Assembly: GCA_030765065.1 (NCBI GenBank)
Contig: CM060984.1
Span: 105,257,488 to 105,321,487 of the forward strand
Reading direction: 5' to 3'
Source of the DNA: Deroplatys truncata
Lineage: Eukaryota; Arthropoda; Insecta; Mantodea; Mantidae
DNA: 64,000 bases
Shown in pieces: positions 1-64,000 of this stretch. The translations under genes were made by a program, and so were the position numbers. Under the pieces are notes generated by a model, which searched no databases, was not told where the DNA came from, and saw only the letters and a list, made by a program, of their open reading frames with translations. The first letter of the stretch is position 1, and each line of letters opens with the position of its first letter.

Positions 1-540
1 CAAATTATACGGCTTAGTAAGTTACGGAATCTACATCATTATCCATTTTACTCCCTACTCTTGCAATTATTCGTTTTATGGACATATTTCATGACTATGG
101 TAATCTTACGTTTTCACTGTGAATAATCTGGAACATAAAGACGTGCCTAACGCATGCCGGGTGGCGGATTACGACCAGGAACCATCTTAAACAGCGATTT
201 TCTTGAAATCACCGAAAGAAGACGGAGGGAGGGGCTATCGTTAACAGGCATATACTGCAACACTTACTTCTGAACTTTGACATTGAGTTATATTACTAGA
301 GACAGGCAAAATATGAAGAGGAATTAACCAAAATATGAAAATATGAAGAAAAAGATTCCAAAATTGAAGGGATTATTTTAAGGGTTTGGAACAGGTTCAT
401 TTAATTCGTTTAAAACACAGGGGTTGTAAACTTTTGTCCATATTTAATAACAACATATTAAATGAAATACAACAAATTACATGGAGTTTATACAGTTTAA
501 TAATTGTGAACCATTAAAATTAGAAAAAAGAAGGAAATGA
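1..540. other. Unassigned AT-rich DNA
   Basis: I see no coding frame, RNA gene, terminal repeat or match to the other repeats of the window in this stretch. Confidence 0.5.
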
Positions 541-1400
541 TGTTACTATAGTATAACAATTCAGTACAGTCCCTCGGTCTGCGCACTGCGCAAGTATTCA
601 GGAGGGATAAATCGTTCCTACTCTACTTGTCTTTTGCCATTATCTACTGAGTTATACAATGAGGTGTCTTAAAGAGGAAGTGGGCTGATACGCAGGAAGC
701 AAGCATCATTTCACTGTTGTGAACACAGCAATTTTATAGTGAAAAAAGTTAATAGGATCTTGTTTGCATCATGATAACTCAAAAACTAAAACCCTTATTC
801 CAGTTCTGTAGGAGGTATGTTAAAGAGCAGAGTTTCGAGATGATGATGATGATGATGATGTCTGGTTGGTCTCCCTGTAAAAAACTAAAACCGTTAAGAT
901 TTCTTTGTAAAACTTCAATCGAAATAACTTGTATTATGAAAATCAATCAGCGAGAAACTTTTTTCCTTGAAGAGATAGGTGAAGGTGAACGCTATGAAAT
1001 AATCTAAAAGGTGTGGGTTAACTTTTGGAAGATATCCCATAATAATACCGCATGTATGTGAAATGCTATCGCTAGTTATATGCAAACACTTGTTTTCACA
1101 TCCACTCCACCTTGCTCTTTGCGTGGCCTGTCACATCAGTCTACAAACACATCCTTTTTTGTTGCAATGCTCTTGTGTCTTTAGTTCCGCCTCTACAGTT
1201 GGATAGTTACAGCAGTGTTTTGATTGACGATTTTGAGAGAATAAAATAAAATAAAACACGGGCTAGGCGAAATTATGGCATGTGGTGCTTAAGCAGTGAT
1301 TCAGAGGCTGCCCGCATAAGGCAGTTAGAGAGGCTGAATGCATGATCAGGTGAGTTACCCCTCCCACGGGCTTTTTCTAAGTTGCTGAACTATAATTGGT
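541..1400 (+). repeat. R2 interspersed repeat, copy 1
   Basis: This stretch is similar over most of its length to 58272-58912, in the same orientation. Shared landmarks in order are GTATTCAGGAGGGATAAATC, ACTCTACTTGTCTTT, AATGAGGTGTCTTAA, ATGATAACTCAAAAAC-like text, AGATATCCCATAATAATA and AGTTACCCCT-CC-GGGCTTTTT. This copy holds a run of seven ATG triplets near 840-860 and about 0.2 kb (near 1135-1345) that the second copy lacks. The 78-codon frame at 771-1007 falls inside the repeat and includes the ATG run, so I do not regard it as a gene. No transposase or terminal inverted repeat was recognised. Confidence 0.7.
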
Positions 1401-2689
1401 TTGCCCTTGTTTGATACAAATTACAAGACGCCATTAAAAGCATCGGCTCGTGAAAATAAAAGCTCTTCAGAATAAAGGGCATTTAATTTCATATTCTAAG
1501 TCACATAGACGAAATGCCACACTTTCTCAACTGTACCAGATTGCTGGAAAGGGTGGTGAAGGTTTTACAAGATGCGTTTGACGTTGTGTGTTTTTCAAAT
1601 AAGAATTGATATGTGAATGATTAAATTATAATTTATGGCTGTATGGACTTTAGTAAAACAAATAATACCGATCTTTGTTCACTCTATTACGAAGAATTGC
1701 TCCTTGGAAGGAACTATTCTAATCTCTTTCATCCCATATTTCTGTTTTCTGAGTTTAGCGGCTTATCACCCTTTCTGAAACTAATTTCGTTTTAGTTTTA
1801 CATTTTCAGAATAAGAGAAACGCTTTTAACTTGATACTTCTCATTATAATAAAACCTACCTTGCTTTATAATTTCACTAATAGTGATATTTTACCATTCA
1901 TGACTCTTATATTTAATCGTTTGCTCCTTAAAGCGCACAATTTCATTGAATTTGAAAAGTTTCTCTCCAAATAATTTAATTAGCAACTGGAAATTGGCTC
2001 GGAAACATCATTTGAATGAACACCAATTTCTGGTTTAGGCTCCCCCACATGGTTTTTAAAACCCATAATTGAATTTTGGCGTTTGCTGCAATGGAAATAT
2101 AATTATGAAACTAAATTGTGTACTGCCCCAAGCCACAACAGAGCTTGGAGGGAAAAAGCAATGAAAACTCGCTAACAGCAGACACAAACTTAATGTCTGT
2201 TTCACAATGAAAAATTATGAAAAGTTATAACCTCTTCAAATATATAGGCTGTGTAAATAGAATTTGTAAGGTGTAATATCGAATTACATATACAACTTGA
2301 CACTTGAAAAGTGGAACATACAGTTAAGTTTTCACTTCCAGAAATAAACGTTCGTTTATTTGGGAAAGCTCATACCGCCATTAAATACAATTTTAAAACA
2401 TAATGAAGATACTTATTATTTCAAAACATAACGTATATGTTTAATATTGCTCTATATTAAAAAAAATTCAAAATCTTTCTCCGCTCAATATCCTAAAAAC
2501 TACTCTTATAAAAGCTTATTCATGTATTTACTTCTTGTTATTACAGCATTTACTCATTTCTTCATAGGTATAATAAAAATACAGTAAGCTAAAGCGACAG
2601 TCAAAACTTTTGAAAGTCGGATGTCCTTGAAATTACATTTTCTTTGAATGAACACAAAAAATAAATTAATTAATAAAAGAATAGCTTTT
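1401..2689. other. Unassigned AT-rich DNA
   Basis: No recognisable element or gene. Short chance frames only. Confidence 0.45.
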
Positions 2690-2985
2690 GCATTTGAGAA
2701 AATTTTAAGTATCTGAAAATTCGAAACCAATAACAAAGAATATATCGGAAATGGTTAGTGCCACAAAAGCATTTTATTTGATATAAATTTGCGGAACAGA
2801 TCTACTTTTTCTAATAGTACAATTTTGTATATTCCTTATGGTTTACTAGTTATACAAAAGTCATTCAAAATAAACAGGACATCACTGGATTTTTCTATAA
2901 AACTCAAGATGTGTATTTTATTTGTCATGAATATACCTTAAACATACCTATGGTATTTTAATCAAAATACGTAGTAGATAAATTA
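2690..2985 (+). mobile_element. R1 repeat, internal fragment
   Basis: An internal piece of R1 in forward sense (forward is defined by the full copy at 44927-45835). It matches the segment with CGAAAATGGTT-like text, a GATCTAC block, TTATGGTTTACCAGTTATAC-like text and the closing ATTTTAATCAAAAT block. Both R1 termini are missing, and the piece is clearly diverged from other copies. Confidence 0.65.
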
Positions 2986-3085
2986 AAAATACCACTTATA
3001 TATACTAAATTAATAGATAGGTTAAAAATGCAACGTTTTTCATACTACATGAGTGCAAAAATGATATAGTAATGAGAAGGTACAT

Positions 3086-3280
3086 ATATAGGGAGGACCA
3101 TTTAAGTTGAGACTGTACAGTATCTCCAAAACTAAGCGTTGTAGAAAGAAATGCCTTTAACGAAAGTTGCTTGATATTATCGGGGGAAGTAAATGCCATT
3201 AGTCGTGTTTTATTTGGAGGTCATTATGATAGTCGTTTTAGGGTAAATTTAATTTTTAAATGGGAACCTACAATTAGGCG
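3086..3280 (+). mobile_element. R3 fold-back MITE, left half only
   Basis: The sequence begins GGAGGACCATTTAAGTTGAG and runs through CCAAAACTAAGCGTTGTAGA to AAATGGGAACCTACAATTAG. This is the left arm of the family seen complete at 27994-28614 and 51463-51813. The inverted right arm is absent, so the copy is truncated. The 64-codon minus frame at 3005-3199 overlaps it and is not a gene. Confidence 0.7.
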
Positions 3281-3374
3281 CAGGAATTTCTAAGCATTGG
3301 GGTCAGGACGAAAGGAAATAAAGTTGAACCGTTATTGGACTTAAGGCAGTGACGTCGCAGGTAACAAACTGCAT

Positions 3375-3600
3375 CCCGCATTCACTATATATTTAATGTA
3401 CATGAAAACAGACTGTATATCCTGAATTTTCTGGGATTGGCATTGAAGACCTGCTCATTCCAAAGCAACTTTGTATAATTTTGTATAATGGTTAAACCGT
3501 TAGAGTGAGACAAAGATGTACTATACATAAAATAACTAGGCTCTTTAAAACACATAATTTATTTGAATTGTAATGCAAATGTAACGCATCAGATTTTTCG
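3375..3600 (-). mobile_element. R1 repeat, internally deleted fragment
   Basis: A reverse-sense R1 piece. It runs from the TGTATATCCTGAATTTTCTG block through TTTAAAACACATAATTTATT and then jumps directly to the R1 outer end, TGTAACGCATCAGATTTTT. The distal third of R1, with its inner GTAGAGAAAGT repeat, is missing. Confidence 0.65.
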
Positions 3601-4505
3601 GCGAATTCGGCAGTGTTTGCGCAGAATGTGTTTACATGTTGATACGTTATGTTGTCGTATACTCCAGTGGTAACAATAAGTCAGTTTGTAAAAAAGTGGC
3701 CATATGACCATTTACAGACAACAGAAATACGCGTATTTCATACTAAAGTACGAGGTACGACGCCAGATATAGGAACATAGTCGCATGGGTAGGAAAGAAT
3801 CGTGCACTGCCGTTAAAATTTAACGATAAGCGAGATATGGATCAATATCCATCGGAGATAATGGTCGTATTTCTTCCACCGCGTTATCTCTGTCCAGCTC
3901 ACACACAACCTTCGTTAGCAGTGCTTGTGGGCTGATTGCAGCTTTCTTGAGAATCATTTTTTACCCTAGCAGTCATTTTGGTATGTATAGCACATAGAGT
4001 CTATGGCATTTGTGGACACAAGTGCAGAACCGTCCAATGGCGTATAAGAAAATATTGTGGCGTACCGATAACAAATTATCTAACAAGTTATGAGAACGCA
4101 TTTCAAGTTCAGCTTTTGGAATTATCATTAAAGGCCAGAAGATGGAGTTTCGACGGGAGAAAAAGTTAGTGAACATTACTGCAGCGGCGATACTCATGGT
4201 AACGTGAAATTAATTGTGAAGAATTGGTTTAATGTGGCAAAACCTCTCATACTCAATGAATTAACCAATTATGGCAATAACACTAATAATACGAATAAAA
4301 TTGCTGCGCCATCTCACAACTACACATGTGCATTTCAGGTTTCGCTAAGTTACAATGTTTTTGAACTACAGTTTGATGTTAATGATAACCAAGAGAATGT
4401 TACCTAACTAAGCAATTTGGGTAGAGACATTTTCAGGTACAGAAATTCCTGCATGACCATCTCTGACCCGTCTTTTTTCCGGCTTGTTTTGGCAAAACGA
4501 TGGAC
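3601..4505. other. Unassigned DNA
   Basis: No gene or element recognised. The short open frames at 3973-4197 and 4204-4407 have no protein family that I recognise. Confidence 0.45.
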
Positions 4506-5290
4506 AGTAATAATAATATTAATAATAATTTTATTGTCATTAAACTTGTACAGCAATAAACAGTAGTTCCACATGTACAATTGATGATTACTTTATGTCA
4601 TTATTTACACAATTACAGTATATATAATGTTTATCTATTTTATCAGTTAGCTATTTTGTCAATATGATTTACAAAGAATTCACTTAAATCATAAATAGGA
4701 TTTTCTATTAAGTAGTCATACAGTTTCTGTTTAAAAATGTTAAGTGGTTGTTAGATATTTCAAGGGTGAGGTTATTGAAAAGTCTGATACCTAAAACACC
4801 ACAACTATTTGTTACTTTAGCTAATCTTGATATGACGTATCAAGGTCCGTTTGTTTCTTGTATTATACGAGTGTACATTATATCTATGCTGCGTATCAGG
4901 AACACTATCTTTAATGTATATCAAGACATAGTGTATATATACAGATTTACAATGGTATGTATCTTAATTTTCTTAAACAGAGGTTTGCAGTGAACCGCTT
5001 TAGGCGAGTTTGTTATTACTCTTATAACTTTCTTCTATAGTAGTAGAAGATCCTTAACATAGATACTGTTTTCCCAAAGTAAAATACCATATATAATTAT
5101 GCTTTGGAAGTACGCAAAATATGCAGACCTTATATAGTTATCAGGTACTTGCTGTTTAAGGCACCTTATCAAATATATAACCCTGGCCATGTACTTTGTG
5201 TGTGTTTCCCAAGATAATTGGCTATCAATAAAGATACCCATGAATTTAACAAACTCATAAGAACAATAATAATGGAAACAACATGCGAGT
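4506..5290 (-). mobile_element. LINE 3' end (reverse transcriptase C-terminus plus tail)
   Basis: The minus strand encodes the region after the RT catalytic core of a jockey/CR1-like non-LTR retrotransposon. Visible phrases are VKFMGIFIDSQLSWETHTKY, then IRCLKQQVPDNYIRSAYFAY and YGILLWENS, followed in the next frame by KKVIRVITNSPKAVHCKPLF. The 3' end reads AATGACAATAAAATTATTAT and runs into a TAA-type tail beside 4506, as in I/jockey-like elements. The copy is 5'-truncated near 5290 and has lost its frame after about 68 codons. Clade assignment is inference; the RT identity is firm. Confidence 0.85.
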
Positions 5291-6183
5291 GAGGCTTTTA
5301 ATGTTCTTAGATTGGCCCATATAATGCTTTATAAAAGCTCTAGTCTGTAAGAATATCAAACTTCAGTTCTATCATGTTTCACGTAGGTACTGCTCTAGAT
5401 CAAGCGAATAATATCTAATTAATAGTTTCACTGCCACGTTTTAAGGAATAGTTGTCATTTTCGGTACATAAAATGATACCAGTAAGGTCTAAAATTTTCA
5501 GTAAATGCTAGAATAGATACGACTAAAACCAACCACTGTTTTAATCCCAATATTAAGGAGATTCATTGGGCAGCTAGTCTATTTTGGTTCCAGTTTTGAG
5601 TTTATAATTCATTAACTTGGATCCCCTTCCCAGGACCTCCACTGTGTTTCATAGAACTGACAAGTTTTGTGTTGAATAATTTGATCTTAACAAATTAAAA
5701 GAAATGAGAGAAAATTATCTTTGTAAATATGATGGTAATTTCCGAGCATAAATTTATCGAAATGTACAACTGTAAATCCTCCAGAAGAGATTGATTTGTT
5801 GTAGTTGAAACTTTTGAATGTTAGCAATACTTTGCACCGAAACTAGCGGCAGAACTTCCGTACGTTATATGATGTGTCAGAAATGCAAAGAAAATTAAAA
5901 CAATGTGCAGTAATTAAGCTTAAAATAACGTTGTTTAATTAACTAATTATACATACAACGAACCAAATAAATTTGCACTGAATAATTTTTTTTTTAATTT
6001 TCACCTTTTCCTAATCCGTAAGTTCTGTTACCTGTTATAACTCATTTACTTTAAAGAACTTGATGAAAAGTAGTAAGCAAACAAAATATTTATTTTCATT
6101 TAAATGTAGATAAATATCTTTAAAACCAAACAAAAATAGAACAGAGTTGCTAGTGGAGAGGATATGAGGTTAACTGTTTTTCT
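5291..6183. other. Unassigned AT-rich DNA
   Basis: Nothing recognisable apart from the 12-bp target-site duplication of the SINE that follows. Confidence 0.45.
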
Positions 6184-6195
6184 GATTGGTTCTTC

Positions 6196-6463
6196 AAAAT
6201 TAAATTTTTATTTATGGACGCTCTTTAACTACTATGGTCCTTAGCGTCCCATTATATATTGGGCGTGAAAGACCGGAAACTTTGCTCAGAGGCCTCTATC
6301 AGGCTTGAGATTCTTTTACGTGCCGTAAATTTACGACATGGGACCACCAGAAGCCATGCTAAGGATTTTTACGCCCGAAAAAATCCATTGCCCTCCGGGG
6401 TTTGAACCCGCGACCTCGGTAACTAGAGGCTACCATGGTAACCACTACACCACGGAGGGCGAC
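6196..6463 (-). mobile_element. SINE S1, tRNA-derived, full-length copy
   Basis: On the minus strand the element starts GTCGCCCTCCGTGGTGTAGT, continues with an A box (GTGGTGTAGTGGTTACCATG) and a B box (GCGGGTTCAAACCCCGG), and ends AGAGCGTCCATAAATAAAAA. It is flanked by a perfect 12-bp target-site duplication, GATTGGTTCTTC, at 6184-6195 and 6464-6475. Length is 268 bp. Pol III box spacing and the A-rich tail support a tRNA-derived SINE mobilised by a LINE. The 89-codon plus frame at 6338-6607 is a shadow of it. Confidence 0.92.
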
Positions 6464-6475
6464 GATTGGTTCTTC

Positions 6476-7684
6476 GGTTTGCCTACCGTCCAAGGAGCTT
6501 CTATTCTATTAGCACTCTGTTACCGTAAATTCCGACCACTCCCAGGACACGAAATTGGAGGGAGAAAGGAGGAGAATGCAACGAGTGTCACAAAATGGCA
6601 TGAGTGATATAGAATATAATACTGACGAGAGTTTTGAAGAAGATTTTTATAAGCAACTGCTCTTGACTTGTGAAAAAACTTCTTAGGTAATTGTTTAGTT
6701 AATCATGTGCTCACATTTTGATACACGTTCAAGGGACGCGAATGTCATACATTGAAAAATCATTCATGAGCATTTTATTGTATACTTTGAAATATAATTA
6801 CGGGTACACTTTGAAACAAAATAACGAAATGTCACTGCTTGATAAGGCAGTATCACAGTTAAAATCTTAATCAGGCAATCAACCTTTATATTTGATATTG
6901 GTATTTATGCTTAATTTCACCCATATGGATAAATTACTGCCTGCAAAAGCCAGCTGGGTGCCTGTGGCAATCTAAGCTATGTCCTCCGAGTTTACCTTTA
7001 ACTGTAGCTCATTCAAAATTAGTTCATGAGTGCACAACATCAAGGAGCCGACATAAACTTTCCTTAGACGATACGCAAAAGTTGAAAAAAAGGTTATTCT
7101 TGCTTTAAGGTTATTTCACAGTTAAATAATAGCTTAATTTCTAAAAGTGTGTGTTATTTCTATTGTGATTGATTATAATAATTGGGATATGTCCACTGTA
7201 TTATTTATTATTCATACATCGGTAAATAATCCTAATATTCTGTGTCAATGCGTCTTTCAATTAAGTAAACAAAAGTTTGTTGTATTTGCGAAAGGTTTCT
7301 TGTAAACATTTTACATGCTCCAGTCTCTCTATATTTATAGTGTTGTTACTTTTGTTTCTACAACAATGAGATAAAGGGGAAACTTCAAGAAATATAAATG
7401 CAAAATAAACCATAACATCAGAATAGTGATATTGTCTAAGCAAATGCGTGAAAATAGGGGCAAGAACAGTGGCTTGCTAGAAACCACCAGGCAAGACATT
7501 CGTACTGTGAAAATGTCTAAAGGAGGCAAGAAGGAAGCCAAAGTTAAAGAAGACATCAAATGAGAAAATATAGTCTGTTTTAATGAACGTAGGCTTGAGG
7601 AATTTAAAATTCGTTTCCTCAGAGATAAAAAAATTCAGACATATGTTCCATTTTCTCAGAAATTACTGAAGATTGAAGATGTTT
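6476..7684. other. Unassigned DNA
   Basis: No gene recognised. Around 7437-7552 the plus strand could encode a short lysine-rich peptide (KMSKGGKKEAKVKEDIK), but it has no start context or relatives that I recognise. The minus frames here are chance frames. Confidence 0.35.
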
Positions 7685-8640
7685 TTGGTTGGAGTTGTTT
7701 ATTTATTTAGCTCCACCTATGGACGCCAATTTGAAGAAGGTTTTTATTAGCCCCACGCTTGGGCGCCAATTTGAAGAACGTGTTTTCTTTTAACTTGTTT
7801 GCAACACGCTTGGGCGTCAATTTGAAGGAGTTTGTATTGTAGGAGTTGTATTATATTTCAACTGTTGGGGAGCCGAACTTGTAGTAGTTGCAGCCGCACG
7901 TATGGTAAACAGTTTCCGGTAGTCTTCGCCCCAAATTTAAAAAAAATTAACTTTGTAATTTGATTGTTTCTTTAAGTATTAAATATTTATGTTTGCCTCG
8001 AGATTTTTAGCTTTAATTCACTCCTTTTTTATTAATCCTTGACACAAATTAAATAGCACTTCACTGATAGAGAGCTGTGAGATTCTTTTATTAATTACTT
8101 GCACTTTTTAACACGTAAAACTATTTTCTTTACTCAAAATACGTATAAAATCTCTTAAGGACGCACAAGCAACGCATCCAGTTGTGAGCACTGTCTGCAG
8201 GCAACTGACTAGATTTCAACCGCCTAAACTTGTAGATTTCTGTATTTCAAGTCTCTGATTGGCTAATCCTGGTCCAATAGAATACCTTCATTTAATTAAA
8301 GCTTTTTCTGGTTGTTGATTGGCTATTTTTTTTAACTGTCTCAAAAATTTACATTATTGCTGCTCCAATAATGACTAGTAGCATTTAAACTTCCTTACTC
8401 ATTATTGCCTCAAGGTTACCTCATTGTTAGCAACTTAAATATATTTTTCTCACCGATCCTACATTATTAAATTACATAATACATCCACATAGCATTATTG
8501 AACATGTTTACAATATCATAAGCATATGCAATGACTGTTACATACAGTTTACAAATTATTACATACACATATTGCTTAAACGCGGGCTGTTATTGAATTT
8601 ACATATTATATAATTTTACTGAAATCATCTAAGTGTTAAA
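7685..8640 (-). mobile_element. LTR retrotransposon fragment A: LTR plus tandem PBS-like leader
   Basis: A minus-strand copy of the family also present at 13375-14440 (B) and 48740-49410 (C). Read on the minus strand it holds AATAACAGCCCGCG near the 5' side, AGCCAATCAGAGACTTGAAA, an arthropod initiator TCAGTTGCCTGCA, a TTAATAAAAGAATCTCACAG polyadenylation-type block and a GAGGCAAACATAAAT block. The leader then carries four spaced units of the form CTTCA|AATTGGCGCCCAAGCGTGG, near 7875, 7815, 7760 and 7725. That is the usual LTR-end/primer-binding-site layout of Ty3-like insect elements, but repeated. No gag or pol follows. It is a broken remnant, and its outer boundary is approximate. Confidence 0.7.
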
Positions 8641-8751
8641 AATACGGCCTCACGATACATGTAATTTGTATATATGGTAAAAGTAGTCCTATTGAAGTAG
8701 GAAATCCTATACGGCGGTGGGGGGGGCACTTCGTGATGCGACCTACATAAT

Positions 8752-9224
8752 ATATTTTGCGGCTACTATCCTCCTAGGAGGAAGGAATGAAGTGATGGAC
8801 CACAGGAGGCTATAGGCTGTACGCAGGTAGGCCACAAGGACGCGCGGAAGTCCCTAACTGTTCCTGGCTCGAAGACTCGTCTCACCACCGTGGATGCCTA
8901 GAGAGGGCGATGAATGATTCATCGAACCAGGCAGCCCTCTGGTACGTATTTGGGGAATACTGTTTCCTTGGAGCAAGAATCCACGCCATCGGTCCGGTAC
9001 CACCACACACCACGAAACCTCAAAGCACACTTGAAACATGAGAAGGAAACAGAATAAAAGGGAAATGAAATCGTGGTAGATGAGAAATCACCCCAGCATT
9101 CCCCTACCGACCTGGATAAACTATAAAAACCAAAGTCAGAGTTAGCTTTCGATGGGAATCGATACTGGTACATTCCGAATGCAAGCCTCACACATTACCG
9201 CGGAGCTATCTCGCTCGGTGTAGA
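8752..9224 (-). mobile_element. SINE S3a, about 0.47 kb
   Basis: On the minus strand the head resembles a degenerate tRNA: A-box region GATAGCTCCGCGGTAATGTG and B-box region GTATCGATTCCCATC. It is followed by GGGGAATGCTGGGGTGAT and ends near CTTCCTCCTAGGAGGA. The 3' half matches the plus-strand piece at 40012-40262 (shared GACGAGTCTTCGA-CC-GGAA and CCTCCTGTGGT). The head motif is also shared with 20525-21090 and 37783-38330. Overlapping minus frames are non-genic. Confidence 0.7.
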
Positions 9225-9640
9225 TCCTTAGTCTTGATAATTGCTTTAATAGGTTCTATGTAAAAGCATTTTTAGGCAAAATGTTATACTTTGGAATAAT
9301 AATCATAAGTCGTAACTACTATATAAGTTTGAGCTAACCGCTAAATATGTAAATATCAATGGAAAATACCTAATTATGGACAATATCTAAAGAACTTGTT
9401 AGACACAATCTAGCAGTAAATAATAAGAGTGTAGAGCATATAATAAACTTCAATTACTTTTGGGGTTAATATCACCAGTAATAAGAAATTAATTACACAA
9501 GTTACATTACGCTAAGAAAGACATTGATAATATCAGTAGCATTAGGGGACATTATTTGGGAAAATAAGCTTACGAGCATAGAATGTAAAACTTGAATATG
9601 CCTATAAAACTTGCACCAGGCCAGTGATGACACATGAAAC
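9225..9640. other. Unassigned AT-rich DNA
   Basis: Nothing recognisable. Confidence 0.45.
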
Positions 9641-10346
9641 TGAAACAAAGGAAACCTAACATGCTCCGCACAGCCTAAATCAGACTCGCCAAAATGTGAT
9701 CAAACTGCAGAAGAATATTAGGAGATTCTCGCCTCTACGTACAGAATCGAGAAGTGCTTAGAGGTCGCAGAGACACATAATACTACCATCCAACAGACCA
9801 ATGCAGAACTGTCAACCCGGCTTGACGCCTTCAGGGATCGCCTAAAGATCTTCGAAACATAAGACCATGACAGCACTCTCTTTAACACTCAAACTCCAAG
9901 CTCGATACGCACAGGTATAGCAGAGAAATCAACACATTCCTTTCATTTCAAGTACCAATAATTCCATCTCAATTTCACCAAAAAGCACAAACTTGTTTCC
10001 TTCCAATCCTATCCTACACCTCACCATGATCGTCCGTGATTGCAGGTTGGACATCAGTGAAGCTTGCAAGCCGGAAAATTTTCCTTCGCCCACTGGCTGT
10101 TGCACTGCAGCCTGTCTAACCGACATCTTGGAAAGCAAGGATGTTTTAACATGGTACCGCTGCAAACCTCCTTTATACTTCGGTGGAGGGGTTTTAGTGG
10201 GTATGGTCATCCTGGCGAGTCCCACACTCTCAGCTCAGGATCTTCACCATCCTCAGTTCTCAATCAGACTATTCTGTAGAGTTTTGTTAAGACTTGACAA
10301 ATTGTTAAAGCCACTGGCCATTGTTCGGCAATCGACAACTTCGTAA
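9641..10346 (+). repeat. Unclassified repeat with coding-like text
   Basis: This stretch is less AT-rich than its surroundings and open in pieces. A plus frame near 9745-9860 reads like a coiled coil (RIEKCLEVAETHNTTIQQTN). Open frames of 117 codons (plus, 9993-10346) and 98 codons (minus, 9929-10225) overlap on opposite strands, so at most one is real. The 55-60 bp around 10175-10235 (GGGTTTTAGTGGGTATGGTC) recur at 48641-48700, which shows this is repeat DNA. A LINE ORF1 or 3' region is possible, but I cannot assign it. Confidence 0.4.
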
Positions 10347-11573
10347 CAAAACAAAATTTTGTTAGAATAAAGATTTGGTTGTTGAGCGCAACAAGCTCCA
10401 AGACCCACTTGCTAATGTGTTTGTTACACAACAAATTCGCCTAGACGTCATTTTAATGCTGCTATAACAGGAAAAGCAGAATAGAAGTGTGACATTTTAA
10501 TTATCAATATTTATTTATTCGCTGTATATAGTAAAATATGAATATTAGGGATTATGCTTGAGTCAGCAATGCTCAGTGTGATAACACTGCTAAATGATGC
10601 TCCCAGCATAACATTTAAGAGAGAATTATTTTAGATTTTTGCATTAATAGTAAAATAAATGTAATCTCGTATCGTAATAAAAATTAGCACTTATTGATTT
10701 AAGAAGTTAGGTTCAAATAGGATTAATCTTGTTTGATTTGTATGGTTCACGAATATATTTGCCTCATTTATACGTTAAGATTAGGAACCGAGCACTTTTG
10801 AGAACTTCAGAAATTACAGAGATTCGTTTTCGATCCCAGAATAATTTTACGATAATTTCCAATCTGCTAAAATAAGTGGCTAGCAGAAATCTATTTACTA
10901 GCTTCTCATAACCATAGAAAATTGAATTTGTTGTGATACTGCTGGAAGAGGAAGAACCTAGTTTATAAGGTGATAATGTATCCTTAATAAATTTGCATAT
11001 GAAGAATAATCCGAAATAAAATACTTGTAACAGCTATTTCCCTCAGGTAACTCAACTAGATAAGCTAACCTTTCTTTTCACTATGAGGTTCCACTTAATG
11101 AATAGCTAAAATAATGTGTAATTTATCATACCAATAATGATTTTCATTCAAAGATAGTTAAGTTGCAAAAACATTTCCACAGAATTGAACTAAGGCTGAA
11201 TATTGTCAAGTCATGAAGAAATAAATAAATAAATAAAAAATAAAATTAATAATAATAAAAATAATAACGACTACCTACTTATGCTTGATAACATACATTT
11301 AAATTTCAGAAAAATCTACGTGACAACTGGTATCTTTAAAATGTGCAATTAAAAGCCAAAACCAATAAAGAAAATTAAGCTATTATTGAGGTTTGATATG
11401 AATTAGTGAAACTCGCATCAAAACAGTGTGAAGCTGTGCTGCTATTTCATTTGTGTGCCTTTCCTAACCTAAAATTAAATTAAGTTTACAGGGACACCGC
11501 CACAGCTGGGAAAGCTTTCTCTATAAAAGAAAATCTAATTTGCTACTCTAAGCAATGTTTACGAATTTTAATA
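10347..11573. other. Unassigned AT-rich DNA with short AAAT/AAT runs
   Basis: No gene. A low-complexity AAATA / AATAAT stretch lies at about 11220-11265. Confidence 0.45.
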
Positions 11574-11575
11574 TA

Positions 11576-11609
11576 TAGGGTCTTTTAACAAGGGTGTCCT
11601 ATCTTTAAC
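11576..11609 (+). repeat. Left TIR of the DD41D mariner
   Basis: Matches the right end at 12806-12838 in inverted orientation, with one substitution and one single-base indel. Confidence 0.9.
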
Positions 11610-11685
11610 ATGTTATAGCTGCCGTTGTTATTGAGTTACAGCAGTCATTTTTTCATGTGTTTACAGTTGTTATTGACAAATAGCC

Positions 11686-12735
11686 ATGGAACGTTACAAC
11701 ATTCAGCAACGCGTAGAAATTGTGAAAATGTATTATCAAAATGGATCATCTGTTCGCCAAACCTTCCGTGTATTGCGTGAAGTTAACGGTGTGCATAATC
11801 GTCCCTGCGAGAGAACGATTCGGCGTTTGATCGATAAATTTGAAAGAAGTGGCTTTGTCAGCGATCAAAGAACGCCTGTACGTAATCGACGTAAGCGCTC
11901 CAACGAAAACATAGGCGCCGTTCGTGAGAGTGTACGCGAGAACGGAAACAAATCAATTGCTCGACGAGCGCAAGAATTTGGCTTTTCGCCGACCATAACT
12001 TGGCGAATTCTGCATCTGGACACGCTTACAAAATGGTGTTAACTCAAGAACTAAAGCCCAACGACCATAGGTTGCACCATGTATTCGCTGACTGGGCTAT
12101 GGAGCAATTGGAAGCTGATCCGGATTTTTGTCGAAAAATCATCTTCAGCGACGAAGCCCACTTTTGGATGGATGGTTGTGTTAACAAACAAAATTGCCGC
12201 TATTGGAGCAATCAAAATCCAATGCAGATTCAAGAACGACCACTTCATCCCCAAAAGGTTACTGTGTGGTGTGGATTTTGGTAAGGTGGAATCATTGGTC
12301 CATATTGTTTCCAAGATGAAGATGGAGAAGCTCTAACTGCCAATAGAGAAAGATACCGGGCTCTTATAAGGGACTATTTTGACCTCAATTGGATGGTATG
12401 GATCTCAGAAATATCTGATTCCAGCAAGATGGTGCCACATGTCATATTGCTCTCGAAACAATCGATCTTTTAAAGGAGAAGTTCAGAGGTTTCATCATTT
12501 CCCGTGGTGGTGATGTTAACTGGCCCCCGAGGTCATGTGATTTAACGCCGTTGGCTTAGTTCTTGTGGAGTTATATTAAATCTCGAGTATATGATCTTAT
12601 GAATAACATCACGCGTGTTATTCGTGAAGTTGGACAAAATTTAGGTTCTTCTGTCTTGAAAATTGAGTTAACCGTATACGCAGAACTCAATGAAGTCGCG
12701 GCGGTCACTTAACTGATGTTCTCTTCCACACGTAA
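11686..12735 (+). pseudogene. DD41D mariner transposase pseudogene
   Basis: Starts MERYNIQQRVEIVKMYYQNG with an N-terminal helix-turn-helix region (about residues 1-110, intact to 12042). It changes frame near 12000-12040 and continues with the catalytic core: FSDEAHFWMDGC (first D at 12150-12152) and VTVWCGFW. A TAA stop follows at 12282-12284. The second motif, QQDGATCHIALETIDLL, is in a third frame (D at 12428-12430). The third motif reads LTPLA-stop-FLW instead of LTPLDYFLW, so the third catalytic Asp is lost and followed by TAG. The C-terminus RGGHLTDVLFHT ends at TAA 12733-12735. At least three frameshifts and two stops in about 350 codons mean a dead enzyme that would have cut and joined its own TIRs in the nucleus. 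Confidence 0.92.
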
Positions 12736-12805
12736 TGACATTAATTATGTTCCAAAATAAGAAAAGAAATAAACCTCTATCATTTATAGAACGTGTTTTA
12801 TTTAA

Positions 12806-12838
12806 GTTTAAAGATAGGACACTTGTTGAAAGACCCTA
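12806..12838 (-). repeat. Right TIR of the DD41D mariner
   Basis: Inverted partner of 11576-11609, ending GAAAGACCCTATA. Confidence 0.9.
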
Positions 12839-13374
12839 TACATAGATATATTTTATATTTTTCTGTGATGTTTTCACAGGACGCTTTGTCTCCATATCGT
12901 CAAGGAAAAGTAACAAAAAACTGGGTAGTCGGTATTCTGAATCTAGTGGTAGTGAAAAAACAAAACGCTCTCGCAGATAGTACGAATTTTCGATTAGTCA
13001 CTCCAGTTGGCTGACAAACCGTTAGAAAACAAATATTGCGATAACAAACGAGTTACACAATGCCAAATAGCGGCACATTTGACATGAGTGGTTCTTTAAG
13101 CGTAACAAATAATTTTAGTCATCCTCTTAACAACGAAGTTACAGAATAAGTCTCAATAACTGATAAAAATGTGAATATATTGGAGGTATAAATTTTAGTA
13201 AACTTTGAAGGTCTCTGAACTTTTCTGCCTTACTTTGATGTCCATTTGTTTGCTTAGGAACTAACTCAGTTTATAAGCGTAGTAAATCGTCCACGAGACC
13301 TATAAACAAACGTTAACAAACGCTTTCTGTTTGTCTGAAATCAAGCTTGGGGCAGTATTTTAATACCTGAATAA
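12839..13374. other. Unassigned DNA
   Basis: No feature recognised. The 73-codon frame at 12793-13014 begins inside the mariner and has no recognisable family. Confidence 0.45.
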
Positions 13375-14440
13375 TTTAAATTGTATTTTATAATAAGTAA
13401 ATTCAATAACAGCCCGCGTTGAAACAATATGTATGTAATAATTATTTAAATTGCATGTAACAGTCATTGAAAATGCTTATTTTTATTGTAAACATGTTTA
13501 ATAATGTTATGTGAATACATTACATACTTTAATAATGCAAAAGCTGTGAGAATAATGAGTTTTAAGTAGCTAACAATGAAATAATAATGAGGTAACCTTG
13601 TGGCAATAATGAGTTTGAGAGTTTGAATGTTACTAGTCATGATTAGAGCAACGATAATGTAAATTCAGTAGCAGTTTAAAATTAGCCAATCAATAGCAAA
13701 GAAAAAGCTTTAAGTAAAATGCAGATATGCTATTGGACTAGAATTAGCCAATCAGAGACTTGAAATACCGAAGCTTACGGGTTTAACGGTTGAAACATGT
13801 TCAGTTGCTGGCAAACCTTGGTAGTGACCAGATGGAAGATGTGTTCTCTACAGAAATATTACGTGTGAATCGTAAAATGTGTGTACGCGCTAAGTGAAAG
13901 TATTAAAGAATCTCACAGCTCTTAAACAGTGTAGTGCTTTATTAAAATGTGCAAAGGATAAAATAAAAGAAGTTGAATTTAAAAGCTTAAATTTTGTGTA
14001 TGTCTAAAATTATTGGCATACCGCACCCTGCCTAAGAGATACATGACTCTACAAACATTACTGACGCAGCCGAGGCAAATTCAAACATAAATAACATGTA
14101 GAATCAGTTTTAATAACAAAGTTAAATATTATAGTGTAAAACTTGGAGTGTAACAACAAAAACACATTTTAAATCAGCTTCTCATACGTAGCAGCAAATT
14201 GCGTAACAGTAACTATTACGTAATAAACAACTTCAAACCGACGCCCAAAGTGTGTTGCAAACTTTTTAAACAAAGTAAACTCCAAGAACAATACTTCTTC
14301 AAGTTGGCTTCCAGTGTGTGAAGCTAATAATAAATTACATAAATATAATACGTAACTAAACAACTTCAAGTTGGTTCCCATAGTGGGGCAGTTAAAATAA
14401 AACACCTAAATAACTACTTCAAACTGACCAATGGGAAGCA
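13375..14440 (+). mobile_element. LTR retrotransposon fragment B: LTR plus tandem PBS-like leader
   Basis: Plus-strand relative of fragments A and C. Shared blocks in order are AATTCAATAACAGCCCGCG, AATAATGAGGTAACCTTG, AGCCAATCAGAGACTTGAAA, an initiator GTTCAGTTGCTGGCA near 13800, AAGAATCTCACAGCTCTTAA and GACGCAGCCGAGGCAAATTC. From about 14222 the leader carries three CTTCA|A units followed by PBS-like text: AACCGACGCCCAAAGTGTG, AGTTGGCTTCCAGTGTGTG and AGTTGGTTCCCATAGTGGGG. Retroviral-type genes are absent, so it is a broken fragment. The 5' edge is approximate, set where similarity to A begins. Confidence 0.7.
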
Positions 14441-15030
14441 TCGACTCATAAAACCTACAGAAACGAATAGCATGGGCCTTTGGTAATGTATCAGTCATGC
14501 AAATTAGTAAATATATGATGCTCTGTTTCGTAGTTATGATACTAAATGACATCGGCTGTCTCCCTGTACCAAACTCACATCACCAAACAGGCATATGTGC
14601 CCCTTTTACACTGAGCCCCTGAATTCTAATTTCATTTATTAGATTCACAGAAATAAAATAAAAGAATCGCATGATTTAACATGCATAAAACAGGCTCTAC
14701 CTTACTTCTCATATTAATTTTATAGATCAATAACGGAGAAAGAATTTAGTGAAAAAGTGTGCTTCCTTATATTAAAGACTGCTGAATCCAAAACTTACCA
14801 CGTTGCAGAGTATTAAGGAAACCATTATAAATATAAATAGGTAATTTCCACTACAACAGATTCAAATATGTATAAATAGAATATATGGGTTATTAAATTG
14901 TTGGAACATTTCTGACACATAATCATTTGAATTCATAAATAAGAGATCTAAGTTTACTATAGAGATCCCTAGAAATAGACATGAAATTGTTTAAAACGTT
15001 GTTATATTAAATTTCGTACAAATGATTTCA
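14441..15030. other. Unassigned AT-rich DNA
   Basis: Nothing recognisable. Confidence 0.45.
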
Positions 15031-15148
15031 ACATTCTCTACTACGTATAGTAAGTAGGAAAAGTATTGTATTCCACCCGAAATTTCGATACCGAGATTTC
15101 ACCGGAAATATATGTTTTGAGGCCGCCTGAAAAAAAATCAGAAAAAGG

Positions 15149-15179
<31 letters not shown>

Positions 15180-15860
15180 CTGAACAGCATAACTCAAAAA
15201 CGAAAAGTCGGATCAAAACTAAACTTAGTATTTAAGTTTAGTCTCTTTCTAAGATGTGACACGAAGATTTTCAAGAAAATCCCTCCCACCCTAGATTACC
15301 CTTTACATGGAAGATTTTTGGAAAATGTTGATTTTCTAAAAAAATGACACTAACGTATTTAATTAAGATACCATTTATTAAAGGTGTTTACATGACAAAT
15401 AAAATGTATATCTTGAATTTTCTGAGAAAGTATTTTCTTCTACTTCATTTGGACAAACTTCGTATAATCTTGTATAGACGAAAACGTAGTACACAAAAAA
15501 TTTAGATCTCTTTAAAACATACAATTTATTTAAAATAAGTTTTTTGTGGTATAAGATTTTTCCAAGATCTCTATTATTAAAAGCTCGAATTGTTTATTTC
15601 TTGGTCATTCTCTTAAAGTCCTGTCAACATTCAGTTGTTTTTCGTGGTTGTATAGTATTTTATGACCAGCATACAGCGTCCAATTCTTGAACAATTGACT
15701 ATCTCTGTTCCCTTTGCAACTATAACAAACTATGTAATGTAGGTATTTCTGTAAAGTTTTATTTGGATTTAAATGCAGTAGACAGCAATTGTTTTTGTGT
15801 AAGAATAATTTTTTTACTCATTAATAAGCGATACAGGGTAAGGAAAGTCATGTGACTGGA
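15031..15860 (-). mobile_element. R1 repeat copy, near full length
   Basis: Reverse-sense R1. It begins with the palindromic end TCTCTACTACGTATAGTAAG, then ATTCCACCCGAAATTTCG, an expanded GT tract, AACAGCATAACTCAAAAACG and AATTTTCTGAGAAAGT. It closes with GGGTAAGGAAAGTCATGTGAC. It belongs to the subtype whose distal third reads CATTCAGTTGTTTTTCGTGG. Short frames on both strands are non-genic. Confidence 0.85.
15151..15179 (+). repeat. (GT)n microsatellite inside R1
   Basis: About 14 GT units at the fixed R1 position where other copies have only two to four. Confidence 0.95.
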
Positions 15861-16059
15861 TTACTTGATATGAGAAGTGACTCTTTAATCACGGTTAGAG
15901 TCACTTTTTAATAAACGCATTTTTAAATGAAATTTTCTGCAGAATTGCAAAAACAAACTTAGAATAGTTCTAGCTTCTATTATGAGTCCAACAACTTGGA
16001 TTGAGGTTAACTGATACTTTTCGCAATAGTATGGCCTGATTGATTCATAGATATTGCAG

Positions 16060-17985
16060 TTTTACTTTCTCTACTACGTATAGTAGTAGGGAAGGTATAG
16101 TATTCCACCCAAAAATTCGTTGCATGTTTTGAGATTCCCCGAGTCCAAATAAAGCATTTTTGGAAACATGGCCGTGTTTGTGTCGATGTATCTATCTGGG
16201 CGACTGTGAACACCATAACTTAAAAACGAAAAAGTCGGATAAGTACTAAATTTTGTATTTTCGTTCAATATATTCCAAAGATGCAACACGAAGATTTTAT
16301 ACAAAATTCCCTCACCTCAAACTACCCTTTCCATGGAACATTTTTCGGAATGTTTGATTTTCTATGAGCGGCTAACGATTTTGATGAAAATACCATATGA
16401 AATACGTATATTCACATGAAAAATAAGTGCATATCTTGAATTTTCGGGGAAGATCCTGTGAATTTTGAAATTTTGGAATTTTGTATAATCTTGTATAACT
16501 GGTAAACATTAAGCGATAGACGAAAATTACTACACAAAAAAGCAGATCTCTTTGAAACTCACAATGTATTTCCACCACCCTAGCTTATTCATCTTACTGA
16601 ATGACTTGATCAGGAGGAGAGTACAAAAGCTACAGCGGAATTTGCGGATCAAGGCTAAGGGGTAACGGCTAGACAGAAAGTAAGAACTAGGAATTCTCCC
16701 TCTTCCCAAAGCATTTGTTGAAAACACATGTAAGTCTTACATTCTGGGTTTATTTGGAAAGGTCTTTCAGGAAATAATATATGTTGTTGGATAAAGCCTG
16801 AATTATGAAATTATCACCTCTCGTGAAGTCGAAAGTTGTAGCACAATATTACGTAAGATTAATACACATTACTTATATTGGAATTACAGATCTTTTAAGT
16901 GTATATTAACAACTGTCCACTCACGCTAGCCTAAACCAATAAACCCGACTTTACTAAGTCCCCGTAAGGCGGTAAACAATAATTAACAAAACCAAGATGA
17001 AATAAGCTTTACACACATTCACAACTTACTTTTAAAGCTAAAACTAGCAATTTAATAAACTCTGTGATGAAGTTAACAATTTTAATAAGCAGTCTCGTTT
17101 AATATATTTACATAAACACCCAACCGTTTAACAATTCTATAAATTTTATGGACACAACCGTTATTTAAAGGCATTAAGAGAAACTGAGAAAAACTAATAT
17201 AATTATCTAAAACAGTCAATAGTATTCAGAATTTGTGTACATTAATCCACATGACCAGAATACAATTATAACAGGAATTAAATTTAAGAAAACCATAAAT
17301 CACAAATCTGGCTCTGTTAAATATATCTTGTATACAAGACGGCAGGTAGCAGAATAAATCACAATGGGCGAGCCCTACGAAAACCCCGACGGAAACCCTC
17401 TTAGCAAATGTAAAACTTCATAGCTTATCAAGCCATTCGACAACGCACCAATCTCAACATGTGTCCTGTTGCATAAACAAAGGAAGAACTCCCTACCCGT
17501 CATAAAGCCCAAAGCAGCCCAAACTAGGAAAAGCACCGACGCGCAACGAGCGGGTAAAAATAAAACTAACAAGAAACATAATGCCATCTGCCGTGATCTA
17601 ATGGTATCATTTAAAGTTCACAAAAATGTGCGATCAGCACATATTTAAATAAGTTTACTTTTGTGGTATACCCGTTTCTGAGATATCCGTTATTAAAGGT
17701 TCGAGTTGTTCATTTCTTGGTCATTCTCTTAAAGTCCTTCAACCTTCAGTTGTTTCTCAAGGTAGCATGAACACGGTATGGTATTTTAAGGCGGCATACA
17801 GCGTCCTGTTCTTAATAATTTTGACTATCGCTGTTCCCTTTGTATTTATAACGAAATGTGTAATGTAGCTATTTCTTCAAAGGATTATTTGGATTAAAAG
17901 TGGTAGATAGAAAAATAAACTTGAGTAAGATACGATAATACTAATAAACGATAGAAGGTAGAGAAAGTCATGTGAGCATAACATC
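16060..17985 (-). mobile_element. R1 repeat copy split by a 1.07-kb insertion
   Basis: The R1 palindromic end (TACTTTCTCTACTACGTATAG) is at 16062 and the opposite end (GGTAGAGAAAGTCATGTGAG) is near 17955. The element is interrupted between the CACAATGTATTT block and the AAATAAGTTTACTTTTGTGG block by foreign DNA at 16572-17641. Without the insertion, R1 is about 0.85 kb. Confidence 0.85.
16572..17641. mobile_element. Unclassified 1.07-kb insertion with 5-bp TSD
   Basis: It lies inside R1 and is bracketed by TATTT at 16567-16571 and 17642-17646, which fits a 5-bp target-site duplication. Ends read CCACCACCCTAGC... and ...GTGCGATCAGCACA. The ends are not inverted repeats and do not have the LTR TG...CA pair in one orientation. 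The interior is AT-rich with a GC-richer patch at 17340-17590. No transposase, RT or gag text was found. The 70-codon minus frame at 17375-17587 has no recognisable family. It could be a truncated LTR element or a non-autonomous DNA element. Confidence 0.6.
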
Positions 17986-18861
17986 AGATTTTGACTTGTG
18001 TATTTGTGCCGGTTGAAGTTCGTTTATTCCCCATCTGATAGTAGGGTCAATTATAGCACCAGAGGATGAGCCAGGCTTTATGGCTATTATATCTATTCTT
18101 CTGTATGATCCGTTTTCCAACACGCCGTATACCTCTTATATGCTAAATGTAGGTTGGATTGCGATTTAAAATTTTAGAATTCTATAAACCTCCACCTCAG
18201 ATGGCAGATTTAGCGGTAGAGGCGTACCAAGTTTCATTAAGCGCGAGTAAGGGATTACCATGATTTGTTCAGATTAAACGATGGTGTGTGCAGGGGATAG
18301 GTAACCATTTCCTTGGTGCCGAATGCTTGAAGTTCCGAATAAGAGAGGGAAATATTTCTTCGCTTTGTTAAATGATCCTAGTTCTCAGATGGAGATGGGA
18401 AAATATCGGAGTGCACAAAACGATTCTCTACATAACAGCGCTTTTGTGCTGAATAAAATCTTGGGTATCACACGGATCAAGTTTTCTAGGGGCAATGAAC
18501 TCGTAGCACTAGATTAAAATAGGGAGAAAATATATCAGCTTTCTACTCCATAAGAGCAGTATAATGTATCGGAATGCTTTATTTTATCGACACGGAACAA
18601 TTATGGAGGCAATGTAAGAGGCTATAGGTAAATTCATTGTTTTATCGACATGAAATAAAAAAAAACAATGAGGTATAAAGTATTTCTCGCTCCTTCTGAT
18701 ATTCAAAAGTAAGTTGTACTTTCTCGAGAGTTAACCTAAGATTAAGCATTTAGCCCACCTGCAACTTTTTTAAAAACTGAATCTTTATGTGCAACGAAAA
18801 AATTCACCACCGTTTCCACATTACATTTACCATGTCTTATTTCCTCTTGCTTTTCTATTTC
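17986..18861. other. Unassigned DNA
   Basis: No element recognised. The 64-codon frame at 18323-18517 is unassigned. Confidence 0.45.
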
Positions 18862-19945
18862 CTTTTTACTTTCTCTATTACGTATAGTAAGTAGGGGAGG
18901 TATTGGATTTCATCCAAACATTCAATACCGAGAGATCACAGGAAATACATGTTTTGAGGCCCCCGAATCCAAAAAATACATTTTTAGAAAAGGTCCGTGT
19001 GTGTCTGTGAACAGCGTAACTCAAAAACGAAAAGTCGGGTAAACACCAAACTTGGTATTTAGGTTCAGTATATTTCAAAGACGCGGCACGAAGATTTTCA
19101 AGGAAATCCCCTCAGCTATCCTTTACATGAAACATTTTTCGAAAATTTTGAGTTTTTCAAGAATGGCTATAACGATTTTCATTAAAACATCATTGTTTAA
19201 GGTATTTTCATGACAAATAAAACGTATATCTTGAATTTTCTGAGAATTCTTCAAAAGTACCCTTCTTTCTGAATGGTTTTTGCATAACTAGTAAACGTAA
19301 GATACAGACAAAATTTTTCAACACAAAAATGTAGAGCTCGTTGAAACACCATTTATGTCATACACATTTTTTTTGTGGAGTGAACTATTTCCAAGATATT
19401 CCTTGTTATGTTTCTGAATTTTCCAACACTTATACTTCTTAACAAATGGGAATTCGTTATGAGTTTTTTTAATGTTTTTTTAAATTTATTTATTTAAAGT
19501 CGCGCTAACTGCATGGTCATATGCGACTCATCAATTAATTACATTAATACATAATTAGAAAAACAGTTACATGTTCACAAAGATGAACATTGAGAGAACA
19601 TGTAAAGAGGACATAAAATAAATAATGGAATTGCAATGTTAATTTTAACATGGTCAAATAAATATTAATATTAAGATTGGTATTAGAGTATGAACGAGAT
19701 TGAAATGAAACATTTTTTAATGTTCTGGACATGCTGAGAGAATGAAAGATTTAAAGGATTTGACTATCGCTTAAATCCTACCATATTCAACTTGCACCTA
19801 TAAGAAAATTAGCAATAAGTTTCTGCAAATGTTTATCTCAATTAACATAAAGTAAATAGAGAAAAAGCGTTTGTAAAAATAGTTTGTACAAGAGTAGAGA
19901 AAGTCATGTGAGTGCTACGGTGCAACGCATCAGATGTTTTTTTCA
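18862..19945 (-). mobile_element. R1 repeat copy split by a LINE tail
   Basis: Begins TACTTTCTCTATTACGTATA at 18866 and ends GAGTAGAGAAAGTCATGTGA followed by GCATCAGATG near 19935. It belongs to the subtype with ACTATCGCTTAAATCCTACC. A 236-bp insertion sits at 19477-19712. Without it the copy is about 0.83 kb. Confidence 0.85.
19477..19712 (-). mobile_element. 5'-truncated non-LTR element with 12-bp TSD
   Basis: Flanked by a perfect TTTTTTAATGTT duplication (19465-19476, 19713-19724). On the minus strand it ends GTTAGCGCGACTTTAAATAA followed by an ATAAATTT-type tail, and there is no open frame. A long TSD plus A-rich 3' tail is the mark of target-primed retrotransposition, so this is a short LINE 3' end or a LINE-mobilised SINE of unknown family. 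Confidence 0.75.
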
Positions 19946-20524
19946 CTTCATACACAGTATTGATCTTTTTATAAAAGTGTATTTTTTGGGTTCAGGGGAC
20001 CTCAGAACATGTATTTACGATATCGAACTCTTGGGTGGAACACAATACTTATTCTGCTTAGTGTACGCACGTTATAGGGAAAGTAAAAATGCAGAGCAGG
20101 ATTGTCAGACCCATCTTTCTAGCTGCTATTATACAGGTAGGATGTCCAGTTTGCGGAGAGAGAGAAAGAGAGAGAAATCGAAAGAAGCGCGGCGGTTAAC
20201 AAAAAGCCCTGGTTGATAGGATGGAACAGGATTTTGATCACGAATTTTCTGTCTGAGCTTTCTTAAATTTTAGAAATTTCCCTAAAATTAGTCTTTTGTA
20301 AAAACGGAGCTAAAATTTGCGAGAGGTCGATTGATCCTTTGGTCAGTCAATTATTACCATTTATTTGTGGTCTTGCTTCAGAAATAGACCATAAGTGAAT
20401 AACAAATGCATACTGTAGATTCTTTGTGGCCCGATAGAATAAATGCATTTGTGAAATCTTTAGTTCGATAGAAAGTGTATTTCAATTTCAAGTTACAATT
20501 ACAATTACATAATGTCATTATGAA
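19946..20524. other. Unassigned DNA
   Basis: Nothing recognised. The 110-codon frame at 19884-20216 starts inside R1 and shows no family resemblance. Confidence 0.4.
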
Positions 20525-21090
20525 CTTGGATTAGATTGGATTGTGAAGCGGAGGGGATTCGCACCGGTCCGGAAATGAAGATATTGTACCCCAAAGGGGC
20601 GCCTCCGGGTAGGAGAAGAGAGGTTAAAGGAACCGGAACCAGGAGTGATGACACTTAAATGACAGGGTCGCTATGGTTTCCAGATTGAGACGTCCCCCGC
20701 AGTCGGACAAGCATACCGTGAACCCCGCCCCACACAGGGCCTAATGCCCCCAAGAGGCAGTAGGGTCCTTATACCCCGGCAACCAACTGACGACTGAGGG
20801 ACGGAGAAAGTTCACAGAGAGCATCCTTTTTCTCTGCCACGCTGCACCGAAATACTGCCGCTGACACTGCTAACCCTTAAACAGACCAAACGGTGTTCAA
20901 GGATAAATTAAATGATTAATGGAACGAAATGGACAGACAGGAAATTCGGGGAATGAAAGAAACCACTACAGCATTCGCTGGAGAATCCGGGAAAACCCCC
21001 GAAAAAACTCATGAGTCAGAGAGGTCGATTGCCGGTTATCGAAACGGGACCTCCCGAATGGGGTCCACGTGAGCAATCTAGCTCGTTTAT
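20525..21090 (-). mobile_element. SINE S3b, GC-rich, about 0.57 kb
   Basis: On the minus strand it starts at GAGCTAGATTGCTCACGTGG, followed by CATTCGGGAGGTCCCGTTTC (B-box-like) and ATTCTCCAGCGAATGCTG. The same head occurs at 37783-38330 and, more diverged, in S3a. The body, with blocks of CCCC/GGGG, differs from S3a. GC content is much higher than in flanking DNA. No coding capacity. Confidence 0.6.
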
Positions 21091-21171
21091 TATGCACTTA
21101 CTCCATGATATTAAGATAACACATGCATATAGTTATTACCAGATCCTGAGTGATAAAGACACGGGTGATCT

Positions 21172-21427
21172 CAAATTGAGTTTTATTTATGGACGCTATG
21201 GACCCATTCTATGTTGGGCGTGAAAGATCGGTAATTTTGCTAGAGACCTCTTTATCAGGCTTGAGGTTCTTTTACGTGCCATAAATCTACGACACGGGAC
21301 CACCGGCTTTACTTCCCATGTTAAGCATTTTTACGCCCGAAAAAAAATCCATAGACTTCCGCCGGGTTTGAACCCGCGACCTCGGGAACTAGAGGCTAGC
21401 ATGGTAACCACTACACCACGGAGGACG
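21172..21427 (-). mobile_element. SINE S1, second full-length copy
   Basis: The same element as 6196-6463: minus-strand head GTCGTCCTCCGTGGTGTAGT, B box GGTTCAAACCCGGC, tail CGTCCATAAATAAAACTC. Flanked by a 13-bp duplication, ACACGRGTGATCT, at 21159-21171 and 21428-21440, with one mismatch. It carries CACCGGCTTTACTTCCCATG, also present in the third copy but not the first. Confidence 0.9.
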
Positions 21428-21440
21428 ACACGAGTGATCT

Positions 21441-22100
21441 TGGGAAGTCTTTTCACTCATAAGAACCATTTACATTTCTTGTTTCAAAAAGGTTGAACTA
21501 ACCTAGGTTTGAAACATTTGCAGAAATGCAGCAAGTCTGAGTGCAAGCATATCTTCATTACTGTAAAGAGCCGCAATAAATTATTTGATATCCAATCTTA
21601 TGTGTTACTGCTGTGTTATAACAGCATAAGTAACAAAACATGCCATAATTTTACAGTAGAGTATGGTCTTCTAATTTGTACAACTTGACTATTTTTGAGA
21701 ATAGCGCGGAATCTATGAACTATAAAATTGACTGGTGAGAATTGTAGCTCCATCCTTTAATCATCTGCATACCAAATGGGAAGATCCAGAATGTTATGGT
21801 TGAAATTTTATTAAGCAAAATGTACGAGGATGCAAAATGGTATAATTAATAACCATGTAAACTTAATTGATTCCTTGCTATTTTAAATTGGACCATTAGT
21901 ACAATATAGATATATACACAGCACAGTTCGATTAAATAAATAAATAACGTTTATGTAAAACAAACTTTCCGCATAATTAATATGAAATATTACTTATAAC
22001 GCTACTGCACAAGCAAGACGCAAAACCTAAACACTGGAAATGAATTGGAGAAAATTTGCCTTTTTTTCAAATATCGAATTCTGTTTAAACAGACTCACTT
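21441..22100. other. Unassigned AT-rich DNA
   Basis: No element recognised. The left TIR expected for the Tc1 element is not here. Confidence 0.5.
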
Positions 22101-23081
22101 GGTCAGGTGATTGGGTGTCACTTGTGTCAGAAGTCTGTGCGCGAGATTTCCACACTCCTAAACATCCCTAGGTCCACTGTTTCTGATGTGATAGTTAAGT
22201 GGAAACGTGAAGGGACATGTACAGCACAAAAGTGTACAGGCCGACTGACAGAGAGCGCTGACATTTGAAGAGGGTCGTAAAGAGTAATAGGCAGAATTCT
22301 ATCAACCATCACACAGGAATTCCAAACTACGTCAGGATCCACTCCAAATACTATGACAGTTAGGCGTGAGGTGAGAAACCTTGGATACCATGGTCGAGCG
22401 GCTGCTCATAAGCCACACATCACGCAGGAAAATGCCAAACGACGCCTCGCTTGGTGTAAGGAGCGGCAACATTACGCAATTAACAGTGGCAAAAAGCTTT
22501 TGTGGAGTGACAAATCACGGTACGCAATGTGGCGATCCGATGGCAGGGTGTGGGTATGGCGAATGCCCGGTGAACGTCATCTGTCAGCGTGTGTAGTGCC
22601 AACAGTGAATTTCGGAGGTGGTGGTGTTATGGTGTGGTCGTGTTTTTCCTGGAGGAGGCTAGCAACCCTTGTTGTTTTACATGGCACGATCACAGCGCAG
22701 ATCTACATTGATATTTTAAGCACCTTCTTGCCTCCCACTGTTGAAGAGCAATGCGGGGATGGCGATTGCATCTTTCAACACGATCGAGCACCTGTTCATA
22801 CTGCAGGGGTTGTGGCAGAGTGGTTACACGACAATAACATCCCTGCAATGGACTGGCCTGCACAGAGTCCTGACTTGAATCCTATAGAACACCTATGGGA
22901 TGTTTTGGAACGCCGACTTCGTGACAGGCCTCACCGACCTACATCGATAGCTCTCCTCAGTTCCGCACTTCGTGAAGAATGGGCTGCCATTCCCCAAGAA
23001 ACCTTCCAGTACCTGATTGAAAGTATGCCTGCGAGATTGAACGCTGTCATCAAGGCTAAGGGTGGGCCAACACCATATTGA
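22101..23081 (+). pseudogene. Tc1 family transposase, DD34E, pseudogene
   Basis: From 22101 the frame reads HTH text (SVREISTLLNIPRSTVSDVI, then KWKREGTC), crosses two in-frame stops in the GRLTESADI-stop-RGS-stop-RVIG segment, and is then open for 242 codons from ATG 22353. The catalytic core is recognisable: LLWSDKS (first D; family usually SDE), FQHDRAPVH (second D) and SPDLNPIEHLWD (E), with 34 residues between the second D and E. It ends KAKGGPTPY-stop, as Tc1 proteins do. Full family length is about 340 residues. The catalytic half is well kept, but the N-terminal stops and the lost 5' end make it inactive. Confidence 0.93.
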
Positions 23082-23160
23082 CTTCCAGCATTACCGATGG
23101 AGGGCGCCACAAACTTGTACGTCATTTTCATCCAGGTGTTCGGAGACTTTTGATCACGTA
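22101..23160 (+). mobile_element. Tc1-like element, DD34E, 5'-truncated
   Basis: The right end carries a typical Tc1 terminus: reversed, it reads TACGTGATCAAAAGTCTCCG. The matching left TIR is missing, so the copy has lost its 5' end before about codon 5-10 of the transposase. Confidence 0.88.
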
Positions 23161-23715
23161 GTGTATGTGTATCGGCGAGACGGCAGTGACATCGGTTTTA
23201 CGCCACTGCGCAGAAGCGGTGCAGGACGTGTCAAGCGTACGTTTATCAGCTGTTAGCTGTCCCATTCGTTGCTTTGTCTTCGTGTTGCGAAGCGTTTCGA
23301 CAATACGTGTGTTGTGTGTGATTTCCTTAGGAATGTTATCCTCTTATTAGTCCACGAAATGCCTGCCAACAAATTCATGGTTGAACAGCGTATTTTTATG
23401 TACGATACATGCGTGAAAACTGAACCATGTAGACATGTGTGTAGGCAATTTTGCAGTAATTTCCTGGTTATCCAGTTCCGGGTAGATACACTGAGATGTC
23501 TGGTCAATAAATTTTGAACAATGGGATCGCTAAACGCCTAAGAAGTAAAGTTTTTAGGAACAATCCCTACCCTATAGACGAACTTAAGGACAATATAAAA
23601 GCAAAAATTATGAAAATTACTCAAAAAGAACTTTTGCGTGTGAATGGTAATTTCATCCGACAATGTCAATGTCTTCACGCAGATGAACACCACTTTCAAC
23701 AACACTTATAACAAG
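23161..23715 (+). mobile_element. Internally deleted Tc1/mariner-like element
   Basis: A non-coding lead (23161-23358) precedes a transposase remnant in which the DNA-binding N-terminus is fused to the C-terminus. The ends are not obvious. It abuts the Tc1 element on its left, so one may have inserted beside or into the other. Confidence 0.65.
23359..23711 (+). pseudogene. Transposase remnant: HTH joined to C-terminus, catalytic core deleted
   Basis: ATG 23359 opens MPANKFMVEQRIFMYDTCVK, the N-terminal HTH of a widespread insect transposase group, and stays open to LVNKF (23514). A TGA at 23515-23517 and a frame change follow. The text then resumes as KRLRSKVFRNNPYPIDELKD and KELLRVNGNFIRQCQCL to the stop at 23709-23711. 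This second part belongs after the third catalytic residue in intact relatives, so roughly 200 codons holding all catalytic residues are gone. Such deletion derivatives can be mobilised in trans if their ends are intact. Confidence 0.8.
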
Positions 23716-23859
23716 GTTAGTACTCATTACATATATATTACTAACACTCGTGAGCTCAAGGGATCCACGCGAACGTTGTGTAAATTCTCAGCGATAGATA
23801 CTGCTGCCTTCATCCTGAAAATTTCATGGCTTTCTTGAGGCTTGCAAGCATTGCGCAAA

Positions 23860-24060
23860 TACTTATGTTTCAATAAAGTTCATCTCCTACCCCAGCCAGT
23901 ACCATGTCATGACTGGGATCTGGTACCTATTCTTGACATTCTCCTGCAGAACTTTACCCGCTACGCGGACGCAAAAAACGAGGGGTGCTCAGGCGGAACC
24001 CCACCAATATCCCGAAATTGCTTCCTAACTGCAGCAAAAATAAATAAATAAATAAATAAA
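23860..24060 (+). mobile_element. Possible retroposon 3' end with (AAAT)n tail
   Basis: A GC-richer stretch (CAGGCGGAACCCCACC, CGAAATTGCTTCCTAACTGC) ends in an A-rich (AAAT)5 tail at about 24037-24060, suggesting the 3' end of a SINE or LINE. The family is not recognised. Confidence 0.4.
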
Positions 24061-24124
24061 ATGAGAGGAAAGAAGGGGCAAGAAAATTTCTGATGTATGA
24101 TACGCCATAACAGAAATACTGGCA

Positions 24125-24215
24125 ATCATAAAATCCGAAACCGTCACTTAGGGGTTTAAACCCGGGATCCCCTGAATGTGAGCCTTAAAGGCTACTGCTC
24201 GAGCCATCTATTCGG
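24125..24215 (-). mobile_element. tRNA-like SINE head fragment
   Basis: The minus strand reads AGATGGCTCGAGCAGTAGCC (A box) and CCCGGGTTTAAACCCC (B box) at normal spacing. There is no body or tail of a known family beside it. Confidence 0.5.
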
Positions 24216-24757
24216 GTTTTTTTTTGCTTTTTCTCACCTGCTGTCTTTTCGGAGAAAGCGAGGTGAATATAATCCTGCCGTCTGCACAATTCTATACAGT
24301 CGCTATCGCATAATACCCCTACAGGTCCCCTGAGTCATACGTGAAAATTGTTCTGCGTTATACTAACTCACCCTTCATATGGGCGACGTTAGGTACCGAA
24401 CACGCTGACACATTCTCTTTGTGTCGAGCACTTGTAGATCTGCATTCCATGTTCTATTTCCCCAGTGTTTGTTGTTCACTCCAAAGGAAGGTAATGTAGG
24501 TGTTATTTGAACTGTGTAATAGTCGTATCTCACGGGATAGCCCAGTTCTGACCGCAGAATTGATGGGTTTCACGCTAGAGAGAAAATGGCTAGTGCTACC
24601 GCCGTTGAAATTCCAAATACAGTGCTCTCAAGCGTTGTGTTAGAGCAATATGCGATGAAACTTCATGACCATTTATTATATTCTTAAAATCCTTCCGAGG
24701 ACATTCATTACTACAGCCACACAAGTAATGAAAATTTCTCACAAGAGCTGTCATATT
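24216..24757. other. Unassigned DNA
   Basis: Nothing recognised. Confidence 0.45.
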
Positions 24758-25390
24758 TTACTTTCTCTACCACACACATAGTAGACAGAGGAGGCATTGC
24801 ATCACACACAAAAATTCGATATCGAGATTTCACCTATATGTTTTGAGGGGCTCCGAATCCAAATAAAGCATTTCTGGAAACATGTCCGTGTGTGCGTCTG
24901 TATCTGTCTGTCTGTCTGTAAACAACATATCTAACTCAAAAGTCAGAAAATACCAAACTTTGATTTGAGTTTGGTATCTTCCAAAGATAGACACAAAGGT
25001 TTTAAAGATAATCCCCAACCCAAACTACCCCTTACATGGGACATTTTTCGAAAATTTTATTTTCTCAAAAATGGTTAATGATTTTGATTAAAATATCAGG
25101 TTTAAGATATTTTCATTGCAAATGAAATGTATATCCTGAATTTTCTGGGAATGTCTCCAAAACTCCTCTTCATTCTGAATGACCTTAGCATAGCTGGAAA
25201 ACCGTAAGAAATACACAAAAGTTTACTACAGAAAAATGTAGATCCCGTTAAAACACAAATTTATATCATATACATTTTTTTGTCGAGTGAACCATTTCCG
25301 AGATATTCCTTGATATTTGTTTAAATTTTCCAATACTTGTGCTTTTTCTCAAATGGGAATTCATTATTCGTTTTTTACTTTCTCTACTAG
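24758..25390 (-). mobile_element. R1 repeat copy, truncated
   Basis: Begins TACTTTCTCTACCACACACA and runs through ATTTCACCTATATGTTTTGA, GTCTGTCTGTCTGT and AACCATTTCCGAGATATTCC. It stops at ATTCGTTTTTTACTTTCTCT near 25388, so the distal third is missing. The last bases look like the start of a second R1 palindromic end, cut by the transposon fragment that follows. Confidence 0.8.
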
Positions 25391-25781
25391 ATTTGTGACC
25401 CCCTCGGTCCCCCGACCTAACCCCCTGCGATTTATATCTGGAGTAACTTAAAACAAACTACAAGGCAAACCCACAGACCCTGGAAGAATTAAAACAAAAT
25501 ATCCGCCAGGAAATTGCCAGCATTTCTCAACGTGAACTACGGCGAGTGATGGATAGTTTCCTAAAGAGCTGCCAAAAATGTATGGCCAAAGACGGTGGCC
25601 AGTTTCAACATCTCCTTTCATAAAATTGGTAAATAAAGCCTTTAAAAGTACTTTTAAAACTATTGTATGGTTTGATCCGCGCCTTTCTATGATAGCGGCA
25701 GACGGCAACGAGCGCCAAATACGCAGACAGGAAAAACACCGCGCAGCCGGTTCGTAGATTTTTGGCTCTCCCTGTAGAAAA
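25391..25781 (+). pseudogene. Mariner-like transposase C-terminal fragment and right TIR
   Basis: The plus strand reads RSPDLTPCDLYLE-stop-LKTN then NPQTLEELKQNIRQEIASIS, RELRRVMDSFLKSCQKC and GGQFQHLLS-stop (about 25403-25623). This includes the third catalytic motif (PDLTPCD) with a stop just after it. The fragment ends GATTTTTGGCTCTCCCTGTA, a mariner-type terminus sitting on a TA within LINE sequence. Everything upstream of the third catalytic motif is absent. Confidence 0.8.
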
Positions 25782-26963
25782 TAAAGCAGGGGAAAGTGGG
25801 CAACCATGTTTCACATCTTGTTTGATAATAACTGTATTACTAAGGCGCATTCTATTGTCAATACAAATAGTGTCGATTGTATATATGTTTTGAATTATTT
25901 TAATAATATGTGCTGGATGCTCTCTTTCTCTCATTATAAACCATAATTTATTCCTTAAAATTTTATCATATGCTATTTTCGTAGTCAATAAATAATATGA
26001 ACTCGGTAAGTTGACCTCTTCCTTTCTGCATCAATTGCTGCATTACAAATATCCATTCGGAAGAGGAACGTCCTTTTCTGAACCCACATTGCTCTTCTCC
26101 TAGTAGAGCCTCATTTAGAGGCTTTTATTTATTCTGCGTATGATTATTTTGGAGTATATTTTATAACCCGTTAAGTAGACATATCTCGGTTATTTATCTA
26201 TTGCCCTTTTTAAATATGGGAACCTCTATTTCTTTATGCCATTCTTTAGAAATTTTATAAGTACTGCAACATATATTCAAGATTTGAAGGAAGCACAGTT
26301 TTACTTCTATTGGTGCATAGTTTATTAATTCTATACTTTATTATCATCTCCGGGAATTTTTTTTTATTTTTAAACGTTTTTAGCATTTCTTCTAACTCTT
26401 CCGGCGTCCACATCTACATAATATTTATCTTTATTTTTTACATTGTTTATAGCTTCTTCCTGTTCGTCCACAATTTTCCACAATACCGTAATCATTGCTT
26501 TTGAGCTATACTGCTTATGTTTATCGTGTCTTTCACGCTTCTATTAAGGTGTTTTTATTAGGTGTATTTTGAGGCCCATGTAATAAATCATATTCCAAGT
26601 CGCTTACGTACTTATCTCAGCTCCCTCTATTTATATTTTGCTTTTGCGCCTTTGTATTTGCAGTCCATTCTATCTGCTTCTGAATGGAACTGTAAGTTTC
26701 TTATATGTCTCTTTCTTTTCTTCAACAAAGTTTTGAATTTAATCAGTCCAGTTGTATAACTATCTTCTTTATTTCTTCTTCCGACTGCTTCATTTGCTAC
26801 TCTTAAGATTAGTTATTTTAAATCTTGTCATTCTAAATCTACATTTGCACTTAGTGCCCGGTGGTCCATATAGCTTCGTATCTTGTGCAGTAAAATCTCC
26901 TTGTACTGTCTTGTTGCAGCAAATGAATTCTGAATCCTCAGTTGTGCTTTATATTGTGTATAT

Positions 26964-27485
26964 TGTAACACCCCACGGGGGTGGTTACCCCCGCAGTAGG
27001 TGATTACACAGGGGGGTTGGTAGCTCAGAGGTACGGGGGGATGCGTTGGTACCGGGGTGGTAGGCAGGCCAGGGTGGCGTTCTAGGATAGGGGGTATTTA
27101 AATGATGAACAGGGGATGCCTTGACCCAATAAATTATATTGTTACCTTAAGTGAGTACATTCGGTTTGGGGTGAAGCCCCGGCAAGTCAATAGAACTTAG
27201 ATGAGACGCATGCTTACCTGGTTAACTGGTGGCGAGTCTGACAAATGATCTGACGACTCTTTGATAACTGCCTGGCAATTCTCTGACAACTCTCTGATAA
27301 CTCTCTTGTGGCAACTCCCGCGTAGCAACTTCCCGCGACCGAGTCAAAACCCTGTAGTATAAATACCTACAGAAGCGCTGACTCGGCGTTGTGCAGCGTG
27401 GACGCGTTCTGTTAACCTGAATTCCACACTTGCGCTGGCTAACGAAATATGTTGCAATTCTCAATGCTCAACCTGGTCCGCTACA
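26964..27485. mobile_element. Solo LTR, 522 bp, inside the LINE
   Basis: Begins TGTAACACCCCACGGGGGTG and ends CTGGTCCGCTACA, with a perfect 4-bp duplication ATAT on both sides (26960-26963, 27486-27489). It contains CCAATAAATT near 27128 and GTAGTATAAATACC near 27357, so transcription signals exist, but direction is uncertain. There is no internal region, so it is a solo LTR left by recombination of a full element. GC content is higher than the host LINE. Confidence 0.8.
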
Positions 27486-27993
27486 ATATCACTTCTTTTC
27501 GGATGTCTCCAGTTTGCGGGCAGGTTAACAGTTTATCCGTATAAACACCGCATTCTCTGTAGACCTCAGTGTCTGTAACATGCGGAGTTAGCTTCTTGTT
27601 AGTTAGAATGTAATCTATAATTGATTTGCTTCCTCGCGCTGCCCATGTAAATGTGTCTATTTCCTTTTGTCGGAAAAAAGTATTTGTTACTCGCAGTTCA
27701 TTACGTACTGAAAAGTTCTTCAATGCCTTACCATTTTCGTTAGTATTTGTTTACCATTTATCTCCAATATTTTTTTCAGCTGGTTCATTACCTACTCTGG
27801 CGTTAAAGTCTCCACCGATTACAATATAATCTGATTTACAAATTGAGTTCACGTGCACTTGCACTATTTCATAAAATCACGGCTCACTTCCTTCTTCCCT
27901 TCTTCTCGGGCATACACTCCTATAACTGAGAGATATCCTCTGGGAGTTTTGATTCTTATGCTTATAATCATGTCACTGATAAAATTATAACTA

Positions 27994-28614
27994 TACAGGG
28001 TGGACTATTTAAGTTGAGGCTGTACAATATTTCCAAAACTAATCGTTCTAGAAAGAAATGTCTTTAATAAAAGTTGCCATTAGCCATGTTTTGTTTGGAG
28101 GACTCATGATGGTCATTTTAGGGTCAATTTCATTTTATAAAATGGGAACCTGCATTTTGTATGTTTTTTTCTCATTAGAAAATGGTTTATAGAAAACTGT
28201 TTATTTTTTGATGAGGAATAAGGAAACAAACTAAAAAATGTTGGTTCCCAATTACGAAATGTAACTTGATCTCAAATGACCATATATGGATGGTGCAACC
28301 ATTCATTTCGCTCTTCGTATACAGCCATTCAGAATTTTCGTTGTTATTTCCGTTGTTCTAAGAGCAATTGCAAAGTGCTTTATACAAATGTTGTTTAGTT
28401 TTTTTATGAGGGAGAAAACATAAAAAAAGGTCGGTTCCCATTTAAAAAAATTAAAATGCCTAAAATGACCATCAAGACGTCCCCCAAATAAAACAAAATT
28501 AATAGCATTTACTTTCCCCTATAATATTAAGTAACTTTTATTAAAAGACATTTATTTCTACAACGCTTAGTTTTGGAGATATTGTGCAGTCTCAACTTAA
28601 ACTTCCGCCCTGTA
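27994..28614. mobile_element. R3 fold-back MITE, full copy inside the LINE
   Basis: Both ends read TACAGGGYGG going inward, followed by ACTATTTAAGTTGAG on the left and (reversed) AAGTTTAAGTTGAG on the right. The arms stay similar inward for about 150 bp, through CCAAAACTAA-CGTT-TAGAAA and GGTCATTTTAGG. TA flanks both sides. No coding capacity. Ends and TSD suggest mobilisation by a Tc1/mariner-type transposase. Confidence 0.85.
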
Positions 28615-29939
28615 TATTCTAGGTTTGCATGCTTTCTTAAGCAATATTGTTACTCCAAAGGAAGCTCTTCTATTTTGAGGGACACCACAATAAAACATTA
28701 TATAATTTCCTAGTTGATTACTCCCTTTTAATTCTTTTTTGTGTGTGAGTATACAAATATGGATTCCCTTTTCATGTAACTCTTGTCCTATTAGCATCTC
28801 TTTGTAGGATATTCTGCGGACATTCCAGGTAGGTATCCTAATTAGCTCTAAAGTGCCAGATCGTTTATCGTTATGTCTTGACCTAGACGATATTACTTCA
28901 TCATGCCGGCTATTTTCTTGAGATATGTAGTACATGATGTGTCCCCTGGCTGCGTTACGAGCGCCACGCAGGATTAGATTGGGGATGGAGCTGCCATCTC
29001 ACCGCCTCCAACCTTGCAGGGCATTTATTCGGTTACCATCCCTAGACGAGTTTCTTTCACATCAGCCGTCGAAGTTTGCCTATCCGCTGCCATCTTTGGG
29101 GACTTTTTAGTTTACCAAGGTGATGGCATATCTCCTTGTGTTCACACAAGGTAGACTGCTTATCCCGGCAGTCGCTCGACCTGGCTACTTGCACTGCCTG
29201 AGAGACACTGGGCAATGGGGTCCCCACATCCTTACGCCTACCTTTTTCTAAATGTGTTTTTTTTCCTTTCTCTACTGCGAATAGTAAGTAGGGGAAGTAT
29301 TGCATTCCACCCAAAACTTGTTTACCAAGATTTCACTGGAAATGCATGTTTTTAGGCGCCCTGAATCCAAATAAAACGTTTTTGAAAACATGTCCGCACG
29401 TGTGTGTCTATGTGCCTGTCTGTGAACAGCATAACTCGAAAACCAAAAGTTGGATAAATACAAACCTTGGTATTTAAGTTTAGCATTTTACAAGGATGAG
29501 ACACGAATAGTTTCAAGAAAATCCCCACACCCCCAACTACCCTTTATTTTCTAAAAATAGACTAAATATTTTGATTAAAATAATACATGAAATATATTTA
29601 CATAAAAATAACTGTATACCTTGAATTATCTGGGAATAGCCTAGGAAGTCCTCTTGCTTCGGAAGGAATTTATATAATCTTTTATAACTTGTAAACGTTA
29701 AGTGATAGACGAAAACGTACCACAAAAATTGTGGATCTCTTTAAAACAGACAATTTACTTAAAATAAGTTTTTTGTGGCATAAACCACTTCCGAGATATC
29801 CGTTATTAATGGTACGAAATCTTCATTAGTTGATCATTGTTTAGTCCTTTTACCATTCAGTTGAAGCTCGCGATTGCACGGGAACAGTATGGAATTTTAA
29901 GGCTAGCATATAGCGTGAAATTCTTAAACATTTGACTAT

Positions 29940-29998
29940 TGAGAAAATGGTTATATTGCTGCAGTTGGAGGGCCAAGCTTGATGAAGTAACTGCCTCA
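29940..29998 (-). repeat. 3' terminal direct repeat of element E
   Basis: 59 bp, similar to 37436-37495 with a handful of differences concentrated at one end. Starts TGAGGCAGTTACTTCATCAA on the minus strand. Confidence 0.7.
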
Positions 29999-30285
29999 AA
30001 TTGCACCCTTTTAATATTTAAGAATTATGTTCTTTTTGTTTTTGTTTTTTTAAACTATTTTTCAAATATTTTCTGAAAGTCTCCTGAAGGAAGGAAACAT
30101 AACCTTTTTATTATAACACTTGCTATTTTTCACTGTTACTTTTATTTAACACTCACTGGTTTTTCACTACACTCGTGTATAGCAGAATACTTCATATTTA
30201 TTTTGTTCTGCCACATGTTCGACACTTTTAAGGTCAACGACCTGGTGTAAGGTCAATGATCTGGTGTACAATGACCTGAGTAAAG

Positions 30286-30752
30286 GTAGAATCAGATGAC
30301 TGAAAAATTCAATGCCATAGCCGGGATTTGAACCACGGATCTCCCGGCTCTAACCACTGAGCTAGCATGGCAACATGCCGGCACGCCATTAAATTCTCCA
30401 GCTGATTCGCATTTTTCCCGGTAAACCACAAGGTGATCTCAAATTGTATTGAGATATCATACCCCAATGGCGACTTACATTCTTTGTAAAGTCCCGGGCT
30501 TTATAGTTACAACCACTATTAGGTCAATTAATGGAATTAATTGTTCTTTCACACAAGCCGTGTGTTGGACATGGTTGGAAAGGTAGAATCAGATGACTGA
30601 AAAATTCAATGCCATAGCCGGGATTTGAACCACGGAGCAACCGGACGATCCGTGGTTCAAATCCCGGCTATGGCATTGAATTTTTCAGTCATCTGATTCT
30701 ACCTTTCCAACCCTGTCCAACACACGGCTTGTGTGAAAGAACAATTAATTCC
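30286..30752 (-). mobile_element. SINE S2 with fold-back end and 13-bp TSD
   Basis: Flanked by perfect GACCTGAGTAAAG duplications (30273-30285, 30753-30765). The minus strand of the left part holds a tRNA-like head: GCTAGCTCAGTGGTTAGAGC (A box) and GGTTCAAATCCCGG (B box). Near 30586 the unit restarts (GTAGAATCAGATGACTGAAA). Then 30535-30637 and 30650-30752 form inverted arms of about 103 bp around a 12-bp centre, nearly perfect. The single outer TSD suggests the whole 467-bp arrangement integrated together. Confidence 0.85.
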
Positions 30753-30989
30753 GACCTGAGTAAAGTTTGTTCATTCACTAAAACAGCTATTAAATATCCT
30801 ATGTGCTAGAAATTTAACACTTAATTAGGCATATTAACACTTGTTACCCTTTCTTTAATTTATTTCTTAAACATATTTATATTCCTTACAATTTCTAACA
30901 ATTTATATATTATACAATATAAATGCAGTTGCTATTCAGATATATTATATTTTTCTTATTAACAATGGATTTTCTTCTATTACTTCTTT

Positions 30990-31428
30990 TTATCTAAAAT
31001 CTCTTCTGTTATATTGACAATTTGTTACATTTAGTAAATATATTATAATACATTTTTTTTTAAAATTGCATTGCTTTCCCCTTTTATGTTCCAGATAATT
31101 TATTTTATTTTCCTTATTATGCCATAGACTTTTTAGGCTTGCCCTAATCTTATGTTGCACAGTTGTAATCCAAAACTTATTCATAATTAAAGCTCTAAAT
31201 GTTTCAAAATTGATTTCACTGTCTGCTAGCATATGTAACCATTCTAAGGTTTTGTTATCCAAGCATCTTCTAAGAAGTATACTTTTTAATGCTTCATGCA
31301 CATTTTCCAATTTAAAATATTCTACTATATGATTAATAAATTGTGCTGGACTTGAGGAAGCATTAAAATAAGGTAATGGTAATTCGTTAAGCTCAGAATA
31401 ATAGTTTGACATCTGATTTGGTACATAC
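30990..31428 (-). pseudogene. Gag capsid-like segment of element E
   Basis: Minus-strand frame with text typical of retrotransposon Gag capsid regions: LPYFNASSSPAQFINHIVEY, then RCLDNKTLEWLHMLADSEIN and FETFRALIMNKFW. It is the downstream part of the E gag region. The upstream part is at 36166-36800, on the other side of element F. Treated as a fossil. Confidence 0.7.
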
Positions 31429-31432
31429 ACAT

Positions 31433-32561
31433 TGAAACGGCAACTCTAGGCCGAGCCCAAGAACTGTAATTACAGATAATTTATTAATTAACTTTTATTG
31501 ATGTTAAATCGTACTATGTAAATATCTTTTTCTCATACTGCTTGTATATTTTAAGAAGGGTGATTTAACGTTATGTATCTATCTAGGTTACTAATATTAG
31601 TAGAGTTATAAATGGTTTAATGTAAATAATTTAAGCGCTATGTTAAAATACTGTCCACGAGGGAATGTTTTAGCTACAGGAATAGTGCTTTCGAAGGCAG
31701 AAAACCTAGTTTTATTACCTCTCTTCGGTCGCAGTGCTATTATTCCTACAGCGAGGGTGTAGAGCCTTTGTTCCATTATTTGATAATTCGCCGTGACCAA
31801 GTGAGCGAGAAAGACAACCTAACGGTACATGTAGGAAAAGCCGCGATTTATATTAAAATTGGACCAATGAGATCCCTGAAAGTTTATTCGAAATAGTTAG
31901 ACGCGTCGAGTCGCGCTAAAAATGGACCAATAGGAAAGGAAGCAGCCTCAGAAGCCTGAGACTATAAATGGATCTGTTTGGGGAAAATTCGGGACAGTTT
32001 ATGTCAGGTGTGGTCAGGGAGAGATGCTGCAGGATGTGTGAGACATCGCGCCAAAAAGGGAATAAAGACAGTTTTATCATGGATTTTTAGCGGGACAGTT
32101 TTTGTCATGTGTGGTCAGGGAGAGATGCTGCAGGATGTGTGAGATATCGCGCCAAAACAGGGAATCCAAATAGTTTTAGCAACACACCTAAGATCCGCTA
32201 CTCTGAAAGCGACGATAAGAATAGTTATATTTCGTGCCATATCCACGCCATAGTTTAACAGCGGTGGACAGTATTTTACAGCGGCAATACCAGTTTTGTA
32301 TACTACGAGTGTTAATTAAATAAAAAGAAACGGCAGTGTCATCTTTTCATAAACAAAGCAACTCTGTCTTCCTATATCACCACCCGAGATCTACGTTTTC
32401 CTTTACCGAGGATAAGTCCATGCTCCCATATAGTTTAAGGAAAATTACTGCAGCTAGCCGAGGATAAATTGAAGAGAACCAACACGCTGAGAACTTCTGG
32501 AAGCAACGGGAGAAGCATCAAGGTAAGCCTAACAGCAACGGATGAGGAGGTGATCGCCGCA
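31433..32561 (+). repeat. 5' LTR of element F
   Basis: Contains a TATA box (CTATAAATGG near 31963), an AATAAA near 32317, and an internal direct duplication of about 95 bp (31990-32165; GTGGTCAGGGAGAGATGCTG twice). The 64-codon minus frame at 31606-31800 recurs in the other LTR and is not a gene. Confidence 0.9.
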
Positions 32562-32986
32562 AACTGGCGCCATAACGTGGAGCTCGAAGGGAAGAACGAC
32601 ATAAACGGAGGACCAGAAAACAACGAACAGACGAAGAATCTTCAGAGGAAAGGGGCACAGCAGAACAAAATTACAACGCGAACTTCTAGTCTACCTACGT
32701 GGGACAACAAAACGGCTGAGAACATCGCTTCTAGAACTTCACCAGGATTCGAACCCGGAACGCATCAGTTAACATTGAAAAAAATACAGGTTAGAACATT
32801 TATTCAAAAACAAACAAAAAGGCATGCAGAGTAGTGACTCAGTTTTGGTGAACACATGTTATTGAGAGGGAGTAAAGTCATTACTAGTGAGGTAGAACTT
32901 GCTAACGGAACCATGAGTAGGTCAAGGGAAGATTTGAAAGAACTGAATGGGGAGGCTATGTCAGCGTAACAACAGAGGGAGAAAAT

Positions 32987-34033
32987 ATGGGTGCAGCAGA
33001 GGGAGAAGTGAGGCTGGAAAGTCAACCACCGATTGAGCAGGTCATTGACGCAGGTCAGAACCAGCTGATGATATTCCTCCAACAATTGAGCGCAAAGATA
33101 GAGGGGAAATTAGATGAGCAGAGTAAAAACTTAAAAAATTTAAGTGAACAAAATAAAAACTTAGAAAGAATCTTAGATGAGCGGGGTAAGATCTTAAGTG
33201 AACATAGTAAGAACTTAGAAAGAATCGTAAGTGAACAAGGTAAGAATTTCCAAGGGAAATTAAAGGAGCAGAGTAAGGGCTTAGAAAGAGTCGTAAGTGA
33301 ACTAGATAAGAATTTAGAAGGGGAATCAAATGAGCATAATATGGACGTAGAAAGAATCGTAAGTAAGCAGAGTAAAGACTTAGAAAGAATCGTAAGGGAA
33401 CAAGATAAGAATCTAGAAGGGAAATCAAATGAGCATAATAAGAACTTAGAAAGAATCGTAAATAAGCAGAGTAAGGGCTTAGAAAGAATCGTAAGTCAAC
33501 AAGATAAGAATTTAGAAGGGGAATTAAATGAGCAGAGTAAAGGCTTAGAAAGAATCGTAAGTGGACAAGATAAGAATGTAGAAGGGGAATCAAATGAGCA
33601 TAATAAGGACTTAGAAAGAATCGTAAACAAGCAGAGTAAAGACTCAGAAAGAATCGTAAGGGAACAAGATAAGAATTTAGAAGGGAAATCAAACGAGCAG
33701 AGTAAGGACTTAGAAAGAATCGTAAATGAGCAGAGTAAGGACTTAGAAAGAAACTTAAGTGAACAAGATAAGAATGTAGAGGGGAAATTAGTTGAGATGA
33801 TGAAGGGGAAGTTAATAGAAACACTTGAAGGGAAATTACTACAGATACTAGAAACTAAAGATCCGAAAACACTAACGGGAGAAGAGACGTTAAAGAAAGC
33901 TTTTGAAAGAATGTTAAAAAGGGCGCAGAAAAGAAAGCAGGAATTTAAAACAAGGAAGCGAAAGAAAGGGTTGATCGAACTTGTAGAATTAGTATGGATA
34001 AAAAAAAAAAAAAAAATCCAGCATTCAAATTAA
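32987..34033 (+). CDS. Gag-like coiled-coil ORF of element F
   Basis: A 348-codon open frame starting MGAAEGEVRLESQPPIEQVI. From about residue 42 to 265 it is an 11-residue repeat, for example SKQSKDLERIV, REQDKNLEGKS and NEHNKNLERIV, about 20 units. It ends in a basic tail (RKRKKGLIELVELVWIKKKK). An 11-residue period predicts a long, slightly right-handed hendecad coiled coil. The DNA itself is a 33-bp (and 99-bp higher-order) tandem repeat. No capsid or zinc-knuckle motif is visible. The position directly behind the PBS and the similar hendecads in the E gag region argue for a gag-derived protein. The long minus frame at 33042-33824 is its shadow. Confidence 0.7.
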   Translation: MGAAEGEVRLESQPPIEQVIDAGQNQLMIFLQQLSAKIEGKLDEQSKNLKNLSEQNKNLERILDERGKILSEHSKNLERIVSEQGKNFQGKLKEQSKGLERVVSELDKNLEGESNEHNMDVERIVSKQSKDLERIVREQDKNLEGKSNEHNKNLERIVNKQSKGLERIVSQQDKNLEGELNEQSKGLERIVSGQDKNVEGESNEHNKDLERIVNKQSKDSERIVREQDKNLEGKSNEQSKDLERIVNEQSKDLERNLSEQDKNVEGKLVEMMKGKLIETLEGKLLQILETKDPKTLTGEETLKKAFERMLKRAQKRKQEFKTRKRKKGLIELVELVWIKKKKKIQHSN

Positions 34034-34442
34034 AAAAAAAAAAAGACATAATATCATTGATCCTGACTCTACAGTGCCTGGAAAGGAGAGCTTTCACATG
34101 TGAATTAATGAATTATCTTAAGCAGTTGTGCAGAACATCTTTTTTTCATTACTAAAGAGACTTGAGTATTAAATGCTCATTAGTGATAGTGAAGGAGAAC
34201 AAGAAACACCTTTGCCATTAATATGTTTCAGTTTCTTTCTGCTTGAATAAGTTTGTCTTAAGGTTGAAACAGCTTTTATTGTCAGAATATTTATTATTTT
34301 TTTTTTTTGGATATTTAGCAATATTTGTAAATTATTAATTGGTTGGTATGCTAGCAATATGCTGACAGTTTTCTTTAAACATATAAATTAGTTTTGTTAA
34401 TTATATAAAAAAAAGAGGTATCAAAGAAAGGAAAATTTATTT

Positions 34443-34570
34443 AAAGGTCCATACCGGGTGATTAACATTTTTGGCTCGGATACATTTGAGTTACAAGAAA
34501 TAAAGAATTCCAAGATCGTAGGGAGATATCATAAACAGTTTCTCAAACCATACAAATGTTTAGAGAATGA
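34443..34570 (+). pseudogene. Integrase C-terminal segment of element F
   Basis: Plus-strand text KGPYRVINIFGSDTFELQEI followed by GRYHKQFLKPYK, the chromodomain-less C-terminal module found at the end of Ty3-like integrases. It has no start or catalytic core upstream and is a remnant that marks the element's family. Confidence 0.75.
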
Positions 34571-35030
34571 GAAGGGTGAAGAATGCAATGAAAATAGTCA
34601 GGTTAGTTTTACTCGAAATGAGGTAGCAACCCTATGAACAAATAGTAAAGGTAATACACCCGATAAATAAGGATGTAAAGAAATAAATAAATGCATAATA
34701 ATTATGTACCAATATGTATGTAAATAGATTTAATTTAGAACTTAAGTTGGGTATTAGCGTATTTGTTTGCGTTACAAGTTATTCGTGTGCGCGAAGTGCA
34801 TTGTGCATAAGAATGTCTCTCGGAAACCTGTTTTTAAAAGGGAGAGTGTAGAGTGAATGACCCAAATGTAAACACCACCGTTTTGTCAGAACCCTTGTGA
34901 AGGAACAGGTATAGCGAAGGGTCTCTGTCAACAAAACAAACCCACAAAGGCCATAATCAGAGGAATTATTCTGGAAAAGAAAATTGTATCAAGTGCTGAA
35001 AAATTTATTCTTTTCCAGAACAGGGCAATT

Positions 35031-36161
35031 TGAAACGGCAACTCTAGGCCGAGCCCAAGAACTGTAATTACAGATAATTTATTAATTAACTTTTATTGAT
35101 GTTAAATCGTACTATGTAAATATCTTTTTCTCATACTGCTTGTATATTTTAAGAAGGGTGATTTAACGTTATGTATCTATCTAGGTTACTAATATTAGTA
35201 GAGTTATAAATGGTTTAATGTAAATAATTTAAGCGCTATGTTAAAATACTGTCCACGAGGGAATGTTTTAGCTACAGGAATAGTGCTTTCGAAGGCAGAA
35301 AACCTAGTTTTATTACCTCTCTTCGGTCGCAGTGCTATTATTCCTACAGCGAGGGTGTAGAGCCTTTGTCCCATTATTTGATAATTCGCCGTGACCAAGT
35401 GAGCGAGAAAGACAACCTAACGGTACATGTAGGAAAAGCCGCGATTTATATTAAAATTGGACCAATGAGATCCCTGAAAGTTTATTCGAAATAGTTAGAC
35501 GCGTCGAGTCGCGCTAAAAATGGACCAATAGGAAAGGAAGCAGCCTCAGAAGCCTGAGACTATAAATGTATCTGTTTGGGGAAAATTCGGGACAGTTTAT
35601 GTCAGGTGTGGTCAGGGAGAGATGCTACAGGATGTGTGAGACATCGCGCCAAAAAGGGAATAAAGACAGTTTTATCATGGATTTTTAGCGGGACAGTTTT
35701 TGTCATGTGTGGTCAGGGAGAGATGCTGCAGGATGTGTGAGATATCGCGCCAAAACAGGGAATCCAAATAGTTTTAGCAACACACCTAAGATCCGCTACT
35801 CTGAAAGCGACGATAAGAATAGTTATATTTCGTGCCATATCCACGCCATAGTTTAACAGCGGTGGACAGTATTTTACAGCGGCAATACCAGTTTTGTATA
35901 CTACGAGTGTTAATTAAATAAAAAGAAACGGCAGTGTCATCTTTTCATAAACAAAGCAACTCTATGTCTTCCTATATCACCACCCGAGATCTACGTTTTC
36001 CTTTACCGAGGATAAGTCCATGCTCCCATATAGTTTAAGGAAAATTACTGCAGCTAGCCGAGGATAAATTGAAGAGAACCAACACGCTGAGAACTTCTGG
36101 AAGCAACGGGAGAAGCATCAAGGTAAGCCTAACAGCAACGGATGAGGAGGTGATCGCCGCA
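35031..36161 (+). repeat. 3' LTR of element F
   Basis: Near-identical to 31433-32561. Preceded by CCAGAACAGGGCAATT, a short purine-rich stretch in the polypurine-tract position. Confidence 0.9.
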
Positions 36162-36165
36162 ACAT

Positions 36166-36800
36166 GTGTCATCATTATTGTGTTGTGTTTGAGAGGCTGA
36201 CGCTATGGAAAAAGCAGTAGCGTCTCTAGTATTATTAGTTGACAAAGGTGATACACTTCTTTCTGCTCTTGTATTATTGTCATGCATTTGATTAACATTT
36301 ACAGAACTAGTTACATTTGCATTTACCTTTGGTACATTTAGATCTATTTGTACTTGTACAAGATCTACATTTATATTTTCTACCATTGTTTTTAATTCTT
36401 CACCCTGTTTATCTATTTGTATTTGTACAATATCTGCATTTGTGTTTTAAATTTTTTCAGTATCCTGACTAGTTTCTTGTAGTTTATTTAACTCTGTGCT
36501 AGTTTCATTCAGCTTATTATTTAGCTCTTTACTGGTTTCAGTTAACTTATTACTTAACTCTGTACTAGTTTCAGTTAACTTATTATTAGCTTCAGTTAGC
36601 TTGTAATTAATTTCAGTTATCGTATTACTTAACCCTGCTCTCATTTCATCTATCTTATTACTTAATTCTTTTCTCGTTTCTGCACAAGTTTCATTTATTG
36701 CTTTTAGAAGGCACATAAAATATTGTTGTGATAAGTTTTCATGCTCTTGTTGGCTATATGTGTGAGGGTTTCTTTCTTTTGTTGTTCCCTGCACTAACAT
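36166..36800 (-). pseudogene. Gag coiled-coil segment of element E
   Basis: Minus-strand frame starting MLVQGTTKERNPHTYSQQEH, followed by a coiled coil with 11-residue spacing (ELSNKLTETSK, ELNNKLNETST), then hydrophilic text to the F insertion point. It resembles the F ORF in design but not in sequence. Fossil, interrupted. Confidence 0.65.
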
Positions 36801-37104
36801 ATGTAAAGTTTATTGACCTTGCATACTACTGCTATCTCTTTCTATGCCTACCTGTGAATTTACAGATAACTGTTCTTCTAAATCTAATCTATTTGTCTCC
36901 TCTAGCTCTGATTGTAAATTTACATTGTAATCTGTAATGGCTACCTACCCTCTCCTACTTCAATATTTTCATTGTTTTCTGTTTCCATTTTATTTTGTAT
37001 AGTTTCTTTTGTTATATTTGGTTTTTAATTGCTCAGTTTTAATTTACCACTTCTTAACAGCATGAAATTATCTTAATAATAATATATTTTCTCAACTATC
37101 TTGA

Positions 37105-37106
37105 CA

Positions 37107-37152
<46 letters not shown>
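37105..37152 (+). repeat. (ATT)n microsatellite
   Basis: About 16 ATT units between the E leader and its gag region. Confidence 0.95.
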
Positions 37153-37155
<3 letters not shown>

Positions 37156-37435
37156 GTATAGTATTGGAATTTTCTGAGTTTTTGTTCTGGCTGTGTTAGT
37201 AAACCTTTTTATTCTGGTGTTCCCTCGTAGATTGTAGTTGAATTGTTGACTGTGTGTCCCGTACTGCTGAAAGAATTGTTGCTGTCTTTGAATGATGTTG
37301 ATGATTTTTAAGTTCTCTGAAGTTCTGTGAAGTGAAATATTGTAGTTTTGTTGATTCTGGTAGTTCTATGAGGTTCATTGATCTCCTCTTTTCAGCTGTA
37401 CTCGCCAATTTTCGCCTCACGTTTAGGTGCCAATT

Positions 37436-37495
37436 TAAAGAAGTGGTTTATATTGCTGCAGTTGGAGAGCCAAACTTGATGAAGTAACTGCCTCA
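37436..37495 (-). repeat. 5' terminal direct repeat of element E
   Basis: 60 bp, TGAGGCAGTTACTTCATCAA onward on the minus strand, immediately followed by the PBS-like AATTGGCACC. Confidence 0.7.
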
Positions 37496-37782
37496 CTATC
37501 GCTGTTCCCTTTATAGGTATAAGTAACGAAATGTGCAACGTCGGTATTTATGCAAATGATTATTTAGATTAAAATAAGGCACATAGAAAAATAAGCGTTA
37601 GTAAGAATATTTTATATACACACTAATAAGCGATAGAGGGTAAAGAAATTCATGTGAATGTAACAATTTTTATTTAAGAAATTTATTGAAATGTTAGAAA
37701 CTCGCTAGTTGTACTGAATCAAGAAAAATAACTTTTTGCTTACTTATATTGCTCCTAGTTTTAGCAATATTTGATCACACAA

Positions 37783-38330
37783 AGGTAAAGGTACGTATCA
37801 CTGAGGGTCTCTCGGAACCGGGGCAGAGCACCGCACGCAGCAATCGGCCCATTGTGCTTACAATGTGACCCCTGGGAGAGAAGGGCAAGGGGAGAGATCT
37901 GAAAGGCAACCAGATCCGGAAGGCGGCGCAATCATAGACGGGATCTCTAACGTTTCCAGATAGAACGCATTCGACGACACATGGCCCCTGCCAGAATCCC
38001 CCGGAGCGGAGCCTCACGCTGAGGAGACGCCTAACTGAGCGGTACCGCAGCCACGCCAGGGAAGAGCGCAAGTTACCGCCCAGCCGCAACCCGCCGAACA
38101 CCTTCGCCTGGTCCTACAACCTTGAAACAGATGAAAATGAAGATGATGGGTACAGGAAATGAGAGAAAGGAGAGTCGTGATAGAAGATGAACCACCCAGC
38201 ATTCGCCTGGTAACCTGGGGAAACACGAAAAACCGATGGGTTAGAGTGGACGGTCACCGGGGATAGATCCCGGGACCTCCCGAATGCGGACCACAGATGT
38301 AACACCTGAGCCACCAACTCTGATCTAAAT
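37783..38330 (-). mobile_element. SINE S3b, second copy
   Basis: The minus-strand head CAGAGTTGGTGGCTCAGGTG, B-box-like GTCCCGGGATCTATCCCC, and CAGGCGAATGCTGGGTGG match the head of 20525-21090. GC-rich body. Three overlapping minus frames (67-108 codons) reflect the GC content and are not genes. Confidence 0.6.
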
Positions 38331-39051
38331 AAATTCAGAACACTAGAATTTTTTTAAATCAGATGGGTAGTAGGTAGTAGTAGTCTGCGAAGCGGAACAG
38401 GGATTATTGTTTGTGATAGGAATGAGAGAAAATTGAATATCGAGTTAAAGAAACCTTCGTATGAAACAAACTGTTTCTATGGAACTTGTTACGAATGGTG
38501 ACCGTAGGATGGAATTGACAGACCTACGTTTTTAGTCACCTCAAAGTTGTGTCTGTAAACTGAGAATACAAATGACCGCCTCAGCGCGTACCTGTAATAA
38601 TAAGCTTTTCACGGTAAGCAGTATTAACTTGATAAACTTTAAGGGATTCTGTTTTCGCCTCAGTGATTTGTATTCGCGAGTTAATCCAATTAATATTCAT
38701 AACGGAAACATGTGGTAGAGACAGTAGTTTATATTGCTTTCCTTCCTTTGCCATTCATGCTATACAATATCAAAATGCAACAGCGCGTGAAATTTATGCC
38801 CTAATGAAGTTTAAACCTTGTTTGTGGATGTAGTGAAGTATTCGTATGTCAGAATTTTCCCACAACAGGCTCATTGTTGGCTTAGAAACTAAACACTTTA
38901 CTTAAAAAAAATATATGTTACATTTACATATCTTTCTCCATCCTCTATGGTGTATTAGTGGGTACACAAATTATTATTTCAAAAGTTTATATTACTGTCT
39001 ACTTATTTTAATCCAGATAACGCTTTCTGGAAATACCTGCATTACATTTAG
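38331..39051. other. Unassigned DNA
   Basis: Nothing recognised. Confidence 0.45.
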
Positions 39052-39255
39052 TCATTACATTAGTTTTACATTTACCAAGTTTGGTGTTTATCGCACTTTT
39101 CCTTTTAGGTTATGCTGTTCACAGACACACATACTGACCTTTTTCTAAAAATGACGCTTTTTTATTCGGGATGCCACAAAACATGCATTTCTGGTGAAAT
39201 CTCGATTTCGAATTTATGTGTAAAATACTAGATGCATGGTAGAGAAAGTAATAAA
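39052..39255 (+). mobile_element. R1 repeat, 3' fragment
   Basis: Forward-sense last 0.2 kb of R1: ACCAAGTTTGGTGTTTATCG, TTATGCTGTTCACAGACACA, AACATGCATTTCTGGTGAAA, ending GCATGGTAGAGAAAGTAATA. The terminal palindrome is degraded. Confidence 0.8.
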
Positions 39256-40011
39256 AAAGTCAGTAAATAGTTAAGTGTTAAAATTCAACTATCAAATAAG
39301 ATTATATTCCATGTGTGCAATAATAAATATATAAAAGTTAGAGGATTTAACACAGTTCATGCATATAATTGCAGTGGATTATAACACGCAGGTAGGTTAG
39401 ATTAGATTACCAGCACTGAATGCACAACAACATTAACGGGAGGTGATCAAAAACACTATTATCCAAAGGGATATATGATAAGTATTACTTTGAACGGCGA
39501 AGTGACTGACGATAGTGCATCACAGCGGGCGCCCAGCTGTTGTTTTGCCGCTGGAACGTAATGTGATTACTCATTATTGTGGGTACAACATAAACCGATT
39601 CCGCAGCGAGCTTCATCAGAAGTGGTAAATTCGGGAACTAATCACCCTACACAATATGGTGTACTATGCTGGAAAACTATGGGGATTATTTCAAGCTAGA
39701 ACTACCAGAGTTTGTTGCGGCAACTTAAATGCTCTAGTCTTTTAAAGAGAAGACATTAAACTCTGGTAAAACTGACTTGTAATCGGTAAGGCGTAAACTG
39801 ATTGCCAAAGGTTTAAGTTTCATATTGTGCTTACTAGTGTCAGTTGAAACTAGGGAATTATCTTAATATTGAAATTCATCGGTTGCGTTCACTCATTATG
39901 TGTGTGCTAAGCCCTGTATAATCTGTCGCATTTCTGTCTTAAGTGTAAGATAGACTTAAAAAAATTTAATTTAATATGTCATTGAGTTCCTTTTTCCATA
40001 TGAAGGAGAGC
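39256..40011. other. Unassigned DNA
   Basis: Nothing recognised. Confidence 0.45.
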
Positions 40012-40262
40012 TATTCCATTTCATAGTATACGTCAGACCGAGCATTTAGGAGGCCCTGAGTCCGATACCTTTTGACGGTCACCCTGACCCTAGGTATTTT
40101 CGTGGTTCATCGCCATCTCTAGACAGCTCCACAGTGGGACGAGTCTTCGAACCTGGAATTGTTACGGACTGCGCGCATCCCTTAGGACTGTTACCTGCGG
40201 CCTGTAACCTCCTGTGGTTCTTTCATTTCATATCTTCTTCCTAGGGGACAGGTGATATTGAC
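40012..40262 (+). mobile_element. SINE S3a, 3' part
   Basis: Plus-strand 3' half of the 8752-9224 element: ACGAGTCTTCGAACCTGGAA, TGCGCGCATCCCTTAGGACT, AACCTCCTGTGGTTC, ending CTTCCTAGGGGACAGG. The tRNA-like head is missing. Confidence 0.65.
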
Positions 40263-41854
40263 AATAAATCTATGTAAGTCGCAGTACCCGAGCTGTCCTC
40301 TGTTGTATAAGCTATACATATACCACACTTGCATCGCAGTATATTATTTAAGCTCGTTGCAATATATGCCTCTGTATATGACTACGGGTAATGCCTCTAT
40401 AATGCTAGCCTATAGTTTTAAATTACTAAAAACTGTGCCATATACACAATGAGTATTCACCCAAAGCGAAGTTCAAAGACATTCTTTAGGATAATTCTAT
40501 GGTAACCTCTTTCAGCTAATAAATAGTATGTCTTCATACTTAATAATACATGGCGATTTAACAGCATGATGCTAAAACAAATAAGCCATAATTTTCCTCC
40601 TACATTTAAATTTATAGAACATTCTTGTTCAAATGATGGCAGCCAAAACATTTTTTTTGAGTTTAGTTTTGTTATCCAACTGAAAACTGCAAATTTATAG
40701 ATCACATGCACGTTTCATTTCATAACCTTTTTTATAAGTAAACATGTATTTGAATATAACTTGAAAAGTTAATTTTAACATCAAGAAGACAATTTAAATG
40801 CAGTTATATTTTCATTTTAAGTTTGCCTATCATGACATATGAAATTTAAAATGATACTCCTATAATATAATAGTATATATGAAAGCGTAAGTAATTCATT
40901 TCCTCTAACATTTCTTATCACTCTTCTGAAATCTTCATTGTTATCACTTTTTTTAAAAAAACTGATGGGTAAAATATGCAGCGTGGAAAACTGTTTGGGG
41001 CAGAAAAATAGACACTAGTGATTATTATTGTTCATGGAGACAAAGATGAAAGCAGAAAAAAGAGAAAATGGAGATGACTGGATGTGAAATAAAGGTGCTG
41101 CCCTTAGGCATAAAACTATGGCATGCTTTAATTATGTGTCAATTAAAGGATTTGAAGCATTTAGTTAGATTACCAACAGAACCGTTTACGACACACAACG
41201 AACGCACTGACTGCTATCCATTTGTGTATTTCTGTTTATATGCTTCCATACTGATGTTCAACTTGAGTGTTCATCATATTTTATGGGGAGGGCGTTCTCA
41301 AGTAGTAGGTATATTCTAACAGTACTTCTGCACGGACTGTCGGGAAGGAGGAGCGGTTCCCTGTTGCCTTAAGAACTGTAGTTCCTTTCTTAAAGCTGAA
41401 CGCTTTACAGGATGGAAGGTGTTAGAATGCGCTCCTTTTAAAACCACATATAATTCTGTTACAAACAAAAATTTAATTAACAATTTTGTTGTATATTTCA
41501 TAGTGTTGCCAAGTACATCCTCTACAGCACGCCTAAATTATTCCAGTTCCTAACATTTTTCCCACGGTTATTACACTCATAGTCCTGTATTTGATATTAA
41601 CCGATAACGTTTAGCAATGCCTTGGATATCGACCAACCATGCAACTGTGGTTGACTCAGGAGAATGGCTTTGTCCTTGAACTGCAAGTGTGCAGTGAACT
41701 AGGGAGCTTCTTGCCTACGACGCAAATAGTGTAATACCAGCAGTTAAAAAATATTGTCAACAAGTGCAGTTTCACATGTGTACGGTCATAATTATATTGT
41801 TTTACATGTATGCATTTTAGAGCCCATGTTTACTGGACATTTTTTCTTGCTGTA
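40263..41854. other. Unassigned AT-rich DNA
   Basis: Frames of 61-84 codons occur on both strands, but none resembles a known family. No terminal repeats seen. Confidence 0.4.
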
Positions 41855-42500
41855 TGCTGGTCTTAAAATTCCGTACTCTTTTCATGAAATCGCGGGAAGC
41901 AACTGAAAATCGACAGGACTTGAAAAGAACGACAAAGTATTGAACAATTTGAACCATTGAAAACAATTATCTCGGAAATGGCTTATACCACAAAAAAGTT
42001 ATTTGAAGTAAATTGTGTGTCTTAAAGGAATCTATGTACATAATTTGTGTAGTACGTTTTCGTCTATGGCTTAACGTTTACACGTTATACAAGCTTATTC
42101 AAAATTTCTTCCGAATGCAGAGGACTTCGCGAAAATCAAGATATACACTTCATTTTTCATGTACATATCTTTAACCAAAATCCTCAGAGCTATTTTGGAG
42201 AAAATAAAACAATTCGACAAATGTTCCATGCGAAGGTTAATTGGGTGTGGGGGAAATTTCTTAAGAATTTTCGTGTCGCATCTTTGGAGGATGCTTAACT
42301 TAAGTACCAAGTTTGGTGTTTATCCGAATTTTCGTTTTTGAGTTACGCTGTCCAAATATACACACACATGAAACTTTTTCTAAAACTGTTTATTATTCAG
42401 CTGACTCAAAACACTTATTTCCGGTGAAATATCGACATCAAATTTTTGGGTGGAATGCAATACCTCTACCTACTATGTACGTGGTAGAGAAAGTAAAAAA
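41855..42500 (+). mobile_element. R1 repeat copy, 5'-truncated
   Basis: Forward-sense. Starts within the distal third (GCTGGTCTTAAAATTCCGTA) and ends ACGTGGTAGAGAAAGTAAAA. The terminal palindrome is TACCTACTATGTACGTGG, slightly degraded. No microsatellite expansion (ATACACACACATG only). Confidence 0.8.
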
Positions 42501-42699
42501 TGTGTTATCCAAAACGGCTCTTCGCTCTTTAGTTCGGTTCAGCGGAACTCTGCTGTATTGCTAAATTATTGAAATCAGATTTTGCTCAACTGTTTATCTA
42601 CGTGCTATAATTAGTCACTTCATTGCTGTCTTCAACAATAGAACACTTTTCAGTACAGATACTGTTAACGGGAATTTAGGCATGTATTAAAAATATTAT

Positions 42700-44262
42700 T
42701 TTTACTTTCTTTACTACGTATAATAAGTAGGGGAAGTATTGCATTCCACCTAGCATTCCGATGACGGAATTTTACAGGAAATATATGTTTTCAAGTCCTC
42801 TAAGCAAAAAAGAAATTTAGAAAAGGGTCCATGTGTGTGAACAGCAAAATTCAAAAACGAAAAAAAATCAGATAAATGCCAAATTTAGTATTTAATTTCA
42901 GTATCTTCCAATGATGCGGTATGAAGATTTTCATAAAAATTCCCAAATGCCAAATATTTTTCGGGATTATTAATTTTATAAAAACTTACTCCAACGATTT
43001 TGATTAAAATACCATATATGAGGGTAAGCCAATATGTATCCACACACTATTTTTAATTTTTGTAGATTGGCTGTATTGGTTTGTGTGCACGCACATCGAA
43101 ATGTTGTTCCTTTGTCTCCGCTTGTGGAACGTTTGACCGTATCACTCCAGTGAGTGTTGCATTGTTGCATAATAAGTATTGCTGCACCCCTCACCGTTTG
43201 CAGTTATCCGTTTTTCGTCGTCTGAAGGTTTACACGGAGCCAAAATCCGTCGCAGACTTTTCACACATAATGGGGACAATGTTTGCCTGGGCGAAATGTG
43301 TACGAATAGTGTACGAATGGACTAAAAGGTTCAAAATTGGTCGGACAACTGTGAAGTACGAGAAAGAGCAGGACGCCCATCCATATCCATAGTGACGCCA
43401 ACAATGGGCAAGTCCGTATCCTCATTCAGAGAACCGAAGATTGATTGTTGATTAAGTGGCAAACCATATCTTTTTTGGTCCACTTAAAAATACCTTAAGG
43501 AGTAATCAATTCACCACAGACCAAGAAGTGAAGGAAGCGGTGCTTATATGGTTTGCTACTCAACCGAAAAAAAAATTCTGAAGGCATCAGAAAGCTTGTG
43601 CAACGGTGGACCATGTGCATTGCGAAGCAAGGAGACTACGTCAAAAAGTGAGATAATTGTAAGTTTATATTATTGTTAAAATAAATTTAAATAATTAAGT
43701 GCGGATACTCCTTGACTTACCCTCTTATTAAAAATATTTTATGACAAAATGTATATCTTGAGTTTTTTTTTTTGGGAATAGTCAAGTGCTCTTCATTCGG
43801 AAGAAATTTTATACAATCATGTATAAATGACAAACAATAAGCTACAGACGAAAACGTACCACATAAAAATGTAGATCTCATTAAAACATACAATTTATTT
43901 CAAATAATTGTTTATGGTATAAGCCATTTCTGAGATATTTGTAATTAGTGGTTCCTAATTGTTAATTACTTGGTCATTCTTTCAAAGTGCTGTCGACATT
44001 CAGCTATTTCTTGCAATTGCATGGAAGGATTATGGTATTTTAAGGCCAGCATATAGCATCCAGTTTCTAAAAATTTGTCTACAGCTGTTCCCTTTGCATC
44101 TGTAGCGAAATGTGTAAAGCAGCTGTTTCTACAAAGGTTTATCTCGATTAAAATGAAGTAAAAATAGAAAAATAAACTATAGTGAGAATAGTTTGTACAT
44201 CCAGTAATAAACGATAGAGGGTAGAGAAAGTAATGTGAATATATCGCATCATATTTTTAAGG
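42700..44262 (-). mobile_element. R1 repeat copy split by a mariner derivative
   Basis: Begins TACTTTCTTTACTACGTATA at 42702 and ends GGGTAGAGAAAGTAATGTGA followed by CGCATCATATTTT. The mariner derivative at 43019-43725 sits between TTAAAATACCATATA and TTAAAAATATTTTATGAC. Without it R1 is about 0.85 kb. Confidence 0.85.
43019..43725 (+). mobile_element. Internally deleted mariner (SETMAR-type) element
   Basis: TIRs TGAGGGTAAGCCAATATGTA (left) and, reversed, AGAGGGTAAGTCAAGGAGTA (right), with TA on each side. The interior keeps two ends of a mariner transposase. The N-terminal HTH text is RIVYEWTKRFKIGRTTVKYE. The C-terminal text is LFGPLKNTLRSNQFTTDQEV, then KEAVLIWFATQPKK and, in another frame, text corresponding to LVQRWTMCIAKQGDYVKK. 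The catalytic core between them, about 150-200 codons, is missing, and frameshifts occur. A non-autonomous 707-bp derivative. Confidence 0.85.
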
Positions 44263-44926
44263 TGTATAAATATCGGATGGCATGGTTACTCAGGTTTCTG
44301 CTAGACTTTCCAAACTCTACCCGCTTTTTAGCCGACGTACTTAAATTAAATTAGTGTTTACTGCTTTAACGTGCACTGATAAGGCTCTGAAGGTTTATTC
44401 ATCGTCGTCTCCAAGCACTTCAAAACCAAATCCTACGGATAGCCACCAACGCTCCATAGTTTGATTGCAACCACCAATTGCATCGTGAACTTGAGTTCTC
44501 ATTCATTAGTACATCCGCAAACTCGCCCGTCAGTTCTTCTCACGTCTACAAGAAGTCAAGTGTTAGTTCTGGTTAATAATACAGATAGCACCCAATAGCG
44601 ACATCGACTAGATTCATTTATCATGCAAATGAATATCTTTTATACATCAAGGGATTAAGTATCATTATTTTGTTTAATTAATTTCTCTTAGGTTACGTTC
44701 GAGGAGTTCTTATGGTCAACTCTCAGCAGATTACTATTTATCAATTGTTTATGAACAGAGATCTGCAAAGCGCTATAATGCTGATCGATCATAAATAAAA
44801 GCTAAACGAAAGAAGTAAATGTGCCCTCGAAACCCAATACCAAAGCCTTATCCTCTCTCCCATTGATGCTTTCTTAGTGTAATTTTCTTACCTTGAGAAA
44901 CAACTTGCAATTATACATTTTATACT
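44263..44926. other. Unassigned DNA
   Basis: Nothing recognised. Confidence 0.45.
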
Positions 44927-45662
44927 AAAAAATCTGATGTGTTACACTCACATGACTTTCTCTACTCTTGTACAAACTATTTTTACAAACGCTTATTCTC
45001 CATCTACTTCATGTTAATCGAGATAAACATTTGCAGACTCTATCTTATTGCTAATTTTCTTGTAGATGTAAGGGGAATATATATTTACAAGGGCAATATA
45101 GAAATACAGTAGCCTTTAAGCACATACAAATCTCTTAATAGCTGGTTGCTAGGTGCAGCACCATTTCCTTTCCCACAGATTAATACTCTTTGCATATCCA
45201 AGACAAAAAAAATGAATAACGAATTCCCATTTGAGAAAATAAGTATTGAAAAATTTAAGAAAATAACAAGCAATATCTCGAAAATGGTTCACTCAACAAA
45301 AAAAATGTATATGACAAATTGTGTATTTTAACGCGATCTACATTTTTGTGTAGTAAAATTTTGGTATAATCTTATGGTTTACCAGTTATGCAAAAGTCGT
45401 TCACAATGGAGAATAATTTTGGAGACATTCCCAGAAAATTCAAGATTTACATTTTATTTGTCATAAAAATATCTTAGATATGATATTTTAATCAAAATCG
45501 TTAGAGCCGTTTTTGAGAAAACTAAAATTTTCGTAAAATCTTCCATGTAAAGGGTAATTTGGGGTGGGGGATTTCCTTGAAAACCTTCGTGTCGCATCCT
45601 TGGAAGATACTAAACCTAAATACCAAGTTTGGTGTTTATCCGACTGTTCGTTTCTGAGTTAT

Positions 45663-45699
<37 letters not shown>

Positions 45700-45835
45700 C
45701 ATGTTTCCAAAAATGCTTTTTTTGGATTCAGGGAGTCCCAAAACATGTATTTCCGGTGAAATCTCGGTATAGAATTTTTGGGTGGAATACAATACTTCCT
45801 CTACTTACTATACGTAGTAGAGAAAGTAAAAATAT
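44927..45835 (+). mobile_element. R1 repeat, full-length reference copy (DINE-1/HINE-like)
   Basis: Forward sense, about 0.91 kb. It begins TCTGATGTGTTACACTCACA and has the subterminal ACTTTCTCTAC about 25 bp in. It passes AACGCTTATTCTCCAT and GTTTACCAGTTATGCAAAAG, carries a CA tract about 140 bp from the 3' end, and ends with the palindrome CTACTTACTATACGTAGTAG overlapping GTAGAGAAAGT (the inverted 11-mer). No transposase. Subterminal inverted repeats, a near-3' microsatellite and a 3' stem-loop are the described features of DINE-1-type, Helentron-associated elements. That assignment is inference. The long frame at 45564-46034 is discussed under findings. Confidence 0.85.
45664..45696 (+). 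repeat. (CA)n microsatellite inside R1
   Basis: About 16 CA units at the fixed R1 position. Confidence 0.95.
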
Positions 45836-46174
45836 TAAACACCCACGTATGCAAAACTCACTCACAACATTTCTCTCTGTTAATTTTATTGCTGCAGTCA
45901 TACTGACGAGAATAGAAATTCTCTTGTTTTATTTTATGTTATTTTATTCTTGTTTTATTCACAGGACTGCGTATAACCTTGTAGTAGTTATAAAGGGGAA
46001 CAACTACAATTACAAAAGTCTTCCCATGAAATAATTCATATACGAGATTTCAAACAGGCAGATGTTTTAGCGTGTTTAGAAACTGATTATTTGTAGCCAA
46101 AACGACTTTATTGATTTATGGTTCTCAAATTGAGTATGACTAAAGCTCCTTACAATGCCACGTTTGCTGCAGCA
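45836..46174. other. Unassigned DNA
   Basis: Nothing recognised. Confidence 0.45.
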
Positions 46175-46260
46175 TTCTTAGCTCACTAGTAGAGCGGTAG
46201 CTTACTGCTGTCCAAGTTGCAAGTTCAAATACGTGTGGGACTACTCAAATTTCCTTTTTC
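46175..46260 (+). mobile_element. tRNA-like sequence (SINE head or tRNA relic)
   Basis: CTTAGCTCACTAGTAGAGCG (A box) and AAGTTCAAATACG (B box) at tRNA-like spacing. No clean acceptor stem pairs around it, so it is probably a degraded SINE head. Confidence 0.4.
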
Positions 46261-46494
46261 TTTTCATTTTAAATACAGGAGCAAAATTTTTTTCTGTATG
46301 TAGCATTTATTTAGTAGTCCGCCATATCGTAGATGGCAACCATGGCATTAATTTATCGGTCCGGAGCAGGTTTTATACTCAATTAAATTTTATAACCACG
46401 AATTTCATCGTTATTGTAATCATATTTGCAATTAAAATGGTGTAACACAAGCAATATTATTTAACTATATTACTGTAAAGTTGTAAGAAATAAA

Positions 46495-46600
46495 TGATAA
46501 AATCCACAAAAGAGGATTGAACTCGAGCTGCTTGTAATGAAGTTAAGCAGCTTAAACACTGCTCCACGCCAAGCCGGTGTGGAAGTAGCCAAAATCAGTG
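46495..46600 (-). mobile_element. tRNA-like sequence (SINE head or tRNA relic)
   Basis: The minus strand reads CTTGGCGTGGAGCAGTGTTT and then CTCGAGTTCAATCCTC, A- and B-box-like. No acceptor stem is convincing. Confidence 0.4.
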
Positions 46601-47311
46601 TCTAGTGGCTTGTATTATACACTTTTAGTTTGACCGAGTGTACGTATAACACATAAATCGCTGCGTTTATTTGTATTTTATTCCATAATTAATAAACACG
46701 AAACAATGCCCTTTACTAACATTACTTCTCTTAATGATCCTAGAGTGATTCTTGATTAAAATGTTTACTTATTTTAACGTCTATGTTGCTTTATAACTAT
46801 ACAAAACTGTATGTTACTCTTTTTTAATAGTATTGGTGTTTTATGTGCTTATTTTTATATAAAAATGTACCTACAGCTGCATTTTAGTTCAAAACTCTGC
46901 AACAAATATTTCCGGAGTTACGAGCACTTAAAATGTCTTGAAATGGATTAGTAACCTAAAATTACCGTTCAATACCGAGACAACCGTAGATATTTCGAAG
47001 CTGTTTATTTGTTAAATTTATTTTTCTCAGTGACCTTCATCAACAGAAAAAATTACAACTAAAACAAAGGATGCTATGGTTTTTTCTATTCCAGTTTAAG
47101 TGCAATGACCCATGTGGTTTTACTTGAAGGTGGTACTGAGTTACGCACACTGCGAACAGAGGTTAGGCGGGTTACTGTACATAAGGCAAGACACCTATGA
47201 AAATTTTGGCGCTGGAAGGGTGTGGAGGTAAGATATTGTGACAATGAGACTGTTTGGGTTTGATGTATTCTGGTTACATATGCCGTGATAAAGTTGATCT
47301 TGCCGAAAGTT
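46601..47311. other. Unassigned DNA
   Basis: Nothing recognised. Confidence 0.45.
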
Positions 47312-48135
47312 TATTACTTTCTCTACTACGTATAGTAAGTAGGGGAAGTATTGTATTCCAGCCAAAAATTCGATATCGAGTTTTCACCGGAAATACATGT
47401 TTTGAGAACCCCTGAATCCAAAAAAAGCATTTTTGGAAACATGTCCGTGTGTGTCTGAACAGCATAACTCAGAAACGAACAGTTTGATAAACACCAAACT
47501 TGGTATTCAGGTTCAGTATCTTCCAGAGATGCGACACGAAGGTTTTCAAGAAAATCCGCCACCCCAGATTACCCTTTACATGGAACGCTTTTTAAAAATT
47601 TTAATTTTCTCAAAAATGGCTCAAACGATTTTGATTAAAATATCATATGTTTAAGATATTTTTATGACAAATGAAATGCATATCTGGAATTTTCTGGGAA
47701 GTCTCCAAAAGTATTCTTCATTGTGAACGACTTTTGCAAAACTGGTAAACCATAAGAGATGGACAAAATTTTATGTAGATCGCGTTAAAACACACAATTT
47801 ATGTTATATACATTTTTTTGTTGAGTGAGCCATTTTCGAGATATTGCCTGTTATTCTCTTAAATTTTTCAATACTTATACTTTTTCTCAAATTCGTTATA
47901 CATTTTTTTATGTCCTGGTAATGCAAAGAGAATGGAATGCGCTAAATAGCAACCAACGCTTAAAAGATTTGACTATCGCTTAAAGCCTACCATATTCCCC
48001 TTGCACCTACAAGAAAATTAGCAATAAGATTAGCATCTCGATTAACATGAAGCATATGGAGAATAAGCGTTTGTAAAAATAGTTTATACAAGGGTAGAGA
48101 AAGTCATGTGAGTGTAACACATCAGATTTTTTTTA
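47312..48135 (-). mobile_element. R1 repeat, full-length copy
   Basis: Reverse sense. Begins TTACTTTCTCTACTACGTAT at 47314 and ends GGGTAGAGAAAGTCATGTGA followed by GTGTAACACATCAGATTTTT. Unexpanded microsatellite site (GTCCGTGTGTGTCTG). The minus strand is open for 78 codons at 47326-47562, ending in the terminal palindrome. Confidence 0.88.
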
Positions 48136-48739
48136 ATGGGGTTTTATTTTGAGGTTTTTTGTGGGATAACCTGGAAAGTATATTCCGATGTAATCTGCAT
48201 TCCACCAGTACCGAAATGGAAAACATGCCAAATTATTACCCCATGTCAGTCATACTACAGTCCAAATATCAACAAAAGTTTCTAATTGCACACTTCTACT
48301 TTCAAGATTCGGTTAAAAATGTGATGCCTTTCACATCGGTTTACCCAGATCTTCGCATCCACGATGCAACTGACGAAGTCTTCGAACTGTGAATCAATCC
48401 CTGTTGAATCTCCTAAAGAGCTACCTATACCTTTCCTCTTTCATCATCATCATCTTCGAGCATCTTCTAGACTGCAGTAAGGGCAGCCTGTCATGGCTGT
48501 AACTTAAAACCGCACCTTTCACCCGCTCCCTTCCATTGAGTGGCAGTTCTCGATCTTTAGTCCAACTAACACGGGTACTATTTGGACCGCACTACCTTTG
48601 CCATTAAATTCCTGACTTTCTTTTTCTCCTTCTTCCTTTCCGGTGGAAGGGTTTTAGTGGGTATGGTCATGCTGACGAATCTCACAATCTCAACTTGTTG
48701 GGGTTAGCACAACATAACTGGATTTCCTCTGTAGTAGTT
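48136..48739. other. Unassigned DNA with a short shared repeat
   Basis: No gene. The block at 48641-48700 (GGGTTTTAGTGGGTATGGTC) matches 10175-10235, so a fragment of an unnamed repeat lies here. Confidence 0.45.
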
Positions 48740-49410
48740 CTTATTTTAGGAGGAGTTGTATTGTATTTCGACTGTTGGGGAGCCGAACACTTGAAGTAGT
48801 TGCAGCCGCACGTATGGTAAAAAGTTTCCGGTAGCCTTCGCCCCAAGTTTAAAAATAATATCTTTGTAATTTGACTGTTTCTTTAAATATTGTATATTTA
48901 TGTTTGCCTCGGCTGCGTCAGTATTATTGTTAGAGACCTGGATTTCTTTGCAGGGAGTAGTGCGGCTAAGAATGTAGGCTTACACAGATTATAATTTGTA
49001 CTTCACTCCATTTATTAATTATTTAAACGATTAAAATAACACTTCACTAATATAGAGAGAGAGCTGTGAGATTATTTATTAATTACTAGCATTTTTTAAC
49101 ACGTAAACTATTTTTTTCTCATACTGATACGTATTAAACTTCTCGAGGACGTGTCTCGCGTCCGGTTAGTAACGCTGTCTACTAGCAACAGACTTCTGAA
49201 TTTGTACAATTTGCCATATTTCAGTTCTGATGGGTAATCCTACTCCAATAGATTACTTTCATTTAGCTTAAGCTTTTTTCTCGTTGTGGATTGGCTATTT
49301 ATAAACTGTCTCAAAATTTACATTATTGTTGCTTCCATAATGACTAGTAGCATTATTAAACTTTCTTACTCATTATTGACTCAAGGTTACCTCATTGTTA
49401 GCAACTTTTA
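48740..49410 (-). mobile_element. LTR retrotransposon fragment C
   Basis: Minus-strand relative of A and B, truncated at its 5' side. It retains AACAATGAGGTAACCTTGAG, AGCTTAAGCTAAATGAAAGT, AATCTCACAGCTCTCTCTCT, GACGCAGCCGAGGCAAACAT and at least one CTACTTCA|AGTGTTCGGCTCCCC PBS-like unit. It is closest to A over the last 100 bp. Fossil, no coding region. Confidence 0.7.
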
Positions 49411-49448
49411 ACCTATTATGTAAGTAGGCAAGTATCACGTGATTTTAA

Positions 49449-49731
49449 AATTAAAAATTAAATTTATTTGTGAACGCTCTTTAACTACTATGGTTTATAG
49501 CGCCCCATTTTATATTGGGCGTGAAAGACCGGAAATTTTGTACAGAGGCCTCTATCCGCCTTGAGGTTCGTTTACGTGTCATAAATCTACGACACGGCAC
49601 CAACAGCTTTACTTCCCTTCCGAAGGAACCATGTTTAGGGTTTTTACCCCGAAAAAAATCCATCACTCTCCGCCGGGTTTGAGCTCGCGATCTCGGGAAC
49701 TAGAGGTATCCCTGGGCCACGGAGGATGATG
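49449..49731 (-). mobile_element. SINE S1, third copy
   Basis: Minus-strand head CATCCTCCGTGGCCCAGGGA (A box eroded), B box GAGCTCAAACCCGGC, tail GAGCGTTCACAAATAAATTT. Flanked by CGTGATTTTAA at 49438-49448 and 49732-49742 (perfect 11 bp). Confidence 0.9.
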
Positions 49732-49742
49732 CGTGATTTTAA

Positions 49743-51462
49743 GGATAACATATTCCGATTATTCGCGAATATATTGGCACTTAGATGGAATTTGAAAATC
49801 ATGCTGACGCCGCTTACGTCAGTGCTATCTGAAGCACATGTTCAGCATACTCCGGACATTTAAAGTTAGGAGTTTTTGACGGCTGTCTTTCTGCTAGACA
49901 CGTGCTAACAGGAATCTACAACACCCGGCCTTTAAATCTTTAATCTAATGTTCAGCTACGCCGCAAGACCACCGGAACATGGAGAGCTTAACCTTCTTCG
50001 CACACCAGGTAAACTTATCTCTTGGAGCCTCATTATTGTTTGACGTGTTTGTAGTAATATGGAGTAGAACTTTAGTCAGCTAAATATTGTTGATATATTT
50101 ATTGCAGTGTACAGTATTAAACTGAATTTGGAACCACAGTTACATGCCAATAATTTGCCACTCTTTCGACTGCTATACCCAGTAGCCTGTCCGTTAAACT
50201 TATCTCTCTCAAATGAAATCCTGAGCAACACACCGTCCTCGTCCCTCTAGTTAGGGCGCCGTTGTAGTCGTCGTCACGATATCAAAATATTTATTAAATG
50301 ACAATGCTGTTATTTATAAATCAATGATCGTATCATGAACGCAAATAAAGCAATTAACCATAATTAAATAGTAGAGGATAAAATATATGAAACTAGCGGA
50401 ATGAGCGTAAATAGCTGTTACACTTAAACGCAAACTTACGATCTTTTATTCGTAATACCCGTATATGTATATATTATAACTTTTTATACTTAAAACCTTA
50501 GCAGTTTTGTACAAAAACCCAGAAAAGTGATCTGTTTTTAGTGTGTTTTCTTGGCAACTATAAATTTAATGCATCTAAAGCTTATAAATTTCACCGTTAG
50601 CCAAAATGAGCAAAGAGGCACCTGATTGGCGGAACCTTGATCCTGCAACAACAATGTTAACCGGCGTCAGTTAACTTTTGGCAGTTTCTAATTTCACTAT
50701 TGTACCAATTTTTTTGTTTTATCCGTGTTTCGCGCCTTTATCAGGTGTAGATCTTCAGCGGGATCTGAGCGTTGCCTGTTCTTTTGTTTTGGTTTGGTAG
50801 TCGGCATCTATATCCCGTCCTGAGGTTAGCTAGCGAGTTTAGCTGCTTCGAAAGATGACTTGTTCTCCAGCTGTGTTTGCGTCGGCAAAACGTGGTGTGT
50901 TCTTAGAAATATGTAGCCATTTATAGCGCAAATAACTGCACTTTTGTTCATCTCTGTTCGTTTCAATATTAAGTGTTCGTCTCTACAAATTGTTTCAATG
51001 CTTTCTTTAGGGGGCATAAACGTAGAACAAGATTTTTACTCTGGTTTTGTTATGGTATTTTAGGAGCAGATCTTAGGGGAATGCTCCGGAATTCTTAAAG
51101 TGTTCCTGTCTAATCCGATTCATGCTAATTTAATTTTGGCCGTGTAGGCTGTTGTTAAATAAATTGTAAAGCATCTTTTTAACGTGCTTTTGTGAATTAT
51201 GGTTTATGCCGTGTATGTATTGTTAAATGATAGGTGTTCCTGTGTAACTCTCGTGCGATAATATAAATAGGACATACTTATAGGTAGATAAATGCTGTTA
51301 GTACCAGCTTATCCTAATACCCTTGTGTTTCAAGTGCAAGTGCAACCGTTACAAACCGAATATTTCAATATGCCGAAGGAAATTGTTCAACAAAAGCATC
51401 AACATAAATCTAATATTCTAACTACTTTGCAAATTATTTTTTTCCTGATTTTGAAAAATGTA
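49743..51462. other. Unassigned DNA
   Basis: No gene or repeat recognised in 1.7 kb. Frames of 61-63 codons only. Confidence 0.4.
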
Positions 51463-51813
51463 TATGCAGTGTGGACCATTTAAGTTGAGATGTACAATAT
51501 CTACAAAACTAAGTGTTGTAGAAAGAAATGTCTTTATATAGAAGTGCTTGATATTATGGGGAAAGTAAAATGCCATTAGTTGTGTTTTGATTGGAGGATG
51601 ATATGATGGTCATTTTAGGGTCAATTTAATTCCTTTAATGGGAATCTATAATTAGGGTCGATTCAAGTTGACCCTAAAATAAGCATCACAACGTCCTCCA
51701 AGTATAAAACGACTAATGGCATTTACTTTTACCCATAATATCAAACAACTTTTATTAAAGAAATTTCTCCCTAGATATTATACAGTCTCAACTTGAATTG
51801 TCCACTCTGTATA
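51463..51813. mobile_element. R3 fold-back MITE, short full copy
   Basis: Left arm GTGGACCATTTAAGTTGAGA and right arm (reversed) GTGGACAATTCAAGTTGAGA are inverted, and similarity continues almost to the centre, so the element is essentially one 160-bp hairpin. Ends are TATA-rich with TA on both sides. It is about 270 bp shorter than the 27994-28614 copy, lacking its unique centre. Confidence 0.85.
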
Positions 51814-52580
51814 GCTAACCTCGTTAAATGGGGACTTGTCATAAGTTAGCTTTGTTAATCTTTCCTTTGTGGCCTATATGGGAAACCCCTTCCACATTGT
51901 AATTTACCAGCGAAGGTCATTAAGCAAAATAAAATAAACCTAGCGAAAATAAACAACACAATTACACAGTCCACTATACAACCAGGAAATACTGCAGGGA
52001 GAAAGCGAAGGGTTACCACTTTAAATAATGGTCCAACATCAGCGTTTAACTTCTCACTGCGATACAGAGAGACTAGTAGAAAATTTTAGGAACCCCCCCC
52101 CGAAATACAACGTTTAACGAATAGTAAACTGTAAGTCACTCGCTTTATAACATCTACCCCCATAAAGGTTCTACACACACGCTGTACCTCTTAAACATCT
52201 CCTTCAATTCCTGAAGCGGGTTTATACAGTCAAATGCAGTTTTACCGCCAAAATGTGTGTATTTTGCTGTTTTCTTTACGTCATTTACATAACCACAAAG
52301 TCTGAAATCTAAATTCCTTCCTCGCGACGTTTTCCATCCAAATTCTTTGCTGCCTTGAGGGAATCGAACCTCTGGGGATCGAGAGCGCATTCTCATGCAA
52401 GTTGTAAGTTATCTTGAACTGGGAACTAGCGATAAATCGATCACCATCGAGAGGTCGTTCACGGAGATGTTGGGTGCCGCTGTTCTTTTGTCAGCTAAAA
52501 TTTCATTTTGCAGCTGAACAGTTTTCAATATGGCTATATTAGACAGCTCTGCTAAGACATTATTGGCGTGATTTTAAACA
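51814..52580. other. Unassigned DNA
   Basis: A C-run of about nine occurs at 52094-52103. A weak tRNA-like B box (GAGGTTCGATTCCCTC, minus, near 52355) may be a SINE relic. Nothing else seen. Confidence 0.4.
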
Positions 52581-53069
52581 TAATATTGTCACGAACCATA
52601 CTGTTTCGAAATTGGACTAGTGGATTATTTGGCAGTAATACTTAATTATTCCCTAGCTGCATTGGACTAAGCGTCGAGCAGCATCCCCTCTTAGCTACAC
52701 TGAACTGAGCGCGCCACCGGATGCCTATACTAAGTTTATATATGATTTCTATATCCGGTGGTGGTTTGGCCTTTCCGTCTATTTGCGTCACTACCGTACC
52801 ACAGGCTTCCAAAAAGGGTGCGCCTGGTACGTAACATCAACCACTAAGGGTAGATATCGCTTTAATGTGGCGAACTACCCGGACGTCGTGGGCTGTCGGA
52901 ATAGGAGTGCCTTTGCGTAATTTCCCTCGGATGGTGTGACATCCGTGGACAACTCCATTCCTTGAATTTAGAACTTAAGACAATTTATGTCTTCTATCAA
53001 ATAATTAAGTATTACTGCCAAATAATCCACTAGTCCAATTTCGAAACAGTATGGTTCGTGACAATATTA
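52581..53069. mobile_element. MITE with perfect 70-bp terminal inverted repeats
   Basis: The outer 70 bp on each side (52581-52650 and 53000-53069) are exact inverted copies beginning TAATATTGTCACGAACCATA. The outermost TA can be read as a TA target duplication, leaving 68-bp TIRs. The 349-bp centre is GC-richer than the surroundings and has no long frame. No autonomous partner is in the window. Perfect arms imply a recent insertion or gene conversion between arms. Confidence 0.9.
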
Positions 53070-53689
53070 CTTCCACAAAACGAAGCACTCTTAGAGAAGA
53101 CAAAGATAACACAGTTTATTAAAAGCTAATGTTCTTATCAGACCGTTTCACTGTTTATCTTCCTATGAAGGTTTGCTGAACTCTTGAAGGTTTGCTACCG
53201 GAGGATACGTTAATAGCATTGCTCTATTTGCCTGCATGTCTACACGCAAGCACGAAACCATTTGTGAACCGTTTCATCTTCGTATTTAAATTCACATTTT
53301 TATAATGGCGTGAAGAATATTTTTCTACGTATCTCAAAGTTGGCTGCAATCATATCATGGGGGCTTAGGGGGATTAATTCCGAAGATACAACATTGGAAC
53401 AACAAAAGATGGATTTTGTATCCAAGGATTGCTCCTTCACACTAATCTATGTAAGCTAAGATTGGAATTCTGAATAGGATTTGAAACATTTCTTGCGACA
53501 GGCAGCACTCGAACCAGGGATATTTGCATTACCTGGGCGACGCAGTATCATTGTGTCATGACATTGCTTCGAAAATACAGGTTCAGATGAGAGAAGTTCA
53601 GTGCGTTTTCGGGTCAACATCACTGTGGCGTAATGCGTCGGTATGGTAACCTCAGGAACCATATTCGGGTCCCAGTTGTGTCACTGAAT
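53070..53689. other. Unassigned DNA
   Basis: A minus-strand GGTTCGAGTGCTGCC near 53505 is B-box-like, without a clear A box. Nothing else recognised. Confidence 0.4.
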
Positions 53690-54137
53690 TTTGACTTTCT
53701 CTACCATGTACTTATAATAGGTAGGGAAGTTATTGCATTCCATACAAAAATTCGATAAAGAGATTTCAACCGAAATACATGTTTTGAGTCCCCTGAATCC
53801 AAAAGAGCGTTCTTAGGAAAAGGTCCTCACACAGCATTTTTGAGAAAATGGAAACATTTGAAAATGTTTCATTAAAGGGTAGTTGGAAGTGGAAATTTTC
53901 TTGAAAATCTTCGTGTCGCAGTTTTGGAAGATATTGAACCTAAATACTACGTTTACATTTATCCAGCTTTTCGTTTTGAATTAGTTGTTCACAAATATAG
54001 ACATAGGCATAGCCCAAAAGCACTTTTTGGATTCAGGAAGCCTCAAAACATGCATTTCCAGTGAAATCTTGGTATAGAATTTTTTGGGTGGATTACAAAG
54101 CTTCCCCTACTTACTATACGTATTAGAGAAAATAAAA
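53690..54137. mobile_element. R1 fold-back: two R1 3' ends in inverted orientation
   Basis: 53690-53830 reads as the reverse-sense R1 terminus (GACTTTCTCTACCATGTAC to AGGAAAAGGTCC). At about 53833 it switches to forward-sense R1 (TTTTTGAGAAAATGGAAAC onward), which runs out to its own terminus (ACTTACTATACGTATTAGAG). Both outer ends are therefore the R1 palindromic end. No short unique spacer separates the halves. Confidence 0.8.
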
Positions 54138-54263
54138 AGGCTACTTTCGTCATAAATACATACTGAGCATACTGAGCATCAAACTTCAGAAATTCACTGG
54201 CACACAAAACGAACGCAATACAATGCATACATTTATTCAACATTTAGTTGCTTTAGGGACTTT

Positions 54264-55112
54264 ATTGCTTTCTCTACCACTATAGTAAGTAGGGGAAGTA
54301 TCGCATTCCACCCACAAATTCGATACCTAGATTTCACCGGAAATACATGTTTTGAGGCCTCCTGAATCCAAAAAATTTATTTTTGGAAACATGTCCATGT
54401 GTGTGTGTCTGTGAACAGCATTACTCAGAAACGAACAGTGGATTAAACTTCAAACTTGGTATTTAGGTTCAGTATCTTCCAGAGATGTGACATGAAGATT
54501 TTCAAGAAAATCTCCCCACCCCAGATTACTTTTTACATGGAAAAGTTTTCGAAAATTTTAATTTTCTCAAAATGGCTCTAATGATTTTGATTAAAATATA
54601 ATATATTTAAGATACTTTCATGACAAATAAAATGTATATCTTGAATTTTCTGCGAATGTCTCCAAAAGTGTTCTTCATTGTGAACGACTTTTGCATAACT
54701 GGTAAACCATAAGAGATAGACAAAAGTTTACTACACAAAAATGTAGATCGCGTTAAAATACACAATTTATGTCATATAGATTATTTTTGTTGAGTGTACC
54801 ATTTTCAGGATATTGCTTGTTATTCCTTTAAATTTTCAAATAAAACTTTTTTTCAATTGGGAATTCGTTATTCATTTTTTTGTCCTGGTAATGCAAAGAG
54901 AATGGAATACTCCACATAGCAACCAGCTCTTAAAATATTTGATAATTGCTTAAAGCCTACCAATTCCCCTTGCATTTGCAAGAAAATTAGCAATAAGATT
55001 AACATCTCGATATCTCGATTAACATGAAGCATACGGAGAATAAGCGTTTGTAAAAATGGTTCGTACAAGAGTAGAGAAAGTAATGCGAGTGTAACACATC
55101 AGATTTGTTTTA
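54264..55112 (-). mobile_element. R1 repeat, full-length copy
   Basis: Reverse sense. Begins TTGCTTTCTCTACCACTATA and ends GAGTAGAGAAAGTAATGCGA followed by GTGTAACACATCAGATTTG. Distal third is of the AATGGAATAC-CC-CATAGCAACC subtype, as in 47312-48135. Microsatellite site short (GTGTGTGTGTCTGTG). Confidence 0.88.
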
Positions 55113-55137
55113 CTTAAAATGATTTCACGAACGTACA

Positions 55138-56381
55138 TCTTAATATATAAAAGTCTACGTGTGTGTGTGTGTTCCTTATGGGCTTCTACACCGTTGCACC
55201 GATTTCGATCAAACTTAGCACAAATAACCTTTGACACAAAGCAAAAACTGCTGTCTAACTTAGTATTCGAAATTCCATCGAATTTCATACGATACGTTAT
55301 TTAATTTTGTACGATGCCTACAAAAGCTGGCATGGTCATCTATATCTTTTCTCAACCATAATCTTAATAGGTCGAATATTGCCAACATAAATATAATAAT
55401 TATTTAGACTCTCATGGCCTACAAAATAATAAAAGAAACAGCGAATTCACATATTCGTTAATCTCCTCTCTGACATTGATTATGGAGTAATAACACAGTC
55501 AAATAAACAACTACAACACATTTGCCACTTATGATAACAGCAACAGTATCAAATCAGACAAAATGCTACTTCTTTATCTTCATATGACTATGTATTGTGT
55601 GTAGATATAAAATCACACAAAAACATTCAACGTAATTACATTGACTACGAAAGTCTCTGTGGTGATCAAACATGGCTAACATAAGAGTAATAAATATAAT
55701 AATAATGAATACAAATAAGTTTATTTCCATTCATTCTGCAATCATACTCTGATGTTCGGATATTCACTTATTATAACTTGTAGTTTCTCATTGTTTGTAA
55801 GCAGCGAGGTTCTTTCTCTGTGGAAGTTTGTGAAGCCTGTATTAAGCAGAAAAGTAAAAACTGAGTGACATGTAAAAATAACAGTGGGCATGGATAACAA
55901 CAACAGTATCAAACCAGTCGAAGCACCACTTCTTATTACTGTTCTTCTTTCCTTGTAGGTATATTAATCTTGGTCTTCATTTTATTTTGTCTTTCTTAGC
56001 AGTTTTGTGTATGTTGGTTACTGAGAATGAACAAAGTTATATTGATGTAATTTAAACTCCTATTATTTATTCCCAACCGAGATTTTCTCTATAAATAACG
56101 ACTATAAAGCCCGAATGTGACAAGTGGGAGTCATTCAGCTTCATTTACGAGAAATCATCATTAAAAACTGTGGTATTTGTGGTCGATTTTAGGTAGGCTT
56201 ACCTTATTATTTTAATTTGTTTGTTTTTTATAGACTCCTGAGAGTTTTAATTAACTCTAAGTATCATGTGTAATAATTTTTAAATGATTTCAACAAATGC
56301 AAGTTTATTGGGTAAGCGTGACCTAAGGCTAAATTTGTAGGTAAATGTATCACCACGGGCAACGCTGGATATTTCAGCTAG
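55138..56381 (+). mobile_element. Helitron-like non-autonomous element
   Basis: Starts TCTTAATATATAAAAGTCTA directly after an A, and ends CGGGCAACGCTGGATATTTC then AGCTAG directly before a T. This is the 5'-TC...CTRR-3', A/T insertion pattern of Helitrons without target duplication. A weak CCA(N10)TGG stem sits about 12 bp before the CTAG. The 1.24-kb interior is AT-rich and has no Rep/helicase text. The two ends resemble those of common insect Helitron families. A short GT run lies at 55158-55172. Confidence 0.7.
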
Positions 56382-56796
56382 TGTGTAAATAAAAATGCAC
56401 AGTGCTGTACACACATAATGTTCAAAACACGAGTCTCAATGGACTGCAATAATGCAAATGATTCGAGCGTAGCTCTAATGCAAATAATGATAATGGAGTT
56501 CTGTTGCGTTTCGTGCTTGTGCGTAGGCGTTTCAAATGGATGCTATGAACTACAGGAGTGAGTGGAAAAATGTATACTCTTTGGGTGAAAGGGATGTAAA
56601 TACATAATATCGAGCTGGCAATAACACACGTTTGATCCTCCTGTCTTGTTTTAATTGTGGATCGCTGATGCACATTCTTTGAAAAGAAAACCCTTGCATT
56701 TTAAACTATGGTGTAAACACGATTATGCGATTGTATATCCCACTGGAACATTTTTGGGCATAAATAATGTTCTAAGGACGAATCAATATTAAATAA
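56382..56796. other. Unassigned DNA
   Basis: Nothing recognised. Confidence 0.45.
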
Positions 56797-57085
56797 GGCT
56801 GAGCCCGTAGCTCAGTCGGTAGAGCACTTGCTGTGTGAAGGGTCCGGGGTTCGATTCCCGTCTGGGGGGAGGGAGCCAAGATTACTCCCTATCCTCCCTG
56901 GAGTCTAAAAGTGTGAAGGAGAGTGCGAATGTGTGAATTATCTAATGATTAAAACCCAAACGATACAACAACCTCAACGACAAGAGAATACGAGTTAACA
57001 CTATTGCTAATAGGTAATAACTTGGAAAGGCCACCGAAAAGACCAGTGTAGTTAGAGGCGGGATATAAATGGAACTAAAAAAGAA
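56797..57085 (+). mobile_element. SINE S4, tRNA-derived, with perfect TSD
   Basis: The head reads CCGTAGCTCAGTCGGTAGAG (A box) and GGGGTTCGATTCCCG (B box). The body ends GGGATATAAATGGAACTAAA and an A-rich tail. ATTAAATAA flanks it at 56788-56796 and 57086-57094. The first 75 nt look like a tRNA but do not close an acceptor or a regular 5-bp anticodon stem, so this is a SINE head and not a tRNA gene. Length 289 bp. The 83-codon minus frame at 56942-57193 is non-genic. Confidence 0.88.
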
Positions 57086-57094
57086 ATTAAATAA

Positions 57095-57639
57095 TACGTG
57101 TTCATGCTGTTCGCTGAAGGGCTGTTTCGATCTAATATCTTTGTACTTTCGATAGTGGAATACATTTATTTTAAAATACTGAAAATATATCATAAATTAT
57201 TACTACTTAATGATGGTAATGAAAGCCACAAATTAATTATTTTAGGATATCAATAATTTAAATAATTAAATTATAAAATGCAGGATAAAAGGGGCCAAAG
57301 CTTATGGGATGATTCTATGTGCTACACTAATTCAATAGTATTCTTTTATTTCCATAATTGTTATCTACACATATAAAGCAATTCACGTGTGTGACAGTAC
57401 CATTCTACTGTCACTTCATAGCATGTAAAACCTAATGCATTATTAATGGGCCACCAGGCACGCGCAGTCTATATAGGCCAGATAAAGTTTCATAACACGC
57501 TTACATCTTCGAAATGGGTGTAAGAAGGATATAGCAGGTTAAACCATAGTCAGGTTTTAAAAAGGTGGATCATTATGTGAGAGTTATGAAAACCCATACG
57601 CTTTGGATTACCATGACAAAAAGCCAATAGGAACATAAC
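57095..57639. other. Unassigned AT-rich DNA
   Basis: Nothing recognised. Confidence 0.45.
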
Positions 57640-58245
57640 ACTTAAAAAGTAAAAGTATTTGAAAATACAGACCAATAACAAAGGATATCTTGGAAATGAT
57701 TTACACCACAAGTAATTTTAGTTGACTTAAATTGTGTGCTTTACCGAGATATGCAGGTTTTTGTATAGTAGGGTTTTGTCCATCTCTTAAGTTTAGCAGT
57801 TATACAAAATTATACGAAATTTCTTCCGAATGAAGAGGACTTCACAGGTTATTCTCACAAAATATTCTAATTATCACATAAATACTTACATGAGGTTTTA
57901 ATAAAAATTGTACAGCCATTTTTGAAAAAATAGAAGGTAACAAAACATTTTCCATCTACTAAGTAGCTTGGGGTGGAGAAATGTTCTTGAAAATCTTCAT
58001 ATCACATTCTTGGACGTACTTAATTTAAATATAAGGTTTGGTATTTTACCGCTTTTTCGTTTTTGAGTTGTGCTTTTCATAGATAGACAGGCAGATAGAG
58101 AGACACAGATACACACAGATAATGTTTCTAAAAACGTTCTTTTTTCGATTCAGGAAACCATAGAAGTGTATTTCCGGCGAAGTCTCGGTATCGAAGTTTT
58201 GGATTGAGAGCAAACTATAGCCTAAATAGTAAATAAAGTAAAAGA
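57640..58245 (+). mobile_element. R1 repeat copy, diverged and 5'-truncated
   Basis: Forward sense from TTTGAAAATACAGACCAATA through AGCAGTTATACAAAATTATA, CTTGAAAATCTTCATATCAC and GTATTTCCGGCGAAGTCTCG to TAGTAAATAAAGTAAAAG. Terminal palindrome lost. Confidence 0.75.
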
Positions 58246-58271
58246 ATATGTGGGCTCGAACCCAGACGCAG

Positions 58272-58912
58272 ATAAAGGAGAAAAGCTATAGTATAACAAC
58301 TTAGTAATAATCCTTAGGTCTATGGATTGCGCGAGTATTCAGGAGGGATAAATCCCCCCCACTCTACTTGTCTTTCGCCTTTAGCTACTGAGTTACCCAA
58401 TGAGGTGTCTTAACAGGAAGTGAAACAAGTGAAAACTAGTGTCACGTCACTGTTATTAACACAACAATTTTATAGTATAGAAAAACTTAATAGGACCTTG
58501 TTTATATCGTGATAACTCAAAAATAAAATCCTTATTCCACTTCCGTAAGAGGTAAGTTAAAGAGCAAAGTTTCGAAATGATGATGTGCGATTGGTATCCC
58601 TGTAAAAAATTAAAGGCGCTATTTTTTTTATAAAGCTTCAGTTGAAATAATTGGTATTATAAAAATCAATCGGCAAGGAAATTTTTCCTTGAAGAGATAG
58701 ATGCGGGAGTGAAGGCAATGAAATACCCTAAAAGTATGAATAACTTTTAGAAGATATCCCATGATAATAACGCATATATGTGAGATACTATCGCTAGTTA
58801 TGTGCAAACATTTGTTTTCACATCCACTGCACCTTGCTCTTTGAGAGGGAATACACGTCAGTTGAGTTACCCCTACCAAGGGTTTTTTCTAAGTTGCTGA
58901 ACTGTAGTATGT
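58272..58912 (+). repeat. R2 interspersed repeat, copy 2
   Basis: Same order of blocks as 541-1400, without the ATG run and without the 0.2-kb segment. The boundary sequence AGTTACCCCTACCAAGGGTT confirms collinearity to the end. The minus frame at 58628-58879 is non-genic. Confidence 0.7.
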
Positions 58913-59440
58913 GATACATTTAAGTATCTGTTATACATTTTGATCATGCTAAACCACACCCTCTTTTGAACTTGAAGTGGAAAGAAACTTCATATTATCA
59001 CCTCCATTTATTATTATTGTACTATAATTTCAATACTATTATTGCTATTATTTGTAAAACTACAACATTTGTGGCGGTATTTTATATCACAACATTGTAA
59101 ATGCCAGAGTGATTGTAGTGTAAATAAGTATTATTGTATGACATTGATTTAAGATGTTTGTTAATTATAAGCATTGTTAGGAAATAAGTTTACACGGTCT
59201 CACTGAAACTGACAATAAGAGCGGGTAACAATGAGCGAGGGGGTGAGTTGTTTATCAATTATTAGAGACAAGCAAATGACGTCAGAGTAGCGCGCGTTTC
59301 TTTAGAAATGGAGGGAATTTCTTCCCTAGAGCATATGTGTTCGTAATTTTGATTGGATATAAATATAGACGCTAATGTTGGCGCGTTTTATTAACCAATA
59401 GCAGCTCGGTTATTACCTTTAGGCATATCGGGTGAGGGAG

Positions 59441-59478
59441 TATAAAAAGCTAAATCCAGAGACAGGTGTCGTTCAGTC
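59441..59478 (+). promoter_or_regulatory. TATA/Inr core promoter of LTR D
   Basis: TATAAAAAGC at 59441 is followed 34 bp later by TCAGTC at 59473-59478, an exact arthropod initiator (TCAGTY) at the usual distance. Fragments A and B have TCAGTTG initiators at the corresponding place. Confidence 0.7.
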
Positions 59479-59720
59479 CAACAGAAGCATTCGCGGGTAA
59501 TACGTCGTTCAGTTCAACAGAAACATTCGTGCATTACACGTCGTTCAGTTCAACAGAATCATTCACGAGTTACACGTCGCGCATTTCTACTGAATCATTC
59601 AGAAGGCAAACGTCGCGCAGTTTTAAGAAATCTCTCTCTCGAGTTACACGTCAGGTAGGTCTATGGAAGCATTCACGAAGTACACATTACGCAATTCTAC
59701 AGAAGCTCTCGCGTCGTAAA
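59468..59720 (+). repeat. Seven-unit 36-bp tandem repeat
   Basis: Units start GTCGTTCAGTCCAACAGAAG, GTCGTTCAGTTCAACAGAAA, GTCGTTCAGTTCAACAGAAT, GTCGCGCATTTCTACTGAAT and so on, decaying toward 3'. The 36-bp period is a multiple of three, which explains the 90-codon frame at 59466-59738. I do not call that frame a gene. Confidence 0.85.
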
Positions 59721-60075
59721 GTTGGTTACAAAATATGAAATACACGAATTAATACTGCGCGGCATATAAGTGATTGTAATTACATTCTAAAATATAACAG
59801 TTTCAGTCGGGCGTGTATCAAGAGTCAGTATGTGAAATTAATTAATTGTGACGGTAATAAAAGTGTAAAACCAAATTCTTTTATAAGTGTTATCTTTCAG
59901 TAACAAATCCTTTCCGTTTACACACCCTGTTCAAGAGATATGCTCGACTGAGTAGTAATAATAGCTAGCCGGAGGACAAAGAACCCAACATTCAAAGTAG
60001 TAAAACAATAACAGGCGCTCAGCAATAAGATAACACGAAGTTACTGCGACAAATTGGCTCCCATACGTGGGGCAG

Positions 60076-60952
60076 ATGAACATGAAGCATCTTCCAACTA
60101 CCAACAAATATTCTACTTCACATTATAAAAGGCAAGTCTCAATGACTGCGCGAAGGAAAAGCACAAAAATAAATACTGATAACTTATACGCTACACATAA
60201 ATGTCTACTACTACCAATAACGACCTTCCAGCTCTATGCTTGAATTACGGGCATAGGTCCGTAGCAGAACAAAAGAAAATCCCACTGGGGATCGCTTCGT
60301 GCTATAGACCTAGTTAGCAATTTTTGTTCCGAAAGAAATCACAATCACGTTGGTAGAAAAATAAGGATTTGGTACATTACACATCGTAATTTATATAACT
60401 TCAGATCAGTCCGCTATGTTCAAAATTAATGAGTTAGAAAGAGATAATGATCGAGCCACAAACTGTCGTTTATAACAAGTTTTATTTTTAACCAAACAGA
60501 GAACAAGAGGTGGCAACATATTCCTTTACAGGAGAAGATACTTTTCAAACTTCACTAAAATTAAGCTTCAATCTCTTACTGTCATGCATGGCTTTACTTT
60601 CATAACTCAAACTTCCTCTAGAGATCAACCGTAGGCTGACATCGGCGTTAATTATGAACCGCTGACCTGAAACATACTCAGTCAACAGCGAAACTAGAAT
60701 ATTGAACATCATTAGTTCCAAAGAAATTTCTTGCTACACGTTTTTATTCCCTAGTTAAATGTAAATGTAATGTTAGTCGATAATTTCCTGCGGTAAAATA
60801 AACGCATTACTATAATTGCATCCAAAATGTACTTACAAAAACATACTGCATAGTTATCATCAAAATAAACCACCTAAACTTATCAATTCTTCATCAGTGA
60901 TTGGGAATCCTTGCAGTTTCCATGAAGAGTGTTTACACTGCATTTACAATGG
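60076..60952. other. Unassigned DNA
   Basis: No coding continuation of LTR D and no other element recognised. Confidence 0.45.
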
Positions 60953-61018
60953 ATTACCGGTCTTTCACGCCCAATGTAGAATGGGATGCTAAGAGCGTCC
61001 ATATAAATAAAACAAATT
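60953..61018 (+). mobile_element. SINE S1, 3' fragment
   Basis: Only the last 65 bp of S1: CCGGTCTTTCACGCCCAATG, then GGGATGCTAAGAGCGTCCAT and an AAATAAAA tail. The only plus-strand S1 in the window. Confidence 0.85.
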
Positions 61019-62329
61019 ACGAAATGGCTATGTGTATTTTTCTGTACAACTTTGCTTACACACATGCCATGTAATTTGTATCAAAATTGTTATACCATGT
61101 GGTCCAACAGCACCGTATTTGACGTGTTCGGATAACCCTTCATGTATTAAAAGAGTTGCAGATCTCAACGGGGCAATTCCAAGTAAATACAAGTCAGTAC
61201 CACTAAATACTACAACTATAAACCTGCGGCTCTAAGAAACGTCCATATAGATACAAGGAGACAGTTGGAACATTAGTATAAGCTCCCTGGAGAAACAAAA
61301 TGTTTGACATTTATAGAAAATCGTACTGTCGTTGAAAGATATTGCTGCATTATATGTATCTATGTTTATTGCTATCACATTTCTGAATGCTTTGAGCTCA
61401 AACACTGGACTTCTGGTGAGGCATTTATGCAAGAAATTTGGGCACGAGCCTTTACGTGTTGCAGCATACGTTTAATTGTTTTCGCACAGTAATTGTTTTT
61501 AAAGACTAAAATTTCAATACAGTTTGTTATTTACTTCATCTCAAAATTAATGAAGACTGAAGTTAAAACTTCAGAGCTCTCTTCAATTTTCTACTCTAAT
61601 GTTAATGAGAGATCCATTTTTCGTAAATATATGCAGCTACACTACAATTAAAACATAACAAAGCAAAATCTATTGCATTCATTTTAACTTATACAAACTG
61701 CTAATGAATATAATAATTTTCAAGATTTAAGTGTTTAAATGCAACATCGTTAAACGGAACACCTGCATCTTAGAGAGATTTTTGGTCAACCACAGTACAA
61801 CACGCTGATGTTAAGTGGCGTAACTATACTTTTATGGCATCCATGATTCGCGACTCAGTATGATCTTTACTCGAGGGCGCGCGCAGCTCCCCTATTGTCC
61901 ATACTTTTAACACTTTCAAAGCAGTAGTCCGCTGGGTTCATTTCACAGATAAACAATGAAATATGTGTATTATTTAAAATAAAACAAGTTATATGTTGCT
62001 TTCATGTTACCTGCAAAAAATCAATAAATACAACGAGGACTCACTAGTCAATAGTGCTGCCATCCGGTTAGTATTTTAATTACATACATTTAACAAGATA
62101 AGAACCTTTTGTAAGAACTAAAACTTGTGAAAGCATAGTGTGGTCGACCAAAAGCAGTCGTATACAACTTAACTATAATGATAATTAAGACGCTCGTATG
62201 AAAATTATGAAATTCGCTGCCGCTCGTTTCATAAACGTACTCGCATCTTAATTACTATTATAACCTTGGTGCATAGTCTTTGCCGATGAAAGTCTATAAT
62301 TCAATTTGAGGTTACTGAACATAAAACTA
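61019..62329. other. Unassigned AT-rich DNA
   Basis: Frames of 62-67 codons on both strands resemble nothing known. No repeats recognised. Confidence 0.4.
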
Positions 62330-62386
62330 TAATACTTTCTCTGCCGCTTACCTGAGATGAAGTATTGCATTCGGTTCAAAGGTGTT

Positions 62387-62433
<47 letters not shown>

Positions 62434-62610
62434 TGTGTATGTGAACGAAATATATATACTTAAACAACTCTTACAATTATATCTTTATTTTTATATCTTT
62501 TCCACAAACTATTCTTATAAAATCTTATGTTTTTATCTACTTAATGTTAATCGATATAACGTTTGCAGAAATACTTTGATTATAATTTCCGTTGCAGATA
62601 AAAATGGAGT
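62330..62610. mobile_element. R1 chimera: both R1 ends, centre lost
   Basis: 62330-62445 is the reverse-sense R1 terminus with its GT tract (GAAGTATTGCATTCGGTT). From about 62500 the text is the forward-sense beginning region of R1 (AAACTATTCTTATAAAATCT, TTAATGTTAATCGATATAAC, GTTTGCAG). The two outer thirds are joined in conflicting orientation. Confidence 0.6.
62391..62438 (+). repeat. (GT)n microsatellite inside R1
   Basis: About 20 GT units plus interrupted TTGTGTGTATG. Longest GT run in the window. Confidence 0.95.
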
Positions 62611-62769
62611 AATGGAGGTCTTTATAAAGCGGGCCGTTATATTCTGGCCTTTACACATTCTTTCCATAATATAGCGAAAAATAAACGAATACTGACAGCA
62701 CCTCAAAAAGCGATAAACGTTTTGTGCAATACGTTTCCTTTATCTCCTATGGTCTACCAAATTTACAAA

Positions 62770-63035
62770 TTTAATCCCAAAAGAAGAAGACAACAGGTTA
62801 TTTAAAGAAAATCTAAAACATAATTTCATTAATCATGTAAATATCAAAAACATATTTTATAAAACTCATCAAGTGATTAAAAATATATAAAATAACGAAA
62901 TATTTTCCATATAATGGGTAGCTCGTGTTAGAGATTATTCTTTAAAACATGTGTTGGAAGATGTTTAACTTATACAGTTTGGTATTTATCAGACTTTTCA
63001 TTTTTTAGTTGTGTTGTTCTCTCTATTTCTCTCCC

Positions 63036-63082
<47 letters not shown>

Positions 63083-63185
63083 AAATATAAATTACCGGTA
63101 AAATCTCAATATGGATTCTTTTTTGGAATGGAACACCATATTTCCTCTACGTACTACAAGTAGGAGTTAGAGAAAATAAAAAAGG
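62770..63185 (+). mobile_element. R1 repeat, 3' half, diverged
   Basis: Forward sense: ATTTTCCATATAATGGGTAG, TGTTTAACTTATACAGTTTG, a CA tract, GTAAAATCTCAATATGGATT, and end GAGTTAGAGAAAATAAAAA with a degraded palindrome. Confidence 0.7.
63039..63080 (+). repeat. (CA)n microsatellite inside R1
   Basis: About 20 CA units at the fixed R1 position. Confidence 0.95.
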
Positions 63186-63560
63186 TTGAATAAATAAGAA
63201 ATATAATGTTTAAAGCAGTAAATTCTAAAAATTGTAGGCCAGCATTTTTAGGAATTTTCCTCACCCTAAGCAATCCCATGAATAGAATATATTTCCATCT
63301 TTTTATTTTCTCAAAAACGGTTATGTTGGTTTTGGATGAATATTGCATGTGTAATATGTTGCATTGCCAAATAAAATACATGTTTTTTAAATATCTTATG
63401 AGACTTTCTTTACAGTTACAAATTGTATAATATAACTAGGAACCATAAGAGGCAGACACAGTTTACAGAAAAAATGCAGATTCCATTAAATTAGTCTGTT
63501 ATGTAACATTGTGGTTTCTGTGACATTAACCATTTCTAAAATCTTCATTGTCTTTTCATT
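63186..63560 (-). mobile_element. R1 repeat, internal fragment, inverted to its neighbour
   Basis: Reverse sense: TTTTATTTTCTCAAAAACGG, AATAAAATACATG, ATAACTAGGAACCATAAGAG, ATTCCATTAAATTAGTCTGT. It abuts 62770-63185 in opposite orientation, like the 53690-54137 fold-back. Confidence 0.65.
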
Positions 63561-63832
63561 TGAATTATAAAACATTCTAAGCAGAGTACCTTAAAATCTT
63601 AAGTGTCTGGTCCCTTATCTATCATGAACTCAAATATGCAAGGATCATGCAGCATAAAGGCTAGCATACACTAACGTTTCTTTTCTCCCTATTTTTGTTT
63701 TACGTCGCTTTAACTACGTCGTCCTGTCACTACGGATTTGTTAAGAGTTGCCTTGCGGATGATTGTGTGGCGGACAGTTAGCATTCTAGGACTCCTCCAT
63801 GTAGCATACCATCTTATTTCGTCACATGTCCA

Positions 63833-64000
63833 CAGAGGCACGTGCACAGCAACTCTAGCTGTGCTTTGTGACGTGCAGTTGCAGACTCGACACGTCTCGA
63901 AGAGCCATATATACAGCAAATGCACTTGTGGTTTGTGACGAGCAGATGGCAACCTCGATAAGTACACACAGAGGCATATGTATAGCAACTGTACCTGTCC
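63833..64000 (+). repeat. Minisatellite, about 67-bp unit, running off the window
   Basis: Two and a half units with shared blocks AGAGGCACGTGCACAGCAAC / AGAGCCATATATACAGCAAA / AGAGGCATATGTATAGCAAC and CTTTGTGACGTGCAGTTGCA / GTTTGTGACGAGCAGATGGC. About 25% divergence between units. The array continues past the right edge. Opposing frames of 66-92 codons here are repeat shadows. Confidence 0.75.

Follow-up and report, generated by a model that had tools for sequence, protein, structure and literature searches.

R1, a dispersed repeat of the window, is very probably a non-autonomous Helentron family oriented opposite to the original prediction

The 64,000-bp stretch of DNA analyzed here (the window) contains a dispersed repeat family, R1, which blastn and profile searches of the window resolve into 25 intervals covering 11,463 of the 64,000 bases, or 17.9% (Table 1). 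The interval set consists of the merged matches of two profiles at an E-value of ≤1e-3 and one short fragment recognized by its motif and microsatellite only, and it was grouped manually into 20 loci, in agreement with the "about eighteen copies or fragments" of the original prediction. The profiles were built from three and five copies of the window itself, so that those copies match by construction, and copy b3 contributes approximately 58 bases of insert that are not R1 sequence. The high-copy family proposed in that prediction is real: a complete copy lies within 44927-45835, and the end motifs recur far above chance, with ACTTTCTCTAC present 24 times at ≤1 mismatch (chance mean 1.21), TCTGATGTGTTACACTCACA three times at ≤3 mismatches (chance mean 0.01) and the predicted palindrome seven times at ≤3 mismatches (chance mean 0.00), counts that in each case were reached by none of 100 shuffles. 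Three copies (E1, E2 and E3) are complete and uninterrupted. E4, b2 and b4 keep both ends and carry extra sequence inside, so that both ends are well preserved in only six copies, while the remaining loci are fragments, split or decayed. Full-length identity among E1, E2 and E3 is 80-85% by blastn, no two copies within this window are near-identical over their whole length, and the copies look old. Taken alone, R1 has the appearance of an unremarkable, old family of non-autonomous elements.

Table 1. Copies, fragments and parts of R1 in the window
Feature	Position	Strand	Basis
Copy E1, complete; 895 bp including the 5' subTIR and the 3' tail as far as CAGA	44933..45827	-	
E1 oligo-T at the 5' boundary	45828..45832	-	
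E1 5' subTIR ACTTTCTCTAC	45817..45827	-	
E1 partial inverted copy of the 5' subTIR, GTAGAGGAAGT; 10/11 complementary, spacer 12; 15-pair hairpin with the subTIR	45794..45804	-	
E1 (GT)n microsatellite	45664..45696	-	
E1 3' subTIR GTAGAGAAAGT	44955..44965	-	
E1 3' tail CATGTGAGTGTAACACATCAGA, stem ATGTG/CACAT, then oligo-T	44933..44954	-	
Copy E2, complete	47316..48126	+	
Copy E3, complete	54267..55103	+	
Copy E4, two ends kept; ~240 bp extra at 19471-19710	18863..19935	+	
Copy b1, full length, 3' tail decayed	15031..15861	+	
Copy b2, two ends kept; ~1.07 kb interruption (16572-17643)	16060..17992	+	
Copy b4, two ends kept; ~0.7 kb interruption with inverted ends (43020-43725)	42699..44258	+	
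Copy b3, 5' part; ~7.5 kb of other elements separates it from the 3' part	29260..29941	+	
Copy b3, 3' part, decayed tail	37492..37664	+	
Copy b5, 5' part	41847..42499	-	profile
Fragment ending inside its own T-run, where another ACTTTCTCTAC starts	24756..25376	+	
Second ACTTTCTCTAC, nested within the T-run of 24756-25376; only the 5' side of the insertion seen	25377..25387	+	
5' fragment	53689..53827	+	profile
5' fragment	53835..54138	-	profile
Fragment without 5' end; CTGT/CTAT-like letters at the place of the microsatellite	57516..58212	-	
Fragment including the 5' end	62501..63180	-	profile
5' and 3' pieces, middle missing	38917..39254	-	profile
5' fragment	19953..20089	-	profile
Old fragment	2475..2975	-	profile
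Old fragment	3391..3568	+	profile
Probable 5' end and GT tract	62334..62443	+	motif and microsatellite only, no profile match
Old fragment	63245..63555	+	profile

Several other elements share the window with R1. The insertion in copy b3 (29940-37495, approximately 7.5 kb) is bounded by 48-bp copies of one sequence that are 95.8% identical, very short and LTR-like, with ACTAT on both sides by eye, and it contains a near-perfect 220-bp palindrome at 30533-30752 (96.4% self-complementary). Nested inside it, 31432-36162 has 1.13-kb direct repeats that are 99.6% identical; by eye, its ends are TG...CA, ACAT flanks it on either side, and the first repeat is followed by TGGCGCC. By its anatomy this is an LTR retrotransposon, probably a recent one. 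Between its repeats, the open reading frame at 32921-34033 carries tandem repeats of 66 and 99 bases, and two open reading frames scanned inside the element gave no Pfam match. Elsewhere, a long Tc1-type transposase reading frame lies at 22281-23081 (DDE_3, HTH_Tnp_Tc3_2), a reading frame with DUF4817, mariner-like by eye, at 11677-12039, and a 36-bp tandem repeat at 59468-59622 within a serine/threonine-rich open frame without a Pfam match.

The complete copies of R1 share one order of parts, namely a T-run, the 5' subTIR, its partial inverted copy, the microsatellite, the body, the 3' subTIR, a short stem and a second T-run; in E1 this reads T(n) ACTTTCTCTAC-12 nt-GTAGAGGAAGT ... microsatellite ... 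GTAGAGAAAGT-CATGTG-loop-CACATCAGA T(n). At the 5' ends the 11-bp ACTTTCTCTAC, within the 11-15 bp of HINE subTIRs, follows directly after the T-run. In E1-E3, 22 nt separate GTAGAGAAAGT from the T-run that follows it, and the length of this tail varies in both directions among other copies. In the available sections of the descriptions of HINEs, a partial inverted repeat adjoins the 5' subTIR, which is found at the 5' end or a few nucleotides inside it, and the 5' module also holds the microsatellite; the 3' subTIR is placed clearly inside the element and is separated from the 3' end by a palindrome (PMC4067079, PMC2374699, PMC7492417). Since this order fits only the strand opposite to that read in the original prediction, the orientation of R1 is reversed, and the TCTGATGTGTTACACTCACA taken there for the 5' end is the 3' tail of the element. 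"Reversed" is meant relative to the published convention, as the naming of DINE-1 ends is arbitrary without open reading frames, according to the part consulted of Yang and Barbash (2008, PMC2374699). The inner 11-mer, predicted about 25 bp in, exists and was measured at 22 bases from the TCTGATG end. The predicted terminal palindrome is likewise present, but it corresponds to the 5' subTIR with its inverted copy and hence marks the 5' end instead of the 3' end. We therefore regard R1 with high confidence as a non-autonomous Helentron family (HINE, DINE-1-like) in the orientation reverse to that first given.

The palindrome at the 5' end is part of a larger hairpin, which includes the entire 11-mer in E1 and E2 and comprises 15 pairs in these two copies and 9 pairs in b5. 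Folding of three such sequences gave z-scores of -3.97, -3.24 and -2.92, with 1, 2 and 1 of 200 shuffles equally stable. Over 16 aligned 5' ends, 89.1% of the cells of the 15-pair helix are standard-paired, compared to 41.0-56.3% when the partner strand is slid. Changes on both sides occur in three pairs, a value reached by 58 of 500 shuffles, and in five cells, reached by 5 of 500, while the observed percentage paired, score and number of further pair types were reached by 37, 44 and 451 of 500 shuffles, respectively; the covariation support for the helix is modest. The best ungapped complement of the 11-mer matches at 10 of 11 positions in E1, at a spacer of 12, and at 6-9 of 11 in the other 15 copies. 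It beats 95% of shuffles in only 6 of the 16 copies, and its best place differs from the expected one in several of them.

The stem ATGTG/CACAT at the 3' end is rightly placed but weak. Over eight aligned 3' ends, 89.7% of its cells are paired versus 10.0-55.0% when slid. However, none of the five sequences folded stands out from its shuffles, a good part of which are as stable (z -1.50 to +0.86), and folding predicts the intended stem for two of the five. No both-side change occurs, and 500 of 500 shuffles do as well. Among the individual copies, E4 has a loop eight bases longer and keeps its stem through a G-T pair, b2 lacks two columns and one pair with them, E3 has one mismatch, and the 3' ends of b1 and b3 are decayed. 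This distribution of stability is an argument for a HINE in the orientation of the original prediction, with the TCTGATG end as 5' and the strong hairpin end as 3'. A hairpin is expected as terminator at the 3' end, among the ends folded only the hairpins of the strong end beat their shuffles, and the opposite end begins with TC. In that direction, however, the subTIR would be terminal at 3' and 22 nt in at 5', with the microsatellite near 3', which is the opposite of DINE-1 and the HINEs, and the flanks would read A/A. We consider this orientation very unlikely. The Rep/helicase gene runs in the plus direction in most, though not all, Helentrons according to the available part of PMC4067079.

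Returning to R1 in the reversed orientation, the predicted CA/GT tract is present and ends approximately 140-170 bp from the 5' end. An anchor just after the tract was matched in 12 of the 15 copies examined, one of the 12 (24760) being off-target. The remaining 11 place the tract end at 140-170 bp from the start of the interval, that of 57516 being an interval without a true 5' end. The tract of E1 has 16.5 GT units, and a clean tract is no longer present in each of the 11 informative copies. By eye and without a chance control, CCGT leads into the tract in 5 of 11 copies (b1, b2, E4, E1 and E2) and CTG closes it immediately ahead of (TG)AACA in 6 of 11 (b1, b2, E4, b3, E2 and E3), the two occurring together in four. 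The letters following the tract may resemble other insect elements. The order within the tract is similar to that of the (CCGT)n(CTGT)n tract interrupting block A of DINE-1 in the portion of PMC2374699 consulted.

The insertion sites are rich in T on both sides. T precedes 15 of 17 5' ends and adjoins all six well-preserved 3' ends, and TT adjoins 14 of 17 5' ends and five of six 3' ends. Among the six bases before the 17 5' ends, T accounts for 83 of 102, and among those after the six 3' ends for 31 of 36, compared to a mean share of 32% each for A and T; the 5' count was reached by none of 20,000 random samples. These counts omit the two decayed 3' ends (b1 and b3), the loci without a recognizable subTIR (2475-2975 and 57516-58212) and 11-mer matches judged not to be R1 5' ends (e.g. 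1521, 38725, 63403 and 45794). The T/T flanks appear only in the reversed reading. The six well-preserved copies have no target duplication other than Ts and no longer fixed one; a consistent duplication had been named in the original prediction as grounds for abandoning its class. The T-rich flanks include equal flush T-runs of 4-5 on the two sides of E1, b2 and b4, and none longer than TT in E2 and E3; a short T duplication may exist at R1 sites. An uninterrupted empty site was not found when the 250-bp flanks of the six copies were compared with the window, which gave R1 copies or stretches of ≤20 bp. Taken together, the order of features, the T-rich junctions and the lack of a non-T duplication in six copies give good support to the HINE/DINE-1-like class first proposed.

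The same junctions bear on three other classes. A derivative of a canonical Helitron, with 5' TC, 3' CTRR and insertion between A and T, would account for TC at one end of R1 and a hairpin near the other, but R1 has CTRR at neither end, carries paired 11-bp repeats and is bordered by one and the same base, T (or A), at its two ends, which makes such an origin highly improbable. The equal flush T-runs of E1, b2 and b4, together with the inverted 11-mers, might instead be taken to indicate a MITE of a cut-and-paste DDE transposon with 11-bp ends. Yet at one end the 11-mer lies clearly inside the element, E2 and E3 lack a flush duplication beyond TT, and DINE-1 itself was formerly taken for a MITE, as stated in the available text of PMC2374699; we give this reading hardly any weight. 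A SINE or other RNA-derived repeat would likewise be short and abundant with T/A-rich junctions, but the inverted 11-mer stands at both ends of R1, and the window contains neither a tRNA gene (ARAGORN, bacterial settings) nor an Rfam family at the gathering threshold, leaving an RNA origin with a negligible probability.

One insertion appears to be caught in place within the Helentron-like family itself. At the junction 25376/25377, a second R1-type 5' end begins in the T-run of an R1 fragment, and the same T-run is uninterrupted in E1, E2 and E3. Followed to 29260, this insertion yielded no R1 3' end. Directly after its subTIR, 25377-25640 looks by eye like the C-terminal end of a mariner-like transposase, with no Pfam call, and may be either a captured piece of such a gene or a product of chance juxtaposition.

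Aligned by halves, the copies differ in how they group. The 5' blocks of ten copies (approximately 350 bp; 69-91% identical) do not separate into clear groups, whereas the 3' blocks of eight copies fall into E1-E4 (79-90% identical) and b1-b4 (71-80%), with 57-74% between the groups and a branch support of 0.998 in a FastTree tree. As the 3' blocks split and the 5' blocks do not, a single 5' block occurs together with two or more distinct 3' blocks. A division of the complete element into subfamilies was rejected, since only the 3' blocks separate. The alignments suggest either module exchange or an old divergence of the 3' part alone. A far-reaching version, in which R1 is an undescribed HINE lineage with one 5' block and at least two 3' blocks at a double-digit share of the host genome, is doubtful in our view; if true, a single rolling-circle passenger would be among the main DNA components of the host.

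Most likely, R1 is a passenger element, copied by a helicase made elsewhere. A Rep/helicase domain was found with Pfam neither in 20 scanned of the 295 open segments of ≥55 aa nor in six frames of 25377-29260 and 16064-17992 and three frames of 42704-44258. Above the Pfam cut-offs, the scanned segments and frames gave Tc1-type transposase (DDE_3, HTH_Tnp_Tc3_2) and DUF4817; the matches under the cut-offs were traces of endonuclease-RT and some of coiled-coil-like character. By analogy with the known family, an autonomous Helentron elsewhere in the host genome would supply the Rep/helicase(-endonuclease) in trans. This enzyme would recognize the R1 ends and nick at T, after which one strand would be displaced and copied by rolling circle, with the 3' stem marking the end of the copy, and the single-stranded copy would be joined into T-rich DNA without target duplication. 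Such a mechanism is taken over from the known family, and the window would bear on it through the anatomy of the copies and their junctions only.

Exact patterns of the R1 ends or core had no match in viral, bacterial and archaeal contigs, which as non-animal collections are little informative for a host that is presumably an animal, perhaps an insect. In the literature, judged by title, the two 11-mers did not occur in transposon papers, six longer R1 strings were absent, and five core-like strings were found only in unrelated work. The analysis defines boundaries and orientation for a repeat that fills 18% of the window. Correctly defined ends allow the host genome to be searched for an autonomous Helentron with such termini, and the T-run junctions offer a means of testing target choice and joining by Helentrons. 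The interest of R1 is low unless its density in the window holds genome-wide.

R1 is most likely a further family of a known kind. The Hel-2 Helitrons of Lepidoptera, in the sections available of PMC4344730, resemble it in their 5' inverted repeat, subterminal inverted repeats and (CTGT)n downstream of the 5' subterminal repeat, and probably in their 3' stem-loop, but R1 has neither the TC/CTRR termini nor the A/T flanks given in their description. DINE-1/INE-1 of Drosophila, in the part consulted of PMC2374699, has a 5' subTIR within 2 bp of the end and an internal 3' subTIR, a partial inverted repeat at the 5' subTIR, a tandem tract in the 5' block and T-rich/TT sites, all as in R1, and a stem-loop after the 3' subTIR that the weak stem of R1 probably matches. 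The subTIR of R1, however, is 11 bp instead of 13 bp and of other sequence, and its tract is mostly GT instead of (CCGT)n(CTGT)n (PMC2374699). Its 3' stem has 5 bp compared to the 7-11 nt stems reported for DINE-1, and the three complete copies have no central array, TRF finding only a 2.1-copy 19-bp repeat in E1. Compared by eye, none of the Drosophila subTIRs in the published table resembles ACTTTCTCTAC (PMC2374699), and DINE-1 proper, which is characterized by a DINE-1 subTIR and a 90-bp core, was rejected on the subTIR sequence.

HINE-Mo, the Culex HINEs and other HINEs share with R1 a subTIR near the 5' terminus and internal at 3', strings of T at the boundaries and probably a 3' palindrome and the absence of target modification, as far as described in the available part of Thomas et al. 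(2014, PMC4067079). HINE-Mo and the Culex HINEs have Helentron partners, whereas R1 has no known one, and the 3' tail of R1 (22 nt and Ts) is shorter than the 38-60 bp of mite HINEs (PMC4067079). Cg_HINE of the Pacific oyster differs from R1 in its central satellite-like array, but resembles it, in the sections available of PMC7492417, in its 11-12 bp subTIR with a complementary inverted repeat 1-12 bp away, the microsatellite in the left flank, the 3' subTIR in the right flank, T-rich sites and probably the right-flank palindrome and the absence of target duplication.
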